Origin: a virus
Length of the DNA stretch: 50,863 nt
Virus record (IMG/VR): IMGVR_UViG_3300021061_000022
Coordinates: 1-50,863 of that record
Strand: one strand, 5' to 3'
This document shows, one piece after another, positions 1-50,863 of this stretch. The notes under the pieces are model-generated. The model saw only the letters and a list, made by a program, of their open reading frames with translations. It had not been told where the DNA came from and did not search any database. The position numbers were made by a program, and so were the translations under genes. Numbering within the stretch: the first letter of the stretch is position 1; the number at the start of each line of letters is the position of its first letter.

Positions 1-132
1 CGATCCTCGGCCCGAAGTGCAGCGCCACGCGCGGCGGCACCTGATCGCGCACGATGACCGAGGCCGCCACGGTGTCCCCGCCTTGCGCGAGGTCCCCGAG
101 CGCCGTGATCTCCGCCTGCGTGACGCTGTTCA
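1..132. repeat. Terminal direct repeat, left copy (circular closure)
   Basis: Positions 1-132 match 50732-50863 base for base except position 6 (C here, T at 50737). The repeat lies inside one coding frame that reads through the joined ends, so the two ends overlap in a circular or circularly permuted genome. The length is near a common assembler k-mer, so it need not be a packaged terminal repeat. Confidence 0.93.
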
Positions 133-193
133 CCGTCACGAGGGGGTACGCGATTGAGAACCGGGCGGGACCGAACCAGTCCCAGACACTCAA
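1..193 (-). CDS. HExxH-motif small protein, N-terminal part (gene split by window ends)
   Basis: This is the 5' part of a gene whose 3' part is 50622-50863. Joined across the repeat it encodes about 100 residues. The start is a TTG at 193 that overlaps the stop of the upstream gene by four bases (TTGA). This part begins LSVWDWFGPARFS and continues with a strand-rich stretch. The C-terminal part carries HELNH, a zincin-type zinc-binding motif. The mismatch at base 6 gives Arg here and Lys in the right copy. It sits between virion genes, so it may be a virion-associated or processing metalloprotease; function is inferred from the motif alone. Confidence 0.75.
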   Translation of the reverse strand, partial: MSVWDWFGPARFSIAYPLVTVNSVTQAEITALGDLAQGGDTVAASVIVRDQVPPRVALHFGPRI

Positions 194-477
194 TCGGGGG
201 TCCCGCTCACCGTACCGGCGGGCAGCTTCCCGTCCGCCACGAGCTGGTTGAGCACGCGCTTGTGCAAGGAGGTGGTGCTGAGGTTCGCCTTGTTCAGCGT
301 CACCATCAGGTTCGTCGCCGCCGCGCCCGTATACCCTTCGGTGCGGAGTTCTCCGTTCGGCCCCTTCAAACCGACGGCGATGCGGGCGCCGTCCCAGTCA
401 AGCAGCAGGCGGGACACGCGATAGTCGGTGACGCTCGGGGCCGTGATTGCACTGGTGAGGTCGAGTTTTTCCGCCAT
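190..477 (-). CDS. Small virion-region protein, hypothetical
   Basis: Encodes 95 residues beginning MAEKLDLTSAITAPSVTDY. A clear Shine-Dalgarno (GGGGAG) lies seven bases before the ATG, which decides the start. The middle (DWDGARIAVGLKGPNGEL) looks like alternating strands and the end is a short helix with LHKRVLNQLVADGKL. It lies downstream of a strand-rich structural gene in the late operon, so a head or tail accessory role is likely, but I do not recognise the family. Confidence 0.75.
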   Translation of the reverse strand: MAEKLDLTSAITAPSVTDYRVSRLLLDWDGARIAVGLKGPNGELRTEGYTGAAATNLMVTLNKANLSTTSLHKRVLNQLVADGKLPAGTVSGTPD

Positions 478-488
478 CGCGCTCCCCC

Positions 489-1106
489 TTACGGCCTCGT
501 CGCGGAATTGGTCCAGGTCGTGGTGCTGCCGTCGAGCGTCGCCGCGAGGTAGCGCATGGAGCCGCCGAGGTTGTAGGCGATGACGAACTTCGTGGCCTGA
601 CCGTCGTGGGTCTGCTGGGTGTACATCGCGACCCCGGCCCCGGCGTTCAGATGCGCGGTGGTCGGCGTCCCGCCGGCCCCGGAGACGCCTTCGATGAACA
701 GGTAGGACGACGCCGGCATCGACGGGTGCGAGCTCGTGCCGACGAGAAACGCGCCCGCAACGTTGGAGTTCGACCCGCACGCCATGACGCCGCTGCCGCG
801 GTCCACGAGCATCGCGTTGGGGGTCGCGCCGAGACCCCACTGCACGAACCAGCCGCTCTTGATCTCAACGCCGCGCGACGAGGAGAGTCGCACATACTCG
901 GTGTCGTCGGAGAGATCGACCACACCTACGGCGTTGCCGGCGCCGGTATCGTAGAGCCCCATCCCCGTGCCGACGTGCAGCGAGGGATTCGCCGCCGTCC
1001 CCGCCGGGAGGATCATCGCCCCGCTCGAGAGCGTGACGTTGCCGCCGCCCTCGGTCAGGAGCGTGAACTGCGAGCCGCCGCCTGAGAACCATTTGACGTC
1101 AGGCAT
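489..1106 (-). CDS. Strand-rich virion protein, possibly fibre-like
   Basis: Encodes 205 residues rich in Gly, Ser, Thr and Ala with predicted beta strands throughout, and no helix-rich domain. Its texture resembles the large fibre gene at 46401-47516, including short phrases of the type GGxxxYLAA. The ATG overlaps the upstream stop as TAATG. It is probably a structural or fibre-like protein of the virion. I cannot assign it to a named family. Confidence 0.75.
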   Translation of the reverse strand: MPDVKWFSGGGSQFTLLTEGGGNVTLSSGAMILPAGTAANPSLHVGTGMGLYDTGAGNAVGVVDLSDDTEYVRLSSSRGVEIKSGWFVQWGLGATPNAMLVDRGSGVMACGSNSNVAGAFLVGTSSHPSMPASSYLFIEGVSGAGGTPTTAHLNAGAGVAMYTQQTHDGQATKFVIAYNLGGSMRYLAATLDGSTTTWTNSATRP

Positions 1107-1582
1107 TACGCCTCCGAGATCAGGCCGGCGCGGAGGTGGATGTACCCGAACTGGATGCCGGTGCCGGCCGGGGAGGTCGTCCCGAGCGCCGCCTTCGTCT
1201 GCGAGCTCTCGTTGACGAGGCCGAGGTGCAGGCTGCCGGTCCCCTCCTCGTCAATCACCGGGATCTTCATGCCCGTCACGGCATAGATCCACTGCGTGCC
1301 CTGGGCGAGGGCGTCCGTCGTGTCGAACTTCCAGTAGTCGATGACGCTCGACTTGTACGGCGTCGCCGCCAGCTGGTCCGGCGAGCCGGAGCGCGACTTC
1401 ACCATGATCGTGAAGGCGTGGTTCGTTGCCGTCGTCAGCGTCAGGGACGTGAGGTACGTCTTGTTCGGGCCGGTCTGGTGGATGGCGATCGTCTCGTACT
1501 CGGAGGCGTACTGGACGAGCGCGTCCGTGAACTGCGTTAGCCGGTTCGACTCGACGTAGAAGAAGTTCTCTTTGACGATCAA
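1106..1582 (-). CDS. Virion structural protein, hypothetical
   Basis: Encodes 158 residues beginning at a TTG codon, chosen because GGAGG lies five bases upstream and no ATG fits. The first 60 residues (FFYVESNRLTQFTDALVQYASEYE) mix helix and strand; the rest is strand-rich. Its size and place between head genes and tail genes suggest a head-tail or decoration component. No catalytic motif is visible. Confidence 0.72.
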   Translation of the reverse strand: MIVKENFFYVESNRLTQFTDALVQYASEYETIAIHQTGPNKTYLTSLTLTTATNHAFTIMVKSRSGSPDQLAATPYKSSVIDYWKFDTTDALAQGTQWIYAVTGMKIPVIDEEGTGSLHLGLVNESSQTKAALGTTSPAGTGIQFGYIHLRAGLISEA

Positions 1583-1591
1583 TGGAGCCTC

Positions 1592-1795
1592 CTACCCCGA
1601 GCCAGTCGGGTCCGGGTGGTCCAGTTCAGCGAGCCGGCCCTGGATGCGGAACATCTCGGCTTCGCAGTTCTTGACGCCCTGCTCGTGCTGGAGTTTCTGG
1701 TTCAGCAGACGGCAGAACTCCGTTTCGAGTACCCGTCTGCGGTCGGCCTTCTTCGCCGCCACGAGGTCCAGCACGCCCATGTGCGTCTCAGCCAC
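1592..1795 (-). CDS. Small coiled-coil protein
   Basis: Encodes 67 residues starting at GTG and overlapping the upstream gene by eight bases. The sequence is one long charged amphipathic helix (VLDLVAAKKADRRRVLE onward, then heptad-like Leu spacing) ending HPDPTGSG. Such short coiled coils occur between head genes of many phages. Role unknown. Confidence 0.7.
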   Translation of the reverse strand: MAETHMGVLDLVAAKKADRRRVLETEFCRLLNQKLQHEQGVKNCEAEMFRIQGRLAELDHPDPTGSG

Positions 1796-2510
1796 CCGCC
1801 GCCCGCTTCTCGGCCTGCTTCTGCCGAGCGACGGCGAGACGGTCGCGAAGCGCCTGCTTCCGCTCCTCGCTCATCGGCGCCCGCGGCTTCTTCTCCTTCT
1901 GCTCCCGGGCCTGCACCTGGGCGAGCGGCGAGTTCACCGTCCCCTGCGCCGGCATCTCGGCCGGCCAGTTCGCCTTCGCCTGCGGGGTCATGGCGAACAC
2001 ACCCGGGATCTGGGCGTCAGCCATGAACGTCGAGGCGCCGGACTGCGGACCGATCTCGGGCCGGAAGCGTTCCAGGTTCGTGTGGTCCGGGTCCTTCGAC
2101 TCGGGGTCGATGGCCCACATCGCGCGCTTCCACTCGCGGATCGCGCGCTTCGTCTCCGGCCCCTGCTCCTGGCGCAGGAAGGCCCCGACCGCGCCTGAGG
2201 GATTCCGCCGCATGACCTCGCGCGGCAGCATCGCCGGCTTGATCTGGCGCTCGAGCACTTCGTCGGCGAGGCGCTTGATCTCGTTCACGCGATCGCTGCG
2301 CCGGGGCGCCTGCTCGGCCAGCATCTTGTCGAGGTTCCGGTGCCGCTTCGTCGCCTGCCCGCGGTCACCTTCGATCCACGACGGCGCGTGGATGATCTCG
2401 TCCAGGCGCTTCTTCTCCTCGGCGTAGGACTCCACCTGGTGCGGACGCAGCGGGTTCGACGGCTGGCGTTCGGTGTCAAGCAGAGTCTGGAGCTGGTCAA
2501 CCGCGCTCAT
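1788..2510 (-). CDS. Helical virion-region protein, hypothetical
   Basis: Encodes 240 residues, mostly charged helix (EEKKRLDEIIHAP, KRHRNLDKMLAEQAP, RSDRVNEIKRLADEVLE) with a lysine/arginine-rich end (PMSEERKQALRDRLAVARQKQ). The ATG at 2510 is inside the end of the upstream gene (14-base overlap). Proteins of this shape between capsid and tail genes occur in podovirus-like genomes; a structural or assembly role is inferred from position only. Confidence 0.75.
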   Translation of the reverse strand: MSAVDQLQTLLDTERQPSNPLRPHQVESYAEEKKRLDEIIHAPSWIEGDRGQATKRHRNLDKMLAEQAPRRSDRVNEIKRLADEVLERQIKPAMLPREVMRRNPSGAVGAFLRQEQGPETKRAIREWKRAMWAIDPESKDPDHTNLERFRPEIGPQSGASTFMADAQIPGVFAMTPQAKANWPAEMPAQGTVNSPLAQVQAREQKEKKPRAPMSEERKQALRDRLAVARQKQAEKRAAGG

Positions 2511-2721
2511 GGATTCCTCGATCGGGCAGCGCCGGAGGGCGGCCCGTGCGCAGCGCGGGCACATGCCGCGCCGCGGTAATGAGAACGTTGCGGAAGGCTT
2601 CATCGGGGACGTCCCCCGCGAGGCCGGTGAACTGCCAGCCGACCGTCTGGTTGTCGTAGGCCGTCAGCGTGATCTCGAAGACGGGATGCGGTCCCAGCAG
2701 CGGCGAGGGGCCACCGTTCAT
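2497..2721 (-). CDS. Small hypothetical protein after oxygenase
   Basis: Encodes 74 residues. ATG overlaps the oxygenase stop (ATGA), which fixes the start. The first 50 residues (PHPVFEITLTAYDNQTVGW, then a helix DEAFRNVLITAARHVPAL) look like a small alpha/beta domain; the tail is Pro/Arg-rich. No family recognised. Confidence 0.7.
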   Translation of the reverse strand: MNGGPSPLLGPHPVFEITLTAYDNQTVGWQFTGLAGDVPDEAFRNVLITAARHVPALRTGRPPALPDRGIHERG

Positions 2722-3482
2722 CGCACGAGCCTCCCCACCCACTTCCGGAACCGGGCGACGTACTCCCACGGCCGGGGCCGGTAGTCCGTCGTCGGCACGA
2801 AGGGGTCGTCCTCGCGTCGCGGCCGGTAGTAGTAGAGGGCGAGCGACGCGCGGCTCGGCCCGCGGAACGGATCGGGGTGGCCGTGGAAGCTGGTCGCGTG
2901 CGTCTCGAACAGGACCGCGCGATTGAACGTCGGCGCGATCGACCGGACGCACTGCCGAACCTTCGCGTCCCACAGTTCCAGATCACCGCCCCACGCGACG
3001 TCCCAGTCCTCGGTGAGGTAGATCAGGAGATTCAGGGCCCGCTGCTGGCCCGTCTTCGGATGCCGGGAGAAGTCGGCGTGGACGTCGAGGAACCCGCCGG
3101 GCGGCGAGCAGTGCAGCCCACCGCCGAACAGCGCGTCGTCGCCCGCGACGTCACGCTGGCCGGTGACCCGCTCAAGCCAGCGGAGGAACGACGGGGCGTG
3201 GAGCGCGTCGATGACGTCCCGCGCGACCGGCCCCACGCGTGTCAGCGTCAACTTGTGCGAATGCCGGTGAATGCGCCGCGTCCAGCGTGGGGACGACGGA
3301 GACGGGATCTCGCGGGCGAGGGCGCGGGCCACCGCCGGAGCGAGGAACCCGTCCATGACGACGTGGCCGTACGGGCGGGCGGCGGCGAACGTGCGGCGGA
3401 GTGCGGCCCACCGGAGATCGGAACGGAAGGCAGAGAACGGCGCGGCCACCACGGACTCGATGACCGCGCCGTTCGCCGTCAT
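2718..3482 (-). CDS. 2-oxoglutarate/Fe(II)-dependent oxygenase
   Basis: Encodes 254 residues with the double-stranded beta-helix signature of prolyl-4-hydroxylase-type enzymes: iron ligands HxD at H135 and D137 (FLDVHADF), a distal histidine at about H200 (SFHGHPDPF) and Arg 211 for 2-oxoglutarate (SRASLALYYY). LIYLTEDW and GGDLELWD match the fold's strands. Known members hydroxylate protein side chains or small substrates. The gene lies just downstream of a beta-helix protein and the major capsid gene in the late operon, so a virion protein or a surface glycan may be the substrate; that is inference. Preceded by CC after the upstream TAA. Confidence 0.9.
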   Translation of the reverse strand: MTANGAVIESVVAAPFSAFRSDLRWAALRRTFAAARPYGHVVMDGFLAPAVARALAREIPSPSSPRWTRRIHRHSHKLTLTRVGPVARDVIDALHAPSFLRWLERVTGQRDVAGDDALFGGGLHCSPPGGFLDVHADFSRHPKTGQQRALNLLIYLTEDWDVAWGGDLELWDAKVRQCVRSIAPTFNRAVLFETHATSFHGHPDPFRGPSRASLALYYYRPRREDDPFVPTTDYRPRPWEYVARFRKWVGRLVR

Positions 3483-3484
3483 GG

Positions 3485-4474
3485 TTAGTTGATCGCCGTC
3501 AGCGCCGTGCCGGAGCCTTCCTGGTAGCACTCCGTCAGCTGCGCTTCGTTGGCGCCGAAGTTGTCCACGACGAGGCCCGAAGTGATGACGCCCGTCCGCG
3601 GGAACAGACACCGGACGATGTGAACGCCATCCGCGACCGAGGCGGTCGTGCCGTCGATGCAGGAACCCATCGTGCCGGAGGTGATCCACACCGAGTTCTC
3701 GATCACGCAGCCGTCCGCGGCGGTCGCCACGGCGAAGGGCGTGGCCCACGCACCCGACGTGTTGTGGAACAGGCAGTTCTCGACGTGGACCATTGCCGTC
3801 GCGATGTCCACCGCCCGCCCCTGCGCGCCCTCGGCCACGAACGTGCAGTCCTTGATGTAAGCCGTGGCGAGCGTGGTCGTGTTGGAGTGCTTCGCGATGG
3901 AGGCCCCGCCCGCGGTCGAGGAGTCGGCCCGGTAGCCGAAGTCGATCCCGTAGGTGCCGACCGAGGGGTCCGGCGTCTGGAGATCGAAGTAGCAGCGGTA
4001 GAAGATCGTGCTGTTCGGGCTGGCGTTGCGGAACTGCACGGCCGAGAACCCCGAGGTCGGTGTGATCGTCAGCCACGAGACGAGGATGTTGTTCGCCTCG
4101 ATGGAGAGCGTCGCCGTGCTCGTCCCCGTGCTCGCGAGGACCGACTTCGGCTTGAACGCGCGCACGGCGAAGTCGGCGTACGGGTTGTGGACACCGACGA
4201 CCGTGAGCCCGGCCTTCGTGAGCCGCTGCACCGCGGTGACGGTGTGCGTGCCCTCGAGCATCACGGCGACGTCGCCGGCATTCGCGGAGGCCAGCGCGTT
4301 GAAGCGGTTCAGGTCCCGGATCGCCCGCTCGGGCGAGAGACCGTCGTTGTCGTTGCTGGCCGAGTACGTGCGCCCCTCGATCGTGTAGCTGTCCGAGGGG
4401 GCGATGTAGAACACGCGCCCCGTCTGCACGACCGGCAGGCCGTACAGCGAGCCGTATTTCGTGAGGTAGCTCAT
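3485..4474 (-). CDS. Right-handed beta-helix protein (pectate-lyase-like fold)
   Basis: Encodes 329 residues. The N-terminus has the phage-type phrase FYIAPSDSYT then DGLSPERAIRDLNRFNAL, typical of repeating-strand proteins that start with a 'SDNNDGLSP' cap. After this come regularly spaced turns with Val/Ile/Asn ladders (IFYRCYFD, AYIKDCTFVAEG, VHVENCLFHNT, CVIENSVWITSG, VHIVRCLF), about 25-30 residues per coil. Such folds occur in capsid-associated or tailspike depolymerases. It lies next to the major capsid gene rather than with the fibre, so a head-bound adhesin or glycan-binding role is also possible. Confidence 0.87.
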   Translation of the reverse strand: MSYLTKYGSLYGLPVVQTGRVFYIAPSDSYTIEGRTYSASNDNDGLSPERAIRDLNRFNALASANAGDVAVMLEGTHTVTAVQRLTKAGLTVVGVHNPYADFAVRAFKPKSVLASTGTSTATLSIEANNILVSWLTITPTSGFSAVQFRNASPNSTIFYRCYFDLQTPDPSVGTYGIDFGYRADSSTAGGASIAKHSNTTTLATAYIKDCTFVAEGAQGRAVDIATAMVHVENCLFHNTSGAWATPFAVATAADGCVIENSVWITSGTMGSCIDGTTASVADGVHIVRCLFPRTGVITSGLVVDNFGANEAQLTECYQEGSGTALTAIN

Positions 4475-4604
4475 GCGAGCCTCGTGCGGCGGGCTGGCAC
4501 CTCTGCCCGGATGATTCCCGCCGCGAAGGAGAAATCAGCCGGCCGGGCGCAGTGGGGCGAGCACCGCGTTTCCAGGAGGGTCTGGACCCGGCCGGCCGAC
4601 GGGA

Positions 4605-4667
4605 TCACTTGCCGCGCTTCTGCTTGACGTTCTTCGACTTGGCCCAGGTGAACGGGGGCTTCTTCAT
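4605..4667 (-). CDS. 20-residue Lys-rich peptide after capsid gene
   Basis: An ATG overlapping the capsid stop (TGATG) opens a 20-codon frame beginning MKKPPFTWAKSK and ending KRGK, with seven lysines and one arginine. Too short to prove, but its coupling to the capsid gene and extreme basic charge favour expression. About 130 non-coding bases follow before the beta-helix gene. Confidence 0.5.
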   Translation of the reverse strand: MKKPPFTWAKSKNVKQKRGK

Positions 4668-5596
4668 CACGACACCTGGTTGCCGAAGATCCAGCGCCAG
4701 TCCGACCACCCGAGCGAGATGCGGCAGTACTTCCGCCACTTCGCCACGAGCGTGTCGAAGTCCTCCACCATCGCGAGCGGCTGATCCTCCCGCGTGATCC
4801 AGTGGAGGAACTGCTTCATGTAGGTCGTGTCGATCATGAACCAGTCGTTCGCATCGGTCAGGCGGATCCACCCGCCCGGCATCAGCGACGTCATCACGCC
4901 GTGCAGCGCGTTGATGTTGTTGTTCGGCGTGTCCAGCTTGCCGGTCGTGCGGATGATCTCCTCCGCCGGCTCCCAGAGGTCGATGGGGTACAGCAGCGCG
5001 GTGCAGTCCACCTCGAAGGGGTGCCCGCGGTCGTCCTTGAACTTCCGCGCGAGCACCCGCGCCGCCGACACGCTGACGGCCGAGAGGGACGCCGTGCCGA
5101 GGTTGTCGAAGCCGGACGCGGTGGAGACGCCCGGCGCCCGCGTGGTGTGCGAGTTCGAGCAGAGCGGCTGGCCGTCACCGCCCGTCTGCCACGTGTTGTC
5201 GTTGTGGAAGGCGTTGACGAACGTCTGGGCCGCCCACTTCTGGCGGGTCCGGGCGTACGCCATGCCGAGGCCGCGCGGCTTGCCGTCGATGATGCTGTAG
5301 AGCTCGTCCTGGGCGAGCGTGTGCTCGACCGAGAAGCCCTTCGCGTACTGCACGTGCGTGAGGGTCGTGTCGTACCCCTCGTACACGTCGTCGTACTTCA
5401 CGGACCCGGTGAAGGTCTCAAAGTCGCCGAACGTGCCGACCTGCGAGAACCGGGTCTGGTCCTTCATCGGCCCGAGGTCGCCGTCCGTGTTGTAGAACGT
5501 CGGCACGGCGTCCGGGATCTGCTTGTAGGCGTCGTTGAAGATCCGCTTGATCCGCGGATCGAGGAGGTCGGGGAACTGACCGGGGATCAGAGTCAT
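4667..5596 (-). CDS. Major capsid protein
   Basis: Encodes 309 residues, resembling the Mu gpT-type major head subunit: a helical start (DPRIKRIFNDAYKQIPDAVP), a central segment FGDFETFTGSVKYDDVYEGY, and a C-terminal half with LLYPIDLWEPAEEI and FMIDTTYMKQFLHWITRED before an aromatic end. Size and place directly after scaffold and decoration genes fit. AGGAGA lies four bases before the ATG. It would form the shell of an HK97-fold icosahedral head. Confidence 0.88.
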   Translation of the reverse strand: MTLIPGQFPDLLDPRIKRIFNDAYKQIPDAVPTFYNTDGDLGPMKDQTRFSQVGTFGDFETFTGSVKYDDVYEGYDTTLTHVQYAKGFSVEHTLAQDELYSIIDGKPRGLGMAYARTRQKWAAQTFVNAFHNDNTWQTGGDGQPLCSNSHTTRAPGVSTASGFDNLGTASLSAVSVSAARVLARKFKDDRGHPFEVDCTALLYPIDLWEPAEEIIRTTGKLDTPNNNINALHGVMTSLMPGGWIRLTDANDWFMIDTTYMKQFLHWITREDQPLAMVEDFDTLVAKWRKYCRISLGWSDWRWIFGNQVS

Positions 5597-5605
5597 GGCG
5601 TCTCC

Positions 5606-6319
5606 TTACGTGCCCTGCGTCAGCACGTGGCTGACGAGCGCCGCATAGACGTAGGAATTCCGCCGGGCGTTCGCCTGGCTGGTGGTGTCGAATTCGAGGG
5701 CGAGGGGACGGAAGTCCGCGCCCGTGCCGACCGCGACGTCCTGCTCGGCGTTCGCGAGGTCCGCCGAGAGGTTGATGTTGTCGCCGGCCGTGTCGTTCGG
5801 GGTCCACGGCACGAGAATGAAGACGTCCCCCGCCGCGATGTCCCGCGGGAACGGCACCGTGACCGTCGCCGACGTGGCGCCGACCGCGGTGATCTTGCGG
5901 GTGTGCCCGTAGTTCGCGCCGCCGACGCAGACGATCGTGCCCTCATCCATCGTCGGGGAGTTCGGGGCCGGGTCGCCCGTGGTGATCGTCACGACGGTGC
6001 CCGCCGTCTCGGCGACGGAGTTGGTCGTGAGCGTGAGCTGGGCGTTGTCCTCGTCGCCCACCATCAGCATCCGGTAGACGGCGTAGGGGTTGGTGATGAC
6101 CGTGACGACGCCCTCGGCGTCACCCTGCGTCGTGGAGTACGTGCCCGTATCGACGGTCACGCCGACCTGCTCGGTGGCGGTGGTGCGCAGGCCGACGACG
6201 ATGCCCGCCCCGTTGGAGGCGCCCACCGTCGCGTAGATGCCGGGGGTGGCGAAGGTCGCCGAGATCTTCATCTTGCGGAGCACCTGCTGCCCGCCGATTT
6301 CGTCCCATGCGTAGTTCAT
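5606..6319 (-). CDS. Head decoration or minor capsid protein
   Basis: Encodes 237 residues dominated by short beta strands and many Thr/Val/Gly residues (GTVVTITTGDP, KITAVGATSATVTVPFP). The end (ANARRNSYVYAALVSHVLTQG) is helical. It is separated from the capsid gene by nine bases and comes just upstream of it, the usual place for a head-stabilising decoration protein. Function inferred from context and composition. Confidence 0.75.
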   Translation of the reverse strand: MNYAWDEIGGQQVLRKMKISATFATPGIYATVGASNGAGIVVGLRTTATEQVGVTVDTGTYSTTQGDAEGVVTVITNPYAVYRMLMVGDEDNAQLTLTTNSVAETAGTVVTITTGDPAPNSPTMDEGTIVCVGGANYGHTRKITAVGATSATVTVPFPRDIAAGDVFILVPWTPNDTAGDNINLSADLANAEQDVAVGTGADFRPLALEFDTTSQANARRNSYVYAALVSHVLTQGT

Positions 6320-6362
6320 CGCGGATCTTTCTGCCGTGGACTCTCAGGCCCCATCGGCTGGC

Positions 6363-6707
6363 CTAACGGATTCGCGCCCAGCGACCTTTGCCGGGAATCC
6401 GGCGCTCGTCGCCGACCGCATCGTGAAAAGCGGAGTGAATGAACGCCGCGGCGTGGAGGCTGTGCTTGCCGCAGTCGTCGCAGAAGGCGTTCATCGTGGT
6501 TCGTCGGTAGAGCTCGTAGCCGACCTTCCGCGGGTTGAACTTCGACACGCAGAAGTCGCAGAGGATGACGCACTGCCGGAGGCCGATCTTGTCCGCGATC
6601 CATCCCCCGGCGGTGCGCCCGCTTGGACGGCCGTGCCCGCGAATGACGGCGGCGGCGGCGCGGCGCTGCGCGGTGTCGGGTTTGGGAACGTGGAGGGTGA
6701 CCGTCAT
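6363..6707 (-). CDS. Zinc-binding hypothetical protein in capsid block
   Basis: Encodes 114 residues with Cys pairs CVILCDFC and CDDC about 24 residues apart, followed by H83 and H89 (KHSLHAAAFIHSAF), consistent with one zinc site. The ATG overlaps the scaffold stop by four bases (ATGA). A zinc protein between scaffold and decoration genes is unusual; its role is unknown. Confidence 0.72.
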   Translation of the reverse strand: MTVTLHVPKPDTAQRRAAAAVIRGHGRPSGRTAGGWIADKIGLRQCVILCDFCVSKFNPRKVGYELYRRTTMNAFCDDCGKHSLHAAAFIHSAFHDAVGDERRIPGKGRWARIR

Positions 6708-7468
6708 CCGTGACGGCGCTTCCAGCGGTCGAGGTTCACGTAGGGCAGTTCTGCCTTCCGCTGCTCGACCGAATAGCCCAGCCGGTCCCAGTGGTCCTTG
6801 AGGGGCTGGGGAACGTCCTTGAACGGATCGGCCTTCGGGGGCACGCGACCGCCGCCCCCTCGGGTCTCGACCGTGGTATCGGCGTGTTCCCGGGCGTACT
6901 CCCGGGTTTTCGTCGCATCGGCCAGACGATCGAGCGTGCCGAACGCCTGGCGCAGGGCCTGACGCTGCACGCGGGGATCACGAACGTCCCAGCCCATCTC
7001 CTCGGCGATCTCCGAGGCGATGCGGGACGCTTTCAGGAACTCCTTGGAGGACGGGTCCGCCAGGGCCGGGATGCGGTCGAGGTACTGATTCACTTCCGTG
7101 GTGGCCGAGGCGCGCTTCTGTCGCAGATCGAGGTCGTTGACCGTCTGGAGACGCGCCTGCTCCGCCCGCTGCCACGCCAGCTGATCCGCCATCTGCGCGG
7201 GGCTGATGCGTCCCGCATCGACAGCCTGCTGGAGCTGTTCAGCGGTGTAGAACTGCGGCTTGGGGGCCGGCGGCTCCTTCGGGGCTTCCTGCTGGCGGGC
7301 GAGTTGGGCGCGAAGCGCGGCAGCTTCCGCCTTGAGCTCGTTCTTCTCGCGCACGACGTCCTCGAAGCGGACCCCTCCGGGCTCGAGCGGATGTTTCCGC
7401 TCCTCCGGGGTGGGGACCTCGGGAACCTCGGGCGTTTCGACTTCCGGAGTTTCGATCTCGCCTGCCAT
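6704..7468 (-). CDS. Capsid scaffolding protein
   Basis: Encodes 254 residues: an acidic Pro/Glu/Val repeat region (ETPEVETPEVPEVPTPEER), a coiled coil (VREKNELKAEAAALRAQLA), then helical segments and a basic C-terminus (YVNLDRWKRRHG). This domain order and the place two genes upstream of the capsid gene match scaffolds that bind coat protein through a basic tail. It is the first gene after a strong terminator, so it needs its own promoter or read-through. Confidence 0.8.
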   Translation of the reverse strand: MAGEIETPEVETPEVPEVPTPEERKHPLEPGGVRFEDVVREKNELKAEAAALRAQLARQQEAPKEPPAPKPQFYTAEQLQQAVDAGRISPAQMADQLAWQRAEQARLQTVNDLDLRQKRASATTEVNQYLDRIPALADPSSKEFLKASRIASEIAEEMGWDVRDPRVQRQALRQAFGTLDRLADATKTREYAREHADTTVETRGGGGRVPPKADPFKDVPQPLKDHWDRLGYSVEQRKAELPYVNLDRWKRRHG

Positions 7469-7580
7469 GTGGTGTCCTTTTCCTTCTCGCTCCGCCCGTT
7501 AGCGTCGGCGTCACGCGCGTTCCGCGCCTTTTCGCGTTGTCAGGCTGCGTCGGCCAGCCACTGCGACCGTGCGAGCGGAC

Positions 7581-7619
7581 AAAGAAAAAGCCCCCGGGGC
7601 GCTTAGCGTCCCGGGGGCT
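7581..7619 (-). terminator. Rho-independent terminator for minus-strand transcripts
   Basis: Positions 7589-7619 form a long inverted repeat, AGCCCCCGGG pairing with CCCGGGGGCT around a short loop that itself can pair. On the minus strand the stem is followed by TTTTTCTTT (7581-7589). It lies between the 60-residue gene ending at 7686 and the scaffold gene, splitting the late operon. The 217 bases between the two genes hold no other gene that I can see. Confidence 0.9.
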
Positions 7620-7685
7620 CTCCGTGTCGAGGTCGCCCGCTTCTATGTGACTTCGGTGTTACATGGTCAGAATCCTAGCACACTG

Positions 7686-7868
7686 TCATTTCCGCACATA
7701 GGCGCTTGCGTAGACGTGCGGGGTGTCCCCCGCGATCACGCGCCCGTGCTCCTTGAAGTCGTAGGACTCAATCCGGCCTTCGTTGACGTGCAGCACGATG
7801 TCCCCGGTGTGCTTGGCGGCCAGCCACGCCCGGATCTTGACGTCGAGCTCCGCGGCGGTAACCTTCAC
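7686..7868 (-). CDS. Small hypothetical protein before terminator
   Basis: Encodes 60 residues from GTG (GTGA overlap with the upstream stop). Sequence begins VKVTAAELDVKIRAWLAAK, a helix, then strands IVLHVNEGRIESYDFKEHG and ends HVYASAYVRK. It is the last gene before the 7.6 kb terminator. Unknown function. Confidence 0.72.
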   Translation of the reverse strand: MKVTAAELDVKIRAWLAAKHTGDIVLHVNEGRIESYDFKEHGRVIAGDTPHVYASAYVRK

Positions 7869-8008
7869 TCCGCCGGCTCCGTGACCAGCGCTCGCCACCA
7901 GCACACAAGACACTGACCCGGGCCGAACTCCTCTTCCAGCGAGCATGACTCACCATGCGGATGGTAAAGTTCCCCGAACACGTCGCGGCCCGCCTCGTCG
8001 ATCGTCAC
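7865..8008 (-). CDS. 47-residue zinc-knuckle-like protein
   Basis: A frame of 47 codons starting at GTG, joined by GTGA overlaps at both ends. It contains LYHPHGESC and a CLVCWW pair (H-x-H, C, CxxC), a possible zinc site. The double coupling and Cys/His pattern support a real gene. Confidence 0.62.
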   Translation of the reverse strand: MTIDEAGRDVFGELYHPHGESCSLEEEFGPGQCLVCWWRALVTEPAE

Positions 8009-8346
8009 TCCTGGCCCGCCTTGACGACCTCCGGGAGCGTGGTGAGCGCCGCGTCCAGCCCCGCCAGCCAGCCGGCGCAGTTGGCGATGTCCTCCCGGAG
8101 GAAGCGCATCTCGTCCGCGGTGACGCCCCGCCCGCGCGTCAGCCGGTGCTCGAGCCCCTTGAGCCGGCCCTGCTCACGTTCGCGGAGTTTGGTCAGCGCG
8201 TCCTGGAGGATGGCGAAGCCCGGGTGATTGATCGCCTGCGCGGCGCGCTCGGCCGAAGCCCGCTGCTCGTTCGTGACGGGCGGGCGTGGGGCTGTGGGCT
8301 GCTTCTCGTCGAGGTACTTCTGCCAGTCGTCCAGCGTGATCGTCAT
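8005..8346 (-). CDS. Helical hypothetical protein
   Basis: Encodes 113 residues from an ATG that overlaps the O-antigen ligase-like gene's stop (ATGA). A conserved-looking opening (ITLDDWQKYLDEKQP) is followed by two long helices (AILQDALTKLREREQGRL, ADEMRFLREDIANCAGWL). Short helical proteins of this type sit near portal genes in podovirus-like genomes. Function unknown. Confidence 0.75.
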   Translation of the reverse strand: MTITLDDWQKYLDEKQPTAPRPPVTNEQRASAERAAQAINHPGFAILQDALTKLREREQGRLKGLEHRLTRGRGVTADEMRFLREDIANCAGWLAGLDAALTTLPEVVKAGQE

Positions 8347-9404
8347 GCCACCCTCCGGGCCAGCATCACGGCGACCATGAGGGCCACCGTGGCCAGCGTG
8401 GCCACGCGCGTTGGGAAGTTCGCCAGACACGCCACGCCGAGCGCCAGCGCGGCGCCCGTCAGCGGGTCGGACAGGCCCAGGGCTGGTCCGTAGCGGTACG
8501 CCCACCAGCCGAGGACGAGGACACCGAGCAGTCCGTACTCGTAGAACATCTCGAGGTAGTCGTTGTGCGCCTCGTTGTAGACCTCGCCCGTCATCACGTT
8601 CTCCGACCGGACCCACGTCCGGGCGCGCTGCTGGAAGGCACCGTGGCCGGCGCCCACGAGGATCTGCGACCACGAGGCCACGCATTTTCGGGCCGTCACT
8701 TCCCAGATGCGGCGCCGGGCGAACACCGAGTCGCCGAGGTGACGGAACTTCCACCCGCGAGGATGGTGGCCGATCTTGACCATCCGGTAGCCCATCGCGC
8801 CGAGGATGACCGGCAGGGCGTAGAGCCACGCTTCAGGAATCACCCAGAGGACGCCAGCGGACGCGGCGGCGGTCGCCACGCTGGAGCGCGAGAGGAACAC
8901 GCCGACCGCGTAGACGAGCGCGAGCGGGACGCCGTAGTCCGTCAGGAACCCGAGCGGGATCAGGAGGGCGAGGTAGATGCCGAGGCCCGTCCGGTGGCCG
9001 AACGTCCCGTGGATGTTCGTCCCGTCGAGGAACACCGGCAGCTTGAAGTACTGGCAGACGCCGAGGGCGGTCTGGACGACGCCGAACACGAGGAGCGCGG
9101 TGAGCCAGAGGTCGATCGCCCACTGCGGCGCCGTCGTGCCGAGGAGGACGCCCATTGCGACGAACGGCCAGAGGAGTCCGCCTGAGATGCGGGGCCAGCC
9201 CTTGATCCACCACCAGACGCAGCCGGCGGCGGCGAGGACGCCGAGGCCCGGATCGACCCAGCCGGCGAACAGCGTGCCCGTCAGCATCCGGTAGAGGTCG
9301 CTCGGGACGTCACGGGTGGAGAACGGGCGACCGGGAAAGAGGGCGGCGAGGCCGAACGCGGCGATCGGCAGGAGGACGAGAACGATGAGCCAGGCGAGCG
9401 TCAT
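8343..9404 (-). CDS. O-antigen ligase / Wzy-like polymerase membrane protein
   Basis: Encodes 353 residues with about ten hydrophobic segments. It carries the hallmarks of the Wzy_C/WaaL family: GTFGHRTGLGIYLAL (133-147), a Ser-Arg-Ser segment (about 172-174), GAGHGAF (251-257) at the start of the large periplasmic loop, and AHNDYLE (279-285) followed by E289 and GLLG. Family members join or polymerise O-antigen on lipid A-core at the periplasmic face. The gene sits between portal and capsid genes, a place normally held by virion genes. It could change host surface glycan to block superinfection or aid release. Start ATG at 9404, only six bases from the divergent gene. Confidence 0.87.
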   Translation of the reverse strand: MTLAWLIVLVLLPIAAFGLAALFPGRPFSTRDVPSDLYRMLTGTLFAGWVDPGLGVLAAAGCVWWWIKGWPRISGGLLWPFVAMGVLLGTTAPQWAIDLWLTALLVFGVVQTALGVCQYFKLPVFLDGTNIHGTFGHRTGLGIYLALLIPLGFLTDYGVPLALVYAVGVFLSRSSVATAAASAGVLWVIPEAWLYALPVILGAMGYRMVKIGHHPRGWKFRHLGDSVFARRRIWEVTARKCVASWSQILVGAGHGAFQQRARTWVRSENVMTGEVYNEAHNDYLEMFYEYGLLGVLVLGWWAYRYGPALGLSDPLTGAALALGVACLANFPTRVATLATVALMVAVMLARRVA

Positions 9405-9410
9405 ATACTC

Positions 9411-9689
9411 GTGGGCGTGAAGTGCCGCTTCTGCCAAGACGACGAGGGCCACCCGATCACCGCGGCCTGCTTCAACGCCCAAGCCGAGTCGGTGCTGGCG
9501 ACGCTCTCCGTCGTCGCGCTGGCACCGATGAACGCGGTTCCGCTGTCGTGGTCCGTGATGGCAGATTCAGGGGAGTCGGGGCGCTGGATCGAGTTCCACG
9601 AGGGGCGGATCATCGACGCCCAGCCGCACGATGACGGCGTAATCGTCACGGTCGAGAACGGCAAGCAGTACATCATCCGTCCGACGTAG
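9411..9689 (+). CDS. Plus-strand small protein with CxxC, likely accessory (moron) gene
   Basis: Encodes 92 residues (GTG at 9411; a second GTG at 9417 is equally possible). It starts with KCRFCQDDEGHPITAACF, a possible zinc site, and ends with a strand-rich unit (WIEFHEGRIIDAQPHDDGV, then VTVENGKQYIIRP). It is one of only four plus-strand genes, divergent from the O-antigen ligase-like gene and overlapping the portal gene end by 17 bases. TATACT at 9403-9408 could be a -10 box for a leaderless message. Isolated reversed genes like this are often expressed in lysogens. Confidence 0.66.
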   Translation: MGVKCRFCQDDEGHPITAACFNAQAESVLATLSVVALAPMNAVPLSWSVMADSGESGRWIEFHEGRIIDAQPHDDGVIVTVENGKQYIIRPT

Positions 9690-12060
9690 CCCCCGCCAGT
9701 TCATCACTCGACGGGGCTTCCGTCTGCATCCCCGGCGCCTCTCCCGCGGACGGCTGGCTCCCCTGCCCCTGTCCGCTGTTGCCGAGCGACGACGAGAAGT
9801 CGGCCGCCGCCTGCGCGAGCTGCTGCGCCTTCATCTGCTCCTGAATCAGGATGCTCACCTGCTGGAGATAGGCACGGAACAGCCCGGCCTGCGGCGCCGT
9901 CAGGAATCCGAAGTTGTCCGACTGCATGAACTTCTGAAGGTTCATCAGGTGCTCGGTCGGCTCCTCAAGCGGCGTGCCCACCGGCAGGGCGTTCGTCTCC
10001 ATGATCGCGAGGATGGCCTCCTCGGCGGTGATCTTCGGCCCCGAGGTCACGCCGAGCGGCTTCTTGATGTACCGCGAGGGATCGAGCGTCGCCGCTTTGA
10101 TGAGGTCGGTCTGCCAGTTGTAGTACTGCTCGGCGCTGACCGTGCCGACCTGGAAGGACAGCGGGTTGAACACCGCCATGCCGATCGCCTGGAGCGCCTG
10201 CTGCACGAGCCCCTTGTTCGTGTTCAGCAGCGTCGGCTGCCAGTCCCACGCGATCGGGATGGCGACGTCGAGCGGGTCCGCGATCTCGCGATACGGGTCC
10301 TCGTGCTCCTCCAGTTGCCCCGAGGCGAGGTACTGCTTGCGCTTCTTGAGGAACCGCCCGTTCAGGAGGTGGAACTGCTCCCACACCTGCCGGAGCCCCA
10401 TGAACAGCCTGCGAAGAATTTGCTCCGGCATCGCCGCGCCCTGCTGGAGGATCGCCATCGTCGTCCCGAGCGTGCGGAGCGCCGACGCCTTGCCCTGCGG
10501 CACCTGACCACGCTGGATCGGGCCGATCTGCGTCACGTCGTCCATGAACTGCTTGGCGAGGCCCACCATGTTGAACCCGAACGTCTGGTCCGCGTGCGGC
10601 AGCGTCGGGAAGAACACGTCCTGCTGCGGGTTGTCGATCGGGTAGAGATCGCCCGGCCACAGCTTGATCGCTTCGGGCTTCATGCCACTGGACGCCCGGT
10701 AGAACCCGAACGGACGGTTGGCGAGGTCGCCGTTGTCCGTCATCTGGTTCAACATGACGTGCAGGAAGTCGTGCAGCCCCTCCATCACCTCGAGGAGCGA
10801 GATGCCGTAGATCTGGCCCTCGACGGGGATGTAACACGTATGCGACATGGGCCGGGTCAGCGGGATGCCGGGGGAGAGCTCCGTCAGGTACTTCGCGCGG
10901 ATCAGGGTTTCGGATTCGCGGAGCACCCAGAAGATCACTTCTTCCTGGAGGCCGTCGTCATCGACGTCCCATCCCCCGAACCACTGGATCAGCGTGAGCC
11001 ACTGCTTGTCGTAGTCGTGGGGGCCGGACGGCTGGATGCCGGCGGCGTCTTCCTTCTGCTGCTTCGGCCCGTCGTCCGTCTCCCCGCCGTCGGTCGGGAC
11101 GCGCCCCTCGGCCGCCGCCAGGATCTGCTTCCAGTCGTCGTCGGTGATGAGGTCGTAGATGCCGTCTTTCTCACCGCGCTTGAGTTCATCGACGGTGATG
11201 CGGCTCATGCGCGCGACCCACGGGGCGCCCTTCGGATTGTGCGGCGTGACGGGCTGCGGGTTCTCGCAGCGCACCGGCACCACGACGTCCTCGAGGTCGT
11301 CCACGATGGCGGTGGGGCCATCGAACGTCGTCGCGTCCCAGACGGCGACGAGCTCCAGGCGTTCCTCGTCCTTCTCCCAGACGGTGAAGTCCACTTCCGT
11401 CCGCTGCTGGTCGTCGTTGACGAAGGCGCCCGCCCAGACGGTGCCGTGTTCGTTCTTCGCGACGAGTTCGGTGACCTGGGGGAACAGGTCAGGGATCGCC
11501 ACGGCCATCGATTCGATCAGCGGCCGGTCGTCCTTGGGCAGGACCCGAACGTCGGTGAGTCGCGAAGAATGCTTGACCCACGGCTGGAAGCTGAAGACCG
11601 CGGGGTCCTTGCAGAACTGCGCGATGTACTTCTGGATGAACTGCTCGCCGTTGCCTTCCACGAACAGCTGGTAGTCGATCAGCTGATTGGCGGCCTCGGC
11701 CTTGTCGCGGAGATCCTTGCGCACCTTCGGCTCGAACGGCGGGCGAATGCCCATGACGGCGTTGAACAGGCCGGCCTCGACGCGCAGCTCGTTCGCCATC
11801 ATCGCGGGATAGTGGTGATTGGAGCAGCCGTCCCACGGCGGGGACTCGCGCTGCGTCCAGCCGCGGAACTTGGCGTAGCGTTCCATGCGCTTGTCGAGCC
11901 ACGTCTGGCGCTCGCCCATCGCGTCGTCCACTCGCTCGATGACGCCCTGCACGACGTCGGTGGCGTCGACCGACATGCGACGCTTGCGAAGCCTCGGGCC
12001 GGGCTCGGGCTTCTCGTCGGGAGCAGCGAGGTTCAGCGGGTTCGCGTAGTCGTCGGCCAT
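9673..12060 (-). CDS. Portal protein
   Basis: Encodes 795 residues. Podovirus-type portal features: an acidic/basic N-terminus, SPPWDGCSNHHYPAMMANEL, long helical middle with GQIYGISLLEVMEGLHDFLH, DLYPIDNPQQDVFFP, and a Gln-rich C-terminus (QQVSILIQEQMKAQQLAQ). Length is typical of the 700-800-residue portals of this group. It forms the twelve-fold ring for DNA entry at the head vertex and works with the large terminase 900 bases upstream. ATG overlaps the previous stop as TGATG. Confidence 0.9.
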   Translation of the reverse strand: MADDYANPLNLAAPDEKPEPGPRLRKRRMSVDATDVVQGVIERVDDAMGERQTWLDKRMERYAKFRGWTQRESPPWDGCSNHHYPAMMANELRVEAGLFNAVMGIRPPFEPKVRKDLRDKAEAANQLIDYQLFVEGNGEQFIQKYIAQFCKDPAVFSFQPWVKHSSRLTDVRVLPKDDRPLIESMAVAIPDLFPQVTELVAKNEHGTVWAGAFVNDDQQRTEVDFTVWEKDEERLELVAVWDATTFDGPTAIVDDLEDVVVPVRCENPQPVTPHNPKGAPWVARMSRITVDELKRGEKDGIYDLITDDDWKQILAAAEGRVPTDGGETDDGPKQQKEDAAGIQPSGPHDYDKQWLTLIQWFGGWDVDDDGLQEEVIFWVLRESETLIRAKYLTELSPGIPLTRPMSHTCYIPVEGQIYGISLLEVMEGLHDFLHVMLNQMTDNGDLANRPFGFYRASSGMKPEAIKLWPGDLYPIDNPQQDVFFPTLPHADQTFGFNMVGLAKQFMDDVTQIGPIQRGQVPQGKASALRTLGTTMAILQQGAAMPEQILRRLFMGLRQVWEQFHLLNGRFLKKRKQYLASGQLEEHEDPYREIADPLDVAIPIAWDWQPTLLNTNKGLVQQALQAIGMAVFNPLSFQVGTVSAEQYYNWQTDLIKAATLDPSRYIKKPLGVTSGPKITAEEAILAIMETNALPVGTPLEEPTEHLMNLQKFMQSDNFGFLTAPQAGLFRAYLQQVSILIQEQMKAQQLAQAAADFSSSLGNSGQGQGSQPSAGEAPGMQTEAPSSDELAGATSDG

Positions 12061-12233
12061 CAGTAGAACAGCCTGAAGTGACGGATCTCGCTGTAGTCAG
12101 CGTCGTGCGCGACGAGATGCGCTGCGCGGCGCAGCCACGACACGAGCGCGGCGCGCTCCTTCGCGTTCATCTTGCCGTGCAGACTGATACGGCACCGCAG
12201 GCGTTCACCTTTACGCGGACGTGCTTGCTTCAT
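12060..12233 (-). CDS. Small basic protein
   Basis: Encodes 57 residues, ATGA-coupled to the gene before it. Begins MKQARPRKGERLRCRISLHG and continues as a basic helix (MNAKERAALVSWLRRAAHL). Possibly nucleic-acid-binding; unassigned. Confidence 0.68.
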   Translation of the reverse strand: MKQARPRKGERLRCRISLHGKMNAKERAALVSWLRRAAHLVAHDADYSEIRHFRLFY

Positions 12234-12493
12234 CCCAACACCAGTCCTTCCAGCGCGCGCGGACGGCGCGGCAAGTCTTGCGGCACGAGGAGCAGCGGGA
12301 CCCGCTCCCGGATGGCGGCGATCTCTTGATCGAGGAGCCGGTTGTAGCGTTCCTCCGTCACGAGACACGCCGCGGCGAACTGCTTGTACTGCTCGTGGCA
12401 GCCGGCGCAGTAGCGGGCTTCGTGGCCGTCGGCGTTCACGAACGTCAGCGCGTCGGGAGCGACGGGTTCGCGGCAACCATCACAGGCGATCAT
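12230..12493 (-). CDS. Zinc-ribbon protein
   Basis: Encodes 87 residues: MIACDGCREPVAPDAL and ARYCAGCHEQY give two CxxC knuckles 23 residues apart, a classic zinc ribbon, followed by a charged helix (TEERYNRLLDQEIAAIRERV). ATGA overlap upstream. Located between terminase and portal. Confidence 0.78.
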   Translation of the reverse strand: MIACDGCREPVAPDALTFVNADGHEARYCAGCHEQYKQFAAACLVTEERYNRLLDQEIAAIRERVPLLLVPQDLPRRPRALEGLVLG

Positions 12494-12663
12494 CGGCAGA
12501 TCTTCGACACTTCGTCCGCGTGCGTCTTACACGTCAGGACGGCTTGGCCTTGCGCGAGATTCACGAACCAGCAGCCGCAGGTTCGGATCTCGCAGATCGG
12601 TATCGTTCTGAGCGAGTCGGCCATCGTCATGTTGCCGGCGAACAAGTCGCGACCGTCGATCAT
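12490..12663 (-). CDS. Cys-rich small protein
   Basis: Encodes 57 residues with five Cys and one His in the C-terminal half (CEIRTCGCWF ... LTCKTHADEVSKIC). ATGA couples it to the gene upstream. Probably binds one zinc. Unknown role. Confidence 0.68.
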   Translation of the reverse strand: MIDGRDLFAGNMTMADSLRTIPICEIRTCGCWFVNLAQGQAVLTCKTHADEVSKICR

Positions 12664-12971
12664 CGGAACACCCTCGTCATGGCTTCTCCGCAGCAGGACG
12701 GCGTGTGCCCCGTGAACGGCGGGCTGCCATCGCACGGCTCGAACCCGTTGAAGTAATGGCCGGGCTGGTGCCGGAACTCGTGGAGGATGACGCGGTAGGC
12801 GCGCCCCCCACACTTCCGGCACGTCAGCCACGCATCGTGTTCGTGCCGCCCGGAACAGTGCTGGGCGCACGTAGGACCTTCCGGCGGCAGCGGAAGCGTG
12901 CGCGGCGCCGTCCCGGGCAGCACGAGGCGTTGCTTCTGCGCGAAGATCTGGTCCCAGCGTTCGTCGCTCAT
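12660..12971 (-). CDS. Zinc-binding protein downstream of large terminase
   Basis: Encodes 103 residues with several Cys/His clusters: CAQHCSGRHEHD, TCRKCGGRAYRV, HEFRHQPGHYF and PSCCGEAM. The spacing allows two zinc sites. The ATG overlaps the terminase stop (ATGA), so its dose is tied to terminase. HEFRH fits HExxH, but its position among many Cys makes a structural site more likely. Confidence 0.75.
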   Translation of the reverse strand: MSDERWDQIFAQKQRLVLPGTAPRTLPLPPEGPTCAQHCSGRHEHDAWLTCRKCGGRAYRVILHEFRHQPGHYFNGFEPCDGSPPFTGHTPSCCGEAMTRVFR

Positions 12972-14662
12972 CCGCGTCTCCGATGCTGGAACACCATCCC
13001 GCGCGTGTAGCCGGTGAACGACGGCCGGTCGAGCGCGAAGTAGCGGACGAGATCCGGGAAGTCCTTGTGACGGTCCCTAACCTTCTCCTTCGGCTCCTTG
13101 TCGCCGCCGCGCGTCCACTCGTCCCACGTCCAGTGGGTCATCCCGTAGATGAACTTCGGGCACGTGTTGAACACCGCGAACCGTGGACGGCGGGTCCGGG
13201 GATCGGGACGCAGGAGTTCGTTGACCTGCGAGATGCCGGCGTTGATCTCGTCGTTCGCGAGATCGCAGCGGATGCCTTCTTGGTCGTACTCCTTGCGGAT
13301 CGTCCACCCGCGCTGCATCCGGTCGTTCGTCTCGGTGGCGATGTTCGGGTCCATCAACCGCTTCACCGGACGCATCCGATGGCGCTCCTCGAAGGAGCGG
13401 ATTTCGCGCGCGACGTCCTTCGCGGTGCCCGTCGCCTCGAGCTCCCCGACCATGAACACGTCGTCTGACGGCGCCACCGCGAACCAGCCGATCGCGTCTG
13501 CCTTTCGAGGATGCGGGTCGATCACCATGACGACGGGCCAGCCGGCGGGAATCGGGAACGGCTCGATCACGTGCGAGAACTGCGAGAGATCGTCGCCCTT
13601 GCACGTCGGGCACGACCCGTCGATGCCGAGCACGCGCTTCTGGCAGCGGTAGCACCACGTCGCGTAGGTGCGCTCGAACATCGAGTACACGACGCCCGAG
13701 AGATGGATGAACCGGCCGTAGAGTCGAACGGCCCGCTGCTCGTCGGTCAGTCGTTCCGCGATCGCCTGCACGTCCTCCGGAGAGAGGATCGTGTTGCGCT
13801 CGGTGAACAACTGGATGGTGTCGATCTCCGGGTGCTGGTTCGGCCCCGGGAGTCCTGGTTCATAGATCTCGTCGAAGAACCACGCGGCATCGACCTGGGC
13901 GGACCCGGCTTCGTCCGGGGGCGTGAACGCCGTGTAGAGCTGGCCGCGGACGTCGAGCGTGCGTAGCCGGTTTTCCCGGTAGATGTCCGAGGGTGGCAAT
14001 TCGTCGTGGCCGACCCAGTGCAGCGAGGACCCCGCGAACGCCGAGAGGTCCTGGTCGTAGGACATCAGCTGAATCGTGGACGTGCCGCTGACGGAGTTGA
14101 TGGAGCCGTCCGCCCCCCGCCAGTACGAGTCCACGCTGACGTGGAGGGTCCGATAGCGTTCGGAGTACGCCTTTTCCCACGACCCGCCGGCCAGACAGTG
14201 CCGGGGAATCCATCCCCAGTGACCGCGGCCGTCGTTCGGGTCGCCGACGCCGTTCCACTGATCCCAGCGCAGCTTCGGCTTGATGACGGGCTCGATCGTG
14301 TCCGTCAGCGAGTTGCACACGAGGCGGGCGCGGATCGGGGCGCGGATCTTCTCGCGCGGATACGTCCCCATCAGAGACACCGGGATGTGGCCCGTCGCCT
14401 GAATCGCCAGTTCCGCCAGCATCGTGTCCGTCTTGCTCGAGCGGTTGCCGCCGACGATGGCGACCTCGCGCTTCATGCTCGTGTGCGCCTTGAGCGCGTC
14501 GGGATTGCGGACCTGGTAGTAGGCGAGCTGCGTGCCCTTGCGGTCCTCCTGCAAGGCCTGGGTGGTCTGCATCAGGACCGTGCGGAACCACGCCGGATTC
14601 TCCCGCGCCCTCGCGATCAGCTCGTCCTGCGAGAGCTCGGAGAGATCCTTGAGGTCGATCAC
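12968..14662 (-). CDS. Terminase large subunit with inserted zinc ribbon
   Basis: Encodes 564 residues from a GTG (GTGA overlap). Walker A is GGNRSSKT (71-78), Walker B is WVGHDE (216-221). A zinc ribbon (CYRC ... CPTC, about residues 325-345) lies between ATPase and nuclease parts, then VVMVIDPHPRKADA begins the RNase H-like nuclease, with MDPNIATETNDRM and DFPDLVRYFALDRP near the end. It is the motor that cuts and pumps DNA into the head with the small subunit two genes upstream. The zinc insertion fits the genome's wealth of zinc ribbons. Confidence 0.92.
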   Translation of the reverse strand: MIDLKDLSELSQDELIARARENPAWFRTVLMQTTQALQEDRKGTQLAYYQVRNPDALKAHTSMKREVAIVGGNRSSKTDTMLAELAIQATGHIPVSLMGTYPREKIRAPIRARLVCNSLTDTIEPVIKPKLRWDQWNGVGDPNDGRGHWGWIPRHCLAGGSWEKAYSERYRTLHVSVDSYWRGADGSINSVSGTSTIQLMSYDQDLSAFAGSSLHWVGHDELPPSDIYRENRLRTLDVRGQLYTAFTPPDEAGSAQVDAAWFFDEIYEPGLPGPNQHPEIDTIQLFTERNTILSPEDVQAIAERLTDEQRAVRLYGRFIHLSGVVYSMFERTYATWCYRCQKRVLGIDGSCPTCKGDDLSQFSHVIEPFPIPAGWPVVMVIDPHPRKADAIGWFAVAPSDDVFMVGELEATGTAKDVAREIRSFEERHRMRPVKRLMDPNIATETNDRMQRGWTIRKEYDQEGIRCDLANDEINAGISQVNELLRPDPRTRRPRFAVFNTCPKFIYGMTHWTWDEWTRGGDKEPKEKVRDRHKDFPDLVRYFALDRPSFTGYTRGMVFQHRRRG

Positions 14663-15936
14663 GCGGGCTGGTGCTTCAACTGTCCGAGGCGGCGACAGAC
14701 CGCCATCCCGACCCGCATCAGCCCCTTGCCGACCACCGAGTCCCCGTGGGCCATCTCGCGCGTCCACGGCTCCGCCACGACCCACACGAGGCGGGTGACG
14801 ACCGAGGACCGGCGCATCGCGCGCACGACGGTCGGCGCCCAGCGGTAGTAGCCGGCGAGGACGACGGGATCGACCGTGCGGCCGAACGCCTCGTCCGCCT
14901 TCCACGTCGCCTCATCGAGGTAGCCCTGGCGGTAGAGCTCCGTGCAGATGACGGTGGCCCCGCCGGCACCTCCCCCTCCGCCGCCCGCGGCCCCCCCGTC
15001 GCTCTCGTCGCCGCTGCCGCTCGGGCCCGCCGTCCCGGTCCCCGAAGACGTCCCACCGCCATCCGTTTCGTCGCCGCTCGGTGCCGGCCCGGTGCCGGTC
15101 GGCCCCATCCCCGTGTCTTCGCTGAAGGTGACCGGCGCGGTGGTCGTCGTGTCCGGCATCCCGCCGCGGACCCCTGACGAGAACAAGCCCGGCTGACCCT
15201 GAAGGCCCGTCACGGCGGTGGTCGGCGCCGCGGTGAACGACGGGTTCGACAGATCCCCGAAGGTCGGCGACGGGATGCCGGACTCACTCAGCGGCCCCGT
15301 CCCGAGCGCCCCGACCGCGATCCCGCTGCTGTTCGGCGTCGAGGTGGTCGTCGGAGACGTCGTGCCGCTCAGGAACCCCTCCAGCCCGTTCACGACGCCT
15401 TGCAGCCCGCTCACCGTCGCCTGGGACGCCGGGGGGGCCGGCCCGAACGCCCCGAGGCCGAAGTTCGCCAGGCTCGCGGCCAGCCCCAGTCCCGGCACCG
15501 CGGCGTTCGCGATCGTCCCGACGAGGCCGTTCGCCACCGTCGAGGGAATGCCGAACTGCGCGCCGAGCTGGGCCGCCGGGGTCGCGGACGCGATCGTCCC
15601 CAGATCCCCGAGCAGACCGCCGGAGTTCCCGTGCCCGCCGGAGACCCCGGAGCCCGCGCCCGGCGCCGATGGAGCGCCCGCTTCTCCGGTTGGCCCGCCG
15701 GGGGTCCCTGGCGAATTGATCTGCCCGGTTACGGATTCGGCGTTGCCGATCGCCCCCTCAAAGAACCCGATGCCGGGGTTGTACGGGGCCGGGGACGCCG
15801 CCGGCATGAACGTGGACGGCTGCCCCGGAAACGCCGTGTCCGACCCCTGGACGCCCGGCAGCGTCACCGGCTGGCCTGACGGACGCCCGGGATAGGCAAT
15901 GTCCAGCCCGGCCAGACTCAGCGGAGCCGTCAGCAT
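14659..15936 (-). CDS. Low-complexity protein with C-terminal conserved domain, between terminase genes
   Basis: Encodes 425 residues. About 320 residues are Gly/Pro/Ser/Thr/Ala-rich, with collagen-like stretches (NSPGTPGG, GDESDGGAAGGGGGG). The last 105 residues form a compact domain starting ICTELYRQGYLDEATWKADE and containing LAGYYRWAPTVVRAMRRS, a pattern I associate with phage proteins that follow long flexible linkers. A helix-turn region near 120-170 (AAQLGAQFGIPSTVANGLV) is more hydrophobic. Sits between small and large terminase; virion-structural role suspected, not proven. Confidence 0.8.
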   Translation of the reverse strand: MLTAPLSLAGLDIAYPGRPSGQPVTLPGVQGSDTAFPGQPSTFMPAASPAPYNPGIGFFEGAIGNAESVTGQINSPGTPGGPTGEAGAPSAPGAGSGVSGGHGNSGGLLGDLGTIASATPAAQLGAQFGIPSTVANGLVGTIANAAVPGLGLAASLANFGLGAFGPAPPASQATVSGLQGVVNGLEGFLSGTTSPTTTSTPNSSGIAVGALGTGPLSESGIPSPTFGDLSNPSFTAAPTTAVTGLQGQPGLFSSGVRGGMPDTTTTAPVTFSEDTGMGPTGTGPAPSGDETDGGGTSSGTGTAGPSGSGDESDGGAAGGGGGGAGGATVICTELYRQGYLDEATWKADEAFGRTVDPVVLAGYYRWAPTVVRAMRRSSVVTRLVWVVAEPWTREMAHGDSVVGKGLMRVGMAVCRRLGQLKHQPA

Positions 15937-16382
15937 CAGCGCGCCTCCTTCGGCATCTCCGCCTCGATGATCCGGGCCACCTGCCCGAGCCGTGATACCA
16001 GCTCCGGCATCGACACCCGGACCTCGTGGAGGTTCGCCACCAACTGCGTCGGCTGCCCGCTCAGGAGCTGCACCTTCTCCGTCGAGATCCCCATCGTGAT
16101 CGCCAGCGCCTGCCGGTCCTTCGGGCTCAGATCCGCCTTCCGCATCCCGTCATAGGCCCCGAAGAACGTGTCATGCCACGCCGCCAGCATCTCCGGCACG
16201 TGCGACTTCTTCAGCGCGTCGATCTCCGGTCCCAGATGCGAGAGGATGTCCCGCACCGTCCGGCGCGGAACCCCCGTCTCGGAGGCAATGGACGGCGTAC
16301 AGGCCTCTCCCCGAAGCGCCAGGTTCCGCGCCGCCGCTTCCGCTACGGCCCGGACCTGTTCCGGCTGAACCCGGGTAGCCAC
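15936..16382 (-). CDS. Terminase small subunit (candidate)
   Basis: Encodes 148 residues from GTG. The N-terminal half holds a helix-turn-helix-like segment (ACTPSIASETGVPRRTVRDIL), the rest is helical (RQALAITMGISTEKVQLLSG, VSRLGQVARIIEAEMP). Size, position two genes before the large subunit and the DNA-binding start fit the recognition subunit. No Shine-Dalgarno is visible; a promoter -10 box lies six bases before the start, so the message may be leaderless. Confidence 0.72.
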   Translation of the reverse strand: MATRVQPEQVRAVAEAAARNLALRGEACTPSIASETGVPRRTVRDILSHLGPEIDALKKSHVPEMLAAWHDTFFGAYDGMRKADLSPKDRQALAITMGISTEKVQLLSGQPTQLVANLHEVRVSMPELVSRLGQVARIIEAEMPKEAR

Positions 16383-16388
16383 GGCCGA

Positions 16389-16422
16389 ATCGTATCACGC
16401 TATTCCCGACCGGAAATAGTGC
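16389..16422 (-). promoter_or_regulatory. Candidate late promoter with palindromic operator
   Basis: A -10-like TACGAT (16389-16394) lies six bases before the small terminase start. The palindrome ATTTCCGGTCGGGAAT (16402-16417) covers the expected -35 position. The whole 25-base block 16398-16422 recurs at 17132-17156. No good -35 is present, as expected for activator-dependent phage late promoters; repression is equally possible. Confidence 0.5.
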
Positions 16423-16431
16423 CTTTTACAC

Positions 16432-16875
16432 TCACGGGTGCGCGCACCCCACTTTCCCGCACCGCCCCGGCCCCCCGCAGTTCTTCCCGATCCGCCCCTC
16501 GTAGACCGGCTCTTTGACCGGCCACACCCCCTTCCGCGCCTCCGCCAGCTCCCCCTTCAACCGCCCCACGTCCAGCCGCAGCATCTCGATCTCAGGCACC
16601 AGCAGCCGAAGGCGCGCCACCTCCGCCAGCAGCACCGCGCAATGCGGGCACTCGCCCTTCTGAATCGCCTTCCGTCGCCGGACGCTGTTCGACTCGGGAA
16701 CCCGGTCCACCGATACGTTGAACCCGGCATACGCGGGATCGACGCTCAACGTCGCGTTCTCCCCCCGGGAACGTTCCCCCTCTTGTTCTCCCCCCGGCGT
16801 TCTCCCCTTCCGGCACCGGGAACACCACCGCTGCTTGCCGGCCTCGCGTTCTCCGCACTTCGTACAGGTCGCCAT
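16432..16875 (-). CDS. Double zinc-ribbon, coiled-coil protein
   Basis: Encodes 147 residues. It opens with CTKCGEREAGKQRWCSRCRKG, a four-Cys zinc ribbon, followed by a disordered basic stretch, then ECPHCAVLLAEVARLRLL, where a CxxC leads into a leucine-rich coiled coil (to about 112), and ends with further Cys (NCGGPGRCGKVGC). GGGAGG lies seven bases before the ATG. As the first gene of the late block with DNA-binding texture it could be a late activator, but that is speculation. Confidence 0.78.
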   Translation of the reverse strand: MATCTKCGEREAGKQRWCSRCRKGRTPGGEQEGERSRGENATLSVDPAYAGFNVSVDRVPESNSVRRRKAIQKGECPHCAVLLAEVARLRLLVPEIEMLRLDVGRLKGELAEARKGVWPVKEPVYEGRIGKNCGGPGRCGKVGCAHP

Positions 16876-16975
16876 TTGTTCCTCCCGCGTGGGGCTAAAC
16901 GTCCCTTGACCTCGTTTGTCTCAGCGCTCTGTCGGTAGGGAACCCGTCACCGTGCCCCACATGACGGCCGGGCTG

Positions 16976-17008
16976 CCCCCAGGCCCCCCTCCCACCCAGC
17001 TCCACCCC
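16976..17008 (-). other. G-quadruplex motif
   Basis: On the minus strand five G tracts (4, 3, 3, 6 and 5 G) are separated by loops of 7, 1, 1 and 3 bases. This satisfies the usual four-tract rule. It lies about 100 bases upstream of the first late gene and about 600 bases from the small terminase gene. Confidence 0.6.
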
Positions 17009-17121
17009 AAATCGGGTGCCCTCGTACCCACAACGGGTGGTGTTCGGGCCCATCTGCCCCCGAGAGGCGTGCTGCAAGTACGCGAGAAGGCTCGCTTGAC
17101 AGACTAGTGCGGTTCTCTGTC

Positions 17122-17156
17122 ATCATCTTGTCGCAAATCCCGACCGGAAATGGTGC
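17122..17156 (-). promoter_or_regulatory. Second copy of the palindromic late-promoter-like block
   Basis: The block 17132-17156 matches 16398-16422 at 22 of 25 positions and includes ATTTCCGGTCGGGATT. A GATGAT at 17122-17127 sits at nearly the same distance from the palindrome as TACGAT does in the other copy. A transcript from here would read the 16432-16875 gene with a leader of about 240 bases. Confidence 0.45.
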
Positions 17157-17203
17157 GATTTGCGCGTGGCGCGTTGGATCAGCGACGGGTAGCGTCCTGC
17201 GCC

Positions 17204-17350
17204 CTAGAATCGGAGCCTGAAGCGTCGCCAGCGATACAGCGACATGAGCCGTCGCCAGAACCCTGCATGGAGGAGCGGGGAGCGGAGGCAGGTTTCGCAG
17301 TGCCAGCCGTTGCCGCAGCCCGGGGAGATGTAGCAGTCGCAGGCGCTCAT
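17204..17350 (-). CDS. Cys-rich 48-residue protein, last early gene
   Basis: A 48-codon frame (MSACDCYISPGCGNGWHCET to start) with six Cys and one His in 21 residues, then an Arg/aromatic basic tail (FWRRLMSLYRWRRFRLRF). ATGA-coupled to a ten-codon frame (17347-17379) that in turn is ATGA-coupled to the sugar-transferase-like gene. It ends the early operon. A membrane-associating basic tail is possible. Confidence 0.62.
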   Translation of the reverse strand: MSACDCYISPGCGNGWHCETCLRSPLLHAGFWRRLMSLYRWRRFRLRF

Positions 17351-17352
17351 CT

Positions 17353-17368
17353 GGCGCCCTGACGGGCG
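17353..17368. repeat. Early-operon hairpin repeat (variant GCCCTGACGGGC)
   Basis: A diverged copy of the GGCGCCC-loop-GGGCG element, at the junction of the ten-codon frame and the 48-residue gene. Confidence 0.6.
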
Positions 17369-17375
17369 GGGTGGT

Positions 17376-18359
17376 TCATCGTCCGCGCTCCAGTAGGTCC
17401 AAGAGGCGGGCTGAGGCGTTCGAGGGGCCGAGGTAGCGGGCGCGGTAGATGCCTAAGGCGTCGGGATCTATGGCGAATGGCTCGGGGTTGGTGACGAGCG
17501 GGCGGATGACGCCGGGCCAGTAGCCAAAGGTATACGGCATCCCGGAGTAGCACTCGTGCGTCGTCCTGTGGCCGTCCAGATGCGGCTGGGGCAGGGTCAC
17601 GGAATACTGAGGCACGCCAGCGTGCGCGAGCTCCATCGCGGCGCCTGACTGGAAGTGGACGGCGACGGTCGCTGACCGGATGAGCCGGAGAGACATCGGT
17701 GGGTAGAGTTCCGTGTCCTCGTACACGGCATCAGCGAGCTGTCTCACATACGCAGGGTCCGCGTGCTTACGCCTCGTCTTGATGACGAGGCGTAACTTCT
17801 CCGTGTCACACCAGCGCCGCAATCTCGTCAGGAGCCGGCGATAGCCCGCGTAGCGGTACACGAAGCGTCGCCAGCCGCCGACTCGGAGCTTGCACGAGAA
17901 CAGCAGGAGCATGGGTGAGGACTCACTGGGCAGCGGGCGGGCGGCGGCCCAGGCGTCGAGCTGCGTTGAGCCGAGCGTCGGGGCCCACCAGTCAGACCGA
18001 TGGCGGTCGGCCAGTCGGTATTGATAATCCGACACGTAGCATTGCAGCATCCCGGGGATGACGGGCGCATTCGCCTGCTCCCAGCTGTAATCCAAGCTCA
18101 CGAGGCGGGCTGAGGACCAGGCGCTCACATCGTGGGTGTGCAACGTGGGGCCGATGAAGGCATCGGCCGGGGACGGGTCGGTGATAACCGTCGTCGACCA
18201 CCAGCGGTGCGAGACGTCAGCGTAACGGGCCTGCTCCCCCGGCTTGCGGTCGCGGGTCCAGTACAACAGGACCGTGTGCTTGCGGCGTAACGCTTCCTCG
18301 ATGACGGGGCCGATGACCTTGAAGTAGCCGATCCGTGCCGCCGGGAAGGCGAGGATCAC
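17376..18359 (-). CDS. GT-B-like glycosyl/glycerophosphotransferase-type protein
   Basis: Encodes 327 residues from a GTG that overlaps the upstream TAG by one base. Opens VILAFPAARIGYFKVIGPVI, an N-terminal Rossmann-like unit typical of GT-B and CDP-glycerol-type transferases. The second half has LRLVIKTRRKHADPAYV, a PPMSLRLIRSATVAVHFQSG segment and GAAMELAHAGVPQYSV, which parallels the 'S-S-E-A-x-x-x-G-x-P' loop that binds nucleotide-sugar in these folds. It probably transfers a sugar or polyol phosphate to a surface polymer; exact donor unknown. Part of a three-gene glycan cluster. Confidence 0.72.
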   Translation of the reverse strand: MILAFPAARIGYFKVIGPVIEEALRRKHTVLLYWTRDRKPGEQARYADVSHRWWSTTVITDPSPADAFIGPTLHTHDVSAWSSARLVSLDYSWEQANAPVIPGMLQCYVSDYQYRLADRHRSDWWAPTLGSTQLDAWAAARPLPSESSPMLLLFSCKLRVGGWRRFVYRYAGYRRLLTRLRRWCDTEKLRLVIKTRRKHADPAYVRQLADAVYEDTELYPPMSLRLIRSATVAVHFQSGAAMELAHAGVPQYSVTLPQPHLDGHRTTHECYSGMPYTFGYWPGVIRPLVTNPEPFAIDPDALGIYRARYLGPSNASARLLDLLERGR

Positions 18360-18472
18360 TAGCGGCGCGCACGGAGGGTGCGCTTGAACGCCCTCTCTGC
18401 CACCCACACCGCCAGACACATGCCGATCAGCGAGCCGACCACGAGCCCGAGCAGCGTCATCAGTAGTGTCAT
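18359..18472 (-). CDS. 37-residue membrane peptide
   Basis: A 37-codon frame beginning MTLLMTLLGLVVGSLIGMC, one transmembrane helix, then a basic tail (ERAFKRTLRARR). ATGA-coupled upstream and overlapping the next GTG by one base. Likely inner-membrane; unknown function. Confidence 0.55.
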   Translation of the reverse strand: MTLLMTLLGLVVGSLIGMCLAVWVAERAFKRTLRARR

Positions 18473-18606
18473 CGACTCGTCAGCGCCATGATCAGCACAC
18501 CGGCCAGCCCACAAATCGCGGCGGTTATAAAGAACGCCGTCGAGAGCCTCATTCCACCTGCCTCCTCAAATGCCACCCCTATGCCGTCTCGCCGCCACTC
18601 GGTCAC
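18469..18606 (-). CDS. Small membrane protein
   Basis: A 45-codon frame from GTG (GTGA overlap). An internal ATG at about 18552 follows GGAGG and would give only the hydrophobic part (MRLSTAFFITAAICGLAGVL to the end). One transmembrane segment. Both starts are possible. Confidence 0.5.
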   Translation of the reverse strand: MTEWRRDGIGVAFEEAGGMRLSTAFFITAAICGLAGVLIMALTSR

Positions 18607-18776
18607 GACTCCCGCTTCTTGTACTTCATCCCCCGATGCGCCCGACCACCGCGGCGCCCGCCTCGGCGCAGCTTCGCCTTGATGTACTCTTGCGCCTCGG
18701 CCTTGCTCATGCCGGTGCGCTTGCACAGATTCCAGATCTGCCAGCCCTCGAAACTCGGGAAGTCGAAGGCGGCCAT
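18603..18776 (-). CDS. 57-residue basic protein
   Basis: Opens MAAFDFPSFEGWQIWNLCKR, then a helix (SKAEAQEYIKAKL) and a Gly/Arg/Lys-rich tail (RRGGRRGGRAHRG). ATG overlaps the previous stop as TGATG. The RGG-like tail suggests nucleic-acid binding. Confidence 0.6.
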   Translation of the reverse strand: MAAFDFPSFEGWQIWNLCKRTGMSKAEAQEYIKAKLRRGGRRGGRAHRGMKYKKRES

Positions 18777-18964
18777 CAGCCGTAGCTCACGATGAGTTCG
18801 GGTGAGGTCGAGGACAGGTGCGCGTCTAGGGACGCGATCGTGGCGTCCCGTTGCTCGGTCGTCGCCCCGTTCAGACCCATTCCGTCAGCCTCCACGAAGT
18901 CAATCCAACGGCAGCGGCGGGGAGCCCCAGTGTTCCAGCCGGCGCGGCGCAGCAGGGTCCTCAT
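18776..18964 (-). CDS. 62-residue hypothetical protein
   Basis: Starts MRTLLRRAGWNTGAPRRCRW, followed by DFVEADGMGLNGATTEQRD and a short amphipathic end. ATGA overlap with the fusion glycosyltransferase gene. No motif recognised. Confidence 0.62.
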   Translation of the reverse strand: MRTLLRRAGWNTGAPRRCRWIDFVEADGMGLNGATTEQRDATIASLDAHLSSTSPELIVSYG

Positions 18965-20283
18965 CGGTCCAGCACGGTCCGCATGGCGGTGATCCACGAG
19001 TCGAGACGCTGGCGCTGCGCGCGGGAGCCGGCCTTGAACGCGGACGCGCCGATCGTCCCGCCGCCGAGATGGACGTAGAACGGAATCGCCCGGTCATCGC
19101 ACGCAACGTCGCAGGTATGCCCTCTGAAGGCGGCCTGATACAGCATGGTCGCCCGCCAGCCTGGTTCAACACTCTCGGCAACGTCGTACTCCGGCATCTT
19201 CGGCGCGAGATTCATCGTGGCAAACGTAGCCACATCGAACAGCGTCCCGGCGGAATGACCGCGCTGGCTCCGCCGGCTCACGATCGCCGCCGCGGGCAAT
19301 GGCTGCCGCAGGAGATAGGACAGCCAGCCGGCGCGGACGGGCAGCGCGTCGTCGTGCATGATGAAAACGTGCGAATATCCCGCAGCCCCGGCCCGATCGA
19401 GCGCGCCGCGCAGCATGCGGAGCGCGAGCGCGTTAGCCTCGCCGCCGCGTTCGTCCCACGGCCCGTGATCCAGCAGGAACACGTCGTGGGGGACGTCCTG
19501 CGTGAACCGCGCTATCGCATCGCGGGCGAGGTTCGCCAGCGCGCGCTCGCCTGAAGACGGGATCAGGATGGCGACACGCCTCGCCGCGGCCTTGATTTGC
19601 AGCGCCTCCAGCATGGCCGTAAGCGTGTCGTTCATCGCCACGTCGCACGCGCGGCCGGCAGCCGCAGCGGCCCTGGCGGCCGTCCCGAAGGATGCAGAGG
19701 TCGCGGCCGTGGCCGCGGCCGACGTGACGGCGGCGTTAATGGCCATGAAGACGGCGAGGGCGGGGTCAGGCGAGGTGACCACGTTCGCCGCCGCGATGGC
19801 CGCGTGAGCGGTTGCCGACCAGTAGCGTTCATAAAACGTCCTCCGTGCGGCCCACGCTCCGTGGGCCGCCGCGTCGAGATCCACCCGACTAGCCTCGCCA
19901 TGCCGGTACGCCTCCGCGGCCCGCAACACCTCATACGCGCGTCGGTCCACCGTGAGGCCGCGCGCCGCAGCCCGGTCCAGCGCCTGCGTCCCCACCACCA
20001 GCGCGAACGCGCGCAGCGTATCCGTGCAGTCGGCGGCCCAGAGCACCCGGCGCTCGCTCGCGCACACCTTGTCCTCGTCGCGCTCGATCGCCCCTGACAG
20101 TTCCACGCGGGACACGACGCACGGCATTCCGGGCGGCGCATAGCGCAGCGCATCCAGGGCGCGCTCGCTGGCGTGTAGACCGCGCGCGCCCAAGGCTAGG
20201 GGCGGCAGCACGGTGTACGTAGCGACGTCGAGCGGCTGGCCATCGCGGAGTTTCCAGTTCGCGGCGAAATGCCAGCCGATCAT
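18961..20283 (-). CDS. Fusion: phage GLHAS-type domain plus GT-A-like glycosyltransferase
   Basis: Encodes 440 residues. Residues 1-150 resemble a phage-restricted domain (WHFAANWKLRDGQPL ... ARGLHASERALDALRYAP ... VSRVELSGAI ... ASERRVLWAADCT), close in style to DUF7666-like proteins. An Ala-rich helical linker (about 150-230) follows. Residues 235-440 look like a GT-A family 2-type transferase: VAILIPSSGERALANLARDA, a helix, HVFIMHDDALPVRAGWLSYL with HDD in the DxD position, and a late GYxx-like acceptor loop. ATGA-coupled to the GT4 gene upstream. I infer a sugar transfer to host surface glycan. The fusion is unusual. Confidence 0.77.
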   Translation of the reverse strand: MIGWHFAANWKLRDGQPLDVATYTVLPPLALGARGLHASERALDALRYAPPGMPCVVSRVELSGAIERDEDKVCASERRVLWAADCTDTLRAFALVVGTQALDRAAARGLTVDRRAYEVLRAAEAYRHGEASRVDLDAAAHGAWAARRTFYERYWSATAHAAIAAANVVTSPDPALAVFMAINAAVTSAAATAATSASFGTAARAAAAAGRACDVAMNDTLTAMLEALQIKAAARRVAILIPSSGERALANLARDAIARFTQDVPHDVFLLDHGPWDERGGEANALALRMLRGALDRAGAAGYSHVFIMHDDALPVRAGWLSYLLRQPLPAAAIVSRRSQRGHSAGTLFDVATFATMNLAPKMPEYDVAESVEPGWRATMLYQAAFRGHTCDVACDDRAIPFYVHLGGGTIGASAFKAGSRAQRQRLDSWITAMRTVLDR

Positions 20284-21353
20284 CCGACGAGCTCCGTGTA
20301 GACCGCCATCGTCCCGCGCACGCACCGCTCCCACCGGAAGTGGCGGTCGATCCGCTCGCGGGCCGCCTCGCCGAACAGGCGCCGCACCGGAGCGTGGTCG
20401 ATCAGGAGTCGCAGCGCACGCACATAGTCGTCCTTCGTCCGGCAGACGAATCCCGCGTCGCCGACGAGCTCCGGTAGTGACCCCGCGTCCGAGGTCACAA
20501 CCGGCAGCCCGGAGGACATGGCTTCCCCGACCGCTAGGCCGAAACCCTCCATCGACGACGGGAACACGAAGATGTCCGCGCGCTGATACCACGCCGGCTT
20601 GTCCGCCTCCGGGATGTACCCGCTGCACGAGAAACCTTGCGCCTCGAGCATGGCGCGGTCCGGGCCGTCGCCCGCGATCACGAGCGACGCGCTCGGGCGC
20701 TCGACCGCGCGCCACACGTCGAGAAGCAGGCCTAGGTTCTTTCTCGGCTTCAACCCGCCGAGGAACAGGACGCGGACTTTTCCGTCATGCGGGACCTGCC
20801 GCGGCGTGAAGCGGCGATCGATCCCGTAAGGAACGACCCGCACGTGATCCGTCCTGAACCCTTCCGCCGCCATCTGGCGCCGAGCGAACTCGCTGCCGAC
20901 GATCACCCGGTCCACCAAGCGGACGACTTGCCGCTCGACCGGCCACGGCCCCGCGTCAAGGTGGTGGTGATGGGCCACGATGGGAACGGACCACCCATAG
21001 CGGCGCTTCGCGATCAAGCACGCCGGCCCCATGAACTTGAGGCTGTGGACGCGGAGCACATCGAACGGGTGGAGATGCCGGAGGGCCCGGGGAACGACGA
21101 ACGGGGCGATCGTCCAGTGCAGTCCTCGCGCAACCGGAAATCGCGTCACAGCCCGCCCGAGGCTCGCAGGATGCGGCTTCCCGTGGGCCAGCAGGATCTT
21201 CTGCTGGGCTGGCAGGCGCGTCAGCAGATCGACCTCGTAGCGTTCGCCCCCGGAGTTCGTTTCCGGGTCGAGACCACAGTGGGGGGAACAGACGACTATC
21301 AGGGGGGTCCCTCCGGCCGTCCGCCGCGCCCGTCGTCGTCTTCGTCCGTCCAC
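20280..21353 (-). CDS. GT4-family glycosyltransferase
   Basis: Encodes up to 357 residues. Classic GT-B retaining transferase signs: SPHCGLDPETNSGGERYEVD at the acceptor side, VIVGSEFARRQMA, VVPYGIDRRFTP, LFLGGLKPRKNLGLLLDV, VIAGDGPDRAML, and the donor EGFGLAVGEAMSSGLPVV (E269 and E277) binding nucleotide-sugar. GT4 enzymes build LPS and capsule chains at the cytoplasmic face. Start is uncertain: GTG at 21353 lacks a ribosome site, while a CTG at 21302 has GGAGGG six bases upstream and a four-base CTGA overlap. Middle gene of the glycan cluster. Confidence 0.88.
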   Translation of the reverse strand: MDGRRRRRARRTAGGTPLIVVCSPHCGLDPETNSGGERYEVDLLTRLPAQQKILLAHGKPHPASLGRAVTRFPVARGLHWTIAPFVVPRALRHLHPFDVLRVHSLKFMGPACLIAKRRYGWSVPIVAHHHHLDAGPWPVERQVVRLVDRVIVGSEFARRQMAAEGFRTDHVRVVPYGIDRRFTPRQVPHDGKVRVLFLGGLKPRKNLGLLLDVWRAVERPSASLVIAGDGPDRAMLEAQGFSCSGYIPEADKPAWYQRADIFVFPSSMEGFGLAVGEAMSSGLPVVTSDAGSLPELVGDAGFVCRTKDDYVRALRLLIDHAPVRRLFGEAARERIDRHFRWERCVRGTMAVYTELVG

Positions 21354-21646
21354 GGCCTGATGTGCGGCTTACGCGCCCCGAGCAGTTGGGGCAGATGCTT
21401 CCCGCACGCCGGATTCACGAGCTCGTCGCCGCAGACAGAGCAGCGCGCTTCGCCCGTCTCGGGCGCCTTCGGGCCTGCGGCGTGCAGCGCGGCCGCGAAC
21501 GGTCGCAGCGCGTCGCGGACTTCGTTGCAGTGGAAGTTGTGGCGCTCGTCCCCGGGACAGGCGTAGTCGCCGCAATGCGCGTAGCACGAGTCCGGGTCGT
21601 CAGGATCACCGAGCAGGTCGATTAGCTTCCGCCGCGCCGTCTCCAT
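21299..21646 (-). CDS. Zinc-binding hypothetical protein
   Basis: Encodes 115 residues. GGGGA lies six bases before the ATG. Two clusters: CYAHCGDYACPGDERHNFHC (about 21-40) and CSVCGDELVNPACGKH (about 68-85). The second is a zinc-finger-like unit. C-terminal end is Gly/Pro/Asp-rich. Lies between an Ea22-like gene and the GT4 gene. Confidence 0.74.
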   Translation of the reverse strand: METARRKLIDLLGDPDDPDSCYAHCGDYACPGDERHNFHCNEVRDALRPFAAALHAAGPKAPETGEARCSVCGDELVNPACGKHLPQLLGARKPHIRPWTDEDDDGRGGRPEGPP

Positions 21647-21648
21647 GC

Positions 21649-22389
21649 TCAGTCCCCTTCGCGCCGACGTGTCCAGCGGTAGGCGTTGTTCATCGCGTCC
21701 TCGTCGATCATTCCGGCATACAGGTGGTTCGCGCGCGACGGTTCGACGTACGTCCTCACCCACTTCCCGCCTTGCAGCGGGTGTTGCAGGTGCTCCACGT
21801 ACCGCCGCGCGATCGGCTCGGTCAGCGCGACGGCGCTCAACACGGTCGCGCCAGATTTAGCGAGGCTCCACACGAGCCAGATGGGGATCTCCCGCTCCAG
21901 TACGGCGCCCTCGCTGGCGCCCGAGGCGGGCGTTGCGCCTCCGGCGCGAAGGCGGGCGCGCTCGTCGAAGGCATTCGCGGCGGCGACGATGAACTCGGCG
22001 GTTGCGCGGCCCGCTACGAGCGCGACGGGGCCACTCTCACCCAGCGGCGGATAGATGCCGTACTCGTCGTCCAGTTCGCCCTCGTACGGCGCGTCGGGGA
22101 AGTGGTGCTCGACGTACCTCCACCGCTTCGGGTGCCCGATCGTCTCGCCCTTGCCGTGAGGCCCGGACACCTCCCACGGTCGCGCCGGCACCTCGCCCGC
22201 CTCGGACGCCATCGGTGGCGGTGGGGCGACGAGGGCGGCGGCCGTCAGGCGTCGCGCTTCGACTTCCCGCCGGGCCTTTTCTTGGATCGCCTCGTGGATG
22301 GTGTAGCCCTCGCGCTGGATATCGTCGTAGGTCACATCCGCGCGCTGCCACGCCAGCAGGGCGGCTCTCAGTCGCTCCTCGGGGGTCAT
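21649..22389 (-). CDS. Ea22/Ead-like protein, long form
   Basis: Encodes 246 residues from ATG (ATGA overlap). An N-terminal helical part (MTPEERLRAALLAWQRADVT) precedes an Ea22-like core: EVPARPWEVSGPHGKG, then TAEFIVAAANAFDERARL, matching the pattern of the four other members in this genome. A C-terminal unit (IPIWLVWSLAKSGATVLSAVAL) of about 70 residues is extra. Lambdoid Ea22 proteins are early genes that enhance superinfection or arrest host growth; here only similarity of pattern is known. Confidence 0.75.
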   Translation of the reverse strand: MTPEERLRAALLAWQRADVTYDDIQREGYTIHEAIQEKARREVEARRLTAAALVAPPPPMASEAGEVPARPWEVSGPHGKGETIGHPKRWRYVEHHFPDAPYEGELDDEYGIYPPLGESGPVALVAGRATAEFIVAAANAFDERARLRAGGATPASGASEGAVLEREIPIWLVWSLAKSGATVLSAVALTEPIARRYVEHLQHPLQGGKWVRTYVEPSRANHLYAGMIDEDAMNNAYRWTRRREGD

Positions 22390-22598
22390 CGTCGGGCGCC
22401 CTCGACGGGCGGGGTGTCGTGCCTCAGCACGCACCGCTGGCCGACCTCGGCGTGCGCTCGCGCGGCTCGGAAATCGAACACGTTGAGGGACGCCAGCACG
22501 AGGTCAAAGTCCTTCGCCGCCTGCCGCAGCGCGCTTCGCAGCGTCTCGGCGCACGCCCCGCACAGGCTTCCGCTCCCTAGATCACACCAGCTACACAT
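22386..22598 (-). CDS. Zinc-ribbon small protein
   Basis: Encodes 70 residues. Opens MCSWCDLGSGSLCGACAETL: two CxxC pairs nine residues apart, then a long helix (RSALRQAAKDFDLVLASL). Ends PPVEGARR from the shared hairpin repeat. Overlaps the RuvC-like gene by eight bases. Confidence 0.74.
   Translation of the reverse strand: MCSWCDLGSGSLCGACAETLRSALRQAAKDFDLVLASLNVFDFRAARAHAEVGQRCVLRHDTPPVEGARR
22394..22411. repeat. Early-operon hairpin repeat
   Basis: Exact copy of GGGCGCCCTCGACGGGCG, spanning the 3' end of the zinc-ribbon gene just before the next start. Confidence 0.8.
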
Positions 22599-23106
22599 GG
22601 GGAGTCTCCTTGGCGCCCTCGACGGGCGTACCCGCAGCCTTCGGGAGCAGTTCGGCCAGCGCGTAGCGGAGCAGGCACACCGCGTCCACCTCGTTGTCGT
22701 CGTACTCGCGCTTCCCGAGCCATCCTCGAGCTATGGCAGACTCGGTCATAGCGAACTTGTCGCCGCGGCCTGAGCCCGTCGCGAACTTCTTGAGCGTGGC
22801 CGAATGCACAGCGGCGTGCTCGATCTCCCACTCAGCGCAAAACTCCTGCACGCGGGTCGCGAACCCCGCCGCCACCTCGGTCGCGGCACCGCCGCGATGG
22901 TGCGTCTGCTCGTACACGACGAGATTGAACGAACGGCCCAACGACAGACGGTTCACCTCGTCCAGCCAGCGGTTGAAGCGCAGGTAGCGCATCCCCGGCG
23001 ACTCGCCACGCTTCACGTCGAACACCTGCACACCCGACGTCATCACCGACCCGACGCGAGTTGCCCAGCCCGTCTTCGTCCCGAGATCCAACGCCAGTAC
23101 GTTCAC
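22591..23106 (-). CDS. RuvC-like Holliday junction resolvase
   Basis: Encodes 171 residues with the RNase H-like fold: LALDLGTKTGWA holds D7, LVVYEQTHH holds E66, and REYDDNEVDAVCLL holds D137 and D141, giving the four acids that bind two Mg ions. HSATLKKFATGSGRGDKFAM resembles the conserved middle of phage crossover junction nucleases. It would cut branched recombination or replication intermediates before packaging, working with the ERF annealing protein encoded 7 kb upstream in the same operon. GTGA overlap. Confidence 0.88.
   Translation of the reverse strand: MNVLALDLGTKTGWATRVGSVMTSGVQVFDVKRGESPGMRYLRFNRWLDEVNRLSLGRSFNLVVYEQTHHRGGAATEVAAGFATRVQEFCAEWEIEHAAVHSATLKKFATGSGRGDKFAMTESAIARGWLGKREYDDNEVDAVCLLRYALAELLPKAAGTPVEGAKETPHV
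22612..22628. repeat. Early-operon hairpin repeat
   Basis: Copy of GGCGCCCTCGACGGGCG near the 3' end of the resolvase gene, encoding the TPVEGA phrase. Confidence 0.78.
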
Positions 23107-23513
23107 CGCGCGCTCCTTTCGTTCCCTTCGGACACCGCGTCGAGGGCCGCCAGCGCGGCGACCAATTCGTCGGCGCCGACCGCTCGCGTCTCTCCGTCCG
23201 CGACCTTGCGCGCCAGCCCCGCGTACGTCGCATAGACCTGCGCCGCTTCCGCGACCGCCAAGAGCGCCTTGTACGTGTTCCGGGCGGTGGCGATGAACTC
23301 GGCGTTGGCTTTAGCCTCGGCCATTGGGATCGGCGGGGTGCCGGGTGTGCAGACCGCGCTACCAGCCGTGCGCCCGTACGTCTTGGCGATCATCGCCAAG
23401 CCCTTCACCGATATGGCGACGTGATGCTGCCCGCTACCGCTCAGGTTTCCTGCGCGCCACTCGCCCGCCGTCGCGGCCGCTTCCAGGGCTTTCAGCCGGT
23501 CAAGGGCACTCAC
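23103..23513 (-). CDS. Ea22/Ead-like protein
   Basis: Encodes 136 residues from GTG (GTGA). Helical start SALDRLKALEAAATAGEWRA, middle strands, then KANAEFIATARNTYKALLAV, the core pattern of this genome's Ea22-like family. The rest is helical (ADELVAALAALDAV). Probable early accessory function. Confidence 0.74.
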   Translation of the reverse strand: MSALDRLKALEAAATAGEWRAGNLSGSGQHHVAISVKGLAMIAKTYGRTAGSAVCTPGTPPIPMAEAKANAEFIATARNTYKALLAVAEAAQVYATYAGLARKVADGETRAVGADELVAALAALDAVSEGNERSAR

Positions 23514-23734
23514 GCGGGCGTCCCTTCGGGACGAGGGTCGCGGCGAACCAGCAGGTAGCCGCCGTAGTAGCCGTTGCTGTCGTTGCGATAGTCGATCGTC
23601 GCCGTCCCGTGCTCGGTCGTGATCGCCAGCCCGTAGTACGCGCGCGTCGTGTGTTCGTCGGGATCACCGAGCTCCGGCATCTCCGCTTCCTGAACGTTCG
23701 TCACCGTGCCGCACAGCGCCGTCTCGTTGAGCAC
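23510..23734 (-). CDS. Small strand-rich hypothetical protein
   Basis: Encodes 74 residues starting at GTG, the only fitting codon. Strands dominate (YYGLAITTEHGTATIDYRND, YYGGYLLVRRD). Ends RPEGTPA encoded by a TTCG-loop hairpin. Function unknown. Confidence 0.68.
   Translation of the reverse strand: MLNETALCGTVTNVQEAEMPELGDPDEHTTRAYYGLAITTEHGTATIDYRNDSNGYYGGYLLVRRDPRPEGTPA
23518..23533. repeat. Early-operon hairpin repeat, GTCCC-TTCG-GGAC form
   Basis: GCGTCCCTTCGGGACG at the 3' end of the gene at 23510-23734; the same 16-mer recurs at 28266-28281. Confidence 0.75.
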
Positions 23735-23758
23735 CTGCTCAACCCATGTGTTCGAGCA

Positions 23759-23878
23759 TCAGTCCCCTTCGGGGATCAACTGCACCGCGCCCTCATCGGT
23801 CAGCAGCGTGATGCCGTCCGCGTCGATCGTGACTTCACGAATCGTCATGCCCACGAGCGTGTTGAGATCGCTACGCAT
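23759..23878 (-). CDS. 39-residue hypothetical protein
   Basis: A 39-codon frame overlapping the upstream gene by eight bases. It reads MRSDLNTLVGMTIREVTIDA then a second strand pair and ends LIPEGD on a CCCC-TTCG-GGGG hairpin (23763-23774). Looks like a tiny beta-hairpin protein; similar short frames are annotated in other phages as unknowns. Confidence 0.55.
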   Translation of the reverse strand: MRSDLNTLVGMTIREVTIDADGITLLTDEGAVQLIPEGD

Positions 23879-24305
23879 AGTTCGCGTCTCCCTCGGGTGA
23901 GTTGTTCACTTCGCGCCGCCGGTCCCCGCCGAGGCGGCCACGCCCGTCCTGCACCCCGTACAGCCGGAGGAGCCGCACGAAGTACGTGCGCTGCATCCCG
24001 AGCGATGCGGCCGCGCGCGTGCGATGCCCGTCGTGCGCGGCCAGCGCCTCCGCCAGCAGATCGCGCTTGAAGGCGAGCACCCGGCGCTCGTAGGCGTTGA
24101 TACCAGGCGTCATCAGCGTGATCCGGGGCGTCTGGCGGCGACGAGCTCCGCCGGCCGGCACAGACGCCGCGTGTGGACTCGCCGGGCTGGCGTGGAGGCC
24201 ACTTTTCTTCCGGCCCAATACCCTACTGGCGGGGTCGGGCCGATCGCCCGCCACAGCGCCTTGTAGCTCGTCACACGCGGGGACGGTGGATAACTGGCGT
24301 CTCAC
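23871..24305 (-). CDS. Fis-type helix-turn-helix protein
   Basis: Encodes 144 residues from GTG (GTGA overlap with the methyltransferase stop). The first 75 residues are low in structure; residues 82-125 (AFKRDLLAEALAAHDGHRTRA then ASLGMQRTYFVRLLRLYGV) match the Fis/NtrC C-terminal HTH (HTH_8). It would bind DNA as a dimer. Without an ATPase domain it probably acts as a small regulator or architectural protein. Confidence 0.82.
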   Translation of the reverse strand: MRRQLSTVPACDELQGAVAGDRPDPASRVLGRKKSGLHASPASPHAASVPAGGARRRQTPRITLMTPGINAYERRVLAFKRDLLAEALAAHDGHRTRAAASLGMQRTYFVRLLRLYGVQDGRGRLGGDRRREVNNSPEGDANYA

Positions 24306-25027
24306 GGGCGTCGCTCCGCGACGGGCTCGCCCGCGAACAGGACTTCTTGGCGAAGTCTTTTGACCGCGATCTCGCAGTACCTCGGCTCGATCTCGATCCC
24401 GATGGCGCGCCGGCCGAGGTTCTTGGCGGCGTGCAGGGTCGTGCCCGACCCCGAGAAGGGCTCTAGGATCAGATCGCCGGGACCGCTTTCGCGGATGATC
24501 CGCTCGATGAGCGCAATCGGCTTTTCGGCGGCGTGGCCGTTGGGGCGGGCACTCGCCCACTGAGCGCGCCAGATGTCTGGAAGGCCACGGTTCGGAATCG
24601 CGAAGCCGTCATGCGCGAACAGCGCGACGAGTTCATACGATGGCCGCAGCCCCTGCACGCCGCCGGGGCCGATCCACTCCTTGTCCCACACGAGCAGAGA
24701 TTCGATCGGCCACAGCGCCTCGTAGGCGGCTCTGGCGAGGATCGGGAAGCTGCGCCACGAGTTGAAGATCCACGCCGCGCCTTGCCGTGATTGCGTGAGA
24801 CGGTACGCCTCACGAATCCATGAGGCGTACCACCGCGCCCCGTTCATCAGGTCGCCCCACCCGCCCGCCTTGCCCTCCTGCGCGGTCGATGCGAGGCCGA
24901 AGGAGTACGGCGGGTCCGTGACGACCAGATCGACGCTCGGCAGTAACGGCATGATGTCGAGCGCGTCCCCGCAGTAGAGCGTGATCCCCGGCTCCTCGTG
25001 AAACAGGTAGTCGCGGAGGGACTTCAT
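24302..25027 (-). CDS. DNA methyltransferase (N6-adenine or N4-cytosine, beta class)
   Basis: Encodes 241 residues. Motif IV DPPY lies at 38-41 (VVTDPPYSFG), after LYCGDALDIMPLLP. The S-adenosylmethionine motif I, FSGSGTT (191-197), comes late, which is the beta order. The short target-recognition region lies between (about 60-170). ATGA-coupled to the GcrA-like gene. Likely protects phage DNA from restriction or alters host regulation; without a neighbouring matching nuclease it looks solitary. Confidence 0.92.
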   Translation of the reverse strand: MKSLRDYLFHEEPGITLYCGDALDIMPLLPSVDLVVTDPPYSFGLASTAQEGKAGGWGDLMNGARWYASWIREAYRLTQSRQGAAWIFNSWRSFPILARAAYEALWPIESLLVWDKEWIGPGGVQGLRPSYELVALFAHDGFAIPNRGLPDIWRAQWASARPNGHAAEKPIALIERIIRESGPGDLILEPFSGSGTTLHAAKNLGRRAIGIEIEPRYCEIAVKRLRQEVLFAGEPVAERRP

Positions 25028-25452
25028 GCGAACTGCGTCCGCTTGAAGCTGCCCGCCGCCGTCAGCGAGTGCGCCTCTTTCGCCAGCAGGCTCGGCGTGC
25101 GGGCGCCGCCGGCTCCGCGCCGCGAGCGCATCTCGATCCCGTCCTTCCGCATCCGCGAGACCTGGTGATCGAGCGTCCCCGGCCGCACCTTGAAGTCCCG
25201 GCAGATCGCCGCCACCGCGTCGCCGGCATTCCACCGCTGCGCCAGCAGCGCCGTCCGCTCCTCGGTCCACACGACGCGCCGCCCGATCTTCGCCACCGGC
25301 CCGAGCGGCACCGCCGCCGCAGGCGGCGCCCAGGAAGGCGTGAGGACCGCCGTGACGCTCTTGCCGTGGATGCAACTGACCACCCGGACCTGCTGGTAGC
25401 CGTCCGAGTCCGTCGCTTCGCGGATGATTCCGCAGGCCATGACGTCGTGCAT
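25024..25452 (-). CDS. GcrA-like HTH regulator
   Basis: Encodes 142 residues. Residues 58-105 (VVWTEERTALLAQRWNAGDA followed by VAAICRDFKVRPGTLDHQV) match a GcrA-type opening: W-T-x-E-R, then a helix-turn-helix and a basic patch (RMRKDGIEMRSRR). GcrA of Alphaproteobacteria reads DNA methylation with sigma-70. The gene is directly upstream of, and coupled to, a DNA methyltransferase. The HTH could also be of a generic resolvase type. Confidence 0.72.
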   Translation of the reverse strand: MHDVMACGIIREATDSDGYQQVRVVSCIHGKSVTAVLTPSWAPPAAAVPLGPVAKIGRRVVWTEERTALLAQRWNAGDAVAAICRDFKVRPGTLDHQVSRMRKDGIEMRSRRGAGGARTPSLLAKEAHSLTAAGSFKRTQFA

Positions 25453-25859
25453 CAGGCGCCCTCGACGGGCGAAGAAACGGCGGCGTGTTCACGCTGTGCG
25501 TCGATCAGGCGCTTGGCTTCGTCGAGCGCGGCTTTCGTGCCGACCAGCCAGCCGCCCGCCTCGCGGTACACCATGCAGGCGTGGCCCGCCGGCATATCCG
25601 CGAGCACGATGCCGTCGCCGCGCCAGAACACGGCGTTGCCGAGTCTGAGCAGCGTCGGCTTCGCGTCCTCGCCGTCGTCGTCCTCGTCGAAGCCGGCCGC
25701 CTTAACCAGCGCCGAGTAGATCGCATTCCCGAGCTTCGTGCGCTCCTGCTCGGCTTCCGCGCGCGCCTCGGGACCGAGCCACGAGAACCACTGCGTGACA
25801 ATGTCGAGCGCCGTGTCGTGCAGCGAGTCCATCGCCGCGCGCGCCATCGCGTCGTTCAT
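25452..25859 (-). CDS. Hypothetical protein, acidic middle
   Basis: Encodes 135 residues. GGAGGG eight bases before the ATG at 25859 decides the start; a GTG at 25919 with a GTGA overlap is an alternative. N-terminal helices with WFSWLGPEARAEAEQER, an acidic stretch FDEDDDGEDA, then a strand-rich end (AHACMVYREAGGWLVGTKAAL). Ends SPVEGA from the hairpin repeat. Unknown. Confidence 0.7.
   Translation of the reverse strand: MNDAMARAAMDSLHDTALDIVTQWFSWLGPEARAEAEQERTKLGNAIYSALVKAAGFDEDDDGEDAKPTLLRLGNAVFWRGDGIVLADMPAGHACMVYREAGGWLVGTKAALDEAKRLIDAQREHAAVSSPVEGA
25455..25471. repeat. Early-operon hairpin repeat
   Basis: Copy of GGCGCCCTCGACGGGCG at the extreme 3' end of the 135-residue gene, three bases before its stop. 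Confidence 0.8.
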
Positions 25860-25915
25860 TCCCCTGCCCTCCGTCCGTTCGTCGTTCACCACCACGCCCC
25901 GCGCGCAGCGCGCCC

Positions 25916-26311
25916 TCACAAGGCCACCGCCCGCGCAGCAATCTGCCGCATGTACTCCCGGAACAACTCCCGGTGCCCCTGGATCTCGAGCGCGCACCGC
26001 CCGCACGTCTCCCCGTTCCGCCGCCCCGCCGCCCACTCGTGCGGACACGTCGCCCGCCGCCGCAGCGCCGGAATCTGGCACCCGGAGCACAGCCGCTTGC
26101 CGCGGTCCTCGAGACAGGGCGTGTCGTCCTCGAATGCGCGGACGGACGAGTCGTGCGAGCCGCAGGCGTAGCAGTGCTGCACGGGCGTCCACGCGCCGCG
26201 GCTGCGCTCGTCGCGGATCTTGATGCACGCCAGGCACCGCTCCGGGTCCGGGTGTGTCTCGCTCTCGGGCTCGAGCGCAGGCGCTTCCGTGTCGCGTCGA
26301 ATGCGGCTCAT
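25916..26311 (-). CDS. Multi-zinc-knuckle protein
   Basis: Encodes 131 residues with five Cys groups: CLACIK, CYACGSHD, a single C, CSGCQ, and CPHEW plus CGRCALE. This is enough for two or three zinc sites. ATGA overlap with the replication gene. Such proteins downstream of replication initiators may bind nucleic acid; role not known. Confidence 0.75.
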   Translation of the reverse strand: MSRIRRDTEAPALEPESETHPDPERCLACIKIRDERSRGAWTPVQHCYACGSHDSSVRAFEDDTPCLEDRGKRLCSGCQIPALRRRATCPHEWAAGRRNGETCGRCALEIQGHRELFREYMRQIAARAVAL

Positions 26312-26922
26312 CGGCGCACCGCCTTTCGCTCCTCGCCGTTCTGACGCCACATGTCGGCCTTCGCGACCCAGCGGCGCAAACGCTCCCGAAGGTTCAGCCG
26401 CGCGATCTGCGCTGGCGTGAACTTGCCTTGTACGTGCGCCATGTTTTTGCTGGCTTGCACGAGCAGGTCGAGCTTCGGATAGCCGTCCCGCAGACTGATC
26501 CACCAGTCCGGGACCGATAGCCACTCGGTACGAAAGGGCTCAGGACAGGCTTGCAAGAACTCGAAGTCGGCTGAAAGCAACAGCCCTTTCGCCTTGTCCA
26601 AGTCTTCCTGAGACAACGTCCTTGGCGTCTTAGAACTGCTCTTTGGAGCTTCTAGAAACTTAGAACCAACAGCACTTGCTGCTTTAAGGGTCGAAAAGAC
26701 CCCACCGTTTTGTGACACGTCACGTGACTCGTCACGTGACCTATGCCTCTGCTGCCGCTCCCGATCGTTGGCGCGTCGAGCCTCGATCTCTGCTTCGACG
26801 GACGAAAAGTAGCCACCGGCATACAGGCGAGCGATGTGCGCTCCAGCCGTTGCCTGGGTGTCTTTGTCGTACCGCTCGAACAGCTCGACGGCCTTCAAGA
26901 GCAGTTCGACCTCTGGCTTCAC
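26308..26922 (-). CDS. Replication initiation-type protein (carries candidate origin)
   Basis: Encodes 204 residues: helical N-terminus (ELLLKAVELFERYDKDTQA), basic/Ser-rich linker (ARRANDRERQQRHRSRDE) and a helical C-terminus (DFEFLQACPEPFRTEWLSVP and LNLRERLRRWVAKADMW). No nuclease or ATPase motif. The shape and early-operon place suggest an initiator or helicase-loader akin to lambda O, whose gene also contains the origin. The codons for the linker form palindromic repeats. Base composition from 26560 to 26710 is clearly richer in A/T than neighbours. Confidence 0.62.
   Translation of the reverse strand: MKPEVELLLKAVELFERYDKDTQATAGAHIARLYAGGYFSSVEAEIEARRANDRERQQRHRSRDESRDVSQNGGVFSTLKAASAVGSKFLEAPKSSSKTPRTLSQEDLDKAKGLLLSADFEFLQACPEPFRTEWLSVPDWWISLRDGYPKLDLLVQASKNMAHVQGKFTPAQIARLNLRERLRRWVAKADMWRQNGEERKAVRR
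26560..26745. other. Candidate origin of replication
   Basis: Two perfect 10-bp palindromes GTCACGTGAC (26719-26728 and 26731-26740), 12 bp apart, plus a partial copy TGTGACAC just before. They lie inside the replication gene. Directly to the left is a stretch of about 130 bases unusually rich in A/T for this genome. Iterons plus an unwinding region inside an initiator gene is the lambda O arrangement. Confidence 0.55.
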
Positions 26923-27269
26923 TCAGCCACCGTTGGCAGCCGGGCGCCCTTGCGTCGATTGCACGGGCCGCAGAGGGCCTGAAGGTTCTCGAGGTCGTCA
27001 CTGCCGCCGCGGGACCACGCGATGATGTGGTCCATCTGGAGGTCGTGGGTTCGCCCGCAGTGCTGACACACGCGGTCACGTTCGATCACCGCGTCTCGCA
27101 CGGACTCCGGGATCGGTGGCCGAGATGGTCGCGGTCGGGAGCAGCGCGGCCGGCGGTTCCGGCAGTAGAACCGGAACATCTCGGTGACGACGAGGGCGCG
27201 GTCCTCGGGCGAGAGCGTCAGTAGCAGCCGCTCGACCTTGGCATGTACGGCGGTCGCTCGCGGCGTCAC
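26919..27269 (-). CDS. HNH endonuclease
   Basis: Encodes 116 residues from GTG (GTGA). The nuclease core is in the C-terminal half: RDRVCQHCGRTHDLQMDHI, AWSRGGSDDLENLQALC, GPCNRRKG, i.e. CxxC, D-H, N and CxxC of a zinc-supported ββα-Me finger. The N-terminus is helical (KVERLLLTLSPEDRALVV). Nicks or cuts DNA; phage HNH proteins act in packaging, homing or defence. Confidence 0.88.
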   Translation of the reverse strand: MTPRATAVHAKVERLLLTLSPEDRALVVTEMFRFYCRNRRPRCSRPRPSRPPIPESVRDAVIERDRVCQHCGRTHDLQMDHIIAWSRGGSDDLENLQALCGPCNRRKGARLPTVAE

Positions 27270-27340
27270 GCGGCCACCGGGGTAACTGGCTGCCCGAACT
27301 GACTATGAAAATGCACTCGGATTCTAAAAAAGGGGGTCAT
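27266..27340 (-). CDS. 24-residue linker peptide between two HNH genes
   Basis: A 24-codon frame beginning MTPFFRIRVHFHSQFG, with an ATGA overlap to the upstream HNH stop and a GTGA overlap to the downstream HNH start. It is richer in A/T than its neighbours. It may serve only to pass ribosomes along by coupling. Confidence 0.38.
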   Translation of the reverse strand: MTPFFRIRVHFHSQFGQPVTPVAA

Positions 27341-27708
27341 TGCGCCTCCCGCGCCGCGAACTTGTTGGCGGCGGTCACGATGCGGAAATCAAATCGCTCG
27401 GCGCCGAGCGGGGTGACGACGAGGCGGCCCGTCGCATAGTCGAAGTCCGTCCGGTCATGGCAGGCACGACAAACGGCCACGAGATTCGACGGGTCGGAGA
27501 GCGGGCCACCAGCCGATCGTTTGACGACGTGATGCGGGTCCACGGCGATCGCACGGCAGCGGCGGCCCTCGAGGACGACTTCGCAGCGGCCGGCGGCCCG
27601 CTGGAACACGAGCGCGACGGCCTGCTTGTAGGGGCGGTCCTGGCGTCTCCGCTTCCGGCTGACCGGACGGAGCGGGCGCCCTCGACGGGCGGGCGCTGCG
27701 CGCCTCAC
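27337..27708 (-). CDS. HNH endonuclease next to broken cytosine methyltransferase
   Basis: Encodes 123 residues from GTG (GTGA). A basic start (RRAAPARRGRPLRPVSRKRR, carrying the hairpin repeat) precedes the core: RCEVVLEGRRCRAIAVDPHH, VVKRSAGG, DPSNLVAVCRACHDRTD. C...C, D-x-H-H, N and CRACH match HNH. The pairing with a methyltransferase gene recalls a restriction-modification-like pair, though phage HNH genes are common alone. Confidence 0.86.
   Translation of the reverse strand: MRRAAPARRGRPLRPVSRKRRRQDRPYKQAVALVFQRAAGRCEVVLEGRRCRAIAVDPHHVVKRSAGGPLSDPSNLVAVCRACHDRTDFDYATGRLVVTPLGAERFDFRIVTAANKFAAREAQ
27674..27691. repeat. Early-operon hairpin repeat
   Basis: Exact copy of GGGCGCCCTCGACGGGCG inside the first codons of the HNH gene, close to the methyltransferase stop. 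Confidence 0.8.
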
Positions 27709-28234
27709 GGATTCGCCTCGAAGAACGCGCGGGCGAAGTTCGGCGGGGTGATCGCGTCCCGCGGGCTGGCGTTCTCCAGCTTCGTCTGCCAGGTGGACGG
27801 CTTCGTGCGGCGCCCGACGGTGTACATCGGCGGCGTGAAGCGGCCCCAGAGGCCGGTCGGCTTCTCTCCCGCGTCGCCGTACTCCCACTGGCGGAACTTC
27901 CACGCGGGCGGGCCGAGATAGCGCCGCAGTTTGTTCATCGGGTTCTCGAGCGCCCACCACACCGGCCGGTAGATCACCACCGCACGCAGGCAGGCATCCA
28001 CGACCGACAGGGCGGCCCGGAGCTCGTCCTCCGTCGGTTCGTAGCGGTTGCGCGCGTACGAGAACACCGTGCAGGGCGGCGCCGCGAGGATGCCGTGGAC
28101 CCGCAGGCGCTCGTACCGCAGCAGGCGAACATCGTTCGGGAGATCGAATCCCCGGACGTCGTACCCCGCCAGCTTGTAGGGTCCGACCACAAGCCCGTCC
28201 CCGCACACAGATCGAGCACCACGCGGTGTCTCAC
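27705..28234 (-). pseudogene. DNA cytosine methyltransferase-like gene with one-base frameshift
   Basis: Frame one starts at a coupled GTG and reads VRHRVVLDLCAGTGLWSDP, a SAM-binding motif I. It is then out of register. The next frame supplies PYKLAGYDVRGFDLP, HGILAAPPCTVFS (motif IV PPC), and VVIYRPVWWALENPMNK, then GLWGRFTPP. One extra C in the run at 28179-28181 (plus-strand G run) would restore a 176-residue protein. Either a sequencing slip, a real pseudogene or a phase-variable run. Confidence 0.85.
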
Positions 28235-28500
28235 CGCCGCGCCCCGCCGTTCGACGGCGCCGACGGCGTCCCTTCGGGACGGGCGTTCTCCCGACGCAGG
28301 GCGCGAATCGCGGCGACGCGCACGTTCTCGGGCAGGCGCCCGAACAGCTCGACGCACAGCCGCTCGAGATCGCCGATCGCGTTGCCGGTGCCGCCCATGA
28401 TCTCGATGGCCTTGAAGGCCACGCGGATCTGCGCTTCCTGCTCCGGTGTCGCGCAGGACGCCACGATCTTCCGCCAGAGGGCGTCCGCCTGATGGCTCAC
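28231..28500 (-). CDS. Helical hypothetical protein
   Basis: Encodes 89 residues, ATGA-coupled upstream. Two amphipathic helices (PEQEAQIRVAFKAIEIMGG, GDLERLCVELFGRL) and an end RPEGTPSAPSNGG encoded by a TTCG hairpin. No motif recognised. Confidence 0.68.
   Translation of the reverse strand: MSHQADALWRKIVASCATPEQEAQIRVAFKAIEIMGGTGNAIGDLERLCVELFGRLPENVRVAAIRALRRENARPEGTPSAPSNGGARR
28266..28281. repeat. Early-operon hairpin repeat, GTCCC-TTCG-GGAC form
   Basis: GCGTCCCTTCGGGACG near the 3' end of the 89-residue gene, identical to 23518-23533. Confidence 0.75.
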
Positions 28501-28673
28501 GCGATCCTCACCGCGCAGAAGTCACACTCGCGCGTCCCCGGCGGGACCAGGACGCGGGCCAGCCGGACCAGCGCGGCCCCCAGCCGGAGGTCGTGGGCGC
28601 AGTCCGCGCACAGCGTCGCCTCCGGGGAGCGATACACCGGGACCAGCGGGCGCCCTTCGGGCGGGGCGCTCAT
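28497..28673 (-). CDS. Zinc-ribbon small protein
   Basis: Encodes 58 residues with CADCAHDL and CDFCAVRI, two CxxC pairs 26 residues apart. ATGA overlaps on both sides. The hairpin repeat here lies in the first codons (APPEGRP). Confidence 0.7.
   Translation of the reverse strand: MSAPPEGRPLVPVYRSPEATLCADCAHDLRLGAALVRLARVLVPPGTRECDFCAVRIA
28648..28663. repeat. Early-operon hairpin repeat, CGCCC-TTCG-GGCG form
   Basis: GGGCGCCCTTCGGGCG at the start of the 58-residue zinc-ribbon gene. Confidence 0.75.
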
Positions 28674-28816
28674 CGCAGCACCCGGAAGACATTGCCGGCG
28701 ACGATCAGCCCGACGATGGCGGTCCACGTCTGCCACGACCACGGATCGAACTTCGTGATGGCCGACACGACCACGCCGACGAGCACCCCGAACGCGGCGC
28801 CGAGCAGAACGCTCAT
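28670..28816 (-). CDS. Two-helix membrane protein
   Basis: Encodes 48 residues: SVLLGAAFGVLVGVVVSAI and TWTAIVGLIVAGNVF are two transmembrane segments joined by TKFDPWSWQ. ATGA on both sides. Function unknown. Confidence 0.68.
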   Translation of the reverse strand: MSVLLGAAFGVLVGVVVSAITKFDPWSWQTWTAIVGLIVAGNVFRVLR

Positions 28817-29142
28817 GCGTGCCTCCCCGTCGCGAAGCGACGCCCCTGCGGTTTCCACTTCGACACCCGCCCCTCGGTCATCACGTAGGCGAGCGCCCGC
28901 GCCGTCGTCCACGCGAGCCGTTCCCGCCCCGCCTCGGCCCTGACCCAACTGAGCACCGCGTCGTCGTCCATCGGCACCGGCCCCTCGGGGACTTGCGACG
29001 AGGGCGCGGGGCGGAAATGGGCGATGTGCGCGAGCGCCTCACGCATGCGCTGCTGGCCGGGCGCTGACAGCGGCGTCGCCGGACGGGCGCCGCCGAGCGT
29101 CGTGGAGAAGCGCACCTTGGTCCGGGCGTAGCGGCCGCTCAT
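28813..29142 (-). CDS. Hypothetical protein, possible DNA-binding C-terminus
   Basis: Encodes 109 residues. Basic unstructured N-terminus, then VLSWVRAEAGRERLAWTTAR and ALAYVMTEGRVSKWKPQGRR, which could be a winged-helix-like unit. ATGA-coupled upstream. Confidence 0.68.
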   Translation of the reverse strand: MSGRYARTKVRFSTTLGGARPATPLSAPGQQRMREALAHIAHFRPAPSSQVPEGPVPMDDDAVLSWVRAEAGRERLAWTTARALAYVMTEGRVSKWKPQGRRFATGRHA

Positions 29143-29306
29143 GTGAGGCCATCCTCGGGGAGCGGGCTAACCACTACGTAGGAGCCGTCCTCCAGTTTGC
29201 GGATCACGCGATAACCGCACCGAGTCATCAACCCGTTCGCGAACACGCAAAACCCCGCCTCCAACTGCTCGGGCGTCACAATGCGGATGTGCTCCTGCGT
29301 GCTCAC
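29139..29306 (-). CDS. 55-residue hypothetical protein
   Basis: A 55-codon frame from GTG with GTGA and ATGA overlaps at its two ends. It reads EHIRIVTPEQLEAGFCVFAN, then GYRVIRKLEDGSYVVVSPLP: a small alpha/beta unit. The coupling and composition mark it as real. Confidence 0.62.
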   Translation of the reverse strand: MSTQEHIRIVTPEQLEAGFCVFANGLMTRCGYRVIRKLEDGSYVVVSPLPEDGLT

Positions 29307-29416
29307 GCATTCCCTCCGCCCGTTAGGCGAGCCGGCTGTCCGGTTCCGCGCGTCACCGTCAAGGCGTAGCTTTCATCCGGGCGGACCTTCGTGGGGACCA
29401 TCCCGCCGGCCCTCAT
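29303..29416 (-). CDS. 37-residue hypothetical peptide
   Basis: A 37-codon frame (MRAGGMVPTKVRPDESYALT to start), ATGA upstream and GTGA downstream. Ends GQPARLTGGGNA. Too short for family assignment. Confidence 0.5.
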   Translation of the reverse strand: MRAGGMVPTKVRPDESYALTVTRGTGQPARLTGGGNA

Positions 29417-29568
29417 CGGCGGCCATCCAGCAGCGCGACGAGCGCGGTGAAGCACGCGACCGCGGTAGCCGACGCCGCGCTCGCCGGGAATCCGGTCAGC
29501 GCGCAATAGACGGCCCCCGCCGCAGCGACGGCCGACCACATCGCCCACAAGAACGCGAGCCAGCTCAC
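29413..29568 (-). CDS. Small membrane protein
   Basis: Encodes 51 residues from GTG (GTGA). WLAFLWAMWSAVAAAGAVYC and SATAVACFTALVALL are two transmembrane segments. Unknown role. Confidence 0.65.
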   Translation of the reverse strand: MSWLAFLWAMWSAVAAAGAVYCALTGFPASAASATAVACFTALVALLDGRR

Positions 29569-29759
29569 GCCGCCCCCTCCGAGTCGCTGGACGACTTCTG
29601 GCGGGACTTGTGCGACCGGATGCCCTGTTCCTTGCGGGCCGCCCGTTTCGACGGCTCCACGGACGCGCAGCGGACGCACACGTACCCGGCGGGCCGATAC
29701 GGCAGGCTCGGCCACCGCATCTCGCCGCACGCGGTACAGCGGGTCTCAAACGTCGGCAT
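29565..29759 (-). CDS. Zinc-ribbon small protein downstream of ERF
   Basis: Encodes 64 residues: FETRCTACGEMRWPSLPYRP and VCVRCASV give a zinc ribbon of the 'regulatory protein, FmdB-like' spacing, then a Lys/Arg/Ser tail. TGATG overlap with the ERF stop. Confidence 0.74.
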   Translation of the reverse strand: MPTFETRCTACGEMRWPSLPYRPAGYVCVRCASVEPSKRAARKEQGIRSHKSRQKSSSDSEGAA

Positions 29760-30847
29760 CAGAACGGCACCTCCGTCTGCGTCCGCCGCTGCTCCCGCCA
29801 GTCCTTCACGCCCTGCTCGTCGCCCATCGCGAGGTACAGGGCGCGCAGCTTCTTGAGGTCCGTGTCCTTCGCGTTGAACAACTGGCCGCCGAGGAAGTCA
29901 CGCGAGAGCGCGTCCCGCTCGTCGGTCGTGAAGTTGTGGCGCTTGAGGCCGCGGGCGATGCCGCCCTGGAACCGGACGCGGTTCCGCTCCTCGGGGGCGT
30001 CGTCGTCTGGCGCATCGAGCGCGGACGCCGGCACCGTCTCCACGCGCCGCCCCGCCGTCGCGAGCGGGGAGACGCCCTTGGCGGCGACGCCCTCGTACTC
30101 GAACGGCGGATCCGCGTTGACGTCGTGCGGAATGTCGCCGTCCGACTCGAGCCCGACGAGGTTCGTGTTGCGCCCGTTCGTCTCGATGGCCGGCGTCACC
30201 GCCACCTTGGCGTCGCACATCTTTTCCGCTCGCCCGGCGAGCGCCAGATCGAACGTGCTGGCCTTGCGCCCGTCGCTGAACTCCACGTCGAAGCGCGTCC
30301 ACGCCTTCCCGGTCTTGGCGCTGGTGCCCTTCTGGGTGTGGACGGCGACGATGCGGAGGGCGCCGGATGGCTCGGGCGCGGTGGCAGGCGCGGCCTTCGG
30401 GCGCTCGGCGCGCTCCTTCTTCGGCGGGGCGTCCTCGCGCTCGGGATCGTCCCCGGTCGGCATCAGGAACGTCTTGAGCAGGAAGTACTTCTCCCCGCCC
30501 GTCATCGCCTTGTAGAGCCCCTTGTCCTCCTTGTCCGTGCCGGCGCCCGCCCACTTCCGCGTCAGTTCCTCGCCCGACTCGCCGTCGAGGAACGTGAACG
30601 ACATGGCGAGCGTCGTCAGGACCGAGCCCTTGTCCCCGACCGGGACGCGATCCGCGGACTCCACGGAAGGAATCAGCATCACCTTCCGGTCGGCGAGCTC
30701 CTTGCGGATGACGCCGGCAATGTCGGCCTCGGTCGCGTAGTCGTAGCCGTGGAAGTCGTTGCGCCCCCGCTTCGGGACGCGCTCGACGGCGGCCATGACT
30801 TCGGCCAGCTTCGTGACGAGGGTTTTGGGCGTGCCGTTGGCGCTCAT
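29759..30847 (-). CDS. erf: ERF-family single-strand annealing protein
   Basis: Encodes 362 residues. The ERF core spans about 1-140: LVTKLAEVMAAVERVPKRG, NDFHGYDYATEADIAGVIRK, ADRKVMLIPSV, then GTDKEDKGLYKAMTGGEKYF and LLKTFLMPTGDD. An acidic/Pro linker follows, then a second unit (RIVAVHTQKGTSAKTGKAWT) resembling an OB-like domain, and a C-terminal helical region. ERF anneals complementary single strands in phage recombination and genome circularisation. ATGA-coupled to a zinc-finger gene upstream. Confidence 0.9.
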   Translation of the reverse strand: MSANGTPKTLVTKLAEVMAAVERVPKRGRNDFHGYDYATEADIAGVIRKELADRKVMLIPSVESADRVPVGDKGSVLTTLAMSFTFLDGESGEELTRKWAGAGTDKEDKGLYKAMTGGEKYFLLKTFLMPTGDDPEREDAPPKKERAERPKAAPATAPEPSGALRIVAVHTQKGTSAKTGKAWTRFDVEFSDGRKASTFDLALAGRAEKMCDAKVAVTPAIETNGRNTNLVGLESDGDIPHDVNADPPFEYEGVAAKGVSPLATAGRRVETVPASALDAPDDDAPEERNRVRFQGGIARGLKRHNFTTDERDALSRDFLGGQLFNAKDTDLKKLRALYLAMGDEQGVKDWREQRRTQTEVPF

Positions 30848-31152
30848 GCGGCGTCCCCGGACACCCCGCCGACCTTGCGCGCGATGGTCAGGAAGTCGAA
30901 CCGGTGCGTGTCGTTGAGGTGGATCAGCAGGAGGGCTTCGTCGGTCGCCGACCAGTCACACACGCTGCACCGCTGCGGAGTGCGTGACAGGTCATACGCC
31001 GTATAGATGTCCGCGTTGACTGGGATCGCGTCGCTGAGAGCGATCACGGCGCACTTGGCCCTGTCGCCCGCCGTGGTAGGTACCCCGCGGAACCACTGCG
31101 GCACCCCGTCGAGCGCCGCCTTCACCAGCACTTCTCTCGCTCGTTCGTTCAT
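30844..31152 (-). CDS. C2H2-like zinc-finger protein upstream of ERF
   Basis: Encodes 102 residues. CSVCDWSATDEALLLIHLND then TH gives C62, C65, H78 and H83, the spacing of a C2H2 finger, rare in phages. The N-terminal 50 residues (VLVKAALDGVPQWFRGVP) form a small helical unit. Coupled by ATGA to both neighbours. Confidence 0.74.
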   Translation of the reverse strand: MNERAREVLVKAALDGVPQWFRGVPTTAGDRAKCAVIALSDAIPVNADIYTAYDLSRTPQRCSVCDWSATDEALLLIHLNDTHRFDFLTIARKVGGVSGDAA

Positions 31153-31328
31153 CGCACCCTCTCTTTCGTCAATCCCTCGTACTCGGCGGCATCGGACGGA
31201 CTCAGCGACACCCGCAGGCGCAGCGTCTGATCCCGCAGCGACGCCTTTTTCTTTTCCAGCGCGTGCTGCGTCGCGCTGATCTGCTTCAGCGCCAGTTCCA
31301 GGGCGTGCAGGCGGGCTCCGGGAGTCAT
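31149..31328 (-). CDS. Small coiled-coil protein
   Basis: Encodes 59 residues of heptad-repeat helix (LHALELALKQISATQHALEK) with a short second part (SPSDAAEYEGLTKERVR). ATGA overlap. Unknown. Confidence 0.68.
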   Translation of the reverse strand: MTPGARLHALELALKQISATQHALEKKKASLRDQTLRLRVSLSPSDAAEYEGLTKERVR

Positions 31329-31654
31329 GGGCGCCCTGCGGGCGAGTCGCCTTCGGCCAGCGCGAGAGCTCGTTCGGCGTCGTCGTATTCCCGACACGTG
31401 CAGTCCGGCCGGTCGCGGAAGTGCGCGAGCCGCATCGCACGCAGCGCTGCGACCAGCGCGTCGTGCGCGTTTACCGCGCGGACGATCAGGTCGGCGTTGG
31501 CCTCCATGACCGGCAGCCGCGACAGGACGCATTCATGCGCGACGACAGCCACCAGCGAGCCATCACCGCCTTTAACCGTGGCTTGGTCGTTACGGTCGGG
31601 GTTGCCGACCTGCCAAGGTCGCGCCGTCGCCTCTCCGCCCGTCTCGGGCGCCAT
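31325..31654 (-). CDS. Ea22/Ead-like protein
   Basis: Encodes 109 residues from ATG (TGATG). Opens MAPETGGEATARPWQVGNPD, then strands LVAVVAHECVLSRL, then ANADLIVRAVNAHDALVAAL, the best example of the repeated family core in this genome, and DCTCREYDDAERALAL. Ends SPAGRP on a hairpin repeat. Early accessory function inferred. Confidence 0.76.
   Translation of the reverse strand: MAPETGGEATARPWQVGNPDRNDQATVKGGDGSLVAVVAHECVLSRLPVMEANADLIVRAVNAHDALVAALRAMRLAHFRDRPDCTCREYDDAERALALAEGDSPAGRP
31329..31344. repeat. Early-operon hairpin repeat (loop TGCG)
   Basis: GGGCGCCCTGCGGGCG at the 3' end of the Ea22-like gene, overlapping its last codons. Confidence 0.72.
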
Positions 31655-31737
31655 CACACGCTCCCCAGCGCGAGCAGGAGGTAGAGCGCCCCCGTCACCA
31701 GCAGGGACAGGACGGCGGAGAGGAGAACGTCACGCAT
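31654..31737 (-). CDS. 27-residue transmembrane peptide
   Basis: A 27-codon frame (MRDVLLSAVLSLLVTGALYL to start) that is a single membrane helix. Overlaps the upstream gene by eight bases and the next ATG by one (TGATG). Confidence 0.48.
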   Translation of the reverse strand: MRDVLLSAVLSLLVTGALYLLLALGSV

Positions 31738-32005
31738 CAGGGGCACTCCCTTCGGGAGTGGCTGCCGCTGGTGCCGACACGGCGCGTCGAGGAACGAACA
31801 TCTTGTGTAGCGCGACGGCGCACTTACAGCACTGGGCGTGCGCGGCCTTGTACGGGTGGTCTTCGCAGTAGCAGTGCTCGCAAGGCGAAAACACGCGCGG
31901 CCTCCAGTCTTGCGGCGGCGGGAAAAACGACCCGCGCGCGCACTCAGCGCAGCGACAGCGGCAATTCGTGGGGTGCGGACAGCCGATGCAGTTGCACACG
32001 CCCAT
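31730..32005 (-). CDS. Very Cys-rich zinc protein
   Basis: Encodes 91 residues with 13 Cys among the first 62, e.g. CNCIGC, CRCRCAEC, CEHCYCEDH and QCCKCAVALH. Such density allows three zinc sites. Ends AATPEGSAPDA on a long hairpin (31744-31760). TGATG or GTGA start. No known family recognised. Confidence 0.74.
   Translation of the reverse strand: MGVCNCIGCPHPTNCRCRCAECARGSFFPPPQDWRPRVFSPCEHCYCEDHPYKAAHAQCCKCAVALHKMFVPRRAVSAPAAATPEGSAPDA
31744..31760. repeat. Early-operon hairpin repeat, CACTCCC-TTCG-GGAGTG form
   Basis: The stem sequence differs from the other copies, but the TTCG loop and place (3' end of the Cys-rich gene) are kept, so the hairpin rather than the sequence seems to matter. 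Confidence 0.75.
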
Positions 32006-32202
32006 CACGCGCCACCGTCCTTTCGTCTCGACGTCACGGGTGCCGCGACGTAGGCGCCCTCCGGGCGTTGCGGCTGCGCCGCGCTCGGCGTGGAGCCGGC
32101 CCGAGTGGCCGACTCCATCGCGGCAAGCGCGTCTTCCAGTTCGCGGATGCGATCCACCGCGCACCGGTCCACGATGGTGTTGCCGCACTTGCAGCGGATC
32201 AC
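32005..32202 (-). CDS. Small zinc-knuckle, helical protein
   Basis: Encodes 65 residues from GTG (GTGA). VIRCKCGNTIVDRCAVDRI holds three Cys, then ELEDALAAMESATRA helix. Ends in a Pro/Arg-rich part containing the QRPEGA phrase of the hairpin repeat. Confidence 0.64.
   Translation of the reverse strand: MIRCKCGNTIVDRCAVDRIRELEDALAAMESATRAGSTPSAAQPQRPEGAYVAAPVTSRRKDGGA
32053..32067. repeat. Early-operon hairpin repeat (loop TCCG)
   Basis: GGCGCCCTCCGGGCG within the last third of the 65-residue gene. Confidence 0.7.
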
Positions 32203-32648
32203 CCCTGCGAGGAACCGAGCGCGGCGCGCACGCCGGGGACGCTGTGACGGGTGCGGGCGACGCGGCGGGCACTCCGCTTCCCCGCCGGCACCGCCGTGCG
32301 CGAACCGAGCCGCTGCTGCCCGCCGGGAGGGTTCAGCCAGTAGTCGCCCGGCTTGAACTCCACGCCGCGGTCGAACGACACGATCTCGCGCTGCACGGAC
32401 GGCGGGACGACGTAGCGCGTGGCGCGCGGCCCTTTGACGAGATACGCCACGGAGTGCGACAGGAGCACGCCATCGAGGTTGAACTTCCGCCGGCAGGCCA
32501 CCGCCATCGCACACGTCTGATGGCTCTTGCGCCGCCCCTTCCGCGCATCGGCCGGCGTCACTTCGATCTCGATGGGACCGTGCGCGTCCGTGACCTTCTT
32601 CACGCCCGGAAAGTGCTTCTGAACGATGCCGAGACTATTCATTGCCAC
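32199..32648 (-). CDS. Conserved-type phage hypothetical protein
   Basis: Encodes 149 residues from GTG at 32648 (GGAG six bases upstream) or ATG at 32642. Middle pattern: IEIEVTPADARKGRRKSHQT, CAMAVACRRKF, SHSVAYLVKGPRATRYVVPP, REIVSFDRGVEFKPGDYWLN. I have seen this arrangement (C-A-x-A then a 'FDRG' loop) in other phage unknowns. C-terminus is basic and unstructured. Function unknown. Confidence 0.76.
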   Translation of the reverse strand: MAMNSLGIVQKHFPGVKKVTDAHGPIEIEVTPADARKGRRKSHQTCAMAVACRRKFNLDGVLLSHSVAYLVKGPRATRYVVPPSVQREIVSFDRGVEFKPGDYWLNPPGGQQRLGSRTAVPAGKRSARRVARTRHSVPGVRAALGSSQG

Positions 32649-32862
32649 CCTGGACTCCCCCTTCAGTTGGTGTTGTGTTGACTGCTTCTCCGCGCGCCTC
32701 GCGCGCCCCCCGCCCCGGACAGGGCTTCGTCCACTGGCTCCCCGGATAGATGCGGTCGCACCGGGCGCAGTGGAACCAGCCCTCGGGCAGCTCCCCGTCC
32801 GGGTGGAGGAACGACACCGCGTGCGTCATCCGCTCGTCCTCGATCCACACCGCGTCGTCCAT
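32635..32862 (-). CDS. Zinc-knuckle hypothetical protein
   Basis: Encodes 75 residues: HAVSFLHPDGELPEGWFHCA, then RCDRIYPGSQWTKPCPGRG. HCARC plus a later Cys could bind zinc. TGATG at the start. Confidence 0.67.
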   Translation of the reverse strand: MDDAVWIEDERMTHAVSFLHPDGELPEGWFHCARCDRIYPGSQWTKPCPGRGAREARGEAVNTTPTEGGVQGGNE

Positions 32863-33266
32863 CAGGCGCCCTTCGGGCGTTGCGGCTTCGCCGCGCTTCG
32901 GTAGCCGGCGTATTCCGCGACCAGCGCGGCCTCGCACTCGTCGGTGCAGGCCGACCGGCCGCCGTACGTGTATTCGCCGCAGTTGAGACACTTCCCCGTC
33001 GGCTCTGGCGCGCCCTCGGGCCACGGCTCGTACTCGCCGGTGCCGCGAGACGGGAACTGCGCGACGGTCGGATCGACTACGCGCCCGTCTGGCGCCACGA
33101 GCCACCAATGCGCGCGGCGTCCCCACATCGGGCAGTGGTAGTGCCCGCGCACCCGGCGTAGTTCGGGAAACTCCTCCGCCATCGTCGCGGTGATTGCCGC
33201 GCACAGGCCGATGGGGTCCGCCGGCACCTCGGCGCGAATCCAGTCCTCGTACCGCTCGTCACTCAT
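32862..33266 (-). CDS. Papain-like-fold candidate with C-terminal zinc knuckle
   Basis: Encodes 134 residues. The order C (in PIGLCAAITATMAEEFPEL), H (in RRAHWWLVAPDG) and D (in RVVDPTVAQFPS) with an invariant-looking YHCPMWG in between matches a papain/NlpC-like catalytic triad in small phage proteins. The end (CLNCGEYTYGGRSACTDEC) is a zinc knuckle. It might cleave peptide or isopeptide bonds, but no substrate is evident. Confidence 0.74.
   Translation of the reverse strand: MSDERYEDWIRAEVPADPIGLCAAITATMAEEFPELRRVRGHYHCPMWGRRAHWWLVAPDGRVVDPTVAQFPSRGTGEYEPWPEGAPEPTGKCLNCGEYTYGGRSACTDECEAALVAEYAGYRSAAKPQRPKGA
32865..32879. repeat. Early-operon hairpin repeat, CGCCC-TTCG-GGCG form
   Basis: GGCGCCCTTCGGGCG at the 3' end of the papain-like candidate, just before its stop. 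Confidence 0.77.
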
Positions 33267-33460
33267 CGCGGACTCCACCGGACCCGCTGCCCGGCCAAGC
33301 GCGTCCGCGGCTCCGTCAGGGGATAGGCACGTGGCGCCATCGCGTCCTGCCGGCGGCACCCGCCACACCGCGCAGCGGTGCCCACGTAGCCGGTCTCCGC
33401 ATCCGGGACCATCTCCGTGTCCTCGAGGGCGTCCGGGGCGCCGCAGCGGTCGCACCTCAT
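33263..33460 (-). CDS. Zinc-ribbon small protein
   Basis: Encodes 65 residues. MRCDRCGAPDALEDTEMVPD and CGGCRRQDAM form a zinc ribbon (CxxC, 27 residues, CxxC), followed by a basic tail. ATGA on both sides. Confidence 0.75.
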   Translation of the reverse strand: MRCDRCGAPDALEDTEMVPDAETGYVGTAARCGGCRRQDAMAPRAYPLTEPRTRLAGQRVRWSPR

Positions 33461-33813
33461 CGGGCGCCCTCGACGGGCGTTGCGCCTTCGGCGCGCTCCT
33501 GCTCCCACTCGCGGGTGACGAGCGCCTTATGGGCGCGGATCAGTAGCAGGTGCTCGCGCTCGGTCTCAGCCTTCGCCCGCTCAAGCCGCTTCTCGGTGGC
33601 ACGCAGAAACGCCTGCCACGCGCTCTCGGGGGTGAAGTGGCACTCCTGCGGGTCGTGATGCGTGCGGCAGTAGAAGGCCAAGCCGCTCCGCTCCGTCGTC
33701 ACCCGCTTGTCCGTCTGCTTGATGACGCGCGCCCGCTCCAACGTCGCGCGGCCGTCGAAGACGTCCACCGCGTAGATCCACACCGCCGCTTCTCCGCCCG
33801 CCTCGGGCGCCAT
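33457..33813 (-). CDS. Hypothetical protein with Ea22-like start
   Basis: Encodes 118 residues. It opens MAPEAGGEAAVWIYAVDVFD; the first codons are almost identical to those of the Ea22-like genes. Then comes RATLERARVIKQTDKRVTTE, a Cys/His patch (YCRTHHDPQECHF), and a long coiled coil (RLERAKAETEREHLLLIRA). Ends TPVEGAR on a hairpin repeat. May be a chimera between an Ea22-like start and another gene. Confidence 0.7.
   Translation of the reverse strand: MAPEAGGEAAVWIYAVDVFDGRATLERARVIKQTDKRVTTERSGLAFYCRTHHDPQECHFTPESAWQAFLRATEKRLERAKAETEREHLLLIRAHKALVTREWEQERAEGATPVEGAR
33463..33480. repeat. Early-operon hairpin repeat
   Basis: Exact copy of GGGCGCCCTCGACGGGCG at the 3' end of the 118-residue gene, three bases before the next start. 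Confidence 0.8.
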
Positions 33814-34001
33814 CAGGAGGCCCCGCCATACGGAGGCCGCGGAGGATGCGCCTTGTGCGCCTTGGAGGCCCGGCCCCGCCCGCAGACGGTGCACCGGGGA
33901 TACTTCTGGTAGTCGAGCGCCCGCCCGAACGGGCTCTGCCCCTTGGCGTCCGACAGGATGCGGTCGTACTTCTTCTGCTGGAGGCCCGAGCGGTCCTTCA
34001 T
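33813..34001 (-). CDS. Small basic zinc-knuckle protein
   Basis: Encodes 62 residues: SGLQQKKYDRILSDAKGQSP, then RCTVCGRGRASKAHKAHPPR (CxxC with two His). ATGA at the start. Possibly nucleic-acid binding. Confidence 0.68.
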   Translation of the reverse strand: MKDRSGLQQKKYDRILSDAKGQSPFGRALDYQKYPRCTVCGRGRASKAHKAHPPRPPYGGAS

Positions 34002-34346
34002 CGGGCGCCCTCGACGGGCGGCGAAGCGCAGCCGTCCACGTGGGCCAGCAGGGCCTTTGCGCGCTCGGCCCAATACTCGTGGGCGAGCGTCGCGCCGTCG
34101 TCGTACGAGCACGTCGCCGCCTGCGCCATCAGGTCGTGGATGAACGCCCGCATCGCGTCGTGGTGGTTCACCGCGCGAACGATGAACTCGGCGTCCGCCG
34201 CCGGGACGACTTGCAGATGGCTTCTGCGGGTGACGCTGGCTGAGCGGCAGATCCGCGCCGCGCAGCAGGATCGCGCCGCCCTGACTACAGGGACTCAGAC
34301 TCCACGGTCGCGGCGTCGCTTCACCCGCCGCGTCTCGCGGCGCCAT
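33998..34346 (-). pseudogene. Ea22/Ead-like gene with one-base frameshift
   Basis: The first frame opens MAPRDAAGEATPRPWSLSPC, the family start. After about 45 codons the family core appears in the next frame: ADAEFIVRAVNHHDAMRAFI, then DGATLAHEYWAERAKALLAH and SPPVEGAR at a stop that overlaps the next ATG. The interval length leaves one surplus base. Probably a mutation or sequence error between about 34195 and 34240. Confidence 0.78.
34003..34020. repeat. Early-operon hairpin repeat
   Basis: Exact copy of GGGCGCCCTCGACGGGCG at the 3' end of the frameshifted Ea22-like gene. Confidence 0.8.
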
Positions 34347-34567
34347 CACTGCGCCTCCCGGAGCGCCGCGACGCCCGCACACCGCGGACACCGTCCCCCG
34401 TACCCGTGCCCTGCCGGGAGACGGTGACACCGGAGGCAGAGGCGGGTGTTCTCGCTACTCTGTCGAACTACACTCAGCGGGGGGTCCGCGCGCTCCGTAA
34501 CCCCGCGAAATGATGCACACGGCTGAGTAATCCTCTTCTCGGATCGGACGTCGCTAGTGCCCGTCAT
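34346..34567 (-). CDS. Zinc-ribbon protein downstream of integrase
   Basis: Encodes 73 residues; the ATG lies inside the integrase end. C-terminal LCLRCHRLPAGHGYGGRCPR then C forms a zinc ribbon. The N-terminal 40 residues are unstructured and have composition unlike the rest, so a shorter form from an internal GTG is possible. The integrase 3' region is a common attP place, but I see no clear core site. Confidence 0.62.
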   Translation of the reverse strand: MTGTSDVRSEKRITQPCASFRGVTERADPPLSVVRQSSENTRLCLRCHRLPAGHGYGGRCPRCAGVAALREAQ

Positions 34568-35606
34568 TCCTCACCTTTTGATCGTTCGATTGCTCTGTCT
34601 GCGGCCCGTTACCCTGCGGGACAGTGAAGTCGTTACCGAGGTACCGATCCAGGCCGACGTACTGCTGCTGGCGGGCGGCGTGGAGCTCGTCCGGGACGAT
34701 GTGGTCGTACGCCTGAATCGAGTGCGGATTGGCGTGGCCCATCATCCGCGAGCGGATCGACGGGTCGATCCCACCCCGGCGCCGGACGACTTCCATCGTG
34801 TGCCGGATCGTGTGAGCCCCGACGCGGAACCGCGTGATGCCGGCGCGCTTCGCGATCGCCGTCGCCAGGTGGGTCAGGCTCGAGGTCGTCATTGCCTCGC
34901 CGCGGCTGTTCGTCAGCAGCGGCTGATCGGGATGCACCCGCCCCTCGTTCAGCATCGTCGTGTGCAGCATCTCCACGACGGACGGCGACACCGGGATGTC
35001 CAGCTTCCGGCGGTTGCGCCCCCGGCCCTTCACGACGACGGACAGGTAATAGAGGCCGTTCACGTCGTGGAGATCCCCGACCTTCGCGCGCGTCAGTTCC
35101 AGCGACCGCAGGCCGGTGTCCACGAGCAGGGCGCGGGCGTTGCGCTGCCACGGCTCCGTCAACTCGACCGCGAGGAACGCCGCGAGTTCCTTCGGGTAGA
35201 GGTACTTCCGCTCGCGCTTGACCGCCTGCGGCCACTCAAACGCGGCCGTCGGGTTCGTCGTCATGTACGGCTTGCCCGTCCGGCTGTTCTTGTGCTGCAT
35301 CCCGTACTTCGCCAGCGTGGACAGGGCGGCCAGCTTCGTGATGATGACGTTGATGCTGACCCCGAGTTTCGCCAGCTCCTCCGCGAACCCGAGGGCCGTG
35401 TCCTCGTTGAAGGACCGCACCTCGTCCCGGAGCCCCGCCGTCTTCGTCACGTAGTCCACGAATTGGCGCCACGTGCGCTCGTACGAGCGGATCGTCAGCG
35501 GCGAGTAGTCCTTGTAGGTGAGCAGATGGGTCGAGCAGGCTTTGTAGAGGTCGGTAATCATGGCGTCGGGGGCCTCCAGGCCGTACGGGATGCGAACCCG
35601 CGGCAT
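34554..35606 (-). CDS. int: Tyrosine-family site-specific integrase
   Basis: Encodes 350 residues. Catalytic set: R167 (TGLRSLELTR), Lys near 193/201 (VVKGRGRNRRKLDIP), HxxR at H265 and R268 (AHTIRHTME), H291 (MMGHANPHS) and Y300 (IQAYDHIV). The N-terminal 120 residues form a SAM-like core-binding domain (SPLTIRSYERTWRQFVDYV). GAGAGGGG lies six bases before the ATG at 35606; a GTG at 35648 with a GTGA overlap is the alternative start. Inserts the phage into, and with a helper removes it from, the host chromosome. Confidence 0.93.
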   Translation of the reverse strand: MPRVRIPYGLEAPDAMITDLYKACSTHLLTYKDYSPLTIRSYERTWRQFVDYVTKTAGLRDEVRSFNEDTALGFAEELAKLGVSINVIITKLAALSTLAKYGMQHKNSRTGKPYMTTNPTAAFEWPQAVKRERKYLYPKELAAFLAVELTEPWQRNARALLVDTGLRSLELTRAKVGDLHDVNGLYYLSVVVKGRGRNRRKLDIPVSPSVVEMLHTTMLNEGRVHPDQPLLTNSRGEAMTTSSLTHLATAIAKRAGITRFRVGAHTIRHTMEVVRRRGGIDPSIRSRMMGHANPHSIQAYDHIVPDELHAARQQQYVGLDRYLGNDFTVPQGNGPQTEQSNDQKVRNDGH

Positions 35607-35644
35607 GGTACCCCTCTCGCCCGGTTGCCGATTTACCAGCAGGC

Positions 35645-35848
35645 TCACGCCTGTCCCCTCATCCACCGCGCGAACGCCGCCACCTCTGCGTCGTCGGCAA
35701 CGTCGGCGGCCTTGTCGCCTGCCATCGCGGCGAACAGCGCGTGGACACTCTCCTCGGCGATCACACGCCGGCCGTCCTCGAGCACGTGGCACAGCACGTC
35801 CACGCCGAACAAGCGGAACGACGCCGACCGCACGGCCTGCGTGCTCAC
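35645..35848 (-). CDS. Small hypothetical protein upstream of integrase
   Basis: Encodes 67 residues from GTG (GTGA): SASFRLFGVDVLCHVLEDGR (strands) and ALFAAMAGDKAADVADDAEV then AAFARWMRGQA helix. May be an excision or regulatory partner by position only. Confidence 0.66.
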   Translation of the reverse strand: MSTQAVRSASFRLFGVDVLCHVLEDGRRVIAEESVHALFAAMAGDKAADVADDAEVAAFARWMRGQA

Positions 35849-35997
35849 GCCCGCCCCTTCCGCGCATCGCGCTCGCGCCGCCACACCTCGAGCGGGTCCG
35901 CCGTCCCGCGCGCAGCGCGCCCCTTCGGCCGCTGAAGCCCCGCCAGCGTCACCACGGAGCAACTGGCGAGGACGAACAGCAGGAGGAGGTACTTCAT
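35845..35997 (-). CDS. Small lipoprotein-like peptide
   Basis: Encodes 50 residues: MKYLLLLFVLASCSVVTLAG has a lysine, a hydrophobic core and an LASC lipobox, then a basic, Arg-rich body. Exported and lipid-anchored if the lipobox is used. ATGA-coupled. Confidence 0.64.
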   Translation of the reverse strand: MKYLLLLFVLASCSVVTLAGLQRPKGRAARGTADPLEVWRRERDARKGRA

Positions 35998-36170
35998 GGG
36001 CGCCCTTCGGGCGAGGCGGCGCGCTCGTGCCGCACCGTCGCGTCCCACGCCTCGTTGTAGGAGTCGTGCGGCCCGCCTTCGTCGCCGCAGGAGCACGCCC
36101 ACCAGTAGTGCTGCCGACATCCAGGCTTCGGCTCGCGAATCTCGGTGGCGTGCGCGTTGTCCGACGTCAT
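35994..36170 (-). CDS. Small protein with Cys/His motif
   Basis: Encodes 58 residues: EPKPGCRQHYWWACSCGDEG and HDSYNEAWDATVRHERAA. A GCxxHYWWxCxCG cluster may bind metal. Ends SPEGRP on a hairpin repeat. ATGA at both ends. Confidence 0.67.
   Translation of the reverse strand: MTSDNAHATEIREPKPGCRQHYWWACSCGDEGGPHDSYNEAWDATVRHERAASPEGRP
35998..36013. repeat. Early-operon hairpin repeat, CGCCC-TTCG-GGCG form
   Basis: GGGCGCCCTTCGGGCG at the 3' end of the gene at 35994-36170; the rightmost copy found. Confidence 0.77.
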
Positions 36171-36343
36171 CGCACGCGCCGGTAGTCGAGTAACGCCACC
36201 ACGGGCACCGTGCCGTACGGCACCCACTCCTGAATCATCCGCTCCAGCTTGACGAGCGTCGCCGTCGCGCCATCGACCTTAACGACACGCATGAGGCCGA
36301 CAGACGTTTCAAACCTGTCCCCGACACGCACGGTGGCGTTCAC
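36167..36343 (-). CDS. Small strand-rich protein
   Basis: Encodes 58 residues from GTG (GTGA): TVRVGDRFETSVGLMRVVKV and TATLVKLERMIQEW suggest a small beta barrel. Unknown. Confidence 0.66.
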   Translation of the reverse strand: MNATVRVGDRFETSVGLMRVVKVDGATATLVKLERMIQEWVPYGTVPVVALLDYRRVR

Positions 36344-36588
36344 GCCCGGCTCCACGTCTCGAAGATCAGCCGGGCGGCGTCTTCGGCCGAGATCCAGCCC
36401 CACGCGGCCGGCGCGTTAATCAGACGACGCGGCCGACCAATCGGAGTGTCGAAGGCCGTCTCATGAGCCCTCGGGGCGCAGCGAAGGTCTGCAACCTGTA
36501 CTTGAAAGTCGCCGCGCTCCGCCCGATCACCCGTCAGCCACAGATACTCCGGCTTGACCTCGATCGACACGTACGGAGTCCAGTTCAT
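36340..36588 (-). CDS. Hypothetical protein
   Basis: Encodes 82 residues, starting MNWTPYVSIEVKPEYLWLTG, then RGDFQVQVADLRCAPRAHET and a helical end (WGWISAEDAARLIFETWSRA). ATG four bases after the previous stop. No motif recognised. Confidence 0.66.
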   Translation of the reverse strand: MNWTPYVSIEVKPEYLWLTGDRAERGDFQVQVADLRCAPRAHETAFDTPIGRPRRLINAPAAWGWISAEDAARLIFETWSRA

Positions 36589-36591
36589 GTC

Positions 36592-36861
36592 TCACGCCCT
36601 CCGTCGGGACGTCTGAGGTTTTCCGTCGCGCAGCGACGCCCGCATGAGGGGCTTCCGCACGTCGAGCCGCTTCCAGGCGTCGTACGAGTGAATGCGGAAC
36701 ACATTGGAGACGTGGGACGGGGCGCCGGCCTCGCCGCTCGGCACAAGCACGCCTGCGGGCGAGGTCGTCACCGCACCGGCCGATTCCGGCCCGCTTCTTC
36801 GGGGCGACGTCCCGTGAGGTCCGTATGACGATGACGCACGCGTATGACGTCGTGTGCTCAT
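36592..36861 (-). CDS. Hypothetical protein with disordered start
   Basis: Encodes 89 residues. The first 45 are Ser/Thr/Arg/Gly-rich and unstructured; SNVFRIHSYDAWKRLDVRKP looks folded. Weak ribosome site. A shorter start is possible. Confidence 0.55.
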   Translation of the reverse strand: MSTRRHTRASSSYGPHGTSPRRSGPESAGAVTTSPAGVLVPSGEAGAPSHVSNVFRIHSYDAWKRLDVRKPLMRASLRDGKPQTSRRRA

Positions 36862-36864
36862 GGA

Positions 36865-37110
36865 TTACAGCCGCCCCATTCCCGTAATCCCGACGTGCGC
36901 TGGCGCAGCATCCTGTGCTTCCACGATGCTGAGGGCGTACATGGTGAGTTTCCGAGCGAACCGCGAGGGTTCTTCCGACCGCCGCCGCGCCGCCGCGACG
37001 ATCCGGCGCCAGTCCGACGGCGTGTACCGGATCGAGTGCGGCTCCATCGACTCCATCGGCGGCAGCGCCTCGGCACGCGCGAGCGGCTTACGGTCAGCGT
37101 TCGCCATCAC
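36865..37110 (-). CDS. Ribbon-helix-helix-like small regulator (candidate)
   Basis: Encodes 81 residues. EPHSIRYTPSDWRRIVAAAR and SRFARKLTMYALSIVEAQDA resemble the beta strand plus two helices of RHH or mobilisation-type DNA-binding proteins. ATGA-coupled to the Cro-like gene, second in the early operon, so an early regulator is plausible. Confidence 0.6.
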   Translation of the reverse strand: MMANADRKPLARAEALPPMESMEPHSIRYTPSDWRRIVAAARRRSEEPSRFARKLTMYALSIVEAQDAAPAHVGITGMGRL

Positions 37111-37343
37111 GCCGCTCGCGTCCGTGAACGCCGACGTTCCTCGCGCAGCAGCGCCCGCTCAGCCGCGATCCACGTCGGTGCCGCGACGAGCAGCCCGCGC
37201 AACACACGCGAGAAGTGGCCGACGTCCTTCTTGGCCTTGCGCGCAAGCGTGTTCTGCGACCAGCCGAGGGCACGCGCGCGGGCCACCAGCTCCAAGCGTT
37301 TTGCGTCGATCTCAGCGGGTGTTCGGGGTACTGTTGCGGTCAT
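37107..37343 (-). CDS. Cro-like HTH regulator
   Basis: Encodes 78 residues. RARALGWSQNTLARKAKKDV and GHFSRVLRGLLVAAP form a Cro/C1-type helix-turn-helix (SQ..LA at the first helix, then recognition helix). First gene of the early operon, under the leftward promoter at 37353-37381, whose -10 is nine bases before the ATG. It would oppose the divergent repressor. Confidence 0.8.
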   Translation of the reverse strand: MTATVPRTPAEIDAKRLELVARARALGWSQNTLARKAKKDVGHFSRVLRGLLVAAPTWIAAERALLREERRRSRTRAA

Positions 37344-37352
37344 CGTTGGGGG

Positions 37353-37381
37353 AGTATCTACGAATCTTCCGTAGGTGTCAA
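37353..37381 (-). promoter_or_regulatory. Leftward early promoter
   Basis: TTGACA (plus 37376-37381, reverse) and GATACT (37353-37358, reverse) separated by exactly 17 bp. The transcript would begin about three bases before the Cro-like ATG, so the message is essentially leaderless. Two operators overlap it. Confidence 0.82.
37358..37374. promoter_or_regulatory. Operator 1
   Basis: CTACGAATCTTCCGTAG, an imperfect palindrome with arms CTACG/CGTAG, in the spacer of the early promoter. Its core ACGAA-TCT-TCCGT parallels operator 2; centres are 21 bp apart, two helical turns. Confidence 0.7.
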
Positions 37382-37393
37382 CGAAAAATTCGT
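37381..37393. promoter_or_regulatory. Operator 2
   Basis: ACGAA-AAA-TTCGT, a perfect palindrome with a 3-base centre, next to the -35 box and touching the GTG proposed for the repressor gene. Suits repressor self-control. Confidence 0.7.
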
Positions 37394-37871
37394 GGGAGAG
37401 CGTCTGTCCCGAAAATCGCGGGAGTACACGGCCTCGGTCCCTTGGGCCGCCGCAGTCGCTCTCGCCGGGAGCGAGGAGACGCTGAAGGCTGGCGTCCCTT
37501 ACTCGACGTGGAAGGGCTGGGAGAACGATGACCGGGTGCCGGCCTACGTCATCCTACCGATCGTTCTCCAGAGGTACGTCCCGCAGCACGGCACCGATAG
37601 TGGGCAATCATCTACCCATTCGGCTCAGAAGTTGCCTGACTCCGCCCCGACCGATCCAGCCTACGCCGAATGGGAGCGAAACATGGCCGATGTGGCGTAC
37701 CAACACATCTGGAGGCAGGTGTCGCTGATCTATCGGTTAAGACAAACCGACCATCTGAGATGGGATCTGCTGCAAGGGATGCTCGCGAACCTGACCGCCG
37801 GTCTTGACAAGACAATCGACGACAATCGTAAAGTAGAAACTCCGGGGAAATCTGGCACGACCGGGGATTAA
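37392..37871 (+). CDS. Putative lysogeny repressor (HTH)
   Basis: Encodes about 159 residues if it starts at GTG 37392; no ribosome site is seen, so the message may be leaderless like that of its divergent partner. Residues 15-60 (SVPWAAAVALAGSEETLKAG, VPYSTWKGWENDDRVP) look like a helix-turn-helix; the C-terminal half is helical (RQVSLIYRLRQTDHLRWDLL) and may dimerise. No LexA-type protease. Divergent from the Cro-like gene with shared operators. Confidence 0.7.
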   Translation: MGERLSRKSREYTASVPWAAAVALAGSEETLKAGVPYSTWKGWENDDRVPAYVILPIVLQRYVPQHGTDSGQSSTHSAQKLPDSAPTDPAYAEWERNMADVAYQHIWRQVSLIYRLRQTDHLRWDLLQGMLANLTAGLDKTIDDNRKVETPGKSGTTGD

Positions 37872-37906
37872 CTGGCTGGGCGTTCATTCACCGGGGAGGG
37901 GGCGAC

Positions 37907-38158
37907 ATGATGACGCTGACCATCCTTCTCTGCACCGTCGTTCTGCTATCAGGATGTGCCGCCGCGCTGACGCCCGCCCAGCAGCGCGGCCACCTCTTTG
38001 CCGAGGCCTGTACGAAAGAGACCGGCTACGCGATGAACTACGCGGTTTACCCCGATGGCAGCGTCCGAACCCTCGAGGGCAGTAACGCAGGCGCCCACGA
38101 TCGCTGGATGCGCTGCATGAACCGGAGCGGGTACAACTTCCCGGGGGTCGGGCGATGA
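37907..38158 (+). CDS. Prophage-expressed lipoprotein 1
   Basis: Encodes 83 residues. TILLCTVVLLSGCAA is a signal peptide with an LSGC lipobox; the mature part (CTKETGYAMNYAVYPDGSVR, then NAGAHDRWMRCMNRSGYNFP) has two further Cys. GGGAGGGGG lies six bases before ATG. Downstream of the repressor on the same strand, so probably made in lysogens. Small phage lipoproteins often block phage receptors (superinfection exclusion). Confidence 0.78.
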   Translation: MMTLTILLCTVVLLSGCAAALTPAQQRGHLFAEACTKETGYAMNYAVYPDGSVRTLEGSNAGAHDRWMRCMNRSGYNFPGVGR

Positions 38159-38310
38159 AGATCAACGCAGACGTCGGGACGGCGCTGTTCTGGGGACTAG
38201 TGTTCGCCCTGATCGTGTTCCTGTCGGGCTGTGCGTCACGCGACATGGCGACACACAAGTGTGCCGATGCGCCCCGGGATTCCGCCTGGGCGCGGTCGAA
38301 CTGCCGCTAG
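38155..38310 (+). CDS. Prophage-expressed lipoprotein 2
   Basis: A 51-codon frame ATGA-coupled to lipoprotein 1. ALFWGLVFALIVFLSGCASR has a second LSGC lipobox; mature part has two Cys (HKCADAPRDSAWARSNCR). It meets the Rz1 gene tail to tail (4-base overlap). Likely partner of lipoprotein 1. Confidence 0.66.
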   Translation: MKINADVGTALFWGLVFALIVFLSGCASRDMATHKCADAPRDSAWARSNCR

Positions 38311-38579
38311 GGCTGCTGGCAGCGGGCGGGGTCCTCGCCCCGCATGACGCTCAGCGTTAAGCAGTTCCGCACGTAGGCGTCCACGACGCCGATCACCCAG
38401 CTCTGGAACGACGCCGCGTCATTCGCCCGGGGGGCGAGGGTCAGCGGGGGCTTGACGCTTGAGTTCCCGGCGCAGGAGGTCAACCACAGCGCGCTGACGA
38501 GCAGCGCGCACGTCGTCGTCACGCGCCAGCGTCTCCGCGATCTTTCGCTCGGTCTCGAGCGCGGCCTGGGCGTCGTCAC
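38307..38579 (-). CDS. Rz1: Rz1-like outer-membrane spanin lipoprotein
   Basis: Encodes 90 residues. An Arg-rich start, TTTCALLVSALWLTSCAGNS with an LTSC lipobox, then a short body with Pro (VKPPLTLAP) and RCQQP end. Overlaps the Rz gene in another frame by 161 bases, the classic embedded Rz/Rz1 layout. GTG at 38522 is an alternative start but would lack positive charge. Fuses inner and outer membranes in lysis. Confidence 0.84.
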   Translation of the reverse strand: MTTPRPRSRPSERSRRRWRVTTTCALLVSALWLTSCAGNSSVKPPLTLAPRANDAASFQSWVIGVVDAYVRNCLTLSVMRGEDPARCQQP

Positions 38580-38676
38580 GCTGCTGGCTCGTGCGTCCGT
38601 GCCGGTGCTGCTGCCACGCCGCCAGGAGCGGCATGACGAACCCTTCGACCAGTGCCCTGAGCCATCCCCAGGTCAC
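38419..38676 (-). CDS. Rz: Rz-like inner-membrane spanin
   Basis: Encodes 85 residues from GTG (GTGA overlap with the holin candidate). LRALVEGFVMPLLAAWQQHR is a weak membrane anchor, then a long charged helix (DDAQAALETERKIAETLARD, AARQRAVVDLLRRELKRQ) that would span the periplasm. Pairs with Rz1. Confidence 0.8.
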   Translation of the reverse strand: MTWGWLRALVEGFVMPLLAAWQQHRHGRTSQQRDDAQAALETERKIAETLARDDDVRAARQRAVVDLLRRELKRQAPADPRPPGE

Positions 38677-38852
38677 TTCTTGTCGCGGGTCAGGATGCCG
38701 ACGAGCGCCGGCACTGCCAGCAGGAACCAATCGCCCCAGCTCGCGGGCGCCTGGCACCCGAACGAGTTCCAGAGCCACACGGCGACGGCTGTGCCCGTCA
38801 CCCCGATCGTCGTCGTTCTCCAGCCCGTCAGCCGCGTCATCACACCGTTCAT
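38673..38852 (-). CDS. Holin candidate, two-helix membrane protein
   Basis: A 59-codon frame. TTTIGVTGTAVAVWLWNSF and WFLLAVPALVGILTRDKK are two membrane segments; a polar link and basic end (RDKK) fit a small class II holin. ATGA-coupled to the 79-residue gene and GTGA-coupled to Rz, making a holin-Rz-Rz1 cassette. Confidence 0.72.
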   Translation of the reverse strand: MNGVMTRLTGWRTTTIGVTGTAVAVWLWNSFGCQAPASWGDWFLLAVPALVGILTRDKK

Positions 38853-39088
38853 GGTTTCTCCCCTTTCGGTTGTCGGTCAGAAGCAAGGTCGCGGGACGCC
38901 TCGCCGACGCCCAGCACCTCGATCACGGGGGTCGTGGGGTGTTCGCCCTTGCTGTATTCGGTCGCGAGTTCCCCGATCAGCGTGCTGAGGTTGGCGAGCG
39001 CGCCGGCGATCCCGTCGCGGTTGTCATCGGCCAGCGGAAGGAACTCCGCGTTGAACTGGAAGCGCATCAGGAGTTGCGGGACGGGCAT
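38849..39088 (-). CDS. Hypothetical lysis-region protein
   Basis: Encodes 79 residues: QLLMRFQFNAEFLPLADDNR, DGIAGALANLSTLIGELATE, and a short charged end. TAATG start. No catalytic pattern; possibly structural or a lysis timer. Confidence 0.66.
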   Translation of the reverse strand: MPVPQLLMRFQFNAEFLPLADDNRDGIAGALANLSTLIGELATEYSKGEHPTTPVIEVLGVGEASRDLASDRQPKGEKP

Positions 39089-39162
39089 TAGTGGCACTCC
39101 CGGCAGCGGCCGCATTTCACACAGGTCAGCGTCCGGCGTTCGCAGCGGAAACACTCGCTCAC
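39088..39162 (-). CDS. 24-residue zinc-ribbon micropeptide
   Basis: A 24-codon frame from GTG: SECFRCERRTLTCVKCGRCR then ECH. Six Cys, three CxxC pairs. GTGA overlap upstream and TAATG downstream. Too small for ordinary gene finders; the knuckle spacing and double coupling argue for a real product. Confidence 0.58.
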   Translation of the reverse strand: MSECFRCERRTLTCVKCGRCRECH

Positions 39163-39317
39163 AGGCCGTTCACCAGGGCGCAGGCGGTCGGGTGCTCCTG
39201 CCGGTAGGCGACGAGCGCGGTAATCACGGCATCGACCGACTTGGCGTCGAGCCCCGTGCGCTCCGCGACGATCATCAGCATCTGCCCGTACACGCGGTCC
39301 TCCGGGTCATCGGTCAC
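39159..39317 (-). CDS. Small helical hypothetical protein
   Basis: Encodes 52 residues from GTG (GTGA): DPEDRVYGQMLMIVAERTGL, DAKSVDAVITALVAYRQEHP. A helical hairpin of unknown function downstream of a phosphoesterase. Confidence 0.65.
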   Translation of the reverse strand: MTDDPEDRVYGQMLMIVAERTGLDAKSVDAVITALVAYRQEHPTACALVNGL

Positions 39318-40204
39318 ACCGTCACCTCGATCTCTGGCGCCCATGTCGCGCCGTCCGGGCGGCCGTGGCCGTGGCGCGAGCAGTCCAGCCGCGGCGTGAT
39401 GTAGACGAGCGGGGCGCCGAGCGTGGCCGGGCGCATCATGCCCTGCTCGACATACCCGCCCATCGGCACGTTCCCCTGCTTCGACTTGTGCATCCAGCCG
39501 CGGGAGAAGCCGCCCGTGTTCACCAGATGCACCCGCTTGTGGACGAGGGCCGGGCCGCCCCGCCCCTTCCACCGGACGATCACCCGTTCGATGGGGGCCA
39601 CCGACGACTTCGTGGTGTGGCCCATCAGGTAGATGTCCGCGGATGGGAACGACGCCGCCATGTCCTCGATCTTCCCGAGCGGCCCGCCCGCCTTCTGACC
39701 GCCGCCGCAGCCGTGGTGCGCCCAGAGCGTCACCGGGAGCCGCGCCCCGCCGATCGAGAATTGCAGCCGGACATAGGCGCTCGTCCCGAGGAACGGGGCG
39801 TCGAGAAGCTGGCACAGCCGCTGGTCCGTCGTCTCCCCCGTCTTCATCAGCGTGTAGTGGTGGCCGTGCAGCAGGCCGAGCCACCGCCCCTTGGTCGGCT
39901 TCAGGTAGAGCTCGAACAGCTCGAGCACGAGATCCAGCGCCTTGTCGTCGATCACGTCCTCGGCGGTGTCGTAGAGGGCCGCCGAGCGCAGGCGCTGGCG
40001 GTTGGACGGACTGGCGAAGTCGATGTAGTCCCCGAGGCCGACGAACCACGCATTCCGCTCCATGCAGCGGTCGATGTGCCGCTTCAGGAGATCCTTGGCC
40101 GTCGAGCCCCGAGGCCCCGCCCACTGGATGTCACCGATCGGCGCGATGACGACCGGGGTGTGGTCGCCCTGCTTCCTTTTGATGTCAAAGGACGCGAGCT
40201 CCAC
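39314..40204 (-). CDS. Metallophosphoesterase (calcineurin-like)
   Basis: Encodes 296 residues from GTG. Metal-binding blocks: IAPIGDIQWAG (D, then an aspartate), FVGLGDYIDFASP (GDxxD), LGLLHGHHYTL (GHH where GNH is usual), LWAHHGCGGGQ and YLMGHTTKSS (GHx). Two metals would hydrolyse phosphoesters of nucleotides, nucleic acid or proteins. It sits in the late operon between ejection genes and the lysis set. GHH for GNH is a variant worth checking. Confidence 0.84.
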   Translation of the reverse strand: MELASFDIKRKQGDHTPVVIAPIGDIQWAGPRGSTAKDLLKRHIDRCMERNAWFVGLGDYIDFASPSNRQRLRSAALYDTAEDVIDDKALDLVLELFELYLKPTKGRWLGLLHGHHYTLMKTGETTDQRLCQLLDAPFLGTSAYVRLQFSIGGARLPVTLWAHHGCGGGQKAGGPLGKIEDMAASFPSADIYLMGHTTKSSVAPIERVIVRWKGRGGPALVHKRVHLVNTGGFSRGWMHKSKQGNVPMGGYVEQGMMRPATLGAPLVYITPRLDCSRHGHGRPDGATWAPEIEVTV

Positions 40205-40345
40205 CTACTTCGGCTTCTTCTTCCGGCGGCGGTGCTGATGCGGGCAGTCCGACTCGGCGTGGCACTCGTCCACAGCGTCGGCGGGATCGGTGCTCACCAC
40301 GCGGTAATCAAGCGGACATGGGGCCGTCATCCCGTCCTCCGTCAT
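40205..40345 (-). CDS. 46-residue zinc-knuckle protein
   Basis: MTEDGMTAPCPLDYRVVSTD then DECHAESDCPHQHRRRKKKP. C, C..H, C-P-H-x-H cluster with a strongly basic end. ATGA-coupled; its TAG touches the phosphoesterase GTG. Confidence 0.58.
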   Translation of the reverse strand: MTEDGMTAPCPLDYRVVSTDPADAVDECHAESDCPHQHRRRKKKPK

Positions 40346-40530
40346 CGCGAACACCGGACTTCGATCTCCACGCCCTTGTCGCCACCGAGCCACGTCATGG
40401 ACATCCGCACGCGGTCCTCGGGACACCCCGCCGCCACGACGGCCTGCCGCAGCAGCTTGGTAGCCTCGTCGAGCCCGTCGTTCACCGGGAACGTCGCCTG
40501 GATCATCAGCGCGAGGAGCAGTGCCCGCAT
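40342..40530 (-). CDS. Small exported or membrane-start protein
   Basis: Encodes 62 residues: MRALLLALMIQATFP could be a signal or anchor; the rest (EATKLLRQAVVAAGCPEDRV, SMTWLGGDKGVEIEVRC) is a small alpha/beta unit. Overlaps the 28-residue frame. Confidence 0.62.
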   Translation of the reverse strand: MRALLLALMIQATFPVNDGLDEATKLLRQAVVAAGCPEDRVRMSMTWLGGDKGVEIEVRCSR

Positions 40531-40592
40531 CGCTTCTCCCGGCACCGCTGGCAGAGGATGCGGCGGTCGCAGCCGCACGCGGAGCACTTCAT
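40506..40592 (-). CDS. 28-residue zinc-ribbon micropeptide
   Basis: A 28-codon frame: MKCSACGCDRRILCQRCREK then RCGHC. Seven Cys and one His. ATGA-coupled to the membrane micropeptide before it. Like 39088-39162 it is a minimal zinc ribbon. Confidence 0.52.
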   Translation of the reverse strand: MKCSACGCDRRILCQRCREKRCGHCSSR

Positions 40593-40663
40593 AGCCACCG
40601 GAGCACCATCCACGAGATGAACCCGGTGACGGCCCCAGTGAGCGCGCACCGCCACAGGCTCAA
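40589..40663 (-). CDS. 24-residue membrane micropeptide
   Basis: A 24-codon frame from TTG (TTGA overlap): LSLWRCALTGAVTGFISWMV then LRWL. One membrane helix. Weak start, strong coupling. Confidence 0.4.
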   Translation of the reverse strand: MSLWRCALTGAVTGFISWMVLRWL

Positions 40664-40863
40664 AACATCCCCGCGTCGCTGGAGGCCCAGAAGTCGTCCG
40701 CGCGCTCCTGCTCCGTCAGCCGCTCGGAGACCTTCCCGCGGTGGAAGAAGTCGCAGTAGATGCGGTTCGCCGCCGCCCAGTCCTCGCCGGCCGTGGCGAC
40801 GTGATGCGGACACAGCGCGGTGTCGCTGTAGAGCTCCAGCCCGCAGGCGGCGCAGAGGCTCAC
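40660..40863 (-). CDS. Zinc-ribbon small protein
   Basis: Encodes 67 residues from GTG (GTGA): CAACGLELYSDTALCPHHVA (CxxC and CxxH-H) followed by a helix (AANRIYCDFFHRGKVSERL). Possibly one zinc site. Confidence 0.7.
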   Translation of the reverse strand: MSLCAACGLELYSDTALCPHHVATAGEDWAAANRIYCDFFHRGKVSERLTEQERADDFWASSDAGMF

Positions 40864-41264
40864 GCCGACTCCCAGACGTTCTCGATGACGAGCCAGTGCG
40901 GCTTGCGCGCCTGCCGGAACTTCTCCATCAGGGCGTCGAGCGCCAGCTTCGATCCGAGGATCTTGCCGTCCCCGCGGATGCGCCCGACGAGGATGCACCC
41001 CGAGGTGTCCTCCGGGACGTTGCCGGCGTGGATGCGGATGCCCTCGAAGGCGGGGACGTTCAGGACGTGCGGCAGCGGCTGCTTGAAGCGCGGGGAGTAG
41101 TCCACCACCACCTCGTAGCGCCCCTCCGGGATCGCCGTCTTCCCCGGAATCTTTACGTCGCGCACGACGTCCTCGAGCGTGAAGCACTCCCACACGCCGT
41201 CCAGATAGAGCTCGCCGATCGTGGCGTCCTTCTCCACCCAGCGACGCTTGACCGAGAGGTTCAC
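40860..41264 (-). CDS. DUF5675-like protein, candidate endolysin
   Basis: Encodes 134 residues. TIGELYLDGVWECFTLEDVV, PEGRYEVVVDYSPRFKQPLP, then GIRIHAGNVPEDTSGCILVG: the H-x-G ... S-G-C pattern recalls L,D-transpeptidase-type active sites and is the DUF5675 signature. It follows a one-helix membrane protein in the lysis half of the operon, and no lysozyme, amidase or transglycosylase is found elsewhere, so it may be the wall-cleaving enzyme. Function in that family is not established. Confidence 0.8.
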   Translation of the reverse strand: MNLSVKRRWVEKDATIGELYLDGVWECFTLEDVVRDVKIPGKTAIPEGRYEVVVDYSPRFKQPLPHVLNVPAFEGIRIHAGNVPEDTSGCILVGRIRGDGKILGSKLALDALMEKFRQARKPHWLVIENVWESA

Positions 41265-41551
41265 CGGCCGCGCTCCTCCAGGATCGGACAGTGCCGTTGG
41301 AGGTGGTGCAGATCACGCTCGAGCACCGCCACTTTCGTCACGAGCGGCTGCAACTGATCACGGATCTCGTGGCGGCTCTCCACGAGTTCCTTGCGGAGTT
41401 CCTTGATGTCCTCACGCAGATCAGCGAGCGGGGACGGCCCCGTTTTCGTGCGGCCCCGGACGAGGACGGTGACAAGCGAGCCGAGCGCGGTCACGAAACC
41501 GGCGACGCCGTACCAGCCGCCTTCAGGGGGCACCACGGATGGGTCACTCAT
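41261..41551 (-). CDS. Holin-like or spanin-like membrane, coiled-coil protein
   Basis: Encodes 96 residues. GWYGVAGFVTALGSLVTVLV is one membrane helix; then LREDIKELRKELVESRHEIR and further heptads to the end. N-out, C-in or reverse cannot be told. ATGA overlaps on both sides. Alternative holin for the DUF5675-like enzyme. Confidence 0.74.
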   Translation of the reverse strand: MSDPSVVPPEGGWYGVAGFVTALGSLVTVLVRGRTKTGPSPLADLREDIKELRKELVESRHEIRDQLQPLVTKVAVLERDLHHLQRHCPILEERGR

Positions 41552-43491
41552 TCCGTCCTCTGGGGCGTCGCCGGCTGATTGGCGTCCGCGGCCGTGAACC
41601 GCAAGAGATGCTTCGCCACCGTTTCGCCCGTCTGCGCGTCCAGCCGGCCTTCCCGAATGGCCGCCGCGATGATCCGGGAGGTCGTCGGGTCGGTCAGCGC
41701 CTTGCCGAGCACGTACGGCATGATCGTCGTCGCGCCGAGCATCGCCGTGTTCGCGGCGCCGACGCCCTGACTCGCCATGTCGCTGAGAGCCGCGCCCGCG
41801 CCGCCGCCCTGCACGAAGACGCCGATGGCGCCCGTCGTGAAGTCGCGAATGCGCGTCACGGACATCGTGGGCGCGGCCGCCCGGACGACCTTGGCGAGCT
41901 CGCCCAGCGCCTTCGTCTGCTCGGGGTCGAACAGCACCTTGAGGACGTTCGTGTCGCGCTGAATGCGGTCGGCGAACTTCTGCCCGAGGAACATCGGCAC
42001 GATGTCCTGCGGGGCTTCCTTGATCGCCTCGCTGAACACGTCGTCGAAGTACTGCTGCTGGACCATCTTCCAGCCGGCCGGGGACACCGTGGCCTTGGCG
42101 TCCATCAGCAGGCCGGGGTCGCGCGGGTTGAACAGCTGCTTGGAGAACGAGCCGAGCTGCTTTTCCGAGGCGAGGATCGCCTTGTAGAAGTTCGAGTCCA
42201 GCGCGTCCGCCACGCTCGTCTTGTAGAACTGGTTTGCTTCCTTGAGCATCGTGAGCGTGCCGGCGCGGTCGGCCGTCTCCTCGAGCGCCTGCGTCATCGC
42301 GCCGTAGAGCTGGCGGGCCTGCCCGATCGGGACGTCCGAGACGGCGGCACCCGCCAGTCGATCGGGGTACGCGATCTCCCCAAGCGCCGTGCGGATGTTC
42401 CGCAGTTCCGAGATCGGCACCGGGCGCTTGATCGGCTGTCCAAGGATGTCCGTCTGGGGACCGAGCGCCGGCCGGTCGAGGCGGGCGATGTCATCAAGCA
42501 CCGCGGTGAGCTTGCTGTTCCGCAGGCTCGGCGTGCTCGGCATCTGAGCCTTGAGGCCCTGCGCCGTCGCCACCAAGCTGCCGATCTCGACCGGCGTCTC
42601 CGGTCCCGTCGTGGACAGCCACTGATCGAACTTGTCGCCCGCCTGCTTCTTCAGGTCATCCACGCGCGCCGACAGCGCCGTCAGGAAACGGTTGCTCCGC
42701 GTCGTGGTGTCCAGCATCGGCCCCGTCGTGGCGTCGCTGATGCCCTTGGCGGCCTTCACCGCTTGATCCGTCTGCCGCAGGCCGATGTCCCGGAACGAGC
42801 CCGAGCCGAAGAACGACCGCGAGGTGATCGCCTCGATGCCGCGCAGCATCGGCGTGCCGGCCTGCTCCCCCGCCGTCAGTTCGATGCCGAAGGCACGGGC
42901 GCTGTTCATCACCGCCTGCCTGGACGCCTGCTCGACGTTCCGCGAGGCGAGGAACTGGATCGCCTGCGGGGAGCCGACGAGACCGAGCGTGGCCTGGCCG
43001 AGGCCTCCGAGCACATCCGTCGCCATCCGCCCCTGCGCCGCGCGCGCGAGGCCGCCGGCAATCGCTCCCGGAGGCGTCGATTCCAGCCCCGCGCGCCCGC
43101 CGCCGAGGACGACGTTCGAGACGACCTCGCTGGTCGGCTTCGGCGGCTGGCCGGTCGCCATTCGCGAGCCGAGATCGACCGCTTCGTTCGCGGCGAACCC
43201 CGCCATCCCGCCGAGGACCGCACCGCCGACCATCCCCGCAGGCCCCAGCGGGGCGCCTGCGACGGTGCCCCGGGCGATCCCAGCCATCGGCGCGATGACC
43301 GGCCCGAGGGTCTGCATCGCCCGCTTGCCGCCTTCCAGCACGATCTCGCCGGCTGACGGGGTGACCGGGGTGTAGTTCCCCGACTGGAGGGCGTCGTCAA
43401 TGAGCTGGTTACGTTCCTTCAGGTTCGTCGGAACGCGCCCGAGGTTGACCCTGACCTTGCCCTTGTCGGTCGGGACGATGAACTCGGCCAC
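41548..43491 (-). CDS. Large ejection-type internal virion protein
   Basis: Encodes 647 residues from GTG. A Gly/Ala-rich membrane-active stretch lies at about 62-105 (GIARGTVAGAPLGPAGMVGG, then AVLGGMAGFAANEAVD), a second near 545-590 (IGVFVQGGGAGAALSDMASQ). The rest is helical. Last of three consecutive proteins of this style, as P22 gp7/gp20/gp16, which leave the capsid and form a trans-envelope conduit. Confidence 0.72.
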   Translation of the reverse strand: MAEFIVPTDKGKVRVNLGRVPTNLKERNQLIDDALQSGNYTPVTPSAGEIVLEGGKRAMQTLGPVIAPMAGIARGTVAGAPLGPAGMVGGAVLGGMAGFAANEAVDLGSRMATGQPPKPTSEVVSNVVLGGGRAGLESTPPGAIAGGLARAAQGRMATDVLGGLGQATLGLVGSPQAIQFLASRNVEQASRQAVMNSARAFGIELTAGEQAGTPMLRGIEAITSRSFFGSGSFRDIGLRQTDQAVKAAKGISDATTGPMLDTTTRSNRFLTALSARVDDLKKQAGDKFDQWLSTTGPETPVEIGSLVATAQGLKAQMPSTPSLRNSKLTAVLDDIARLDRPALGPQTDILGQPIKRPVPISELRNIRTALGEIAYPDRLAGAAVSDVPIGQARQLYGAMTQALEETADRAGTLTMLKEANQFYKTSVADALDSNFYKAILASEKQLGSFSKQLFNPRDPGLLMDAKATVSPAGWKMVQQQYFDDVFSEAIKEAPQDIVPMFLGQKFADRIQRDTNVLKVLFDPEQTKALGELAKVVRAAAPTMSVTRIRDFTTGAIGVFVQGGGAGAALSDMASQGVGAANTAMLGATTIMPYVLGKALTDPTTSRIIAAAIREGRLDAQTGETVAKHLLRFTAADANQPATPQRTE

Positions 43492-44976
43492 TTACTTCAC
43501 TCTCGTCACGTCGCCCGTGCGCTTGAGCGCCGGCTTCGGAGGATCGGTCGCCTTCGGCTTGTCCGCCTCTCTCGAGCGCAGGCCACCCACGAAGTCCGGC
43601 ACCGCGTCCTTGACGTTCACGCCCTGGCGGGTGGCGATGTCCTTGAACTGCGTCTCGATCTCCTCGTGGCCGGAGAGCTGCGACTGGAACAGCGCCTTGG
43701 CGTTCTGCACGAGATCCTTGCGGGCCTCGTCCGCGAGCCGGCCGTCCGACGTGAGGTTCTTGCTGTACCAAGCCTGGATGCGCTGCCCGATCGGGCCGAG
43801 GTTCTGCGCGGTCGCGAACTCCGACTCGCGCACGACGGAGCCGGGGTCGAGCATCTTCATGTAGTTGAAGACGATGGACAGGTCCCCGGCGGGCGACGGC
43901 TTGTCCTTCGCCATGTTGATGCGCGACCACGAGTCCTTGATGGTGCGGAAGTCCTTCGTGACGTTCGTGAAGTCGTCGCGGATCGTGTTGGCGAGGTTCG
44001 CCGTCTGCTGGGGCTGTGCGTACTTCGCCTTGATGGCTTCGACCGCCTCGGCCTGCTTCGTGACCTTGGCGAGTTCCGCCTTCTGGATGTTCGGGTCGAG
44101 GCCCGCTTGCAGTTCGGCCGTCTTGACGGCCGCCGCCTGCTCGGCTTTGCCCTTCGTGACCTCGGGCGTCAGACCGGCCTGAATCTTCGCGGTCTCCTGC
44201 TGGCCGGCGAGAGCCGCCGCCCCGCTCTGCACGCCGTACTGCGCCATCAGCTTGTCGTCCGCGAGCAGGGACTGGAACGCCGCCCGTACCGCCGGACTCT
44301 TGGACAGTTCCGGGAACTCCTTGCGCGCGACCGCCACCACTTCCTGCTGCGTGATGTTCGTGCGGCCGGGGAACCGCGCCGGGATCAGCGCGAGCGCCTG
44401 ACTCACGAAGTCCTTGGCCTTCTGGTCCGCTTTCGCCTGCCACGCCTGGGCGACCTTCAGCCGGTCCTCCGGCGTCTTCGTCGCGGCGAAGTCCTTCGCG
44501 GCCACCTCGCGCTCGGTGTCGAGGATCGGGTCGAGCAGCGCCGTCGCCGCTTCCGCGTAGCCCTTCACCCGGAACGTCGTGTCGATGTCCTTCGGGTCGA
44601 ACTGGTAGCCGCCGACCTTGGCCGCCGTGGAGAACAGGCGGATGTTCATGTCGCGCGTCGCGTTCTGGACGTCCTCGGGCTGGCCGTGGAAGTCCGTCGC
44701 GAACGTCTTCAGGAGCGTGGCGAAGTCGCGGTGCGCGTTCATCAGGTCGCGCGCCGCCGTCATCTCCTGCGTCTTCTGGGCGCGCGTCTCGCGCTCGTGC
44801 GAGAGTCCGAGATTGAGCAGCGGGGCCGCCCGCTGGGCTTCGCGCATGACGTCGCCCTGCGTCTGCGGACCACCGAACATCGACCGCAGATCGTTGATCG
44901 GTCCCGACGGCTGCGCGGCGCGGTAGCGCGTCAGGAGCTCGGTGAACAGGTCGGTCGCGCTCTGAGGCTCAGGCAT
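43492..44976 (-). CDS. Ejection-type internal virion protein
   Basis: Encodes 494 residues, almost all helix with Ala/Gln/Lys repeats (TKGKAEQAAAVKTAELQAGL). The segment KDFRTIKDSWSRINMAKDKP followed by FNYMKMLDPGSVVRESEFAT is a pattern I have seen in several podovirus ejection proteins. The upstream stop overlaps its ATG as TAATG. Confidence 0.76.
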   Translation of the reverse strand: MPEPQSATDLFTELLTRYRAAQPSGPINDLRSMFGGPQTQGDVMREAQRAAPLLNLGLSHERETRAQKTQEMTAARDLMNAHRDFATLLKTFATDFHGQPEDVQNATRDMNIRLFSTAAKVGGYQFDPKDIDTTFRVKGYAEAATALLDPILDTEREVAAKDFAATKTPEDRLKVAQAWQAKADQKAKDFVSQALALIPARFPGRTNITQQEVVAVARKEFPELSKSPAVRAAFQSLLADDKLMAQYGVQSGAAALAGQQETAKIQAGLTPEVTKGKAEQAAAVKTAELQAGLDPNIQKAELAKVTKQAEAVEAIKAKYAQPQQTANLANTIRDDFTNVTKDFRTIKDSWSRINMAKDKPSPAGDLSIVFNYMKMLDPGSVVRESEFATAQNLGPIGQRIQAWYSKNLTSDGRLADEARKDLVQNAKALFQSQLSGHEEIETQFKDIATRQGVNVKDAVPDFVGGLRSREADKPKATDPPKPALKRTGDVTRVK

Positions 44977-45713
44977 TACCGGGCCAGCCCCCCGCCCCAG
45001 CCGCTGCCCTGCTGGTAGCTCGCGCCGCCGCCGTAGTTGAAGCCCGTCATCCCCGTCGTCCCGCGGTTCGCGGCGAAGATGTTCGGCTGCGCCCGCCGCT
45101 CCGCCGACTGCATCCCCGCGAACTGCGTGAACCCGGGCTGGAGACCGCCGAGGGCGAGCCGGTTCTGGAACGCCTGCTGCCGAAGCTGCTCCCGGAAGCC
45201 GGCGAGGTTGGACGCGAACTCCTGCCCGGCGCTCCCGAGATCGAGCGCCGACTTCGCGCGGGCCGTCTCCAGCCCCTCGCCGAACTCGCCGCGCTGACGG
45301 ATGAGTTCACTGCCGATCGGGGAGTCCGTCACGTTCATCCCGCGCCCCGCCGCCATCTGCTGCCCGAAGCGCATCAGGTCGGCCTCGCCGCGCTTCAGAG
45401 CGGTGCCGTAGATCTGGTCGAGGTACGCCTGCTGATCGGGCGTCAGGACCGGGGCCGTTCCCTTGAGCCGGTTCAGGATGTTGGTGCTCGCGAGTTCTTC
45501 GATCTCGCGCTGCGTCTGCGCCAGCGGGGACTTCGCGAAGTCCTCGCGCTCCTTCGCCGCGCCCTGGATCTCCGACTTCTGGAGCTGCGCGAGCTCGAGC
45601 TGGAGCTTTTCCAGTTCCTTCTGCGTCTCCGTGGCCGCCGGCAGGGTGATCTGCTGCTGCGTCGTGCCACGGTCACGTCGGGTCGAGGACGAGCCACCGA
45701 AATTGAAACTCAT
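44976..45713 (-). CDS. Ejection-type internal virion protein, first of three
   Basis: Encodes 245 residues. Coiled-coil start (TQKELEKLQLELAQLQKSEI), then PDQQAYLDQIYGTALKRGEA and ADLMRFGQQMAAGRGMNVTD, and a Gly/Gln/aromatic tail (NYGGGASYQQGSGWGGGL). The arrangement resembles small ejection proteins of podoviruses. ATGA-coupled to GNAT. Confidence 0.74.
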   Translation of the reverse strand: MSFNFGGSSSTRRDRGTTQQQITLPAATETQKELEKLQLELAQLQKSEIQGAAKEREDFAKSPLAQTQREIEELASTNILNRLKGTAPVLTPDQQAYLDQIYGTALKRGEADLMRFGQQMAAGRGMNVTDSPIGSELIRQRGEFGEGLETARAKSALDLGSAGQEFASNLAGFREQLRQQAFQNRLALGGLQPGFTQFAGMQSAERRAQPNIFAANRGTTGMTGFNYGGGASYQQGSGWGGGLAR

Positions 45714-46093
45714 GTCAGCCTCTTGGCGAAGGCGTGGCCCGTGCCCTGCACCTGCACGGCGTAGCGATCGAGAATGTGCGCGGCGTCCGACTTCGTGCCG
45801 GTGAACGCCATCCAGGCCTGCACGCCGTACTCGCGCAGGACCGTCTCCATGTGTTGCAGCAGCCGGATGCCGTACCCCTGATGCTGGAACCGCGGATCGA
45901 TGGCCGCCTCGGTGATGACGGCGTAGGGCGCCCCGAGAAGGGCCTGGACGACGCCGATGATTTCGCCCTTGCGCTCGCACACGAGCGTGACCGGCCCCCA
46001 CTTGTCGTACGCGATGCCTTCGACGGCGAGCCCGCAGTCGTGGATCAGTTCGTTCAACCGCGGGAAGTCCTCGGGCTTCGCCGGACGGATCAC
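45710..46093 (-). CDS. GNAT-family N-acetyltransferase in the tail block
   Basis: Encodes 127 residues with the GNAT fold: MIRPAKPEDFPRLNELI, a strand CERKGEIIGVVQALL, and motif A ITEAAIDPRFQHQGYG (65-76; QHQGYG loop binds the CoA pyrophosphate), then GIRLLQHMETVLREYG. The acceptor is unknown: a virion protein, a host factor or a small molecule. Coupled on both sides (ATGA). Confidence 0.87.
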   Translation of the reverse strand: MIRPAKPEDFPRLNELIHDCGLAVEGIAYDKWGPVTLVCERKGEIIGVVQALLGAPYAVITEAAIDPRFQHQGYGIRLLQHMETVLREYGVQAWMAFTGTKSDAAHILDRYAVQVQGTGHAFAKRLT

Positions 46094-46404
46094 AGGAGCC
46101 TCCGCAGGGCGGCCTTGAGGTCCGCCACCGTCGTTGCTTGATCGAGCGCCTGCCGGGCGGCGTCGCGGTCACTGACGGGCGCCGGCTCCACAACAATCCG
46201 GGTGCCTCGGCGTCGCCACCGCGTGAGGTCCGATCCGTCCTTCGGCCGCATGGCTTCGTAGGCGTCGTTGGAGTAGTCCTCGGGCGTCGCGTCGGGGTAC
46301 TTGGCCGCCAGGACCGCATTAACGGCCTCGACGGCCGCTGGGGATTCGTCGGCGTACACCGTTTCCGCGAACGAGCCATCGGGGCGGACCCAGAGGCGGA
46401 TCAA
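46090..46404 (-). CDS. Small hypothetical tail-block protein
   Basis: Encodes 104 residues from a TTG overlapping the fibre stop (TTGA); an ATG at 46431 is possible but has no ribosome site. It reads LIRLWVRPDGSFAETVYADE, EAVNAVLAAKYPDATPEDYS, and a helical end. May be a fibre chaperone by position. Confidence 0.66.
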   Translation of the reverse strand: MIRLWVRPDGSFAETVYADESPAAVEAVNAVLAAKYPDATPEDYSNDAYEAMRPKDGSDLTRWRRRGTRIVVEPAPVSDRDAARQALDQATTVADLKAALRRLL

Positions 46405-47516
46405 GCCTGCCGTCCGATGGCGGCGACGCACGCAATCTGCGGCGCGGTCAGGGCGTTGCCGTTGTTGCGAATGCGGATCTCCGCCGTCGTCGAGGAGAGC
46501 GGTTCGGTATCACTGAGACACACGTCCACCCCCTGCCCTCCGTCCTGCGTCGCGGTTCCCAGCACAAGATAGGGTGTGGCCGCGAAGGCTCGCGACCACG
46601 TGAGCGTGTAATTGCCGTCGGCATTGCGGGTCACGGACGTCACGCCGAACGAGCCGTAGATCGAAGCCGCCGAGGTGGCCTTGAAGTTCACCCACGCCGC
46701 GATCCCGTTTTCCTTGTAGAGCGCGTTGGCTAGAGGGACATTCGCGACCGCCGAGCCACTGCCGAGGCTCGCCGGGATCAGGGCCGTCGCCAGCGTCACG
46801 CTCGCCGTATCGGCGGAGCCGAGCGTCAGCGTCCCCGTGCCCTTCGTGTCGATCGTCAGGCCGGTGTTCGTGTCCCCGCCGGCCGCCGTGATCGTCGGCG
46901 CGTTGCCCGCCGCCGCCGGCACGATCTGCACGTAGTTCGTCGCGTCCGCGTAGGCGGAGGCCTGGAGGACGCGGCGGCCTCCCGCGATCAGGTCAAGCGT
47001 CCCCGCGGCGATCTGCATGACGCCCGCGACGCCCGCGCGCCCGTGCTCCTCGTAGAACCCGAACGACGGCCAGAACGTCTCGCCCGTCGAACGCCCGCGG
47101 CGCGCTGCGACGTAGGAGGTGCCCTTCGGCTCGAGCCGAATCCCCAGACTCGCGTCCTCGCCCTGTGCCGAGAGCGTCGGCCAGACGGCGGCGGCGGCCG
47201 GCGTCGCTTGCAGCCAGTTGACGGCCGAGGACGCCGAGGCGATCTGGAAGCCCCGCGCGCCCGACGTGACGAGCTCCAGGACATCCGGGGTCAGCGAGGC
47301 GAACCCGGTGTTCGAGTCGTTGTTGAACGCGAACCCCGGCGCGCTGAGTGTCCCCGGCGCGAAGTTCGTGACCGCGAACCCGTTGGCGTTCAGGTTCCCG
47401 GTGAGGGGGGAGATCAGCGCCAGGGCGTTGTCCAGGATGTTGTTGAACTCGCCGTTCAGGGCGCTGGCGGTGAGGGTGTTGCCGGGGCTCCACGTCGTGA
47501 CTCGACTCAGGGCCAT
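46401..47516 (-). CDS. Tail fibre or spike protein
   Basis: Encodes 371 residues. Opens with a short virion-binding helix (NTLTASALNGEFNNILDNAL), then many short strands (SNTGFASLTPDVLELVTSGA, TKGTGTLTLGSADTASVTLA), and a compact end (SDTEPLSSTTAEIRIRNNGN) typical of receptor-binding tips. Thr/Ser/Ala/Gly-rich. Contacts the host surface, possibly O-antigen. Confidence 0.8.
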   Translation of the reverse strand: MALSRVTTWSPGNTLTASALNGEFNNILDNALALISPLTGNLNANGFAVTNFAPGTLSAPGFAFNNDSNTGFASLTPDVLELVTSGARGFQIASASSAVNWLQATPAAAAVWPTLSAQGEDASLGIRLEPKGTSYVAARRGRSTGETFWPSFGFYEEHGRAGVAGVMQIAAGTLDLIAGGRRVLQASAYADATNYVQIVPAAAGNAPTITAAGGDTNTGLTIDTKGTGTLTLGSADTASVTLATALIPASLGSGSAVANVPLANALYKENGIAAWVNFKATSAASIYGSFGVTSVTRNADGNYTLTWSRAFAATPYLVLGTATQDGGQGVDVCLSDTEPLSSTTAEIRIRNNGNALTAPQIACVAAIGRQA

Positions 47517-47708
47517 CTATTCCTCCGTGACCCCGCCGATGGTGACGTGCATCTCGATCCAGTGGATTTCCATGTCCTCGCCGGTCCCGGCCTGCGCGCA
47601 CCGGATCTGAAGATCCTGGAACTCCCCTTCCGTCCGGTAGAACTCGGTGCTGAACTGCGAGCCGCCGAGGACCCCGAGCGTCGAGTCATCGAGCACGAAA
47701 TCAGGCAA
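47517..47708 (-). CDS. Small hypothetical tail protein
   Basis: Encodes 63 residues from a TTG, overlapping the nozzle-like gene end by eight bases: PDFVLDDSTLGVLGGSQFST, EGEFQDLQIRCAQAGTGEDM then strands. No motif; a minor tail part by position. Confidence 0.66.
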   Translation of the reverse strand: MPDFVLDDSTLGVLGGSQFSTEFYRTEGEFQDLQIRCAQAGTGEDMEIHWIEMHVTIGGVTEE

Positions 47709-49110
47709 GGGTCGAGGCCCCTCCCCCCTGGTTGATCATCGTCGTCGTCTCCGCGTTCCCATCGCGCGTGTAGCCGAACGTGAACGTGTAGTTCCCCTTC
47801 GGTTGGAAGGAGAACCACGCGCCCTCGAGCGTCTTGAGATGGGCGCTCGAGCCGAAGTTCAGGAACGGCGACTTCCACGCCGCCGTGTACGCGGACGCCG
47901 TGCTCACCGTCCGGTTCGCGATGTCGCACTCGTAGGCGTAGCCGTCCACGGTGCCGGCGAACAGCCGATGCTTCCGCGCCGCGTTCTGAACGATCGCCAG
48001 GCAGTTACCGATGAGCCACGGTGAGTCCCAGCCCCACGTGGACCACCGGCCCGGCTGGAAGCGATAGTCGTAGACGAGGTAGACGTTCTTCTGCGTCCCG
48101 CCGGACTTCGCGAACAGCCAGATCGCGAGGCCGCGGGCCTGGTAGTTGACGCCCCAGCCCTCTTTCAGGACGGAGTGGTTCAGGTCGTCCTGATAGCGGC
48201 TCAGGATCGGCCGGGCCAAGAACGCCTCGATGTAGTCGCCGTAGGCCGCCGTCGCCGCCAGCGAGTGCAGCCCGCGGGGCGAGGCGAACACGATGTCATC
48301 GCCGATGCCGAAGATCGTGTTGTGGTTGATGCCGCCGACGCCGCTCACGAACGGCAGGCGCGCGAAGTCGCTCGGGTCCGAGCCGGTGATGCGGTGGACG
48401 CTCAGACGGTTCGGCCCCTTGAAGACGATGAGTTCGTTCTTGTGGGACCACAGCCCGGTGATGCGGTCGCCGTCGTCCGGGTCAATGTCGATCGACCCCG
48501 ACCCGGCCCCCGTCCAGTCCTCGGCGTTGCCGAACGCGGAGTAGTAGAGCCGCGAGGCGTTGCTGGCGACCCCCGCCGCCCACATGCGTCCCTTGTGCTT
48601 GCGCATGAACGCGAAGTTCGGCGGCGACCCGCCGACCACCGACGTCGAGGCCGACGAGCCGTCCCACGTGCGCGGCACATCGACCGTGGACGTCGAGGCC
48701 CAGAACACGCGGTCCCCGAACACCTCGAACGCGGGCTGGCGGTTGTCCTCGAGGCCCGTGGTGAGCTCGTCCCACGTGCCGTCCACATCTTCCTTCATCA
48801 GCCGCGTGCCGACATAGGCGAACCGCTTCTGCGTCTCCGATCCGCCGGTTCCCTGGAACCAGACATCGGTGAGCCCGTGGAACGCCTTCGGCGTGCCCGA
48901 TTCCGTGACCTGAACCGCGTTCACGCGCGAGGCCCCGCCGATCTTGTGCGGGGCGCCGTCGAGCTCGTAATAGATGTTGTCCGCCTGCAAGAGGAACGGC
49001 AGGGCGAGGGCGCCGTTCTGCGGGGCACCGGGGAACGACGGGCCGAAGTCCGTCGCGAGTCCTCCGTTGAAGGACACGATGGCCTTGGCTTTCCCGGGAC
49101 GATCAGGCAC
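47701..49110 (-). CDS. Tail nozzle / P22 gp10-like stabilisation protein
   Basis: Encodes 469 residues with repeated blades: FAYVGTRLMKEDVDGTWDEL, DRVFWASTSTVDVPRTWDG, NELIVFKGPNRLSVHRITG, and IWLFAKSGGTQKNVYLVYDY. This beta-propeller-like texture fits P22 gp10 and T7 tubular protein B types, which close the portal after packaging and carry the fibres. Located between adaptor and fibre genes as expected. Confidence 0.78.
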   Translation of the reverse strand: MPDRPGKAKAIVSFNGGLATDFGPSFPGAPQNGALALPFLLQADNIYYELDGAPHKIGGASRVNAVQVTESGTPKAFHGLTDVWFQGTGGSETQKRFAYVGTRLMKEDVDGTWDELTTGLEDNRQPAFEVFGDRVFWASTSTVDVPRTWDGSSASTSVVGGSPPNFAFMRKHKGRMWAAGVASNASRLYYSAFGNAEDWTGAGSGSIDIDPDDGDRITGLWSHKNELIVFKGPNRLSVHRITGSDPSDFARLPFVSGVGGINHNTIFGIGDDIVFASPRGLHSLAATAAYGDYIEAFLARPILSRYQDDLNHSVLKEGWGVNYQARGLAIWLFAKSGGTQKNVYLVYDYRFQPGRWSTWGWDSPWLIGNCLAIVQNAARKHRLFAGTVDGYAYECDIANRTVSTASAYTAAWKSPFLNFGSSAHLKTLEGAWFSFQPKGNYTFTFGYTRDGNAETTTMINQGGGASTLA

Positions 49111-49423
49111 CGCTCTGCTCGATCTGCGCGTTCACCGTAACGGTGTTCGAGGCCCCGGCCGCCGAGCCGGTGACCGTCATCGTGTTCCCGGGCTGGCCTT
49201 CCAGCGGACGGGTCCACGTCACGGCCAGTCGGGAGGTGGTGGCCTCGCCGGACGCACTGCGCCAGATGACGGTGGCTCCATCGGAGACGGTGACGGTGGA
49301 CGTGCCCGCCGAGGTGAAGGCGTCCAGCCGGTAGAGGCGACAGATCTGTCCCGCTGCTCCGGTGACCGTGACGGTCGCCGCGGCGTTCGCACTGCTCACC
49401 GCCGACTGGCTGCGGCTTGCCAT
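49103..49423 (-). CDS. Small strand-rich tail protein
   Basis: Encodes 106 residues: an Ala/Ser start, then IDENTICAL-style Thr/Val repeats (NAAATVTVTGAAGQICRLYR, STVTVSDGATVIWRSAS, NTMTVTGSAAGASNTVTVNA). An immunoglobulin-like or adaptor beta sandwich. TAATG overlap with the adaptor gene stop. Confidence 0.72.
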   Translation of the reverse strand: MASRSQSAVSSANAAATVTVTGAAGQICRLYRLDAFTSAGTSTVTVSDGATVIWRSASGEATTSRLAVTWTRPLEGQPGNTMTVTGSAAGASNTVTVNAQIEQSGA

Positions 49424-50466
49424 TACCGGAGCTGGTCCCAGCGGTCGGCGTTCGCCGTGTACCGACCCCCGCGGGAGCGGAACGGCCCGGCGACCCCGGC
49501 CATGTAGGGCGCGCGGGCGGGGCGCAAACGCGGGGTATCGCGCTCGGGGAACGAGTCGTTCTTCATCCGCTTCACGAGGTCGGCGTACTCGGCGTTCGCC
49601 TCCTGGCTCCGCGCGTCGTCCTTGCGGTCGCGATACCACTCGCGGATCGCGTAGTAGACAAGGACGTGCCGGTAGCGCAGCGGGATGATCGGCTCATCCG
49701 TCGCGGCCGAGAGATCCGTCGCCCCGACCCCCGCCGACGAGACGGCGAGATGGTTGGTCACGTACCGATACGGGATCGTGTAGACGCGATCGGGCGGCGG
49801 ATGGAACACCACGCGCGGACGCATCGCGACGGAGCCCGCGGGGCCGAGCTCGATGATCGTGCACTGCTGCGGCGTCCCCGGCGTGTCGTTCCGGGGATAG
49901 TGCTTGTAGAACTCCGAGCGCCCCAGCACTTCGATCGCGAGCGAGTCCGAGAAGCTGCGCGTGTCGATCAGCCGCCAGAAGTCGGACGCCAGCGCGTACT
50001 CGTCCTCGAAGTACGAGTAGGACCCGTAGGCGACGGCATAGGCGGAGGCGACGTCCACGTTGCCCGTGTAACGGCTCTGGAGCGTGATCGCCGTGTCGCT
50101 GCCCACGGACGAGACGACGTAGACGTCCGACTCGCCCGCGATCTGGATCTTCCCGCCCGCCCGGGCGTTGGCGAATCCCATGCCCGAGACCGTCGTATTC
50201 CAGAGCGTGTTCGAGCCCTCGAGCGCCGTGCGCGACGTGGACGCGATACTCAGCGACCCCGTGGTGTATTCGGCGTGCGTCTGGATGACGTCGCGCCGCT
50301 CGCTCCACGGCCACGGCTCCTGGACGTGGAGATCGGAGAGCCCCTGGTTGATCAGCCGCTTCGCCACTGTCTCGTCGGACCCAGAGGCCGTGGTCGAGCC
50401 GCGTACCGCATTGAGGACCGCGGTGATCAGGTCCGAGAACGTGGTTGGCGTCGTGGACGTGGACAT
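49423..50466 (-). CDS. Head-tail adaptor protein
   Basis: Encodes 347 residues. TTFSDLITAVLNAVRGSTTA, ETVAKRLINQGLSDLHVQEP then WPWSERRD is a helical opening seen in podovirus tail adaptors; strands (SIASTSRTALEGSNTLWNTT) follow, and the end is helical (VYYAIREWYRDRKDDARSQE). It would sit on the portal and dock the nozzle protein encoded next. Confidence 0.77.
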   Translation of the reverse strand: MSTSTTPTTFSDLITAVLNAVRGSTTASGSDETVAKRLINQGLSDLHVQEPWPWSERRDVIQTHAEYTTGSLSIASTSRTALEGSNTLWNTTVSGMGFANARAGGKIQIAGESDVYVVSSVGSDTAITLQSRYTGNVDVASAYAVAYGSYSYFEDEYALASDFWRLIDTRSFSDSLAIEVLGRSEFYKHYPRNDTPGTPQQCTIIELGPAGSVAMRPRVVFHPPPDRVYTIPYRYVTNHLAVSSAGVGATDLSAATDEPIIPLRYRHVLVYYAIREWYRDRKDDARSQEANAEYADLVKRMKNDSFPERDTPRLRPARAPYMAGVAGPFRSRGGRYTANADRWDQLR

Positions 50467-50625
50467 CTAGAGCCAGGCCAACGCTTCGATGACGAGGCCG
50501 GTGAGGAAGCGCCCGAACTCGGCGTCCGTCAGCCAAAGGACGAAGAAGGCCAGCCCCACGAGCCAGCCGAACAGGCCGCGAAAGGTCTGGTCCGTCTGCT
50601 CCCGGTCACACGTCGGGCAGTTCAG
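50467..50625 (-). CDS. 52-residue zinc-knuckle membrane protein
   Basis: A 52-codon frame starting at CTG (CTGA overlap): LNCPTCDREQTDQTFRGLFG then WLVGLAFFVLWLT and a hydrophobic end. CxxC plus a membrane helix. A CTG start is unusual; another frame-start is not available without losing CPTC. Confidence 0.5.
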   Translation of the reverse strand: MNCPTCDREQTDQTFRGLFGWLVGLAFFVLWLTDAEFGRFLTGLVIEALAWL

Positions 50626-50863
50626 AGCCGCCCTCCGTCGATCGCGTGCGTCTCGTCCGGGACGCCGTGAAGCTGCGAGAGCACGTGATTCAGCTCGTGC
50701 GCGAGCGCCCGGCCCTGCCGCTTGGTGAGTGCGATCTTCGGCCCGAAGTGCAGCGCCACGCGCGGCGGCACCTGATCGCGCACGATGACCGAGGCCGCCA
50801 CGGTGTCCCCGCCTTGCGCGAGGTCCCCGAGCGCCGTGATCTCCGCCTGCGTGACGCTGTTCA
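50622..50863 (-). CDS. HExxH-motif small protein, C-terminal part (gene split by window ends)
   Basis: The 3' part of the gene begun at 193. It has VIVRDQVPPRVALHFGPKIA, then ALAHELNHVLSQLHG with HELNH and a later His/Asp (GVPDETHAIDGG). HExxH plus a downstream His fits a zincin, but the domain is only about 100 residues. Ends at a TGA that overlaps the next CTG. Confidence 0.75.
   Translation of the reverse strand, partial: NSVTQAEITALGDLAQGGDTVAASVIVRDQVPPRVALHFGPKIALTKRQGRALAHELNHVLSQLHGVPDETHAIDGGRL
50732..50863. repeat. Terminal direct repeat, right copy
   Basis: Same 132 bases as the left end with T for C at 50737 (Lys instead of Arg in the split gene). Confidence 0.93.

Follow-up and report, generated by a model that had tools for sequence, protein, structure and literature searches.

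A Wzy_C/WaaL-class enzyme gene in the virion operon of an uncultured phage, and similarly placed genes in unrelated viruses that may alter the host cell surface during late infection

In the stretch of viral DNA analyzed here (the window, 50,863 nucleotides in all), a gene for a polytopic membrane protein assigned to the Wzy_C/WaaL class lies among the virion genes, on their strand. Because unrelated uncultured viruses, most of them without a detectable integrase, carry similarly placed genes, these enzymes may act in the late stage of infection to change the surface of the host. On balance, we lean toward reading the window gene as a swappable, late-expressed surface-glycan enzyme of the virion operon that limits superinfection or re-adsorption.

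The preliminary description of this DNA proposed an O-antigen ligase-like gene at this place, and the 353-aa frame is indeed present (Table 1), with the codon-position GC content, biased at the third position, of a coding frame. Contigs L002 and L003, which come from two further metagenomes and are near-identical to each other, carry a homologue with 80% identity over all 353 residues at this same place, again between the portal gene and a scaffold-like gene. The differences between the window enzyme and this homologue fall mostly at third codon positions, with dN/dS ~0.16. The enzyme gene is real and is under selection to be kept. With the same junctions found in independent assemblies and 80% identity between them, the enzyme junction is therefore not an assembly accident.

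Read along the minus strand, the gene order is terminase, portal, enzyme, 113-aa ORF, scaffold-like gene, capsid, 329-aa gene and 2OG-Fe(II) oxygenase, which bears out the proposed position between portal and scaffold-like gene; tail genes are found elsewhere in the window. Through the ATGA stop/start overlap, the enzyme gene is physically joined to the virion-block gene after it, so that translation of the two is coupled. The “adjacent divergent gene” of the preliminary description fares less well, its sequence being absent from the near relative L002, and it was dropped as a lysogen-expressed partner because the ORF is not conserved. In its position L002 has an unrelated 101-aa ORF (L002:7190-7495) that is co-directional with the Wzy_C gene and overlaps its start; the predicted product has cysteine pairs and, at the C-terminus, a membrane segment. 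The best full-length match of the window portal in the GenBank phage collection is only ~24% identical, and that collection includes no cultured phage close to the window lineage. Elsewhere, positions 17376-18419 (minus) encode a 347-aa protein that has by eye the look of a GT-B-type glycosyltransferase, and for which Pfam, PHROG, NCBIfam and PDB returned no convincing match.

Table 1. Coordinates of the enzyme gene, its sequence features and other genes of the window
Feature	Position	Strand	Remarks
Wzy_C/WaaL-class polytopic membrane protein gene (assigned)	8343..9404	minus	ATG 9404, stop 8343, 353 aa
Wzy_C (PF04932) profile match, residues 164-298	8511..8915	minus	
R230 codon	8715..8717	minus	Arg in 38/38; aligned to R of RLKIW, WaaL 7TPG
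GAGHGAF motif, residues 251-257	8634..8654	minus	first G in 38/38, next two in 37 and 35
AHNDYLE, residues 279-285, including H280	8550..8570	minus	aligned to HAHND of WaaL 7TPG
Large terminase	12968..14905	minus	phrog_2 5e-11
Portal protein, 795 aa	9673..12060	minus	SU10_portal 3e-17, phrog_1216
Divergent 92-aa ORF, portal-enzyme interval	9411..9689	plus	not conserved in L002
113-aa ORF directly after enzyme	8005..8346	minus	ATG overlaps enzyme stop (ATGA)
Scaffold-like gene	6704..7468	minus	position and composition, no profile match; homologues in L079, L080
Major capsid protein	4667..5596	minus	phrog_4523/371/133
2OG-Fe(II) oxygenase, after capsid and a 329-aa gene	2718..3488	minus	PF13640 3.5e-18
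GT4-family glycosyltransferase, elsewhere in phage	20280..21353	minus	PF00534 7e-29
Tyrosine integrase	34554..35867	minus	phrog_1 2.6e-27; PF00589

Searched as a single protein against Pfam-A, the enzyme matches one family, Wzy_C (PF04932), weakly, at E 7.4e-4 and 19.8 bits, below the curated cut-off of 31.7, and at E 8.9e-6 when searched as one genome. Single-protein searches of PHROGs, NCBIfam and PDB gave no match, ten viral relatives gave none in PHROGs either, and no Wzy_C_2 or PglL domain was reported in Pfam searches of the enzyme and its relatives. The relatives come from a DNA-level search with the pattern HNDYL[EQ]xxxExG, which found 66 viral stretches; a Wzy_C match is present in all 49 of the pattern-derived records checked. 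In an alignment of 38 proteins (37 viral or from the window, and one bacterial, L004), of which 31 match PF04932 at E 0.01, the residues R230, G251, H280, N281, D282, Y283, E289 and G291 are invariant; the search pattern itself fixed H, N, D, Y, E and G291, but it did not include R230 or the GAGHGAF glycines. Of these glycines, G253 is kept in 37 and G255 in 35 of the 38. The signature claimed earlier, GAGHGAF together with AHNDYLE, is present as described. Against solved structures, the 38-member profile, headed by the window enzyme, matches WaaL (7TPG, 1.9e-21) and an oligosaccharyltransferase (9RMK, 4.7e-15), and the former alignment pairs R230 and H280 with the arginine of RLKIW and the histidine of the HND in HAHND, respectively.

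An AlphaFold model built from the 38 sequences reaches pLDDT 84.4 and pTM 0.82 (two sequences only gave pLDDT 44, as opposed to 84 with 38). Hydropathy indicates nine strong membrane segments and the model at least ten long helices, in agreement with the roughly ten first supposed, and the model has one long non-hydrophobic stretch at about residues 213-283; a Wzy_C/WaaL profile match, below the curated cut-off for the single protein, and a many-helix topology with a large loop, on which the preliminary description had staked its assignment, were both found. A Foldseek search with the model ranks 7tpg_B best (probability 1.00, TM 0.55, E only 6.8e-3) and RodA second (0.96), WaaL and RodA being two GT-C members that are named together (PMC12800693); a viral structure library held no similar structure. 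By its modeled fold and two key residues, R230 and H280, the enzyme is thus assigned to the Wzy_C/WaaL class. Of the original label “O-antigen ligase”, the membrane enzyme of this class stands, and the choice of ligase over polymerase or another GT-C transferase is not established. We leave ligase and polymerase undivided because Wzy_C covers both and the fold cannot tell them apart. The transmembrane SRG/TRG arginine is found at its aligned column in 19 of the 38 proteins, the window enzyme having S175 there. The arginine two residues before, R173, was dropped as the conserved SRG arginine after this column was checked; it is lost in L079.

The WaaL of Cupriavidus metallidurans (7TPG/7TPJ) is the best match to the window enzyme by profile and by structure, with its arginine and its HND histidine aligned to R230 and H280 and a GxGxGxF motif common to both. 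Unlike this 413-aa protein, the window enzyme is viral, has 353 aa and a displaced SRG arginine, and is without a surrounding LPS gene cluster; median lengths are 365 aa for viral Wzy_C-class proteins and 468 for bacterial open frames. The PglL/PglS O-oligosaccharyltransferases, for which a catalytic histidine and arginines have been proposed (PMC12800693), are likewise of the GT-C class with a Wzy_C domain, but are longer, have an extra C-terminal domain and use protein acceptors. D3 Wzy-beta, WzyPh1 and VarioGold VG_p25 are phage-carried enzymes with a known or predicted action on surface glycan (PMC4815439, PMC9241936, PMC9658991), and D3 Wzy-beta and VG_p25 are, like the window enzyme, phage-encoded membrane enzymes of the Wzy_C kind, known or supposed to alter the host O-antigen. 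For WzyPh1, from an Acinetobacter baumannii prophage, a change of surface polysaccharide linkage was shown by glycan structure analysis (PMC9241936); we liken it by description, as a phage-encoded glycan enzyme, but its setting is a prophage and it is a Wzy polymerase. All three belong to temperate phages, and in VarioGold the structural genes run on one strand and the Wzy_C gene on the other, whereas the window enzyme is on the virion-gene strand. Keyword searches in an open-access subset of the literature found no paper that places the class within the virion operon of phages that do not integrate, which does not in itself prove novelty.

Among capsid-related phages the enzyme is optional. 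Only 4 of 80 loci (~5%) of the window's capsid relatives carry it, on the capsid strand and 0.7–1.6 kb after the capsid gene. Five phages with capsids 85–98% identical to the reference have enzymes that are 38–44% identical, with one close pair at 96%, the low enzyme identities going with capsids that are 85–88% identical; for L077 and L087, the capsids are 93% and the enzymes 42% identical, and the position of the enzyme differs. The window, L036 and L089/L079 form one enzyme lineage, at 39–45% identity, comparable with that of their other genes, and the closest lineage (L036, L089) keeps the enzyme inside the virion block, in the slot that the oxygenase occupies in the window (2718-3488). 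This slot, between genes of 330 aa and 271 aa of the virion block, is variable (window, L036, L079/L089, L091, L097, L102-L104, L106). Besides the Wzy_C enzyme and the 2OG-Fe(II) oxygenase of the window, it holds glycosyltransferase-2-like, sulfotransferase-like or oxygenase-like genes in other relatives, where most of the matches lie below curated cut-offs and the oxygenase-like call in L106 was made by eye. A gene that is optional, fast-diverging and shares a slot with sugar-modifying enzymes has the profile of a specificity gene, and not of a virion part.

The motif search recovered many Wzy_C-class genes in viral contigs, a sample gathered with one motif that gives no frequency among phages. 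Terminase and Wzy_C genes are on one strand in 21 of the 22 records holding both. Among records of at least 40 kb, window included, 11 of 13 have the enzyme on the terminase strand, 3.9–10.1 kb downstream; short contigs, in which the two genes are necessarily close, do not enter this count. If placement were uniform, such a result would have a probability of ~2e-6 to 7e-5, or 1e-4 to 2e-3 once four related records are merged (8 of 10 lineages). Adding a second terminase family, PF03237, contributed little to the comparison. On the gene maps, the Wzy_C gene is surrounded by portal, capsid and tail genes and often overlaps its predecessor; its start overlaps or nearly abuts the gene before it in L069-L071, L077, L078, L081 and L085. 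A six-frame search also turned up phrog_2 terminase frames with internal stops (TAG/TAA/TGA) in G049 (26803-28362), G026, G027 and G005, for which introns, changes of frame or genome recoding are possible reasons. The GenBank phage collection has no detectable relative of the enzyme (by tblastn) or of seven other family members; a scan of genome contigs yielded only one short bacterial match, and 398 genomes of the phylum of that match contained no relative. A tree sets the viral proteins apart from the bacterial ones, but it is weakly supported at its base and its viral set was chosen by motif, so we do not use it as proof of a viral clade.

The temperate precedents suggest another use, in which the gene is a lysogenic-conversion moron like the wzy-beta of D3 or epsilon15, expressed from the prophage to change the O-antigen linkage and exclude related phages, and located among the virion genes only incidentally. 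The window phage does have a tyrosine integrase, D3 Wzy-beta, the Acinetobacter prophage Wzy and VarioGold VG_p25 set the example (PMC4815439, PMC9241936, PMC9658991), and the gap of 268 bp between portal and enzyme (535 bp in L002) could hold a promoter. We nevertheless consider this unlikely, though deserving of attention. A scan for sigma-70-type promoters from 6300 to 10200, insensitive to other promoter types, found none, and around the enzyme there is no minus-strand terminator-like site, only a single one on the opposite strand. The stop/start coupling to the next virion-block gene also speaks against it, as does the VarioGold arrangement, in which the gene opposes the structural genes. 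Moreover, the same class occurs in virion blocks of records without an integrase: among 20 records of at least 38 kb, some of which may be incomplete, PF00589 is found in one, namely the window, and a resolvase in one. This rarity in carrier records counts against explaining the pattern in general by lysogenic conversion. The idea of lysogen expression via the divergent neighbor finds no support either, there being no sigma-70-like promoter, no conserved ORF and, in most of the class, no detectable integrase. For the integrase-bearing window phage itself, both lytic and lysogenic use of the enzyme are possible. In L077 (G021), the 176-aa frame that immediately precedes the terminase contains a strong serine resolvase domain (1088-1489), which is unusual at this location.

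Three further explanations appear less probable. The protein might be a competitive decoy that ties up or uses up undecaprenyl-linked glycan and makes nothing useful from it, so that the host ligase, polymerase or wall synthesis runs short of substrate and the receptor is lost or lysis made easier; its compactness relative to the bacterial frames and the lack of the SRG arginine at its column in half of the alignment (19 of 38) would fit, but the conserved R230, H280 and glycine motif and the low dN/dS favor catalysis, and we regard a decoy as improbable. Slightly less probable still is a PglL/PglS-like transfer of O-linked or other glycan to a periplasmic or surface protein, for which 9RMK, the second-best profile match, can be cited; WaaL matches better in both sequence and structure, and the Pfam searches reported no Wzy_C_2 or PglL domain. 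A neutral bacterial hitchhiker or an assembly chimera would accord with an enzyme present in only ~5% of capsid-related loci, and is very improbable, being largely refuted by conservation: the junctions recur across independent assemblies at 80% identity, dN/dS is 0.16, and the class returns in unrelated phages at similar places.

Under the late-expressed surface-glycan reading, which we prefer, the gene product would be a GT-C-type membrane glycosyltransferase of the Wzy_C/WaaL class, encoded by exchangeable virion-operon cargo that is probably transcribed with the late genes. From the inner membrane, the enzyme would use undecaprenyl-diphosphate-linked host glycan on the periplasmic side, by way of R230 and H280, and would ligate or polymerize it differently from the host enzyme. 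The outermost glycan would then be altered in the last part of the infection, and possibly also in the lysogen of the window phage, with less adsorption of competing phages and fewer progeny lost to already infected cells or debris as the presumed benefits. Control of superinfection or re-adsorption is the most reasonable role for the putative enzyme, with the counterpoint that the surface glycan may change too slowly to have any effect in so brief a late phase. More tentatively, we propose that in many integrase-less phages rapidly diversifying Wzy_C/WaaL-class enzymes of the virion operon rewrite host glycans before lysis, blocking progeny re-binding and the entry of rivals.

O-antigen polymerase genes are already known as cargo of temperate phages that changes the lysogen. 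The same enzyme class in the virion operons of many uncultured phages, most of them without a detectable integrase, suggests that glycans are rewritten in the lytic cycle too. If true, this would be a widespread lytic counterpart of O-antigen lysogenic conversion. It makes testable the notion that progeny are protected by glycan remodeling as well as by receptor-destroying depolymerases, and it opens a diverse group of compact GT-C enzymes to study.

Follow-up and report, generated by a model that had tools for sequence, protein, structure and literature searches.

Phage systems that convert the bacterial surface are known mostly from enterobacterial and Pseudomonas phages. In the gtrABC operons of P22 and the Shigella phages, three large genes, at least one of them for a transferase, stand in a row on the phage genome. 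Glycosyltransferases that act on DNA bases exist in T4-like and other phages. The seroconverting Pseudomonas phage D3 carries a unit made up of a Wzy_C-domain polymerase (Wzy-beta) with an HX10G motif, an O-acetylase and a small inhibitor, Iap (PMC4815439; PMC12373910). Glycans are reported to be covalently attached to the major capsid proteins of mycobacteriophages that have a relative with several putative glycosyltransferase genes (PMC11256854).

The window analyzed here, 50,863 nucleotides in length, is the complete genome of an uncultured phage, which is probably temperate, with integrase and ERF genes present. Three large genes are arranged in one run on the minus strand (17376-21353): a GT4 glycosyltransferase gene (20280-21302/21353), a gene fusing a DUF7666 domain to a GT-A-like domain (18961-20283) and, after four tiny genes, a gene of 327 codons (17376-18359). 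Start and stop codons overlap at most junctions of the run, and the annotated frame scores best for coding in all three large genes, in agreement with the order, strand and coordinates proposed in the initial annotation. No sigma-70-like promoter was found inside the run, nor any convincing terminator; the single weak terminator match falls within a gene, fewer than in shuffled sequences. Two copies of CRCYATTTCCGGTCGGGAWTWGCG (minus strand, span 16398-17155) lie downstream of the run, one just 5' of the gene at 15936-16382 (16398-16421) and the other in the gap after the cluster (17132-17155). None of 100 shuffles yielded such a pair, which is a possible transcription-unit boundary.

The first gene of the run certainly encodes a GT4 glycosyltransferase, as judged from sequence comparison. 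Its product matched PF00534 (E 7e-29), PF13692 (E 5e-28) and PF13439 (E 4e-16) far above the curated cut-offs, GT4 enzymes of the PDB at E 3e-15, and a profile of 70 GT4 proteins with a probability of 100 in hhalign. Furthermore, the EX7E donor-site motif is present as EGFGLAVGE, and both glutamates align with those of a homologue. Two start codons are candidates, GTG at 21353 and CTG at 21302; the latter, which was found by eye to be preceded by GGAGG and to overlap the upstream stop, is more plausibly the true start. The nearest bacterial GT4 proteins found were 34-38% identical over partial segments and indicate no single donor or host. GT4 enzymes act on glycans, lipids and small molecules.

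The second gene (18961-20283, minus strand) encodes a 440-residue protein whose N-terminus matched DUF7666 in Pfam above the cut-off (E 1.2e-6). The C-terminal domain has no Pfam glycosyltransferase match; it matched the glycosyltransferase family PHROG_2456 at E 0.003 over only 28 residues, and aligned with GT2 in hhalign at E 0.0015 (probability 17%) over 103 co-linear columns, where shuffled sequences gave E 0.15 or worse. A hydrophobic strand is followed by a DD motif, HVFIMHDD, which aligns with the DD of GT2-like proteins encoded by relatives of the phage. AlphaFold2 prediction of the domain together with three distant relatives gave a pLDDT of 32. The gene had been described as a GT-A-like fusion; the fusion stands, with DUF7666 as its partner and the DD motif in addition, and the C-terminal domain is a probable GT-A glycosyltransferase on weak but concordant PHROG and hhalign matches and the motif. 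Both this enzyme and the GT4 protein appear to be soluble.

Between the fusion and the last large gene, the four tiny genes noted at first are borne out, all on the minus strand. The first (62 residues, 18776-18964; coding score 0.08, best frame) begins with an ATG that overlaps the stop of the fusion and has no Pfam or PHROG match, and the second (57 residues, 18603-18776) scores 0.46, also in the best frame. The third (27 residues, 18469-18552) starts at an ATG after GGAGG, with a GTG at 18606 as a possible alternative, and the fourth encodes 37 residues (18359-18472; coding score 0.20); hydropathy predicts one membrane segment in each of these two.

The last gene of the run (17376-18359, minus strand) most likely starts at GTG 18359, which overlaps the stop of the fourth tiny gene, rather than at 18419 as first given. 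Its coding score of 0.18 is the best of six frames. The 327-residue product had no match in Pfam, PHROGs, NCBIfam, the PDB, phages, plasmids, viral contigs or about 660 genomes; in the phages, plasmids and genomes only fragments at chance level were recovered. Against GT4 and Epimerase_2 profiles the hhalign probability was below 0.5%, while the Glyphos_transf and Capsule_synth families were compared by Pfam scan only, 14 genomes having yielded too few sequences for a profile. AlphaFold2 prediction from the single sequence gave a pLDDT of 32. The gene had been read as a GT-B-like transferase, but neither the database searches nor the profile comparisons linked it to a GT-B family. Of the three transferases originally proposed, one is thus certain and one probable, whereas the third lacks such support; the orphan may be a highly diverged third transferase or a partner protein.

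A further gene, at 8343-9482 on the minus strand, encodes a membrane protein of the Wzy_C (O-antigen ligase-polymerase) family; its real start is probably near 9410. The Pfam match to PF04932 falls below the cut-off (E 8e-4; 19.6 versus 31.7 bits). An hhalign comparison with 19 proteins from a Wzy_C search gave a probability of 96.5 and E 1e-9 over 233 columns, with shuffles reaching at most 0.3%. The periplasmic HX10G motif is present as HNDYLEMFYEYG, its histidine being H306 in the 379-residue reading, and is retained as HNDYLEAFYENG in L003, one of two related contigs (L002 and L003) in which the protein is 77-80% identical. The dN/dS ratio of the gene is 0.16, indicating purifying selection. 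On this profile and motif evidence the product is a genuine Wzy_C family member, and the O-antigen-ligase-like partner suggested at the outset is confirmed. It is the only clear polytopic membrane protein in the genome, with 7 hydrophobic segments in a simple hydropathy scan, compared with 10 membrane segments in D3 Wzy-beta (PMC4815439). Its gene belongs to the structural operon, 8 kb from the transferase genes, so that a joint action of the transferases and the Wzy_C protein is something we only infer. Wzy_C proteins act in the periplasm, and can be polymerases as well as ligases.

The locus shares with the D3 unit a phage-encoded polytopic Wzy_C protein with HX10G, transferase-type partners and tiny proteins. 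Unlike in D3, no O-acetylase was found, the GT4 enzyme and the GT-A fusion standing in its place; the Wzy_C gene lies in the structural operon apart from the transferase genes, and conversion is here a prediction. The run likewise recalls gtrABC in its three consecutive large genes. Membership of that class was rejected, because neither a GtrA flippase nor a polytopic GtrC was present: there is no second clear polytopic protein, and the genes scanned gave no match to GtrA, to the bactoprenol glycosyltransferase GtrB or to GtrC. The gene content therefore does differ from gtrABC, as had been proposed. The statement that the set could assemble a new surface glycan and attach it exceeds the evidence, since no gene for a flippase or an initiating transferase was found, nor any sugar-nucleotide gene, and the Wzy_C protein may be a polymerase.

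A likeness to the T4-type DNA glucosyltransferases is confined to the enzymes being phage-encoded. That the transferases glycosylate modified bases in the phage's own DNA might be suspected from two DNA methyltransferase genes (24302-25492 and 27705-28208) and a 2OG-Fe(II) oxygenase gene (2718-3482, minus strand; PF13640, E 3e-18). However, the gene at 24302 encodes an N4/N6-type methyltransferase, the oxygenase is prolyl-hydroxylase-like with no Tet/JBP match, and no hydroxymethylase, thymidylate synthase or DNA-glycosyltransferase family was matched among the genes scanned. With no hydroxymethylated-base or other base-modification pathway found there, and with GT4 being a glycan, lipid and small-molecule family, this explanation, raised as a caveat in the initial annotation, is very improbable.

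The oxygenase is itself possible cargo. By synteny, three more distant relatives (L007, L102 and L103) carry genes for a GT2-like protein and a hexapeptide acyltransferase at its late-operon spot; the combination of a glycosyltransferase with an acyltransferase is typical of systems that decorate glycans. Because relatives swap in this pair, glycan-type cargo recurs in the lineage. Within the structural operon, both the pair and the oxygenase are neighbors of a beta-helix-like gene, an arrangement that favors the main rival explanation, in which the transferases decorate structural proteins of the virion and the oxygenase might hydroxylate residues that are then sugared. The reported capsid glycans of mycobacteriophages (PMC11256854) provide a precedent, and the capsid-glycosylating transferases of Che8 and Rita resemble those here in being phage-encoded, with a transferase of this phage's relatives in the structural region. 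The transferases of the present phage, in contrast, lie outside the structural operon, in an early gene run upstream of it, and the periplasmic Wzy_C protein, a further difference from Che8 and Rita, would be left without a role. We consider virion glycosylation unlikely.

Homologues of the three large proteins were sought in viral contigs and none was found. The L002 and L003 contigs stop short of the cluster, and L100 and L102 lack both the cluster and the Wzy_C gene at the corresponding places. A RuvC scan for the early regions of relatives recovered only distant phages that share nothing beyond methyltransferase-type genes. Searches for the host, by portal alignment in genome contigs and with a terminase profile run against 398 genomes from a single phylum (with no positive control), gave no match. 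The absences in L100 and L102, the location of the cluster and the Wzy_C gene in different operons, the lack of sequence relation among the three large genes and the orphan's lack of any match are all compatible with separately acquired, unrelated genes: a GT4 enzyme with a lipid or small-molecule substrate, a fusion of other function, an orphan that is no transferase and an independent Wzy_C protein. The tight, overlapping gene arrangement speaks against such a chance assembly, as does the repeated appearance of glycan-type cargo across the lineage, and we find this explanation doubtful.

The explanation we prefer, at a probability of about 0.5, is that the cluster and the Wzy_C gene are accessory cargo that alters the host surface glycan by a new combination of genes. 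The GT4 and GT-A enzymes, made from the early operon, would add sugars to a lipid-linked or core oligosaccharide at the cytoplasmic face, with sugar nucleotides, lipid carrier and flippase supplied by the host. Polymerization or ligation of the altered glycan in the periplasm would then fall to the phage Wzy_C protein, expressed along with the structural genes, or to the host enzyme, and the tiny membrane peptides may have a modulating role. The resulting receptor change would lead to superinfection exclusion, or would spare new virions from binding to cell debris. We infer the substrate, joint action, timing and effect of this proposed conversion. A lysogenic conversion module normally has its own promoter, and a position in the early operon is unusual; this position, the placement of the Wzy_C gene in another operon, the third gene without an identified family and the failure to find flippase, initiating-enzyme or nucleotide-sugar genes were counted against the preferred explanation. 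A more specific form, in which the orphan represents a previously unknown transferase family and prepares a repeat unit early with the soluble GT4 and DUF7666-GT-A enzymes, for polymerization or ligation by a Wzy_C protein timed with virion assembly, is improbable as a whole.

The joining of a transferase to DUF7666 is a hint at the setting of that domain, and a new enzyme family may be represented by the orphan. The combination of a Wzy_C protein, a GT4 enzyme, a DUF7666-GT-A fusion and swapped cargo in one uncultured lineage suggests that glycan remodeling is recurrent and diverse among environmental phages.

The cluster lies on the minus strand and runs from a GT4 gene (20280-21302 or 21353) through a gene for a 440-aa DUF7666 fusion protein (18961-20283) and four tiny genes to a gene for a 327-aa protein (17376-18359), the order described in the initial annotation. 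It terminates a gene run, which we infer to be early, containing a RuvC-like resolvase gene (22591-23106). Most cluster genes overlap their neighbors by a few bases, no promoter was recognized within the cluster, and its single terminator-like site is weak and intragenic. With the structural and recombination genes as the training set, codon statistics best supported the annotated frame in all three large genes, indicating that the 327-aa gene is real. Beyond the cluster, a single tiny open reading frame (17204-17350) is followed by a ~330-base gap. Two minus-strand copies of a 24-base motif occur, one in this gap (17132-17155) and one just upstream of the gene at 15936-16382 (16398-16421), with no third copy anywhere in the genome; the pair may mark a transcription-unit boundary, and the copies, near the late-gene start, could be a promoter or operator.

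Of the three proposed glycosyltransferases, one is certain and a second is probable. The first is unambiguously a GT4 enzyme by sequence and carries the EX7E motif. Of two candidate starts for its gene, CTG 21302 looks better than GTG 21353: it has a good ribosome-binding site (GGAGG) and overlaps the stop codon upstream. In the fusion protein, DUF7666 scored above the cut-off, while the C-terminal 209 residues matched PHROG_2456 (glycosyltransferase) weakly over 28 residues and a GT2 profile built from 22 proteins with an E value of 0.0015 over 103 co-linear columns (shuffled versions, 0.15 to 0.65). A DD motif following a hydrophobic strand is arranged as in GT-A enzymes, and this domain is probably GT-A. 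In contrast, the 327-aa protein is an orphan, with no match in Pfam, PHROGs, NCBIfam, or PDB, nor in phages, plasmids, or viral contigs; about 660 bacterial genomes yielded only chance fragments, and hhalign comparisons with GT4 and Epimerase_2 profiles were negative. By eye, its last third (LIRSATVAVHFQSGAAMELAHAGVP) resembles a GT-B donor half, an impression that we do not count as evidence. Glycosylation of DNA by these enzymes is very improbable, as every upstream step of base glycosylation is missing among the scanned genes.

The O-antigen ligase-like gene (8343-9482, minus strand) belongs to a separate, structural operon 8 kb away, but its product is a real O-antigen-type enzyme. Its Pfam score was 19.6 bits (cut-off, 31.7), and its homologue in the related contig L003 had no Pfam match. 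Together, the two proteins matched a Wzy_C profile with a probability of 96.5 (E value, 1e-9; 233 columns), compared with ≤0.3% for five column-shuffled controls. The profile comprised 19 sequences gathered by searching bacterial genomes for Wzy_C; some of these may be in the wrong reading frame, an error that could only weaken the match. Both proteins share an HX10G motif with Wzy-beta of phage D3, and WaaL requires the histidine of this motif (PMC4815439). The product may be either a polymerase or a ligase. The gene is 77 to 80% identical in L002 and L003 (contigs that end short of the cluster region), similar to adjacent structural genes, has a dN/dS of 0.16, and was not found in relatives L102, L007, or L008, indicating that this sub-lineage maintains it as an accessory gene.

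A 132-nt direct repeat common to both ends (1-132 and 50732-50863; 99% identity) suggests that the 50,863-base IMG/VR record, with a G+C content of 68%, probably represents an entire phage genome of ~50.7 kb. Gene scans recognized a portal (9673-12060), large terminase (12968-14905), head gene (4667-5596), tail-type genes (46401-50466), ERF (29759-30847), and a tyrosine integrase (34554-35867), the sole pointer to a temperate life. No repressor was identified among the scanned genes except for a marginal PHROG match of 15936-16382 (E value, 0.04), and no prophage was found by portal alignment in genome contigs or by terminase profile in 398 genomes of one phylum. The early run also holds two minus-strand DNA methyltransferase genes (24302-25492 and 27705-28208; N4/N6 type, PHROG_757). 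REP-like GGCGCCC...GGGCG hairpins recur at 22389, 25449, 27669, 28648, 31329, 32864, 33457, 33998, and 35998, several at gene 3' ends in the early region. Of four copies of a 38-nt repeat (21963, 23267, 31459, and 34156), the first two lie inside genes whose proteins have an AEFI motif in common, possibly paralogous small early proteins.

The relatives L100 and L102 (terminase, 63%) have no glycosyltransferase or Wzy_C gene at the two corresponding places. Within the structural operons of the related uncultured phages L102 (15244-16517), L103 (10597-11875), and L007 (8006-9229), however, a GT2-like gene is succeeded by one for a left-handed beta-helix (hexapeptide) acyltransferase, the pair lying between a beta-helix-like gene and the structural gene that follows; the three GT2-like proteins matched GT2 with a probability of 85 (hhalign). 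At the equivalent spot, the window carries a gene for a 2OG-Fe(II) oxygenase (2718-3482, minus strand; E value, 3e-18). Glycan-type cargo thus recurs in the lineage with differing gene content. The position of this cargo amid structural genes in the relatives, and the glycosylation that mycobacteriophage capsids can carry (PMC11256854), make glycosylation of the virion the main rival explanation, though an unlikely one.

The best-supported reading, with a probability of about 0.5, is that the cluster and the Wzy_C enzyme modify a host surface glycan; phage D3 offers a precedent that lends meaning to a phage-borne Wzy_C gene, and confidence is held at this level by its separation from the transferases and the lack of a comparable genome with both. 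Carriers and sugar donors would come from the host; the last polymerization or ligation step would fall to the Wzy_C enzyme of either the phage or the host. Those tiny peptides of the cluster that have a single predicted membrane segment resemble, in size alone, small regulators of O-antigen synthesis (for example, Iap) and the 40- to 90-aa Gnarl proteins (PMC12373910). The initial observation is therefore partly confirmed and its interpretation partly supported, including the distinction from gtrABC (as defined in PMC3688519), which is absent from the window. These genes would be a variation on phage glycan cargo, not a separate type of system.

Follow-up and report, generated by a model that had tools for sequence, protein, structure and literature searches.

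The window analysed here, IMG/VR virus record IMGVR_UViG_3300021061_000022, is a whole record of 50,863 bases, with a GC content of about 68%. Scans of the Pfam and PHROGs type recognise, among its genes, an SU10-like portal, a terminase-like large subunit, a major-head-like protein, a tyrosine integrase and tail proteins: this combination points to a temperate tailed phage, or a prophage, as the probable source. The ORF under study lies on the minus strand at positions 18961–20283, runs from an ATG at 20283 to a stop at 18961–18963, and encodes a protein of 440 aa. Three parts follow one another along it, all on the same strand: a DUF7666 beta-domain (residues 1–86; 20026–20283), an alanine-rich helical repeat domain (residues 87–231; 19591–20025) and a probable GT-A, GT2-like, glycosyltransferase domain (residues 234–440; 18964–19584). 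The last one carries, within GYSHVFIMHDDALPVRAGW, an HDD motif (residues 310–312; 19348–19356, minus strand), predicted to be a DxD-type metal and nucleotide-sugar site.

Neighbouring genes are tightly packed around this fusion ORF. On its 5' side, a GT4-type glycosyltransferase gene (20280–21353, minus strand; Pfam Glycos_transf_1, E 7e-29) ends within an ATGA, where its stop overlaps the start of the fusion ORF; at the other end, the stop of the fusion ORF overlaps, again in an ATGA, the start of a small downstream ORF of 62 aa, beginning with MRTLLRRAGW (18776–18964, minus strand). ATGA couplings at both ends are a tight phage operon arrangement. The 62-aa ORF is in turn overlapped by a second small ORF, of about 57 aa (18603–18776, minus strand), the overlaps being of the ATGA or TGATG type. 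A gene of 347 aa, containing FQSGAAMELAHAGVPQYSVTLP, is found at 17376–18419 on the minus strand: its product looks GT-B-like by eye, has no match in Pfam, PHROGs, NCBIfam or PADLOC, and is a possible third glycosyltransferase of the cluster.

The fusion ORF is real, and constitutes one 440-aa frame. Neither a stop nor a frame change is present between the two halves, and GC3 stays between 0.79 and 0.89 in every segment tested along the ORF, including the join and the halves on either side of it: a single frame open throughout, with GC3 this uniform, gives no sign of a frameshift at the join. The sequence-only reading had placed a fusion gene at these positions, while considering that a missed frameshift in a linker might have joined two genes; the gene is borne out, the frameshift is not. 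A frameshift or two-gene interpretation was rejected on these grounds, and also because, on inspection, the internal ATG at residue 223 is not preceded by any evident ribosome-binding site. A longer ORF of 584 aa, starting from a GTG at 20715, was discarded as well, since it would overlap the GT4 gene, and relatives begin at the WHF strand. The two units meet at about residues 231–234, in a short join without a dedicated linker. No close relatives of the whole 440-aa protein were found in the phage, viral-contig and genome-contig collections, and the protein matches no PADLOC profile of known anti-phage defence.

When the two halves are searched separately, the N-terminal one matches PF24703 (DUF7666) with an E-value of 7.8e-7 and a score of 29.9 bits, against a Pfam cut-off of 27 (33.2 bits in the genome search). 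It is, as had been suspected, a common stand-alone phage domain. According to column conservation, the family core, formed by G[LF]HA, a D-K pair and R78, is fully kept in the fusion protein: GLHAS occupies residues 35–39, the nearly invariant H37, D71, K72 and R78 are all present, and the conserved WHF and DxK are found in the domain. At position 32 a Cys, present in 95% of the aligned relatives, is replaced by Gly; this Cys is a common feature of the relatives seen here, not a requirement of the Pfam model. A DNA motif search for GLHAS...DALxYA returned 106 virus stretches, and 68 loci, with many sharing a contig, came from an alignment-guided search; PF24703 is matched by all of the 87 aligned relatives. 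Where complete, relatives are mostly 150–300 aa long, and consist of the DUF7666 beta-domain, followed by a long alanine-rich stretch and by a terminal N/Q..L..ML motif.

The same organization is found in residues 1–231 of the fusion protein. Eleven relatives were aligned: they share with it the domain, the helical repeat and the terminal motif, with identities of 32–47%, and stop after this motif, whereas the fusion protein continues into the GT-A-like domain. An AlphaFold2 model of the N-terminal unit, obtained from 87 sequences, reaches a pLDDT of 91.6 and a pTM of 0.87 (pLDDT 94–97 per block in the beta-domain), with beta strands within residues 2–85 and six helices in residues 87–237. The alanine-rich stretch, ending in the N..L..ML motif of the family, is not a linker: it belongs to the stand-alone protein, and is predicted to fold as a helical repeat; residues 1 to about 231, by comparison with the relatives, make up a complete stand-alone phage protein. 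The division into a domain of residues 1–150 and an Ala-rich linker, as originally drawn, does not stand, the alanine-rich stretch being common to the relatives. A PDB fold search with the N-terminal model returned mostly helical proteins. For the helical part, SsdAI was found (7jtu_B; Z 9.7, rmsd 4.0, 149 residues aligned), with a Z that is common by chance among helical bundles, and Imm5_like is matched by 7 of the 87 relatives. The likeness to SsdAI and to Imm5-like immunity proteins lies in the helical domain: SsdAI is exclusively alpha-helical (PMC7901873), unlike the N-terminal unit of the fusion protein, which includes a beta-domain.

DUF7666 is mostly viral, not phage-only as first proposed. 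The BFVD viral structure models that match with high probability belong to DUF7666 proteins, from giant viruses as well as phages; rare copies are found in prokaryotic MAG contigs. Several of the BFVD matches have names referring to repeats (pentapeptide; more weakly, ankyrin or DUF4116). Two canonical phage DUF7666 proteins (L122:2893-3930 and L002:4028-4777) feature, where others have alanine-rich helices, solenoid-like tandem repeats (GDNSASSAT and DSAQLAASG). Names and solenoid-like tails, taken together, suggest that DUF7666 may be an N-terminal module, or cap, on varied repeat scaffolds. In two further cases (L034:56-3272 and L211:1-2281), three or four adjacent DUF7666 genes are found in tandem in one phage, with different alanine-rich tails, which suggests repeated duplication and rapid tail change.

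Fusion of a DUF7666 protein with a probable GT-A domain, for which the sequence-only reading knew of no described case, is supported, and proved to be rare. In a survey of 199 DUF7666 ORFs, 153 of which remained after removing repeats, no other added globular domain was found among the 153 distinct ORFs, some of them cut by contig ends; when 377 genomes belonging to a single phylum were searched, one more DUF7666 copy came to light, in a 282-aa frame. With about 150 distinct DUF7666 proteins examined, the fusion is novel but has been seen only once. Stand-alone DUF7666 genes adjoin genes of recombination and replication (ERF, RecT, PDDEXK, DUF2800, helicases), and the 25 commonest neighbour families listed for them include no glycosyltransferase; DUF7666 within a glycosyltransferase cluster was seen only in this phage. 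The proposed link between the domain and glycan metabolism is weak, the neighbours of stand-alone copies giving no such connection.

The fusion gene probably arose when two neighbouring genes of the same direction were joined in frame: the DUF7666 part ends where its relatives end, and the first beta strand of the glycosyltransferase begins about ten residues on. In the resulting protein, DUF7666 and its helices would serve as a non-catalytic binding or docking module. The main rival to this view is a neutral joining of two unrelated phage proteins, where a stop codon was lost in the phage (or in the assembly), the halves work independently, and DUF7666 plays no part in glycosylation. A single instance among about 150 distinct proteins is compatible with such an event, as are the shortness of the join and the recombination genes found around stand-alone relatives. 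Yet the residues H37, D71, K72 and R78 have been retained, the frame is unbroken, its GC3 normal throughout, and the coupling of the ORF to the GT4 gene fits co-expression with a glycosyltransferase: neutral joining is regarded as rather unlikely.

The C-terminal domain, residues 234–440, is not recognised by standard searches: no match was found in Pfam (none at E<=10, when the domain was searched alone), in NCBIfam or in PDB sequence searches. Since the cut-off of Glycos_transf_2 (PF00535) is not reached, the domain is classed as GT2-like, and not as a PF00535 member. PHROGs reports a weak match to a glycosyltransferase (phrog_2456; E 0.0049, residues 300–327). Within the 377 genomes of one phylum, the best match shows 34% identity over domain residues 3–107 (105 residues; E 1.3e-6 per genome): the target protein is itself a Glycos_transf_2 (E 2.6e-15), and the alignment holds its register from beta-1 up to and including the DD motif. 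A near-reversed decoy, with a similarity of 0.95 to the exactly reversed sequence, reached, in the same genomes, a best E of 1.7e-3.

When tested against a GT2 profile, built from 28 relatives of the matched GT2 protein and chosen without the motif, the domain scores 9.9 bits, above all of 1847 scored shuffles and, with a single exception, above the 934 scored shuffles that keep the motif; masking the motif makes the profile support for the domain vanish. No match was obtained with an intended canonical GT2 profile (-1.3 bits, within shuffles), built from 26 roughly selected sequences, at least one of which is in the wrong frame. A profile derived from motif-selected phage glycosyltransferases gave 33 bits, due only to the motif, and was discounted. 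The rare DDA[LF]P...GW motif is common to the domain and to phage GT-A enzymes: a search with this pattern returned, among other unrelated frames, phage proteins identified as GT-A through Pfam or close similarity. A search with the HDD pattern returned mostly non-glycosyltransferase reading frames. Close relatives of the glycosyltransferase half alone are absent from phages and plasmids, where just short motif matches were found. A virus ORF of 558 aa (L116:2124-2804) features a GT-A-like N-terminal part, followed by a stretch which resembles, by eye, a SAM methyltransferase.

Only the N-terminal half of the homologues was used for modelling the domain, as the full-domain alignment was visibly misaligned in the C-terminal half. 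The model features a beta-alpha-beta-alpha-beta arrangement, Rossmann-like, with pLDDT 66–80 for the initial 80 residues of the modelled fragment; HDD follows strand 3 (strand 76–80), directly at the end of a core strand, where a DxD-type motif would be expected. This half alone reaches a usable confidence, the C-terminal half of the domain having a pLDDT below 50. Fold searches with this low-confidence model returned generic Rossmann folds, and the PDB search listed no clear glycosyltransferase, GtrB (5ekp) being a weak entry. GT2-type GT-A enzymes (Glycos_transf_2, phrog_2456) and the domain have in common the beta-alpha-beta-alpha-beta N-terminal half, the DD motif after strand 3 and the 105-residue match; the domain differs by HDD in place of the usual DxD or DDD, falls below Pfam detection, and has a C-terminal half too divergent to align.

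Overall, these weaker but convergent lines amount to moderate evidence, and it is quite likely that residues 234–440 are a GT-A glycosyltransferase: this identity is supported, not proven. Both halves show some similarity to the domains initially proposed, confirmed for the N-terminal one and moderate for the C-terminal one, where the HDD and the GT2 similarity hold and a Pfam or NCBIfam assignment does not follow. The domain might instead be another Rossmann-like protein, with an HDD resembling DxD by chance. Such a protein would account for the missing Pfam match, for the generic Rossmann matches of the low-confidence model, and for a profile support centred on the motif. It would not account for a 34% genome match and a phrog_2456 match which both point to glycosyltransferases, the register of the genome match being kept from beta-1 to the DD motif, nor for the score above shuffles that the domain obtains with a GT2 profile chosen independently of the motif, nor for the adjoining GT4 gene; it is considered unlikely.

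For the beta-domain, a likeness to Arr rifampin ADP-ribosyltransferases was found at the level of the fold. Residues 1–87 of the model were aligned by VIA-align to Arr structures 9iaf (Z 5.7, rmsd 3.1, 76 residues aligned) and 2hw2 (Z 4.6, rmsd 3.2, 75 residues aligned), and a phage 'Ms Rifampin ADP-ribosyl transferase' was among the Foldseek matches (prob 0.99, E 0.09). If the 2hw2 alignment, from residue 1 of the model to residue 15 of the chain, is ungapped, H5 would fall near His19, the catalytic His of Arr. Position 5 is H in 81% of the relatives and Y or W in the others, and the canonical DUF7666 protein of L122 has no His at this strand. Profile-profile comparison of Arr and DUF7666 revealed no similarity (hhalign probability 0.04%, with an Arr alignment of only 7 sequences). 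The small beta-fold is similar over residues 1–87, with no sequence-profile likeness and with proposed catalytic positions which are not invariant in DUF7666: the domain may be Arr-like in fold, as a lead only. Following this lead, DUF7666 would be a degenerate or active ADP-ribosyltransferase-like domain, carried by different repeat scaffolds and joined here to a glycosyltransferase: a dual modifying or target-directed enzyme, which could act twice on one target. Besides the fold matches and the vicinity of H5 to His19, an ADP-ribosyltransferase annotation, given by another group to a DUF7666 phage protein (PMC7354433), favours this possibility. Yet the Arr Z values are below 8, and maybe reflect just a common arrangement; together with the lack of profile similarity and the variability of H5, they make two enzymes in one quite improbable.

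Finally, glycosylation of modified phage DNA bases, as by TET-associated glycosyltransferases (TAGT), is very improbable: a phage GT-A enzyme sharing the motif (L246) has a sub-threshold TAGT match, and a DNA methyltransferase gene is found at 24302–25492 of the window, but the fusion protein itself has no TAGT match, and the scanned genes of the window include no recognisable TET/JBP or hydroxymethylase.

Somewhat better than even chances are given to the reading of the ORF as a two-part phage protein, where an entire DUF7666 helical-repeat protein is followed by a GT-A glycosyltransferase, with the in-frame origin and the docking role described above. In this two-part protein, HDD would probably hold a divalent metal and the nucleotide sugar, and the glycosyltransferase would probably work with the adjacent GT4 enzyme, perhaps also with the product of the 17376–18419 gene, to build or modify a glycan of the host surface or of the virion.

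DUF7666 proteins are common in phages: a folded helical repeat is now predicted for their alanine-rich tail, and their beta-domain may have an ADP-ribosyltransferase-like fold. As only one instance is available, the fusion cannot define the general function of DUF7666. It features, in one phage, a whole DUF7666 protein attached to a probable glycosyltransferase, and would offer a direct handle on whether the DUF7666 part alters the acceptor, the activity or the location of the enzyme.
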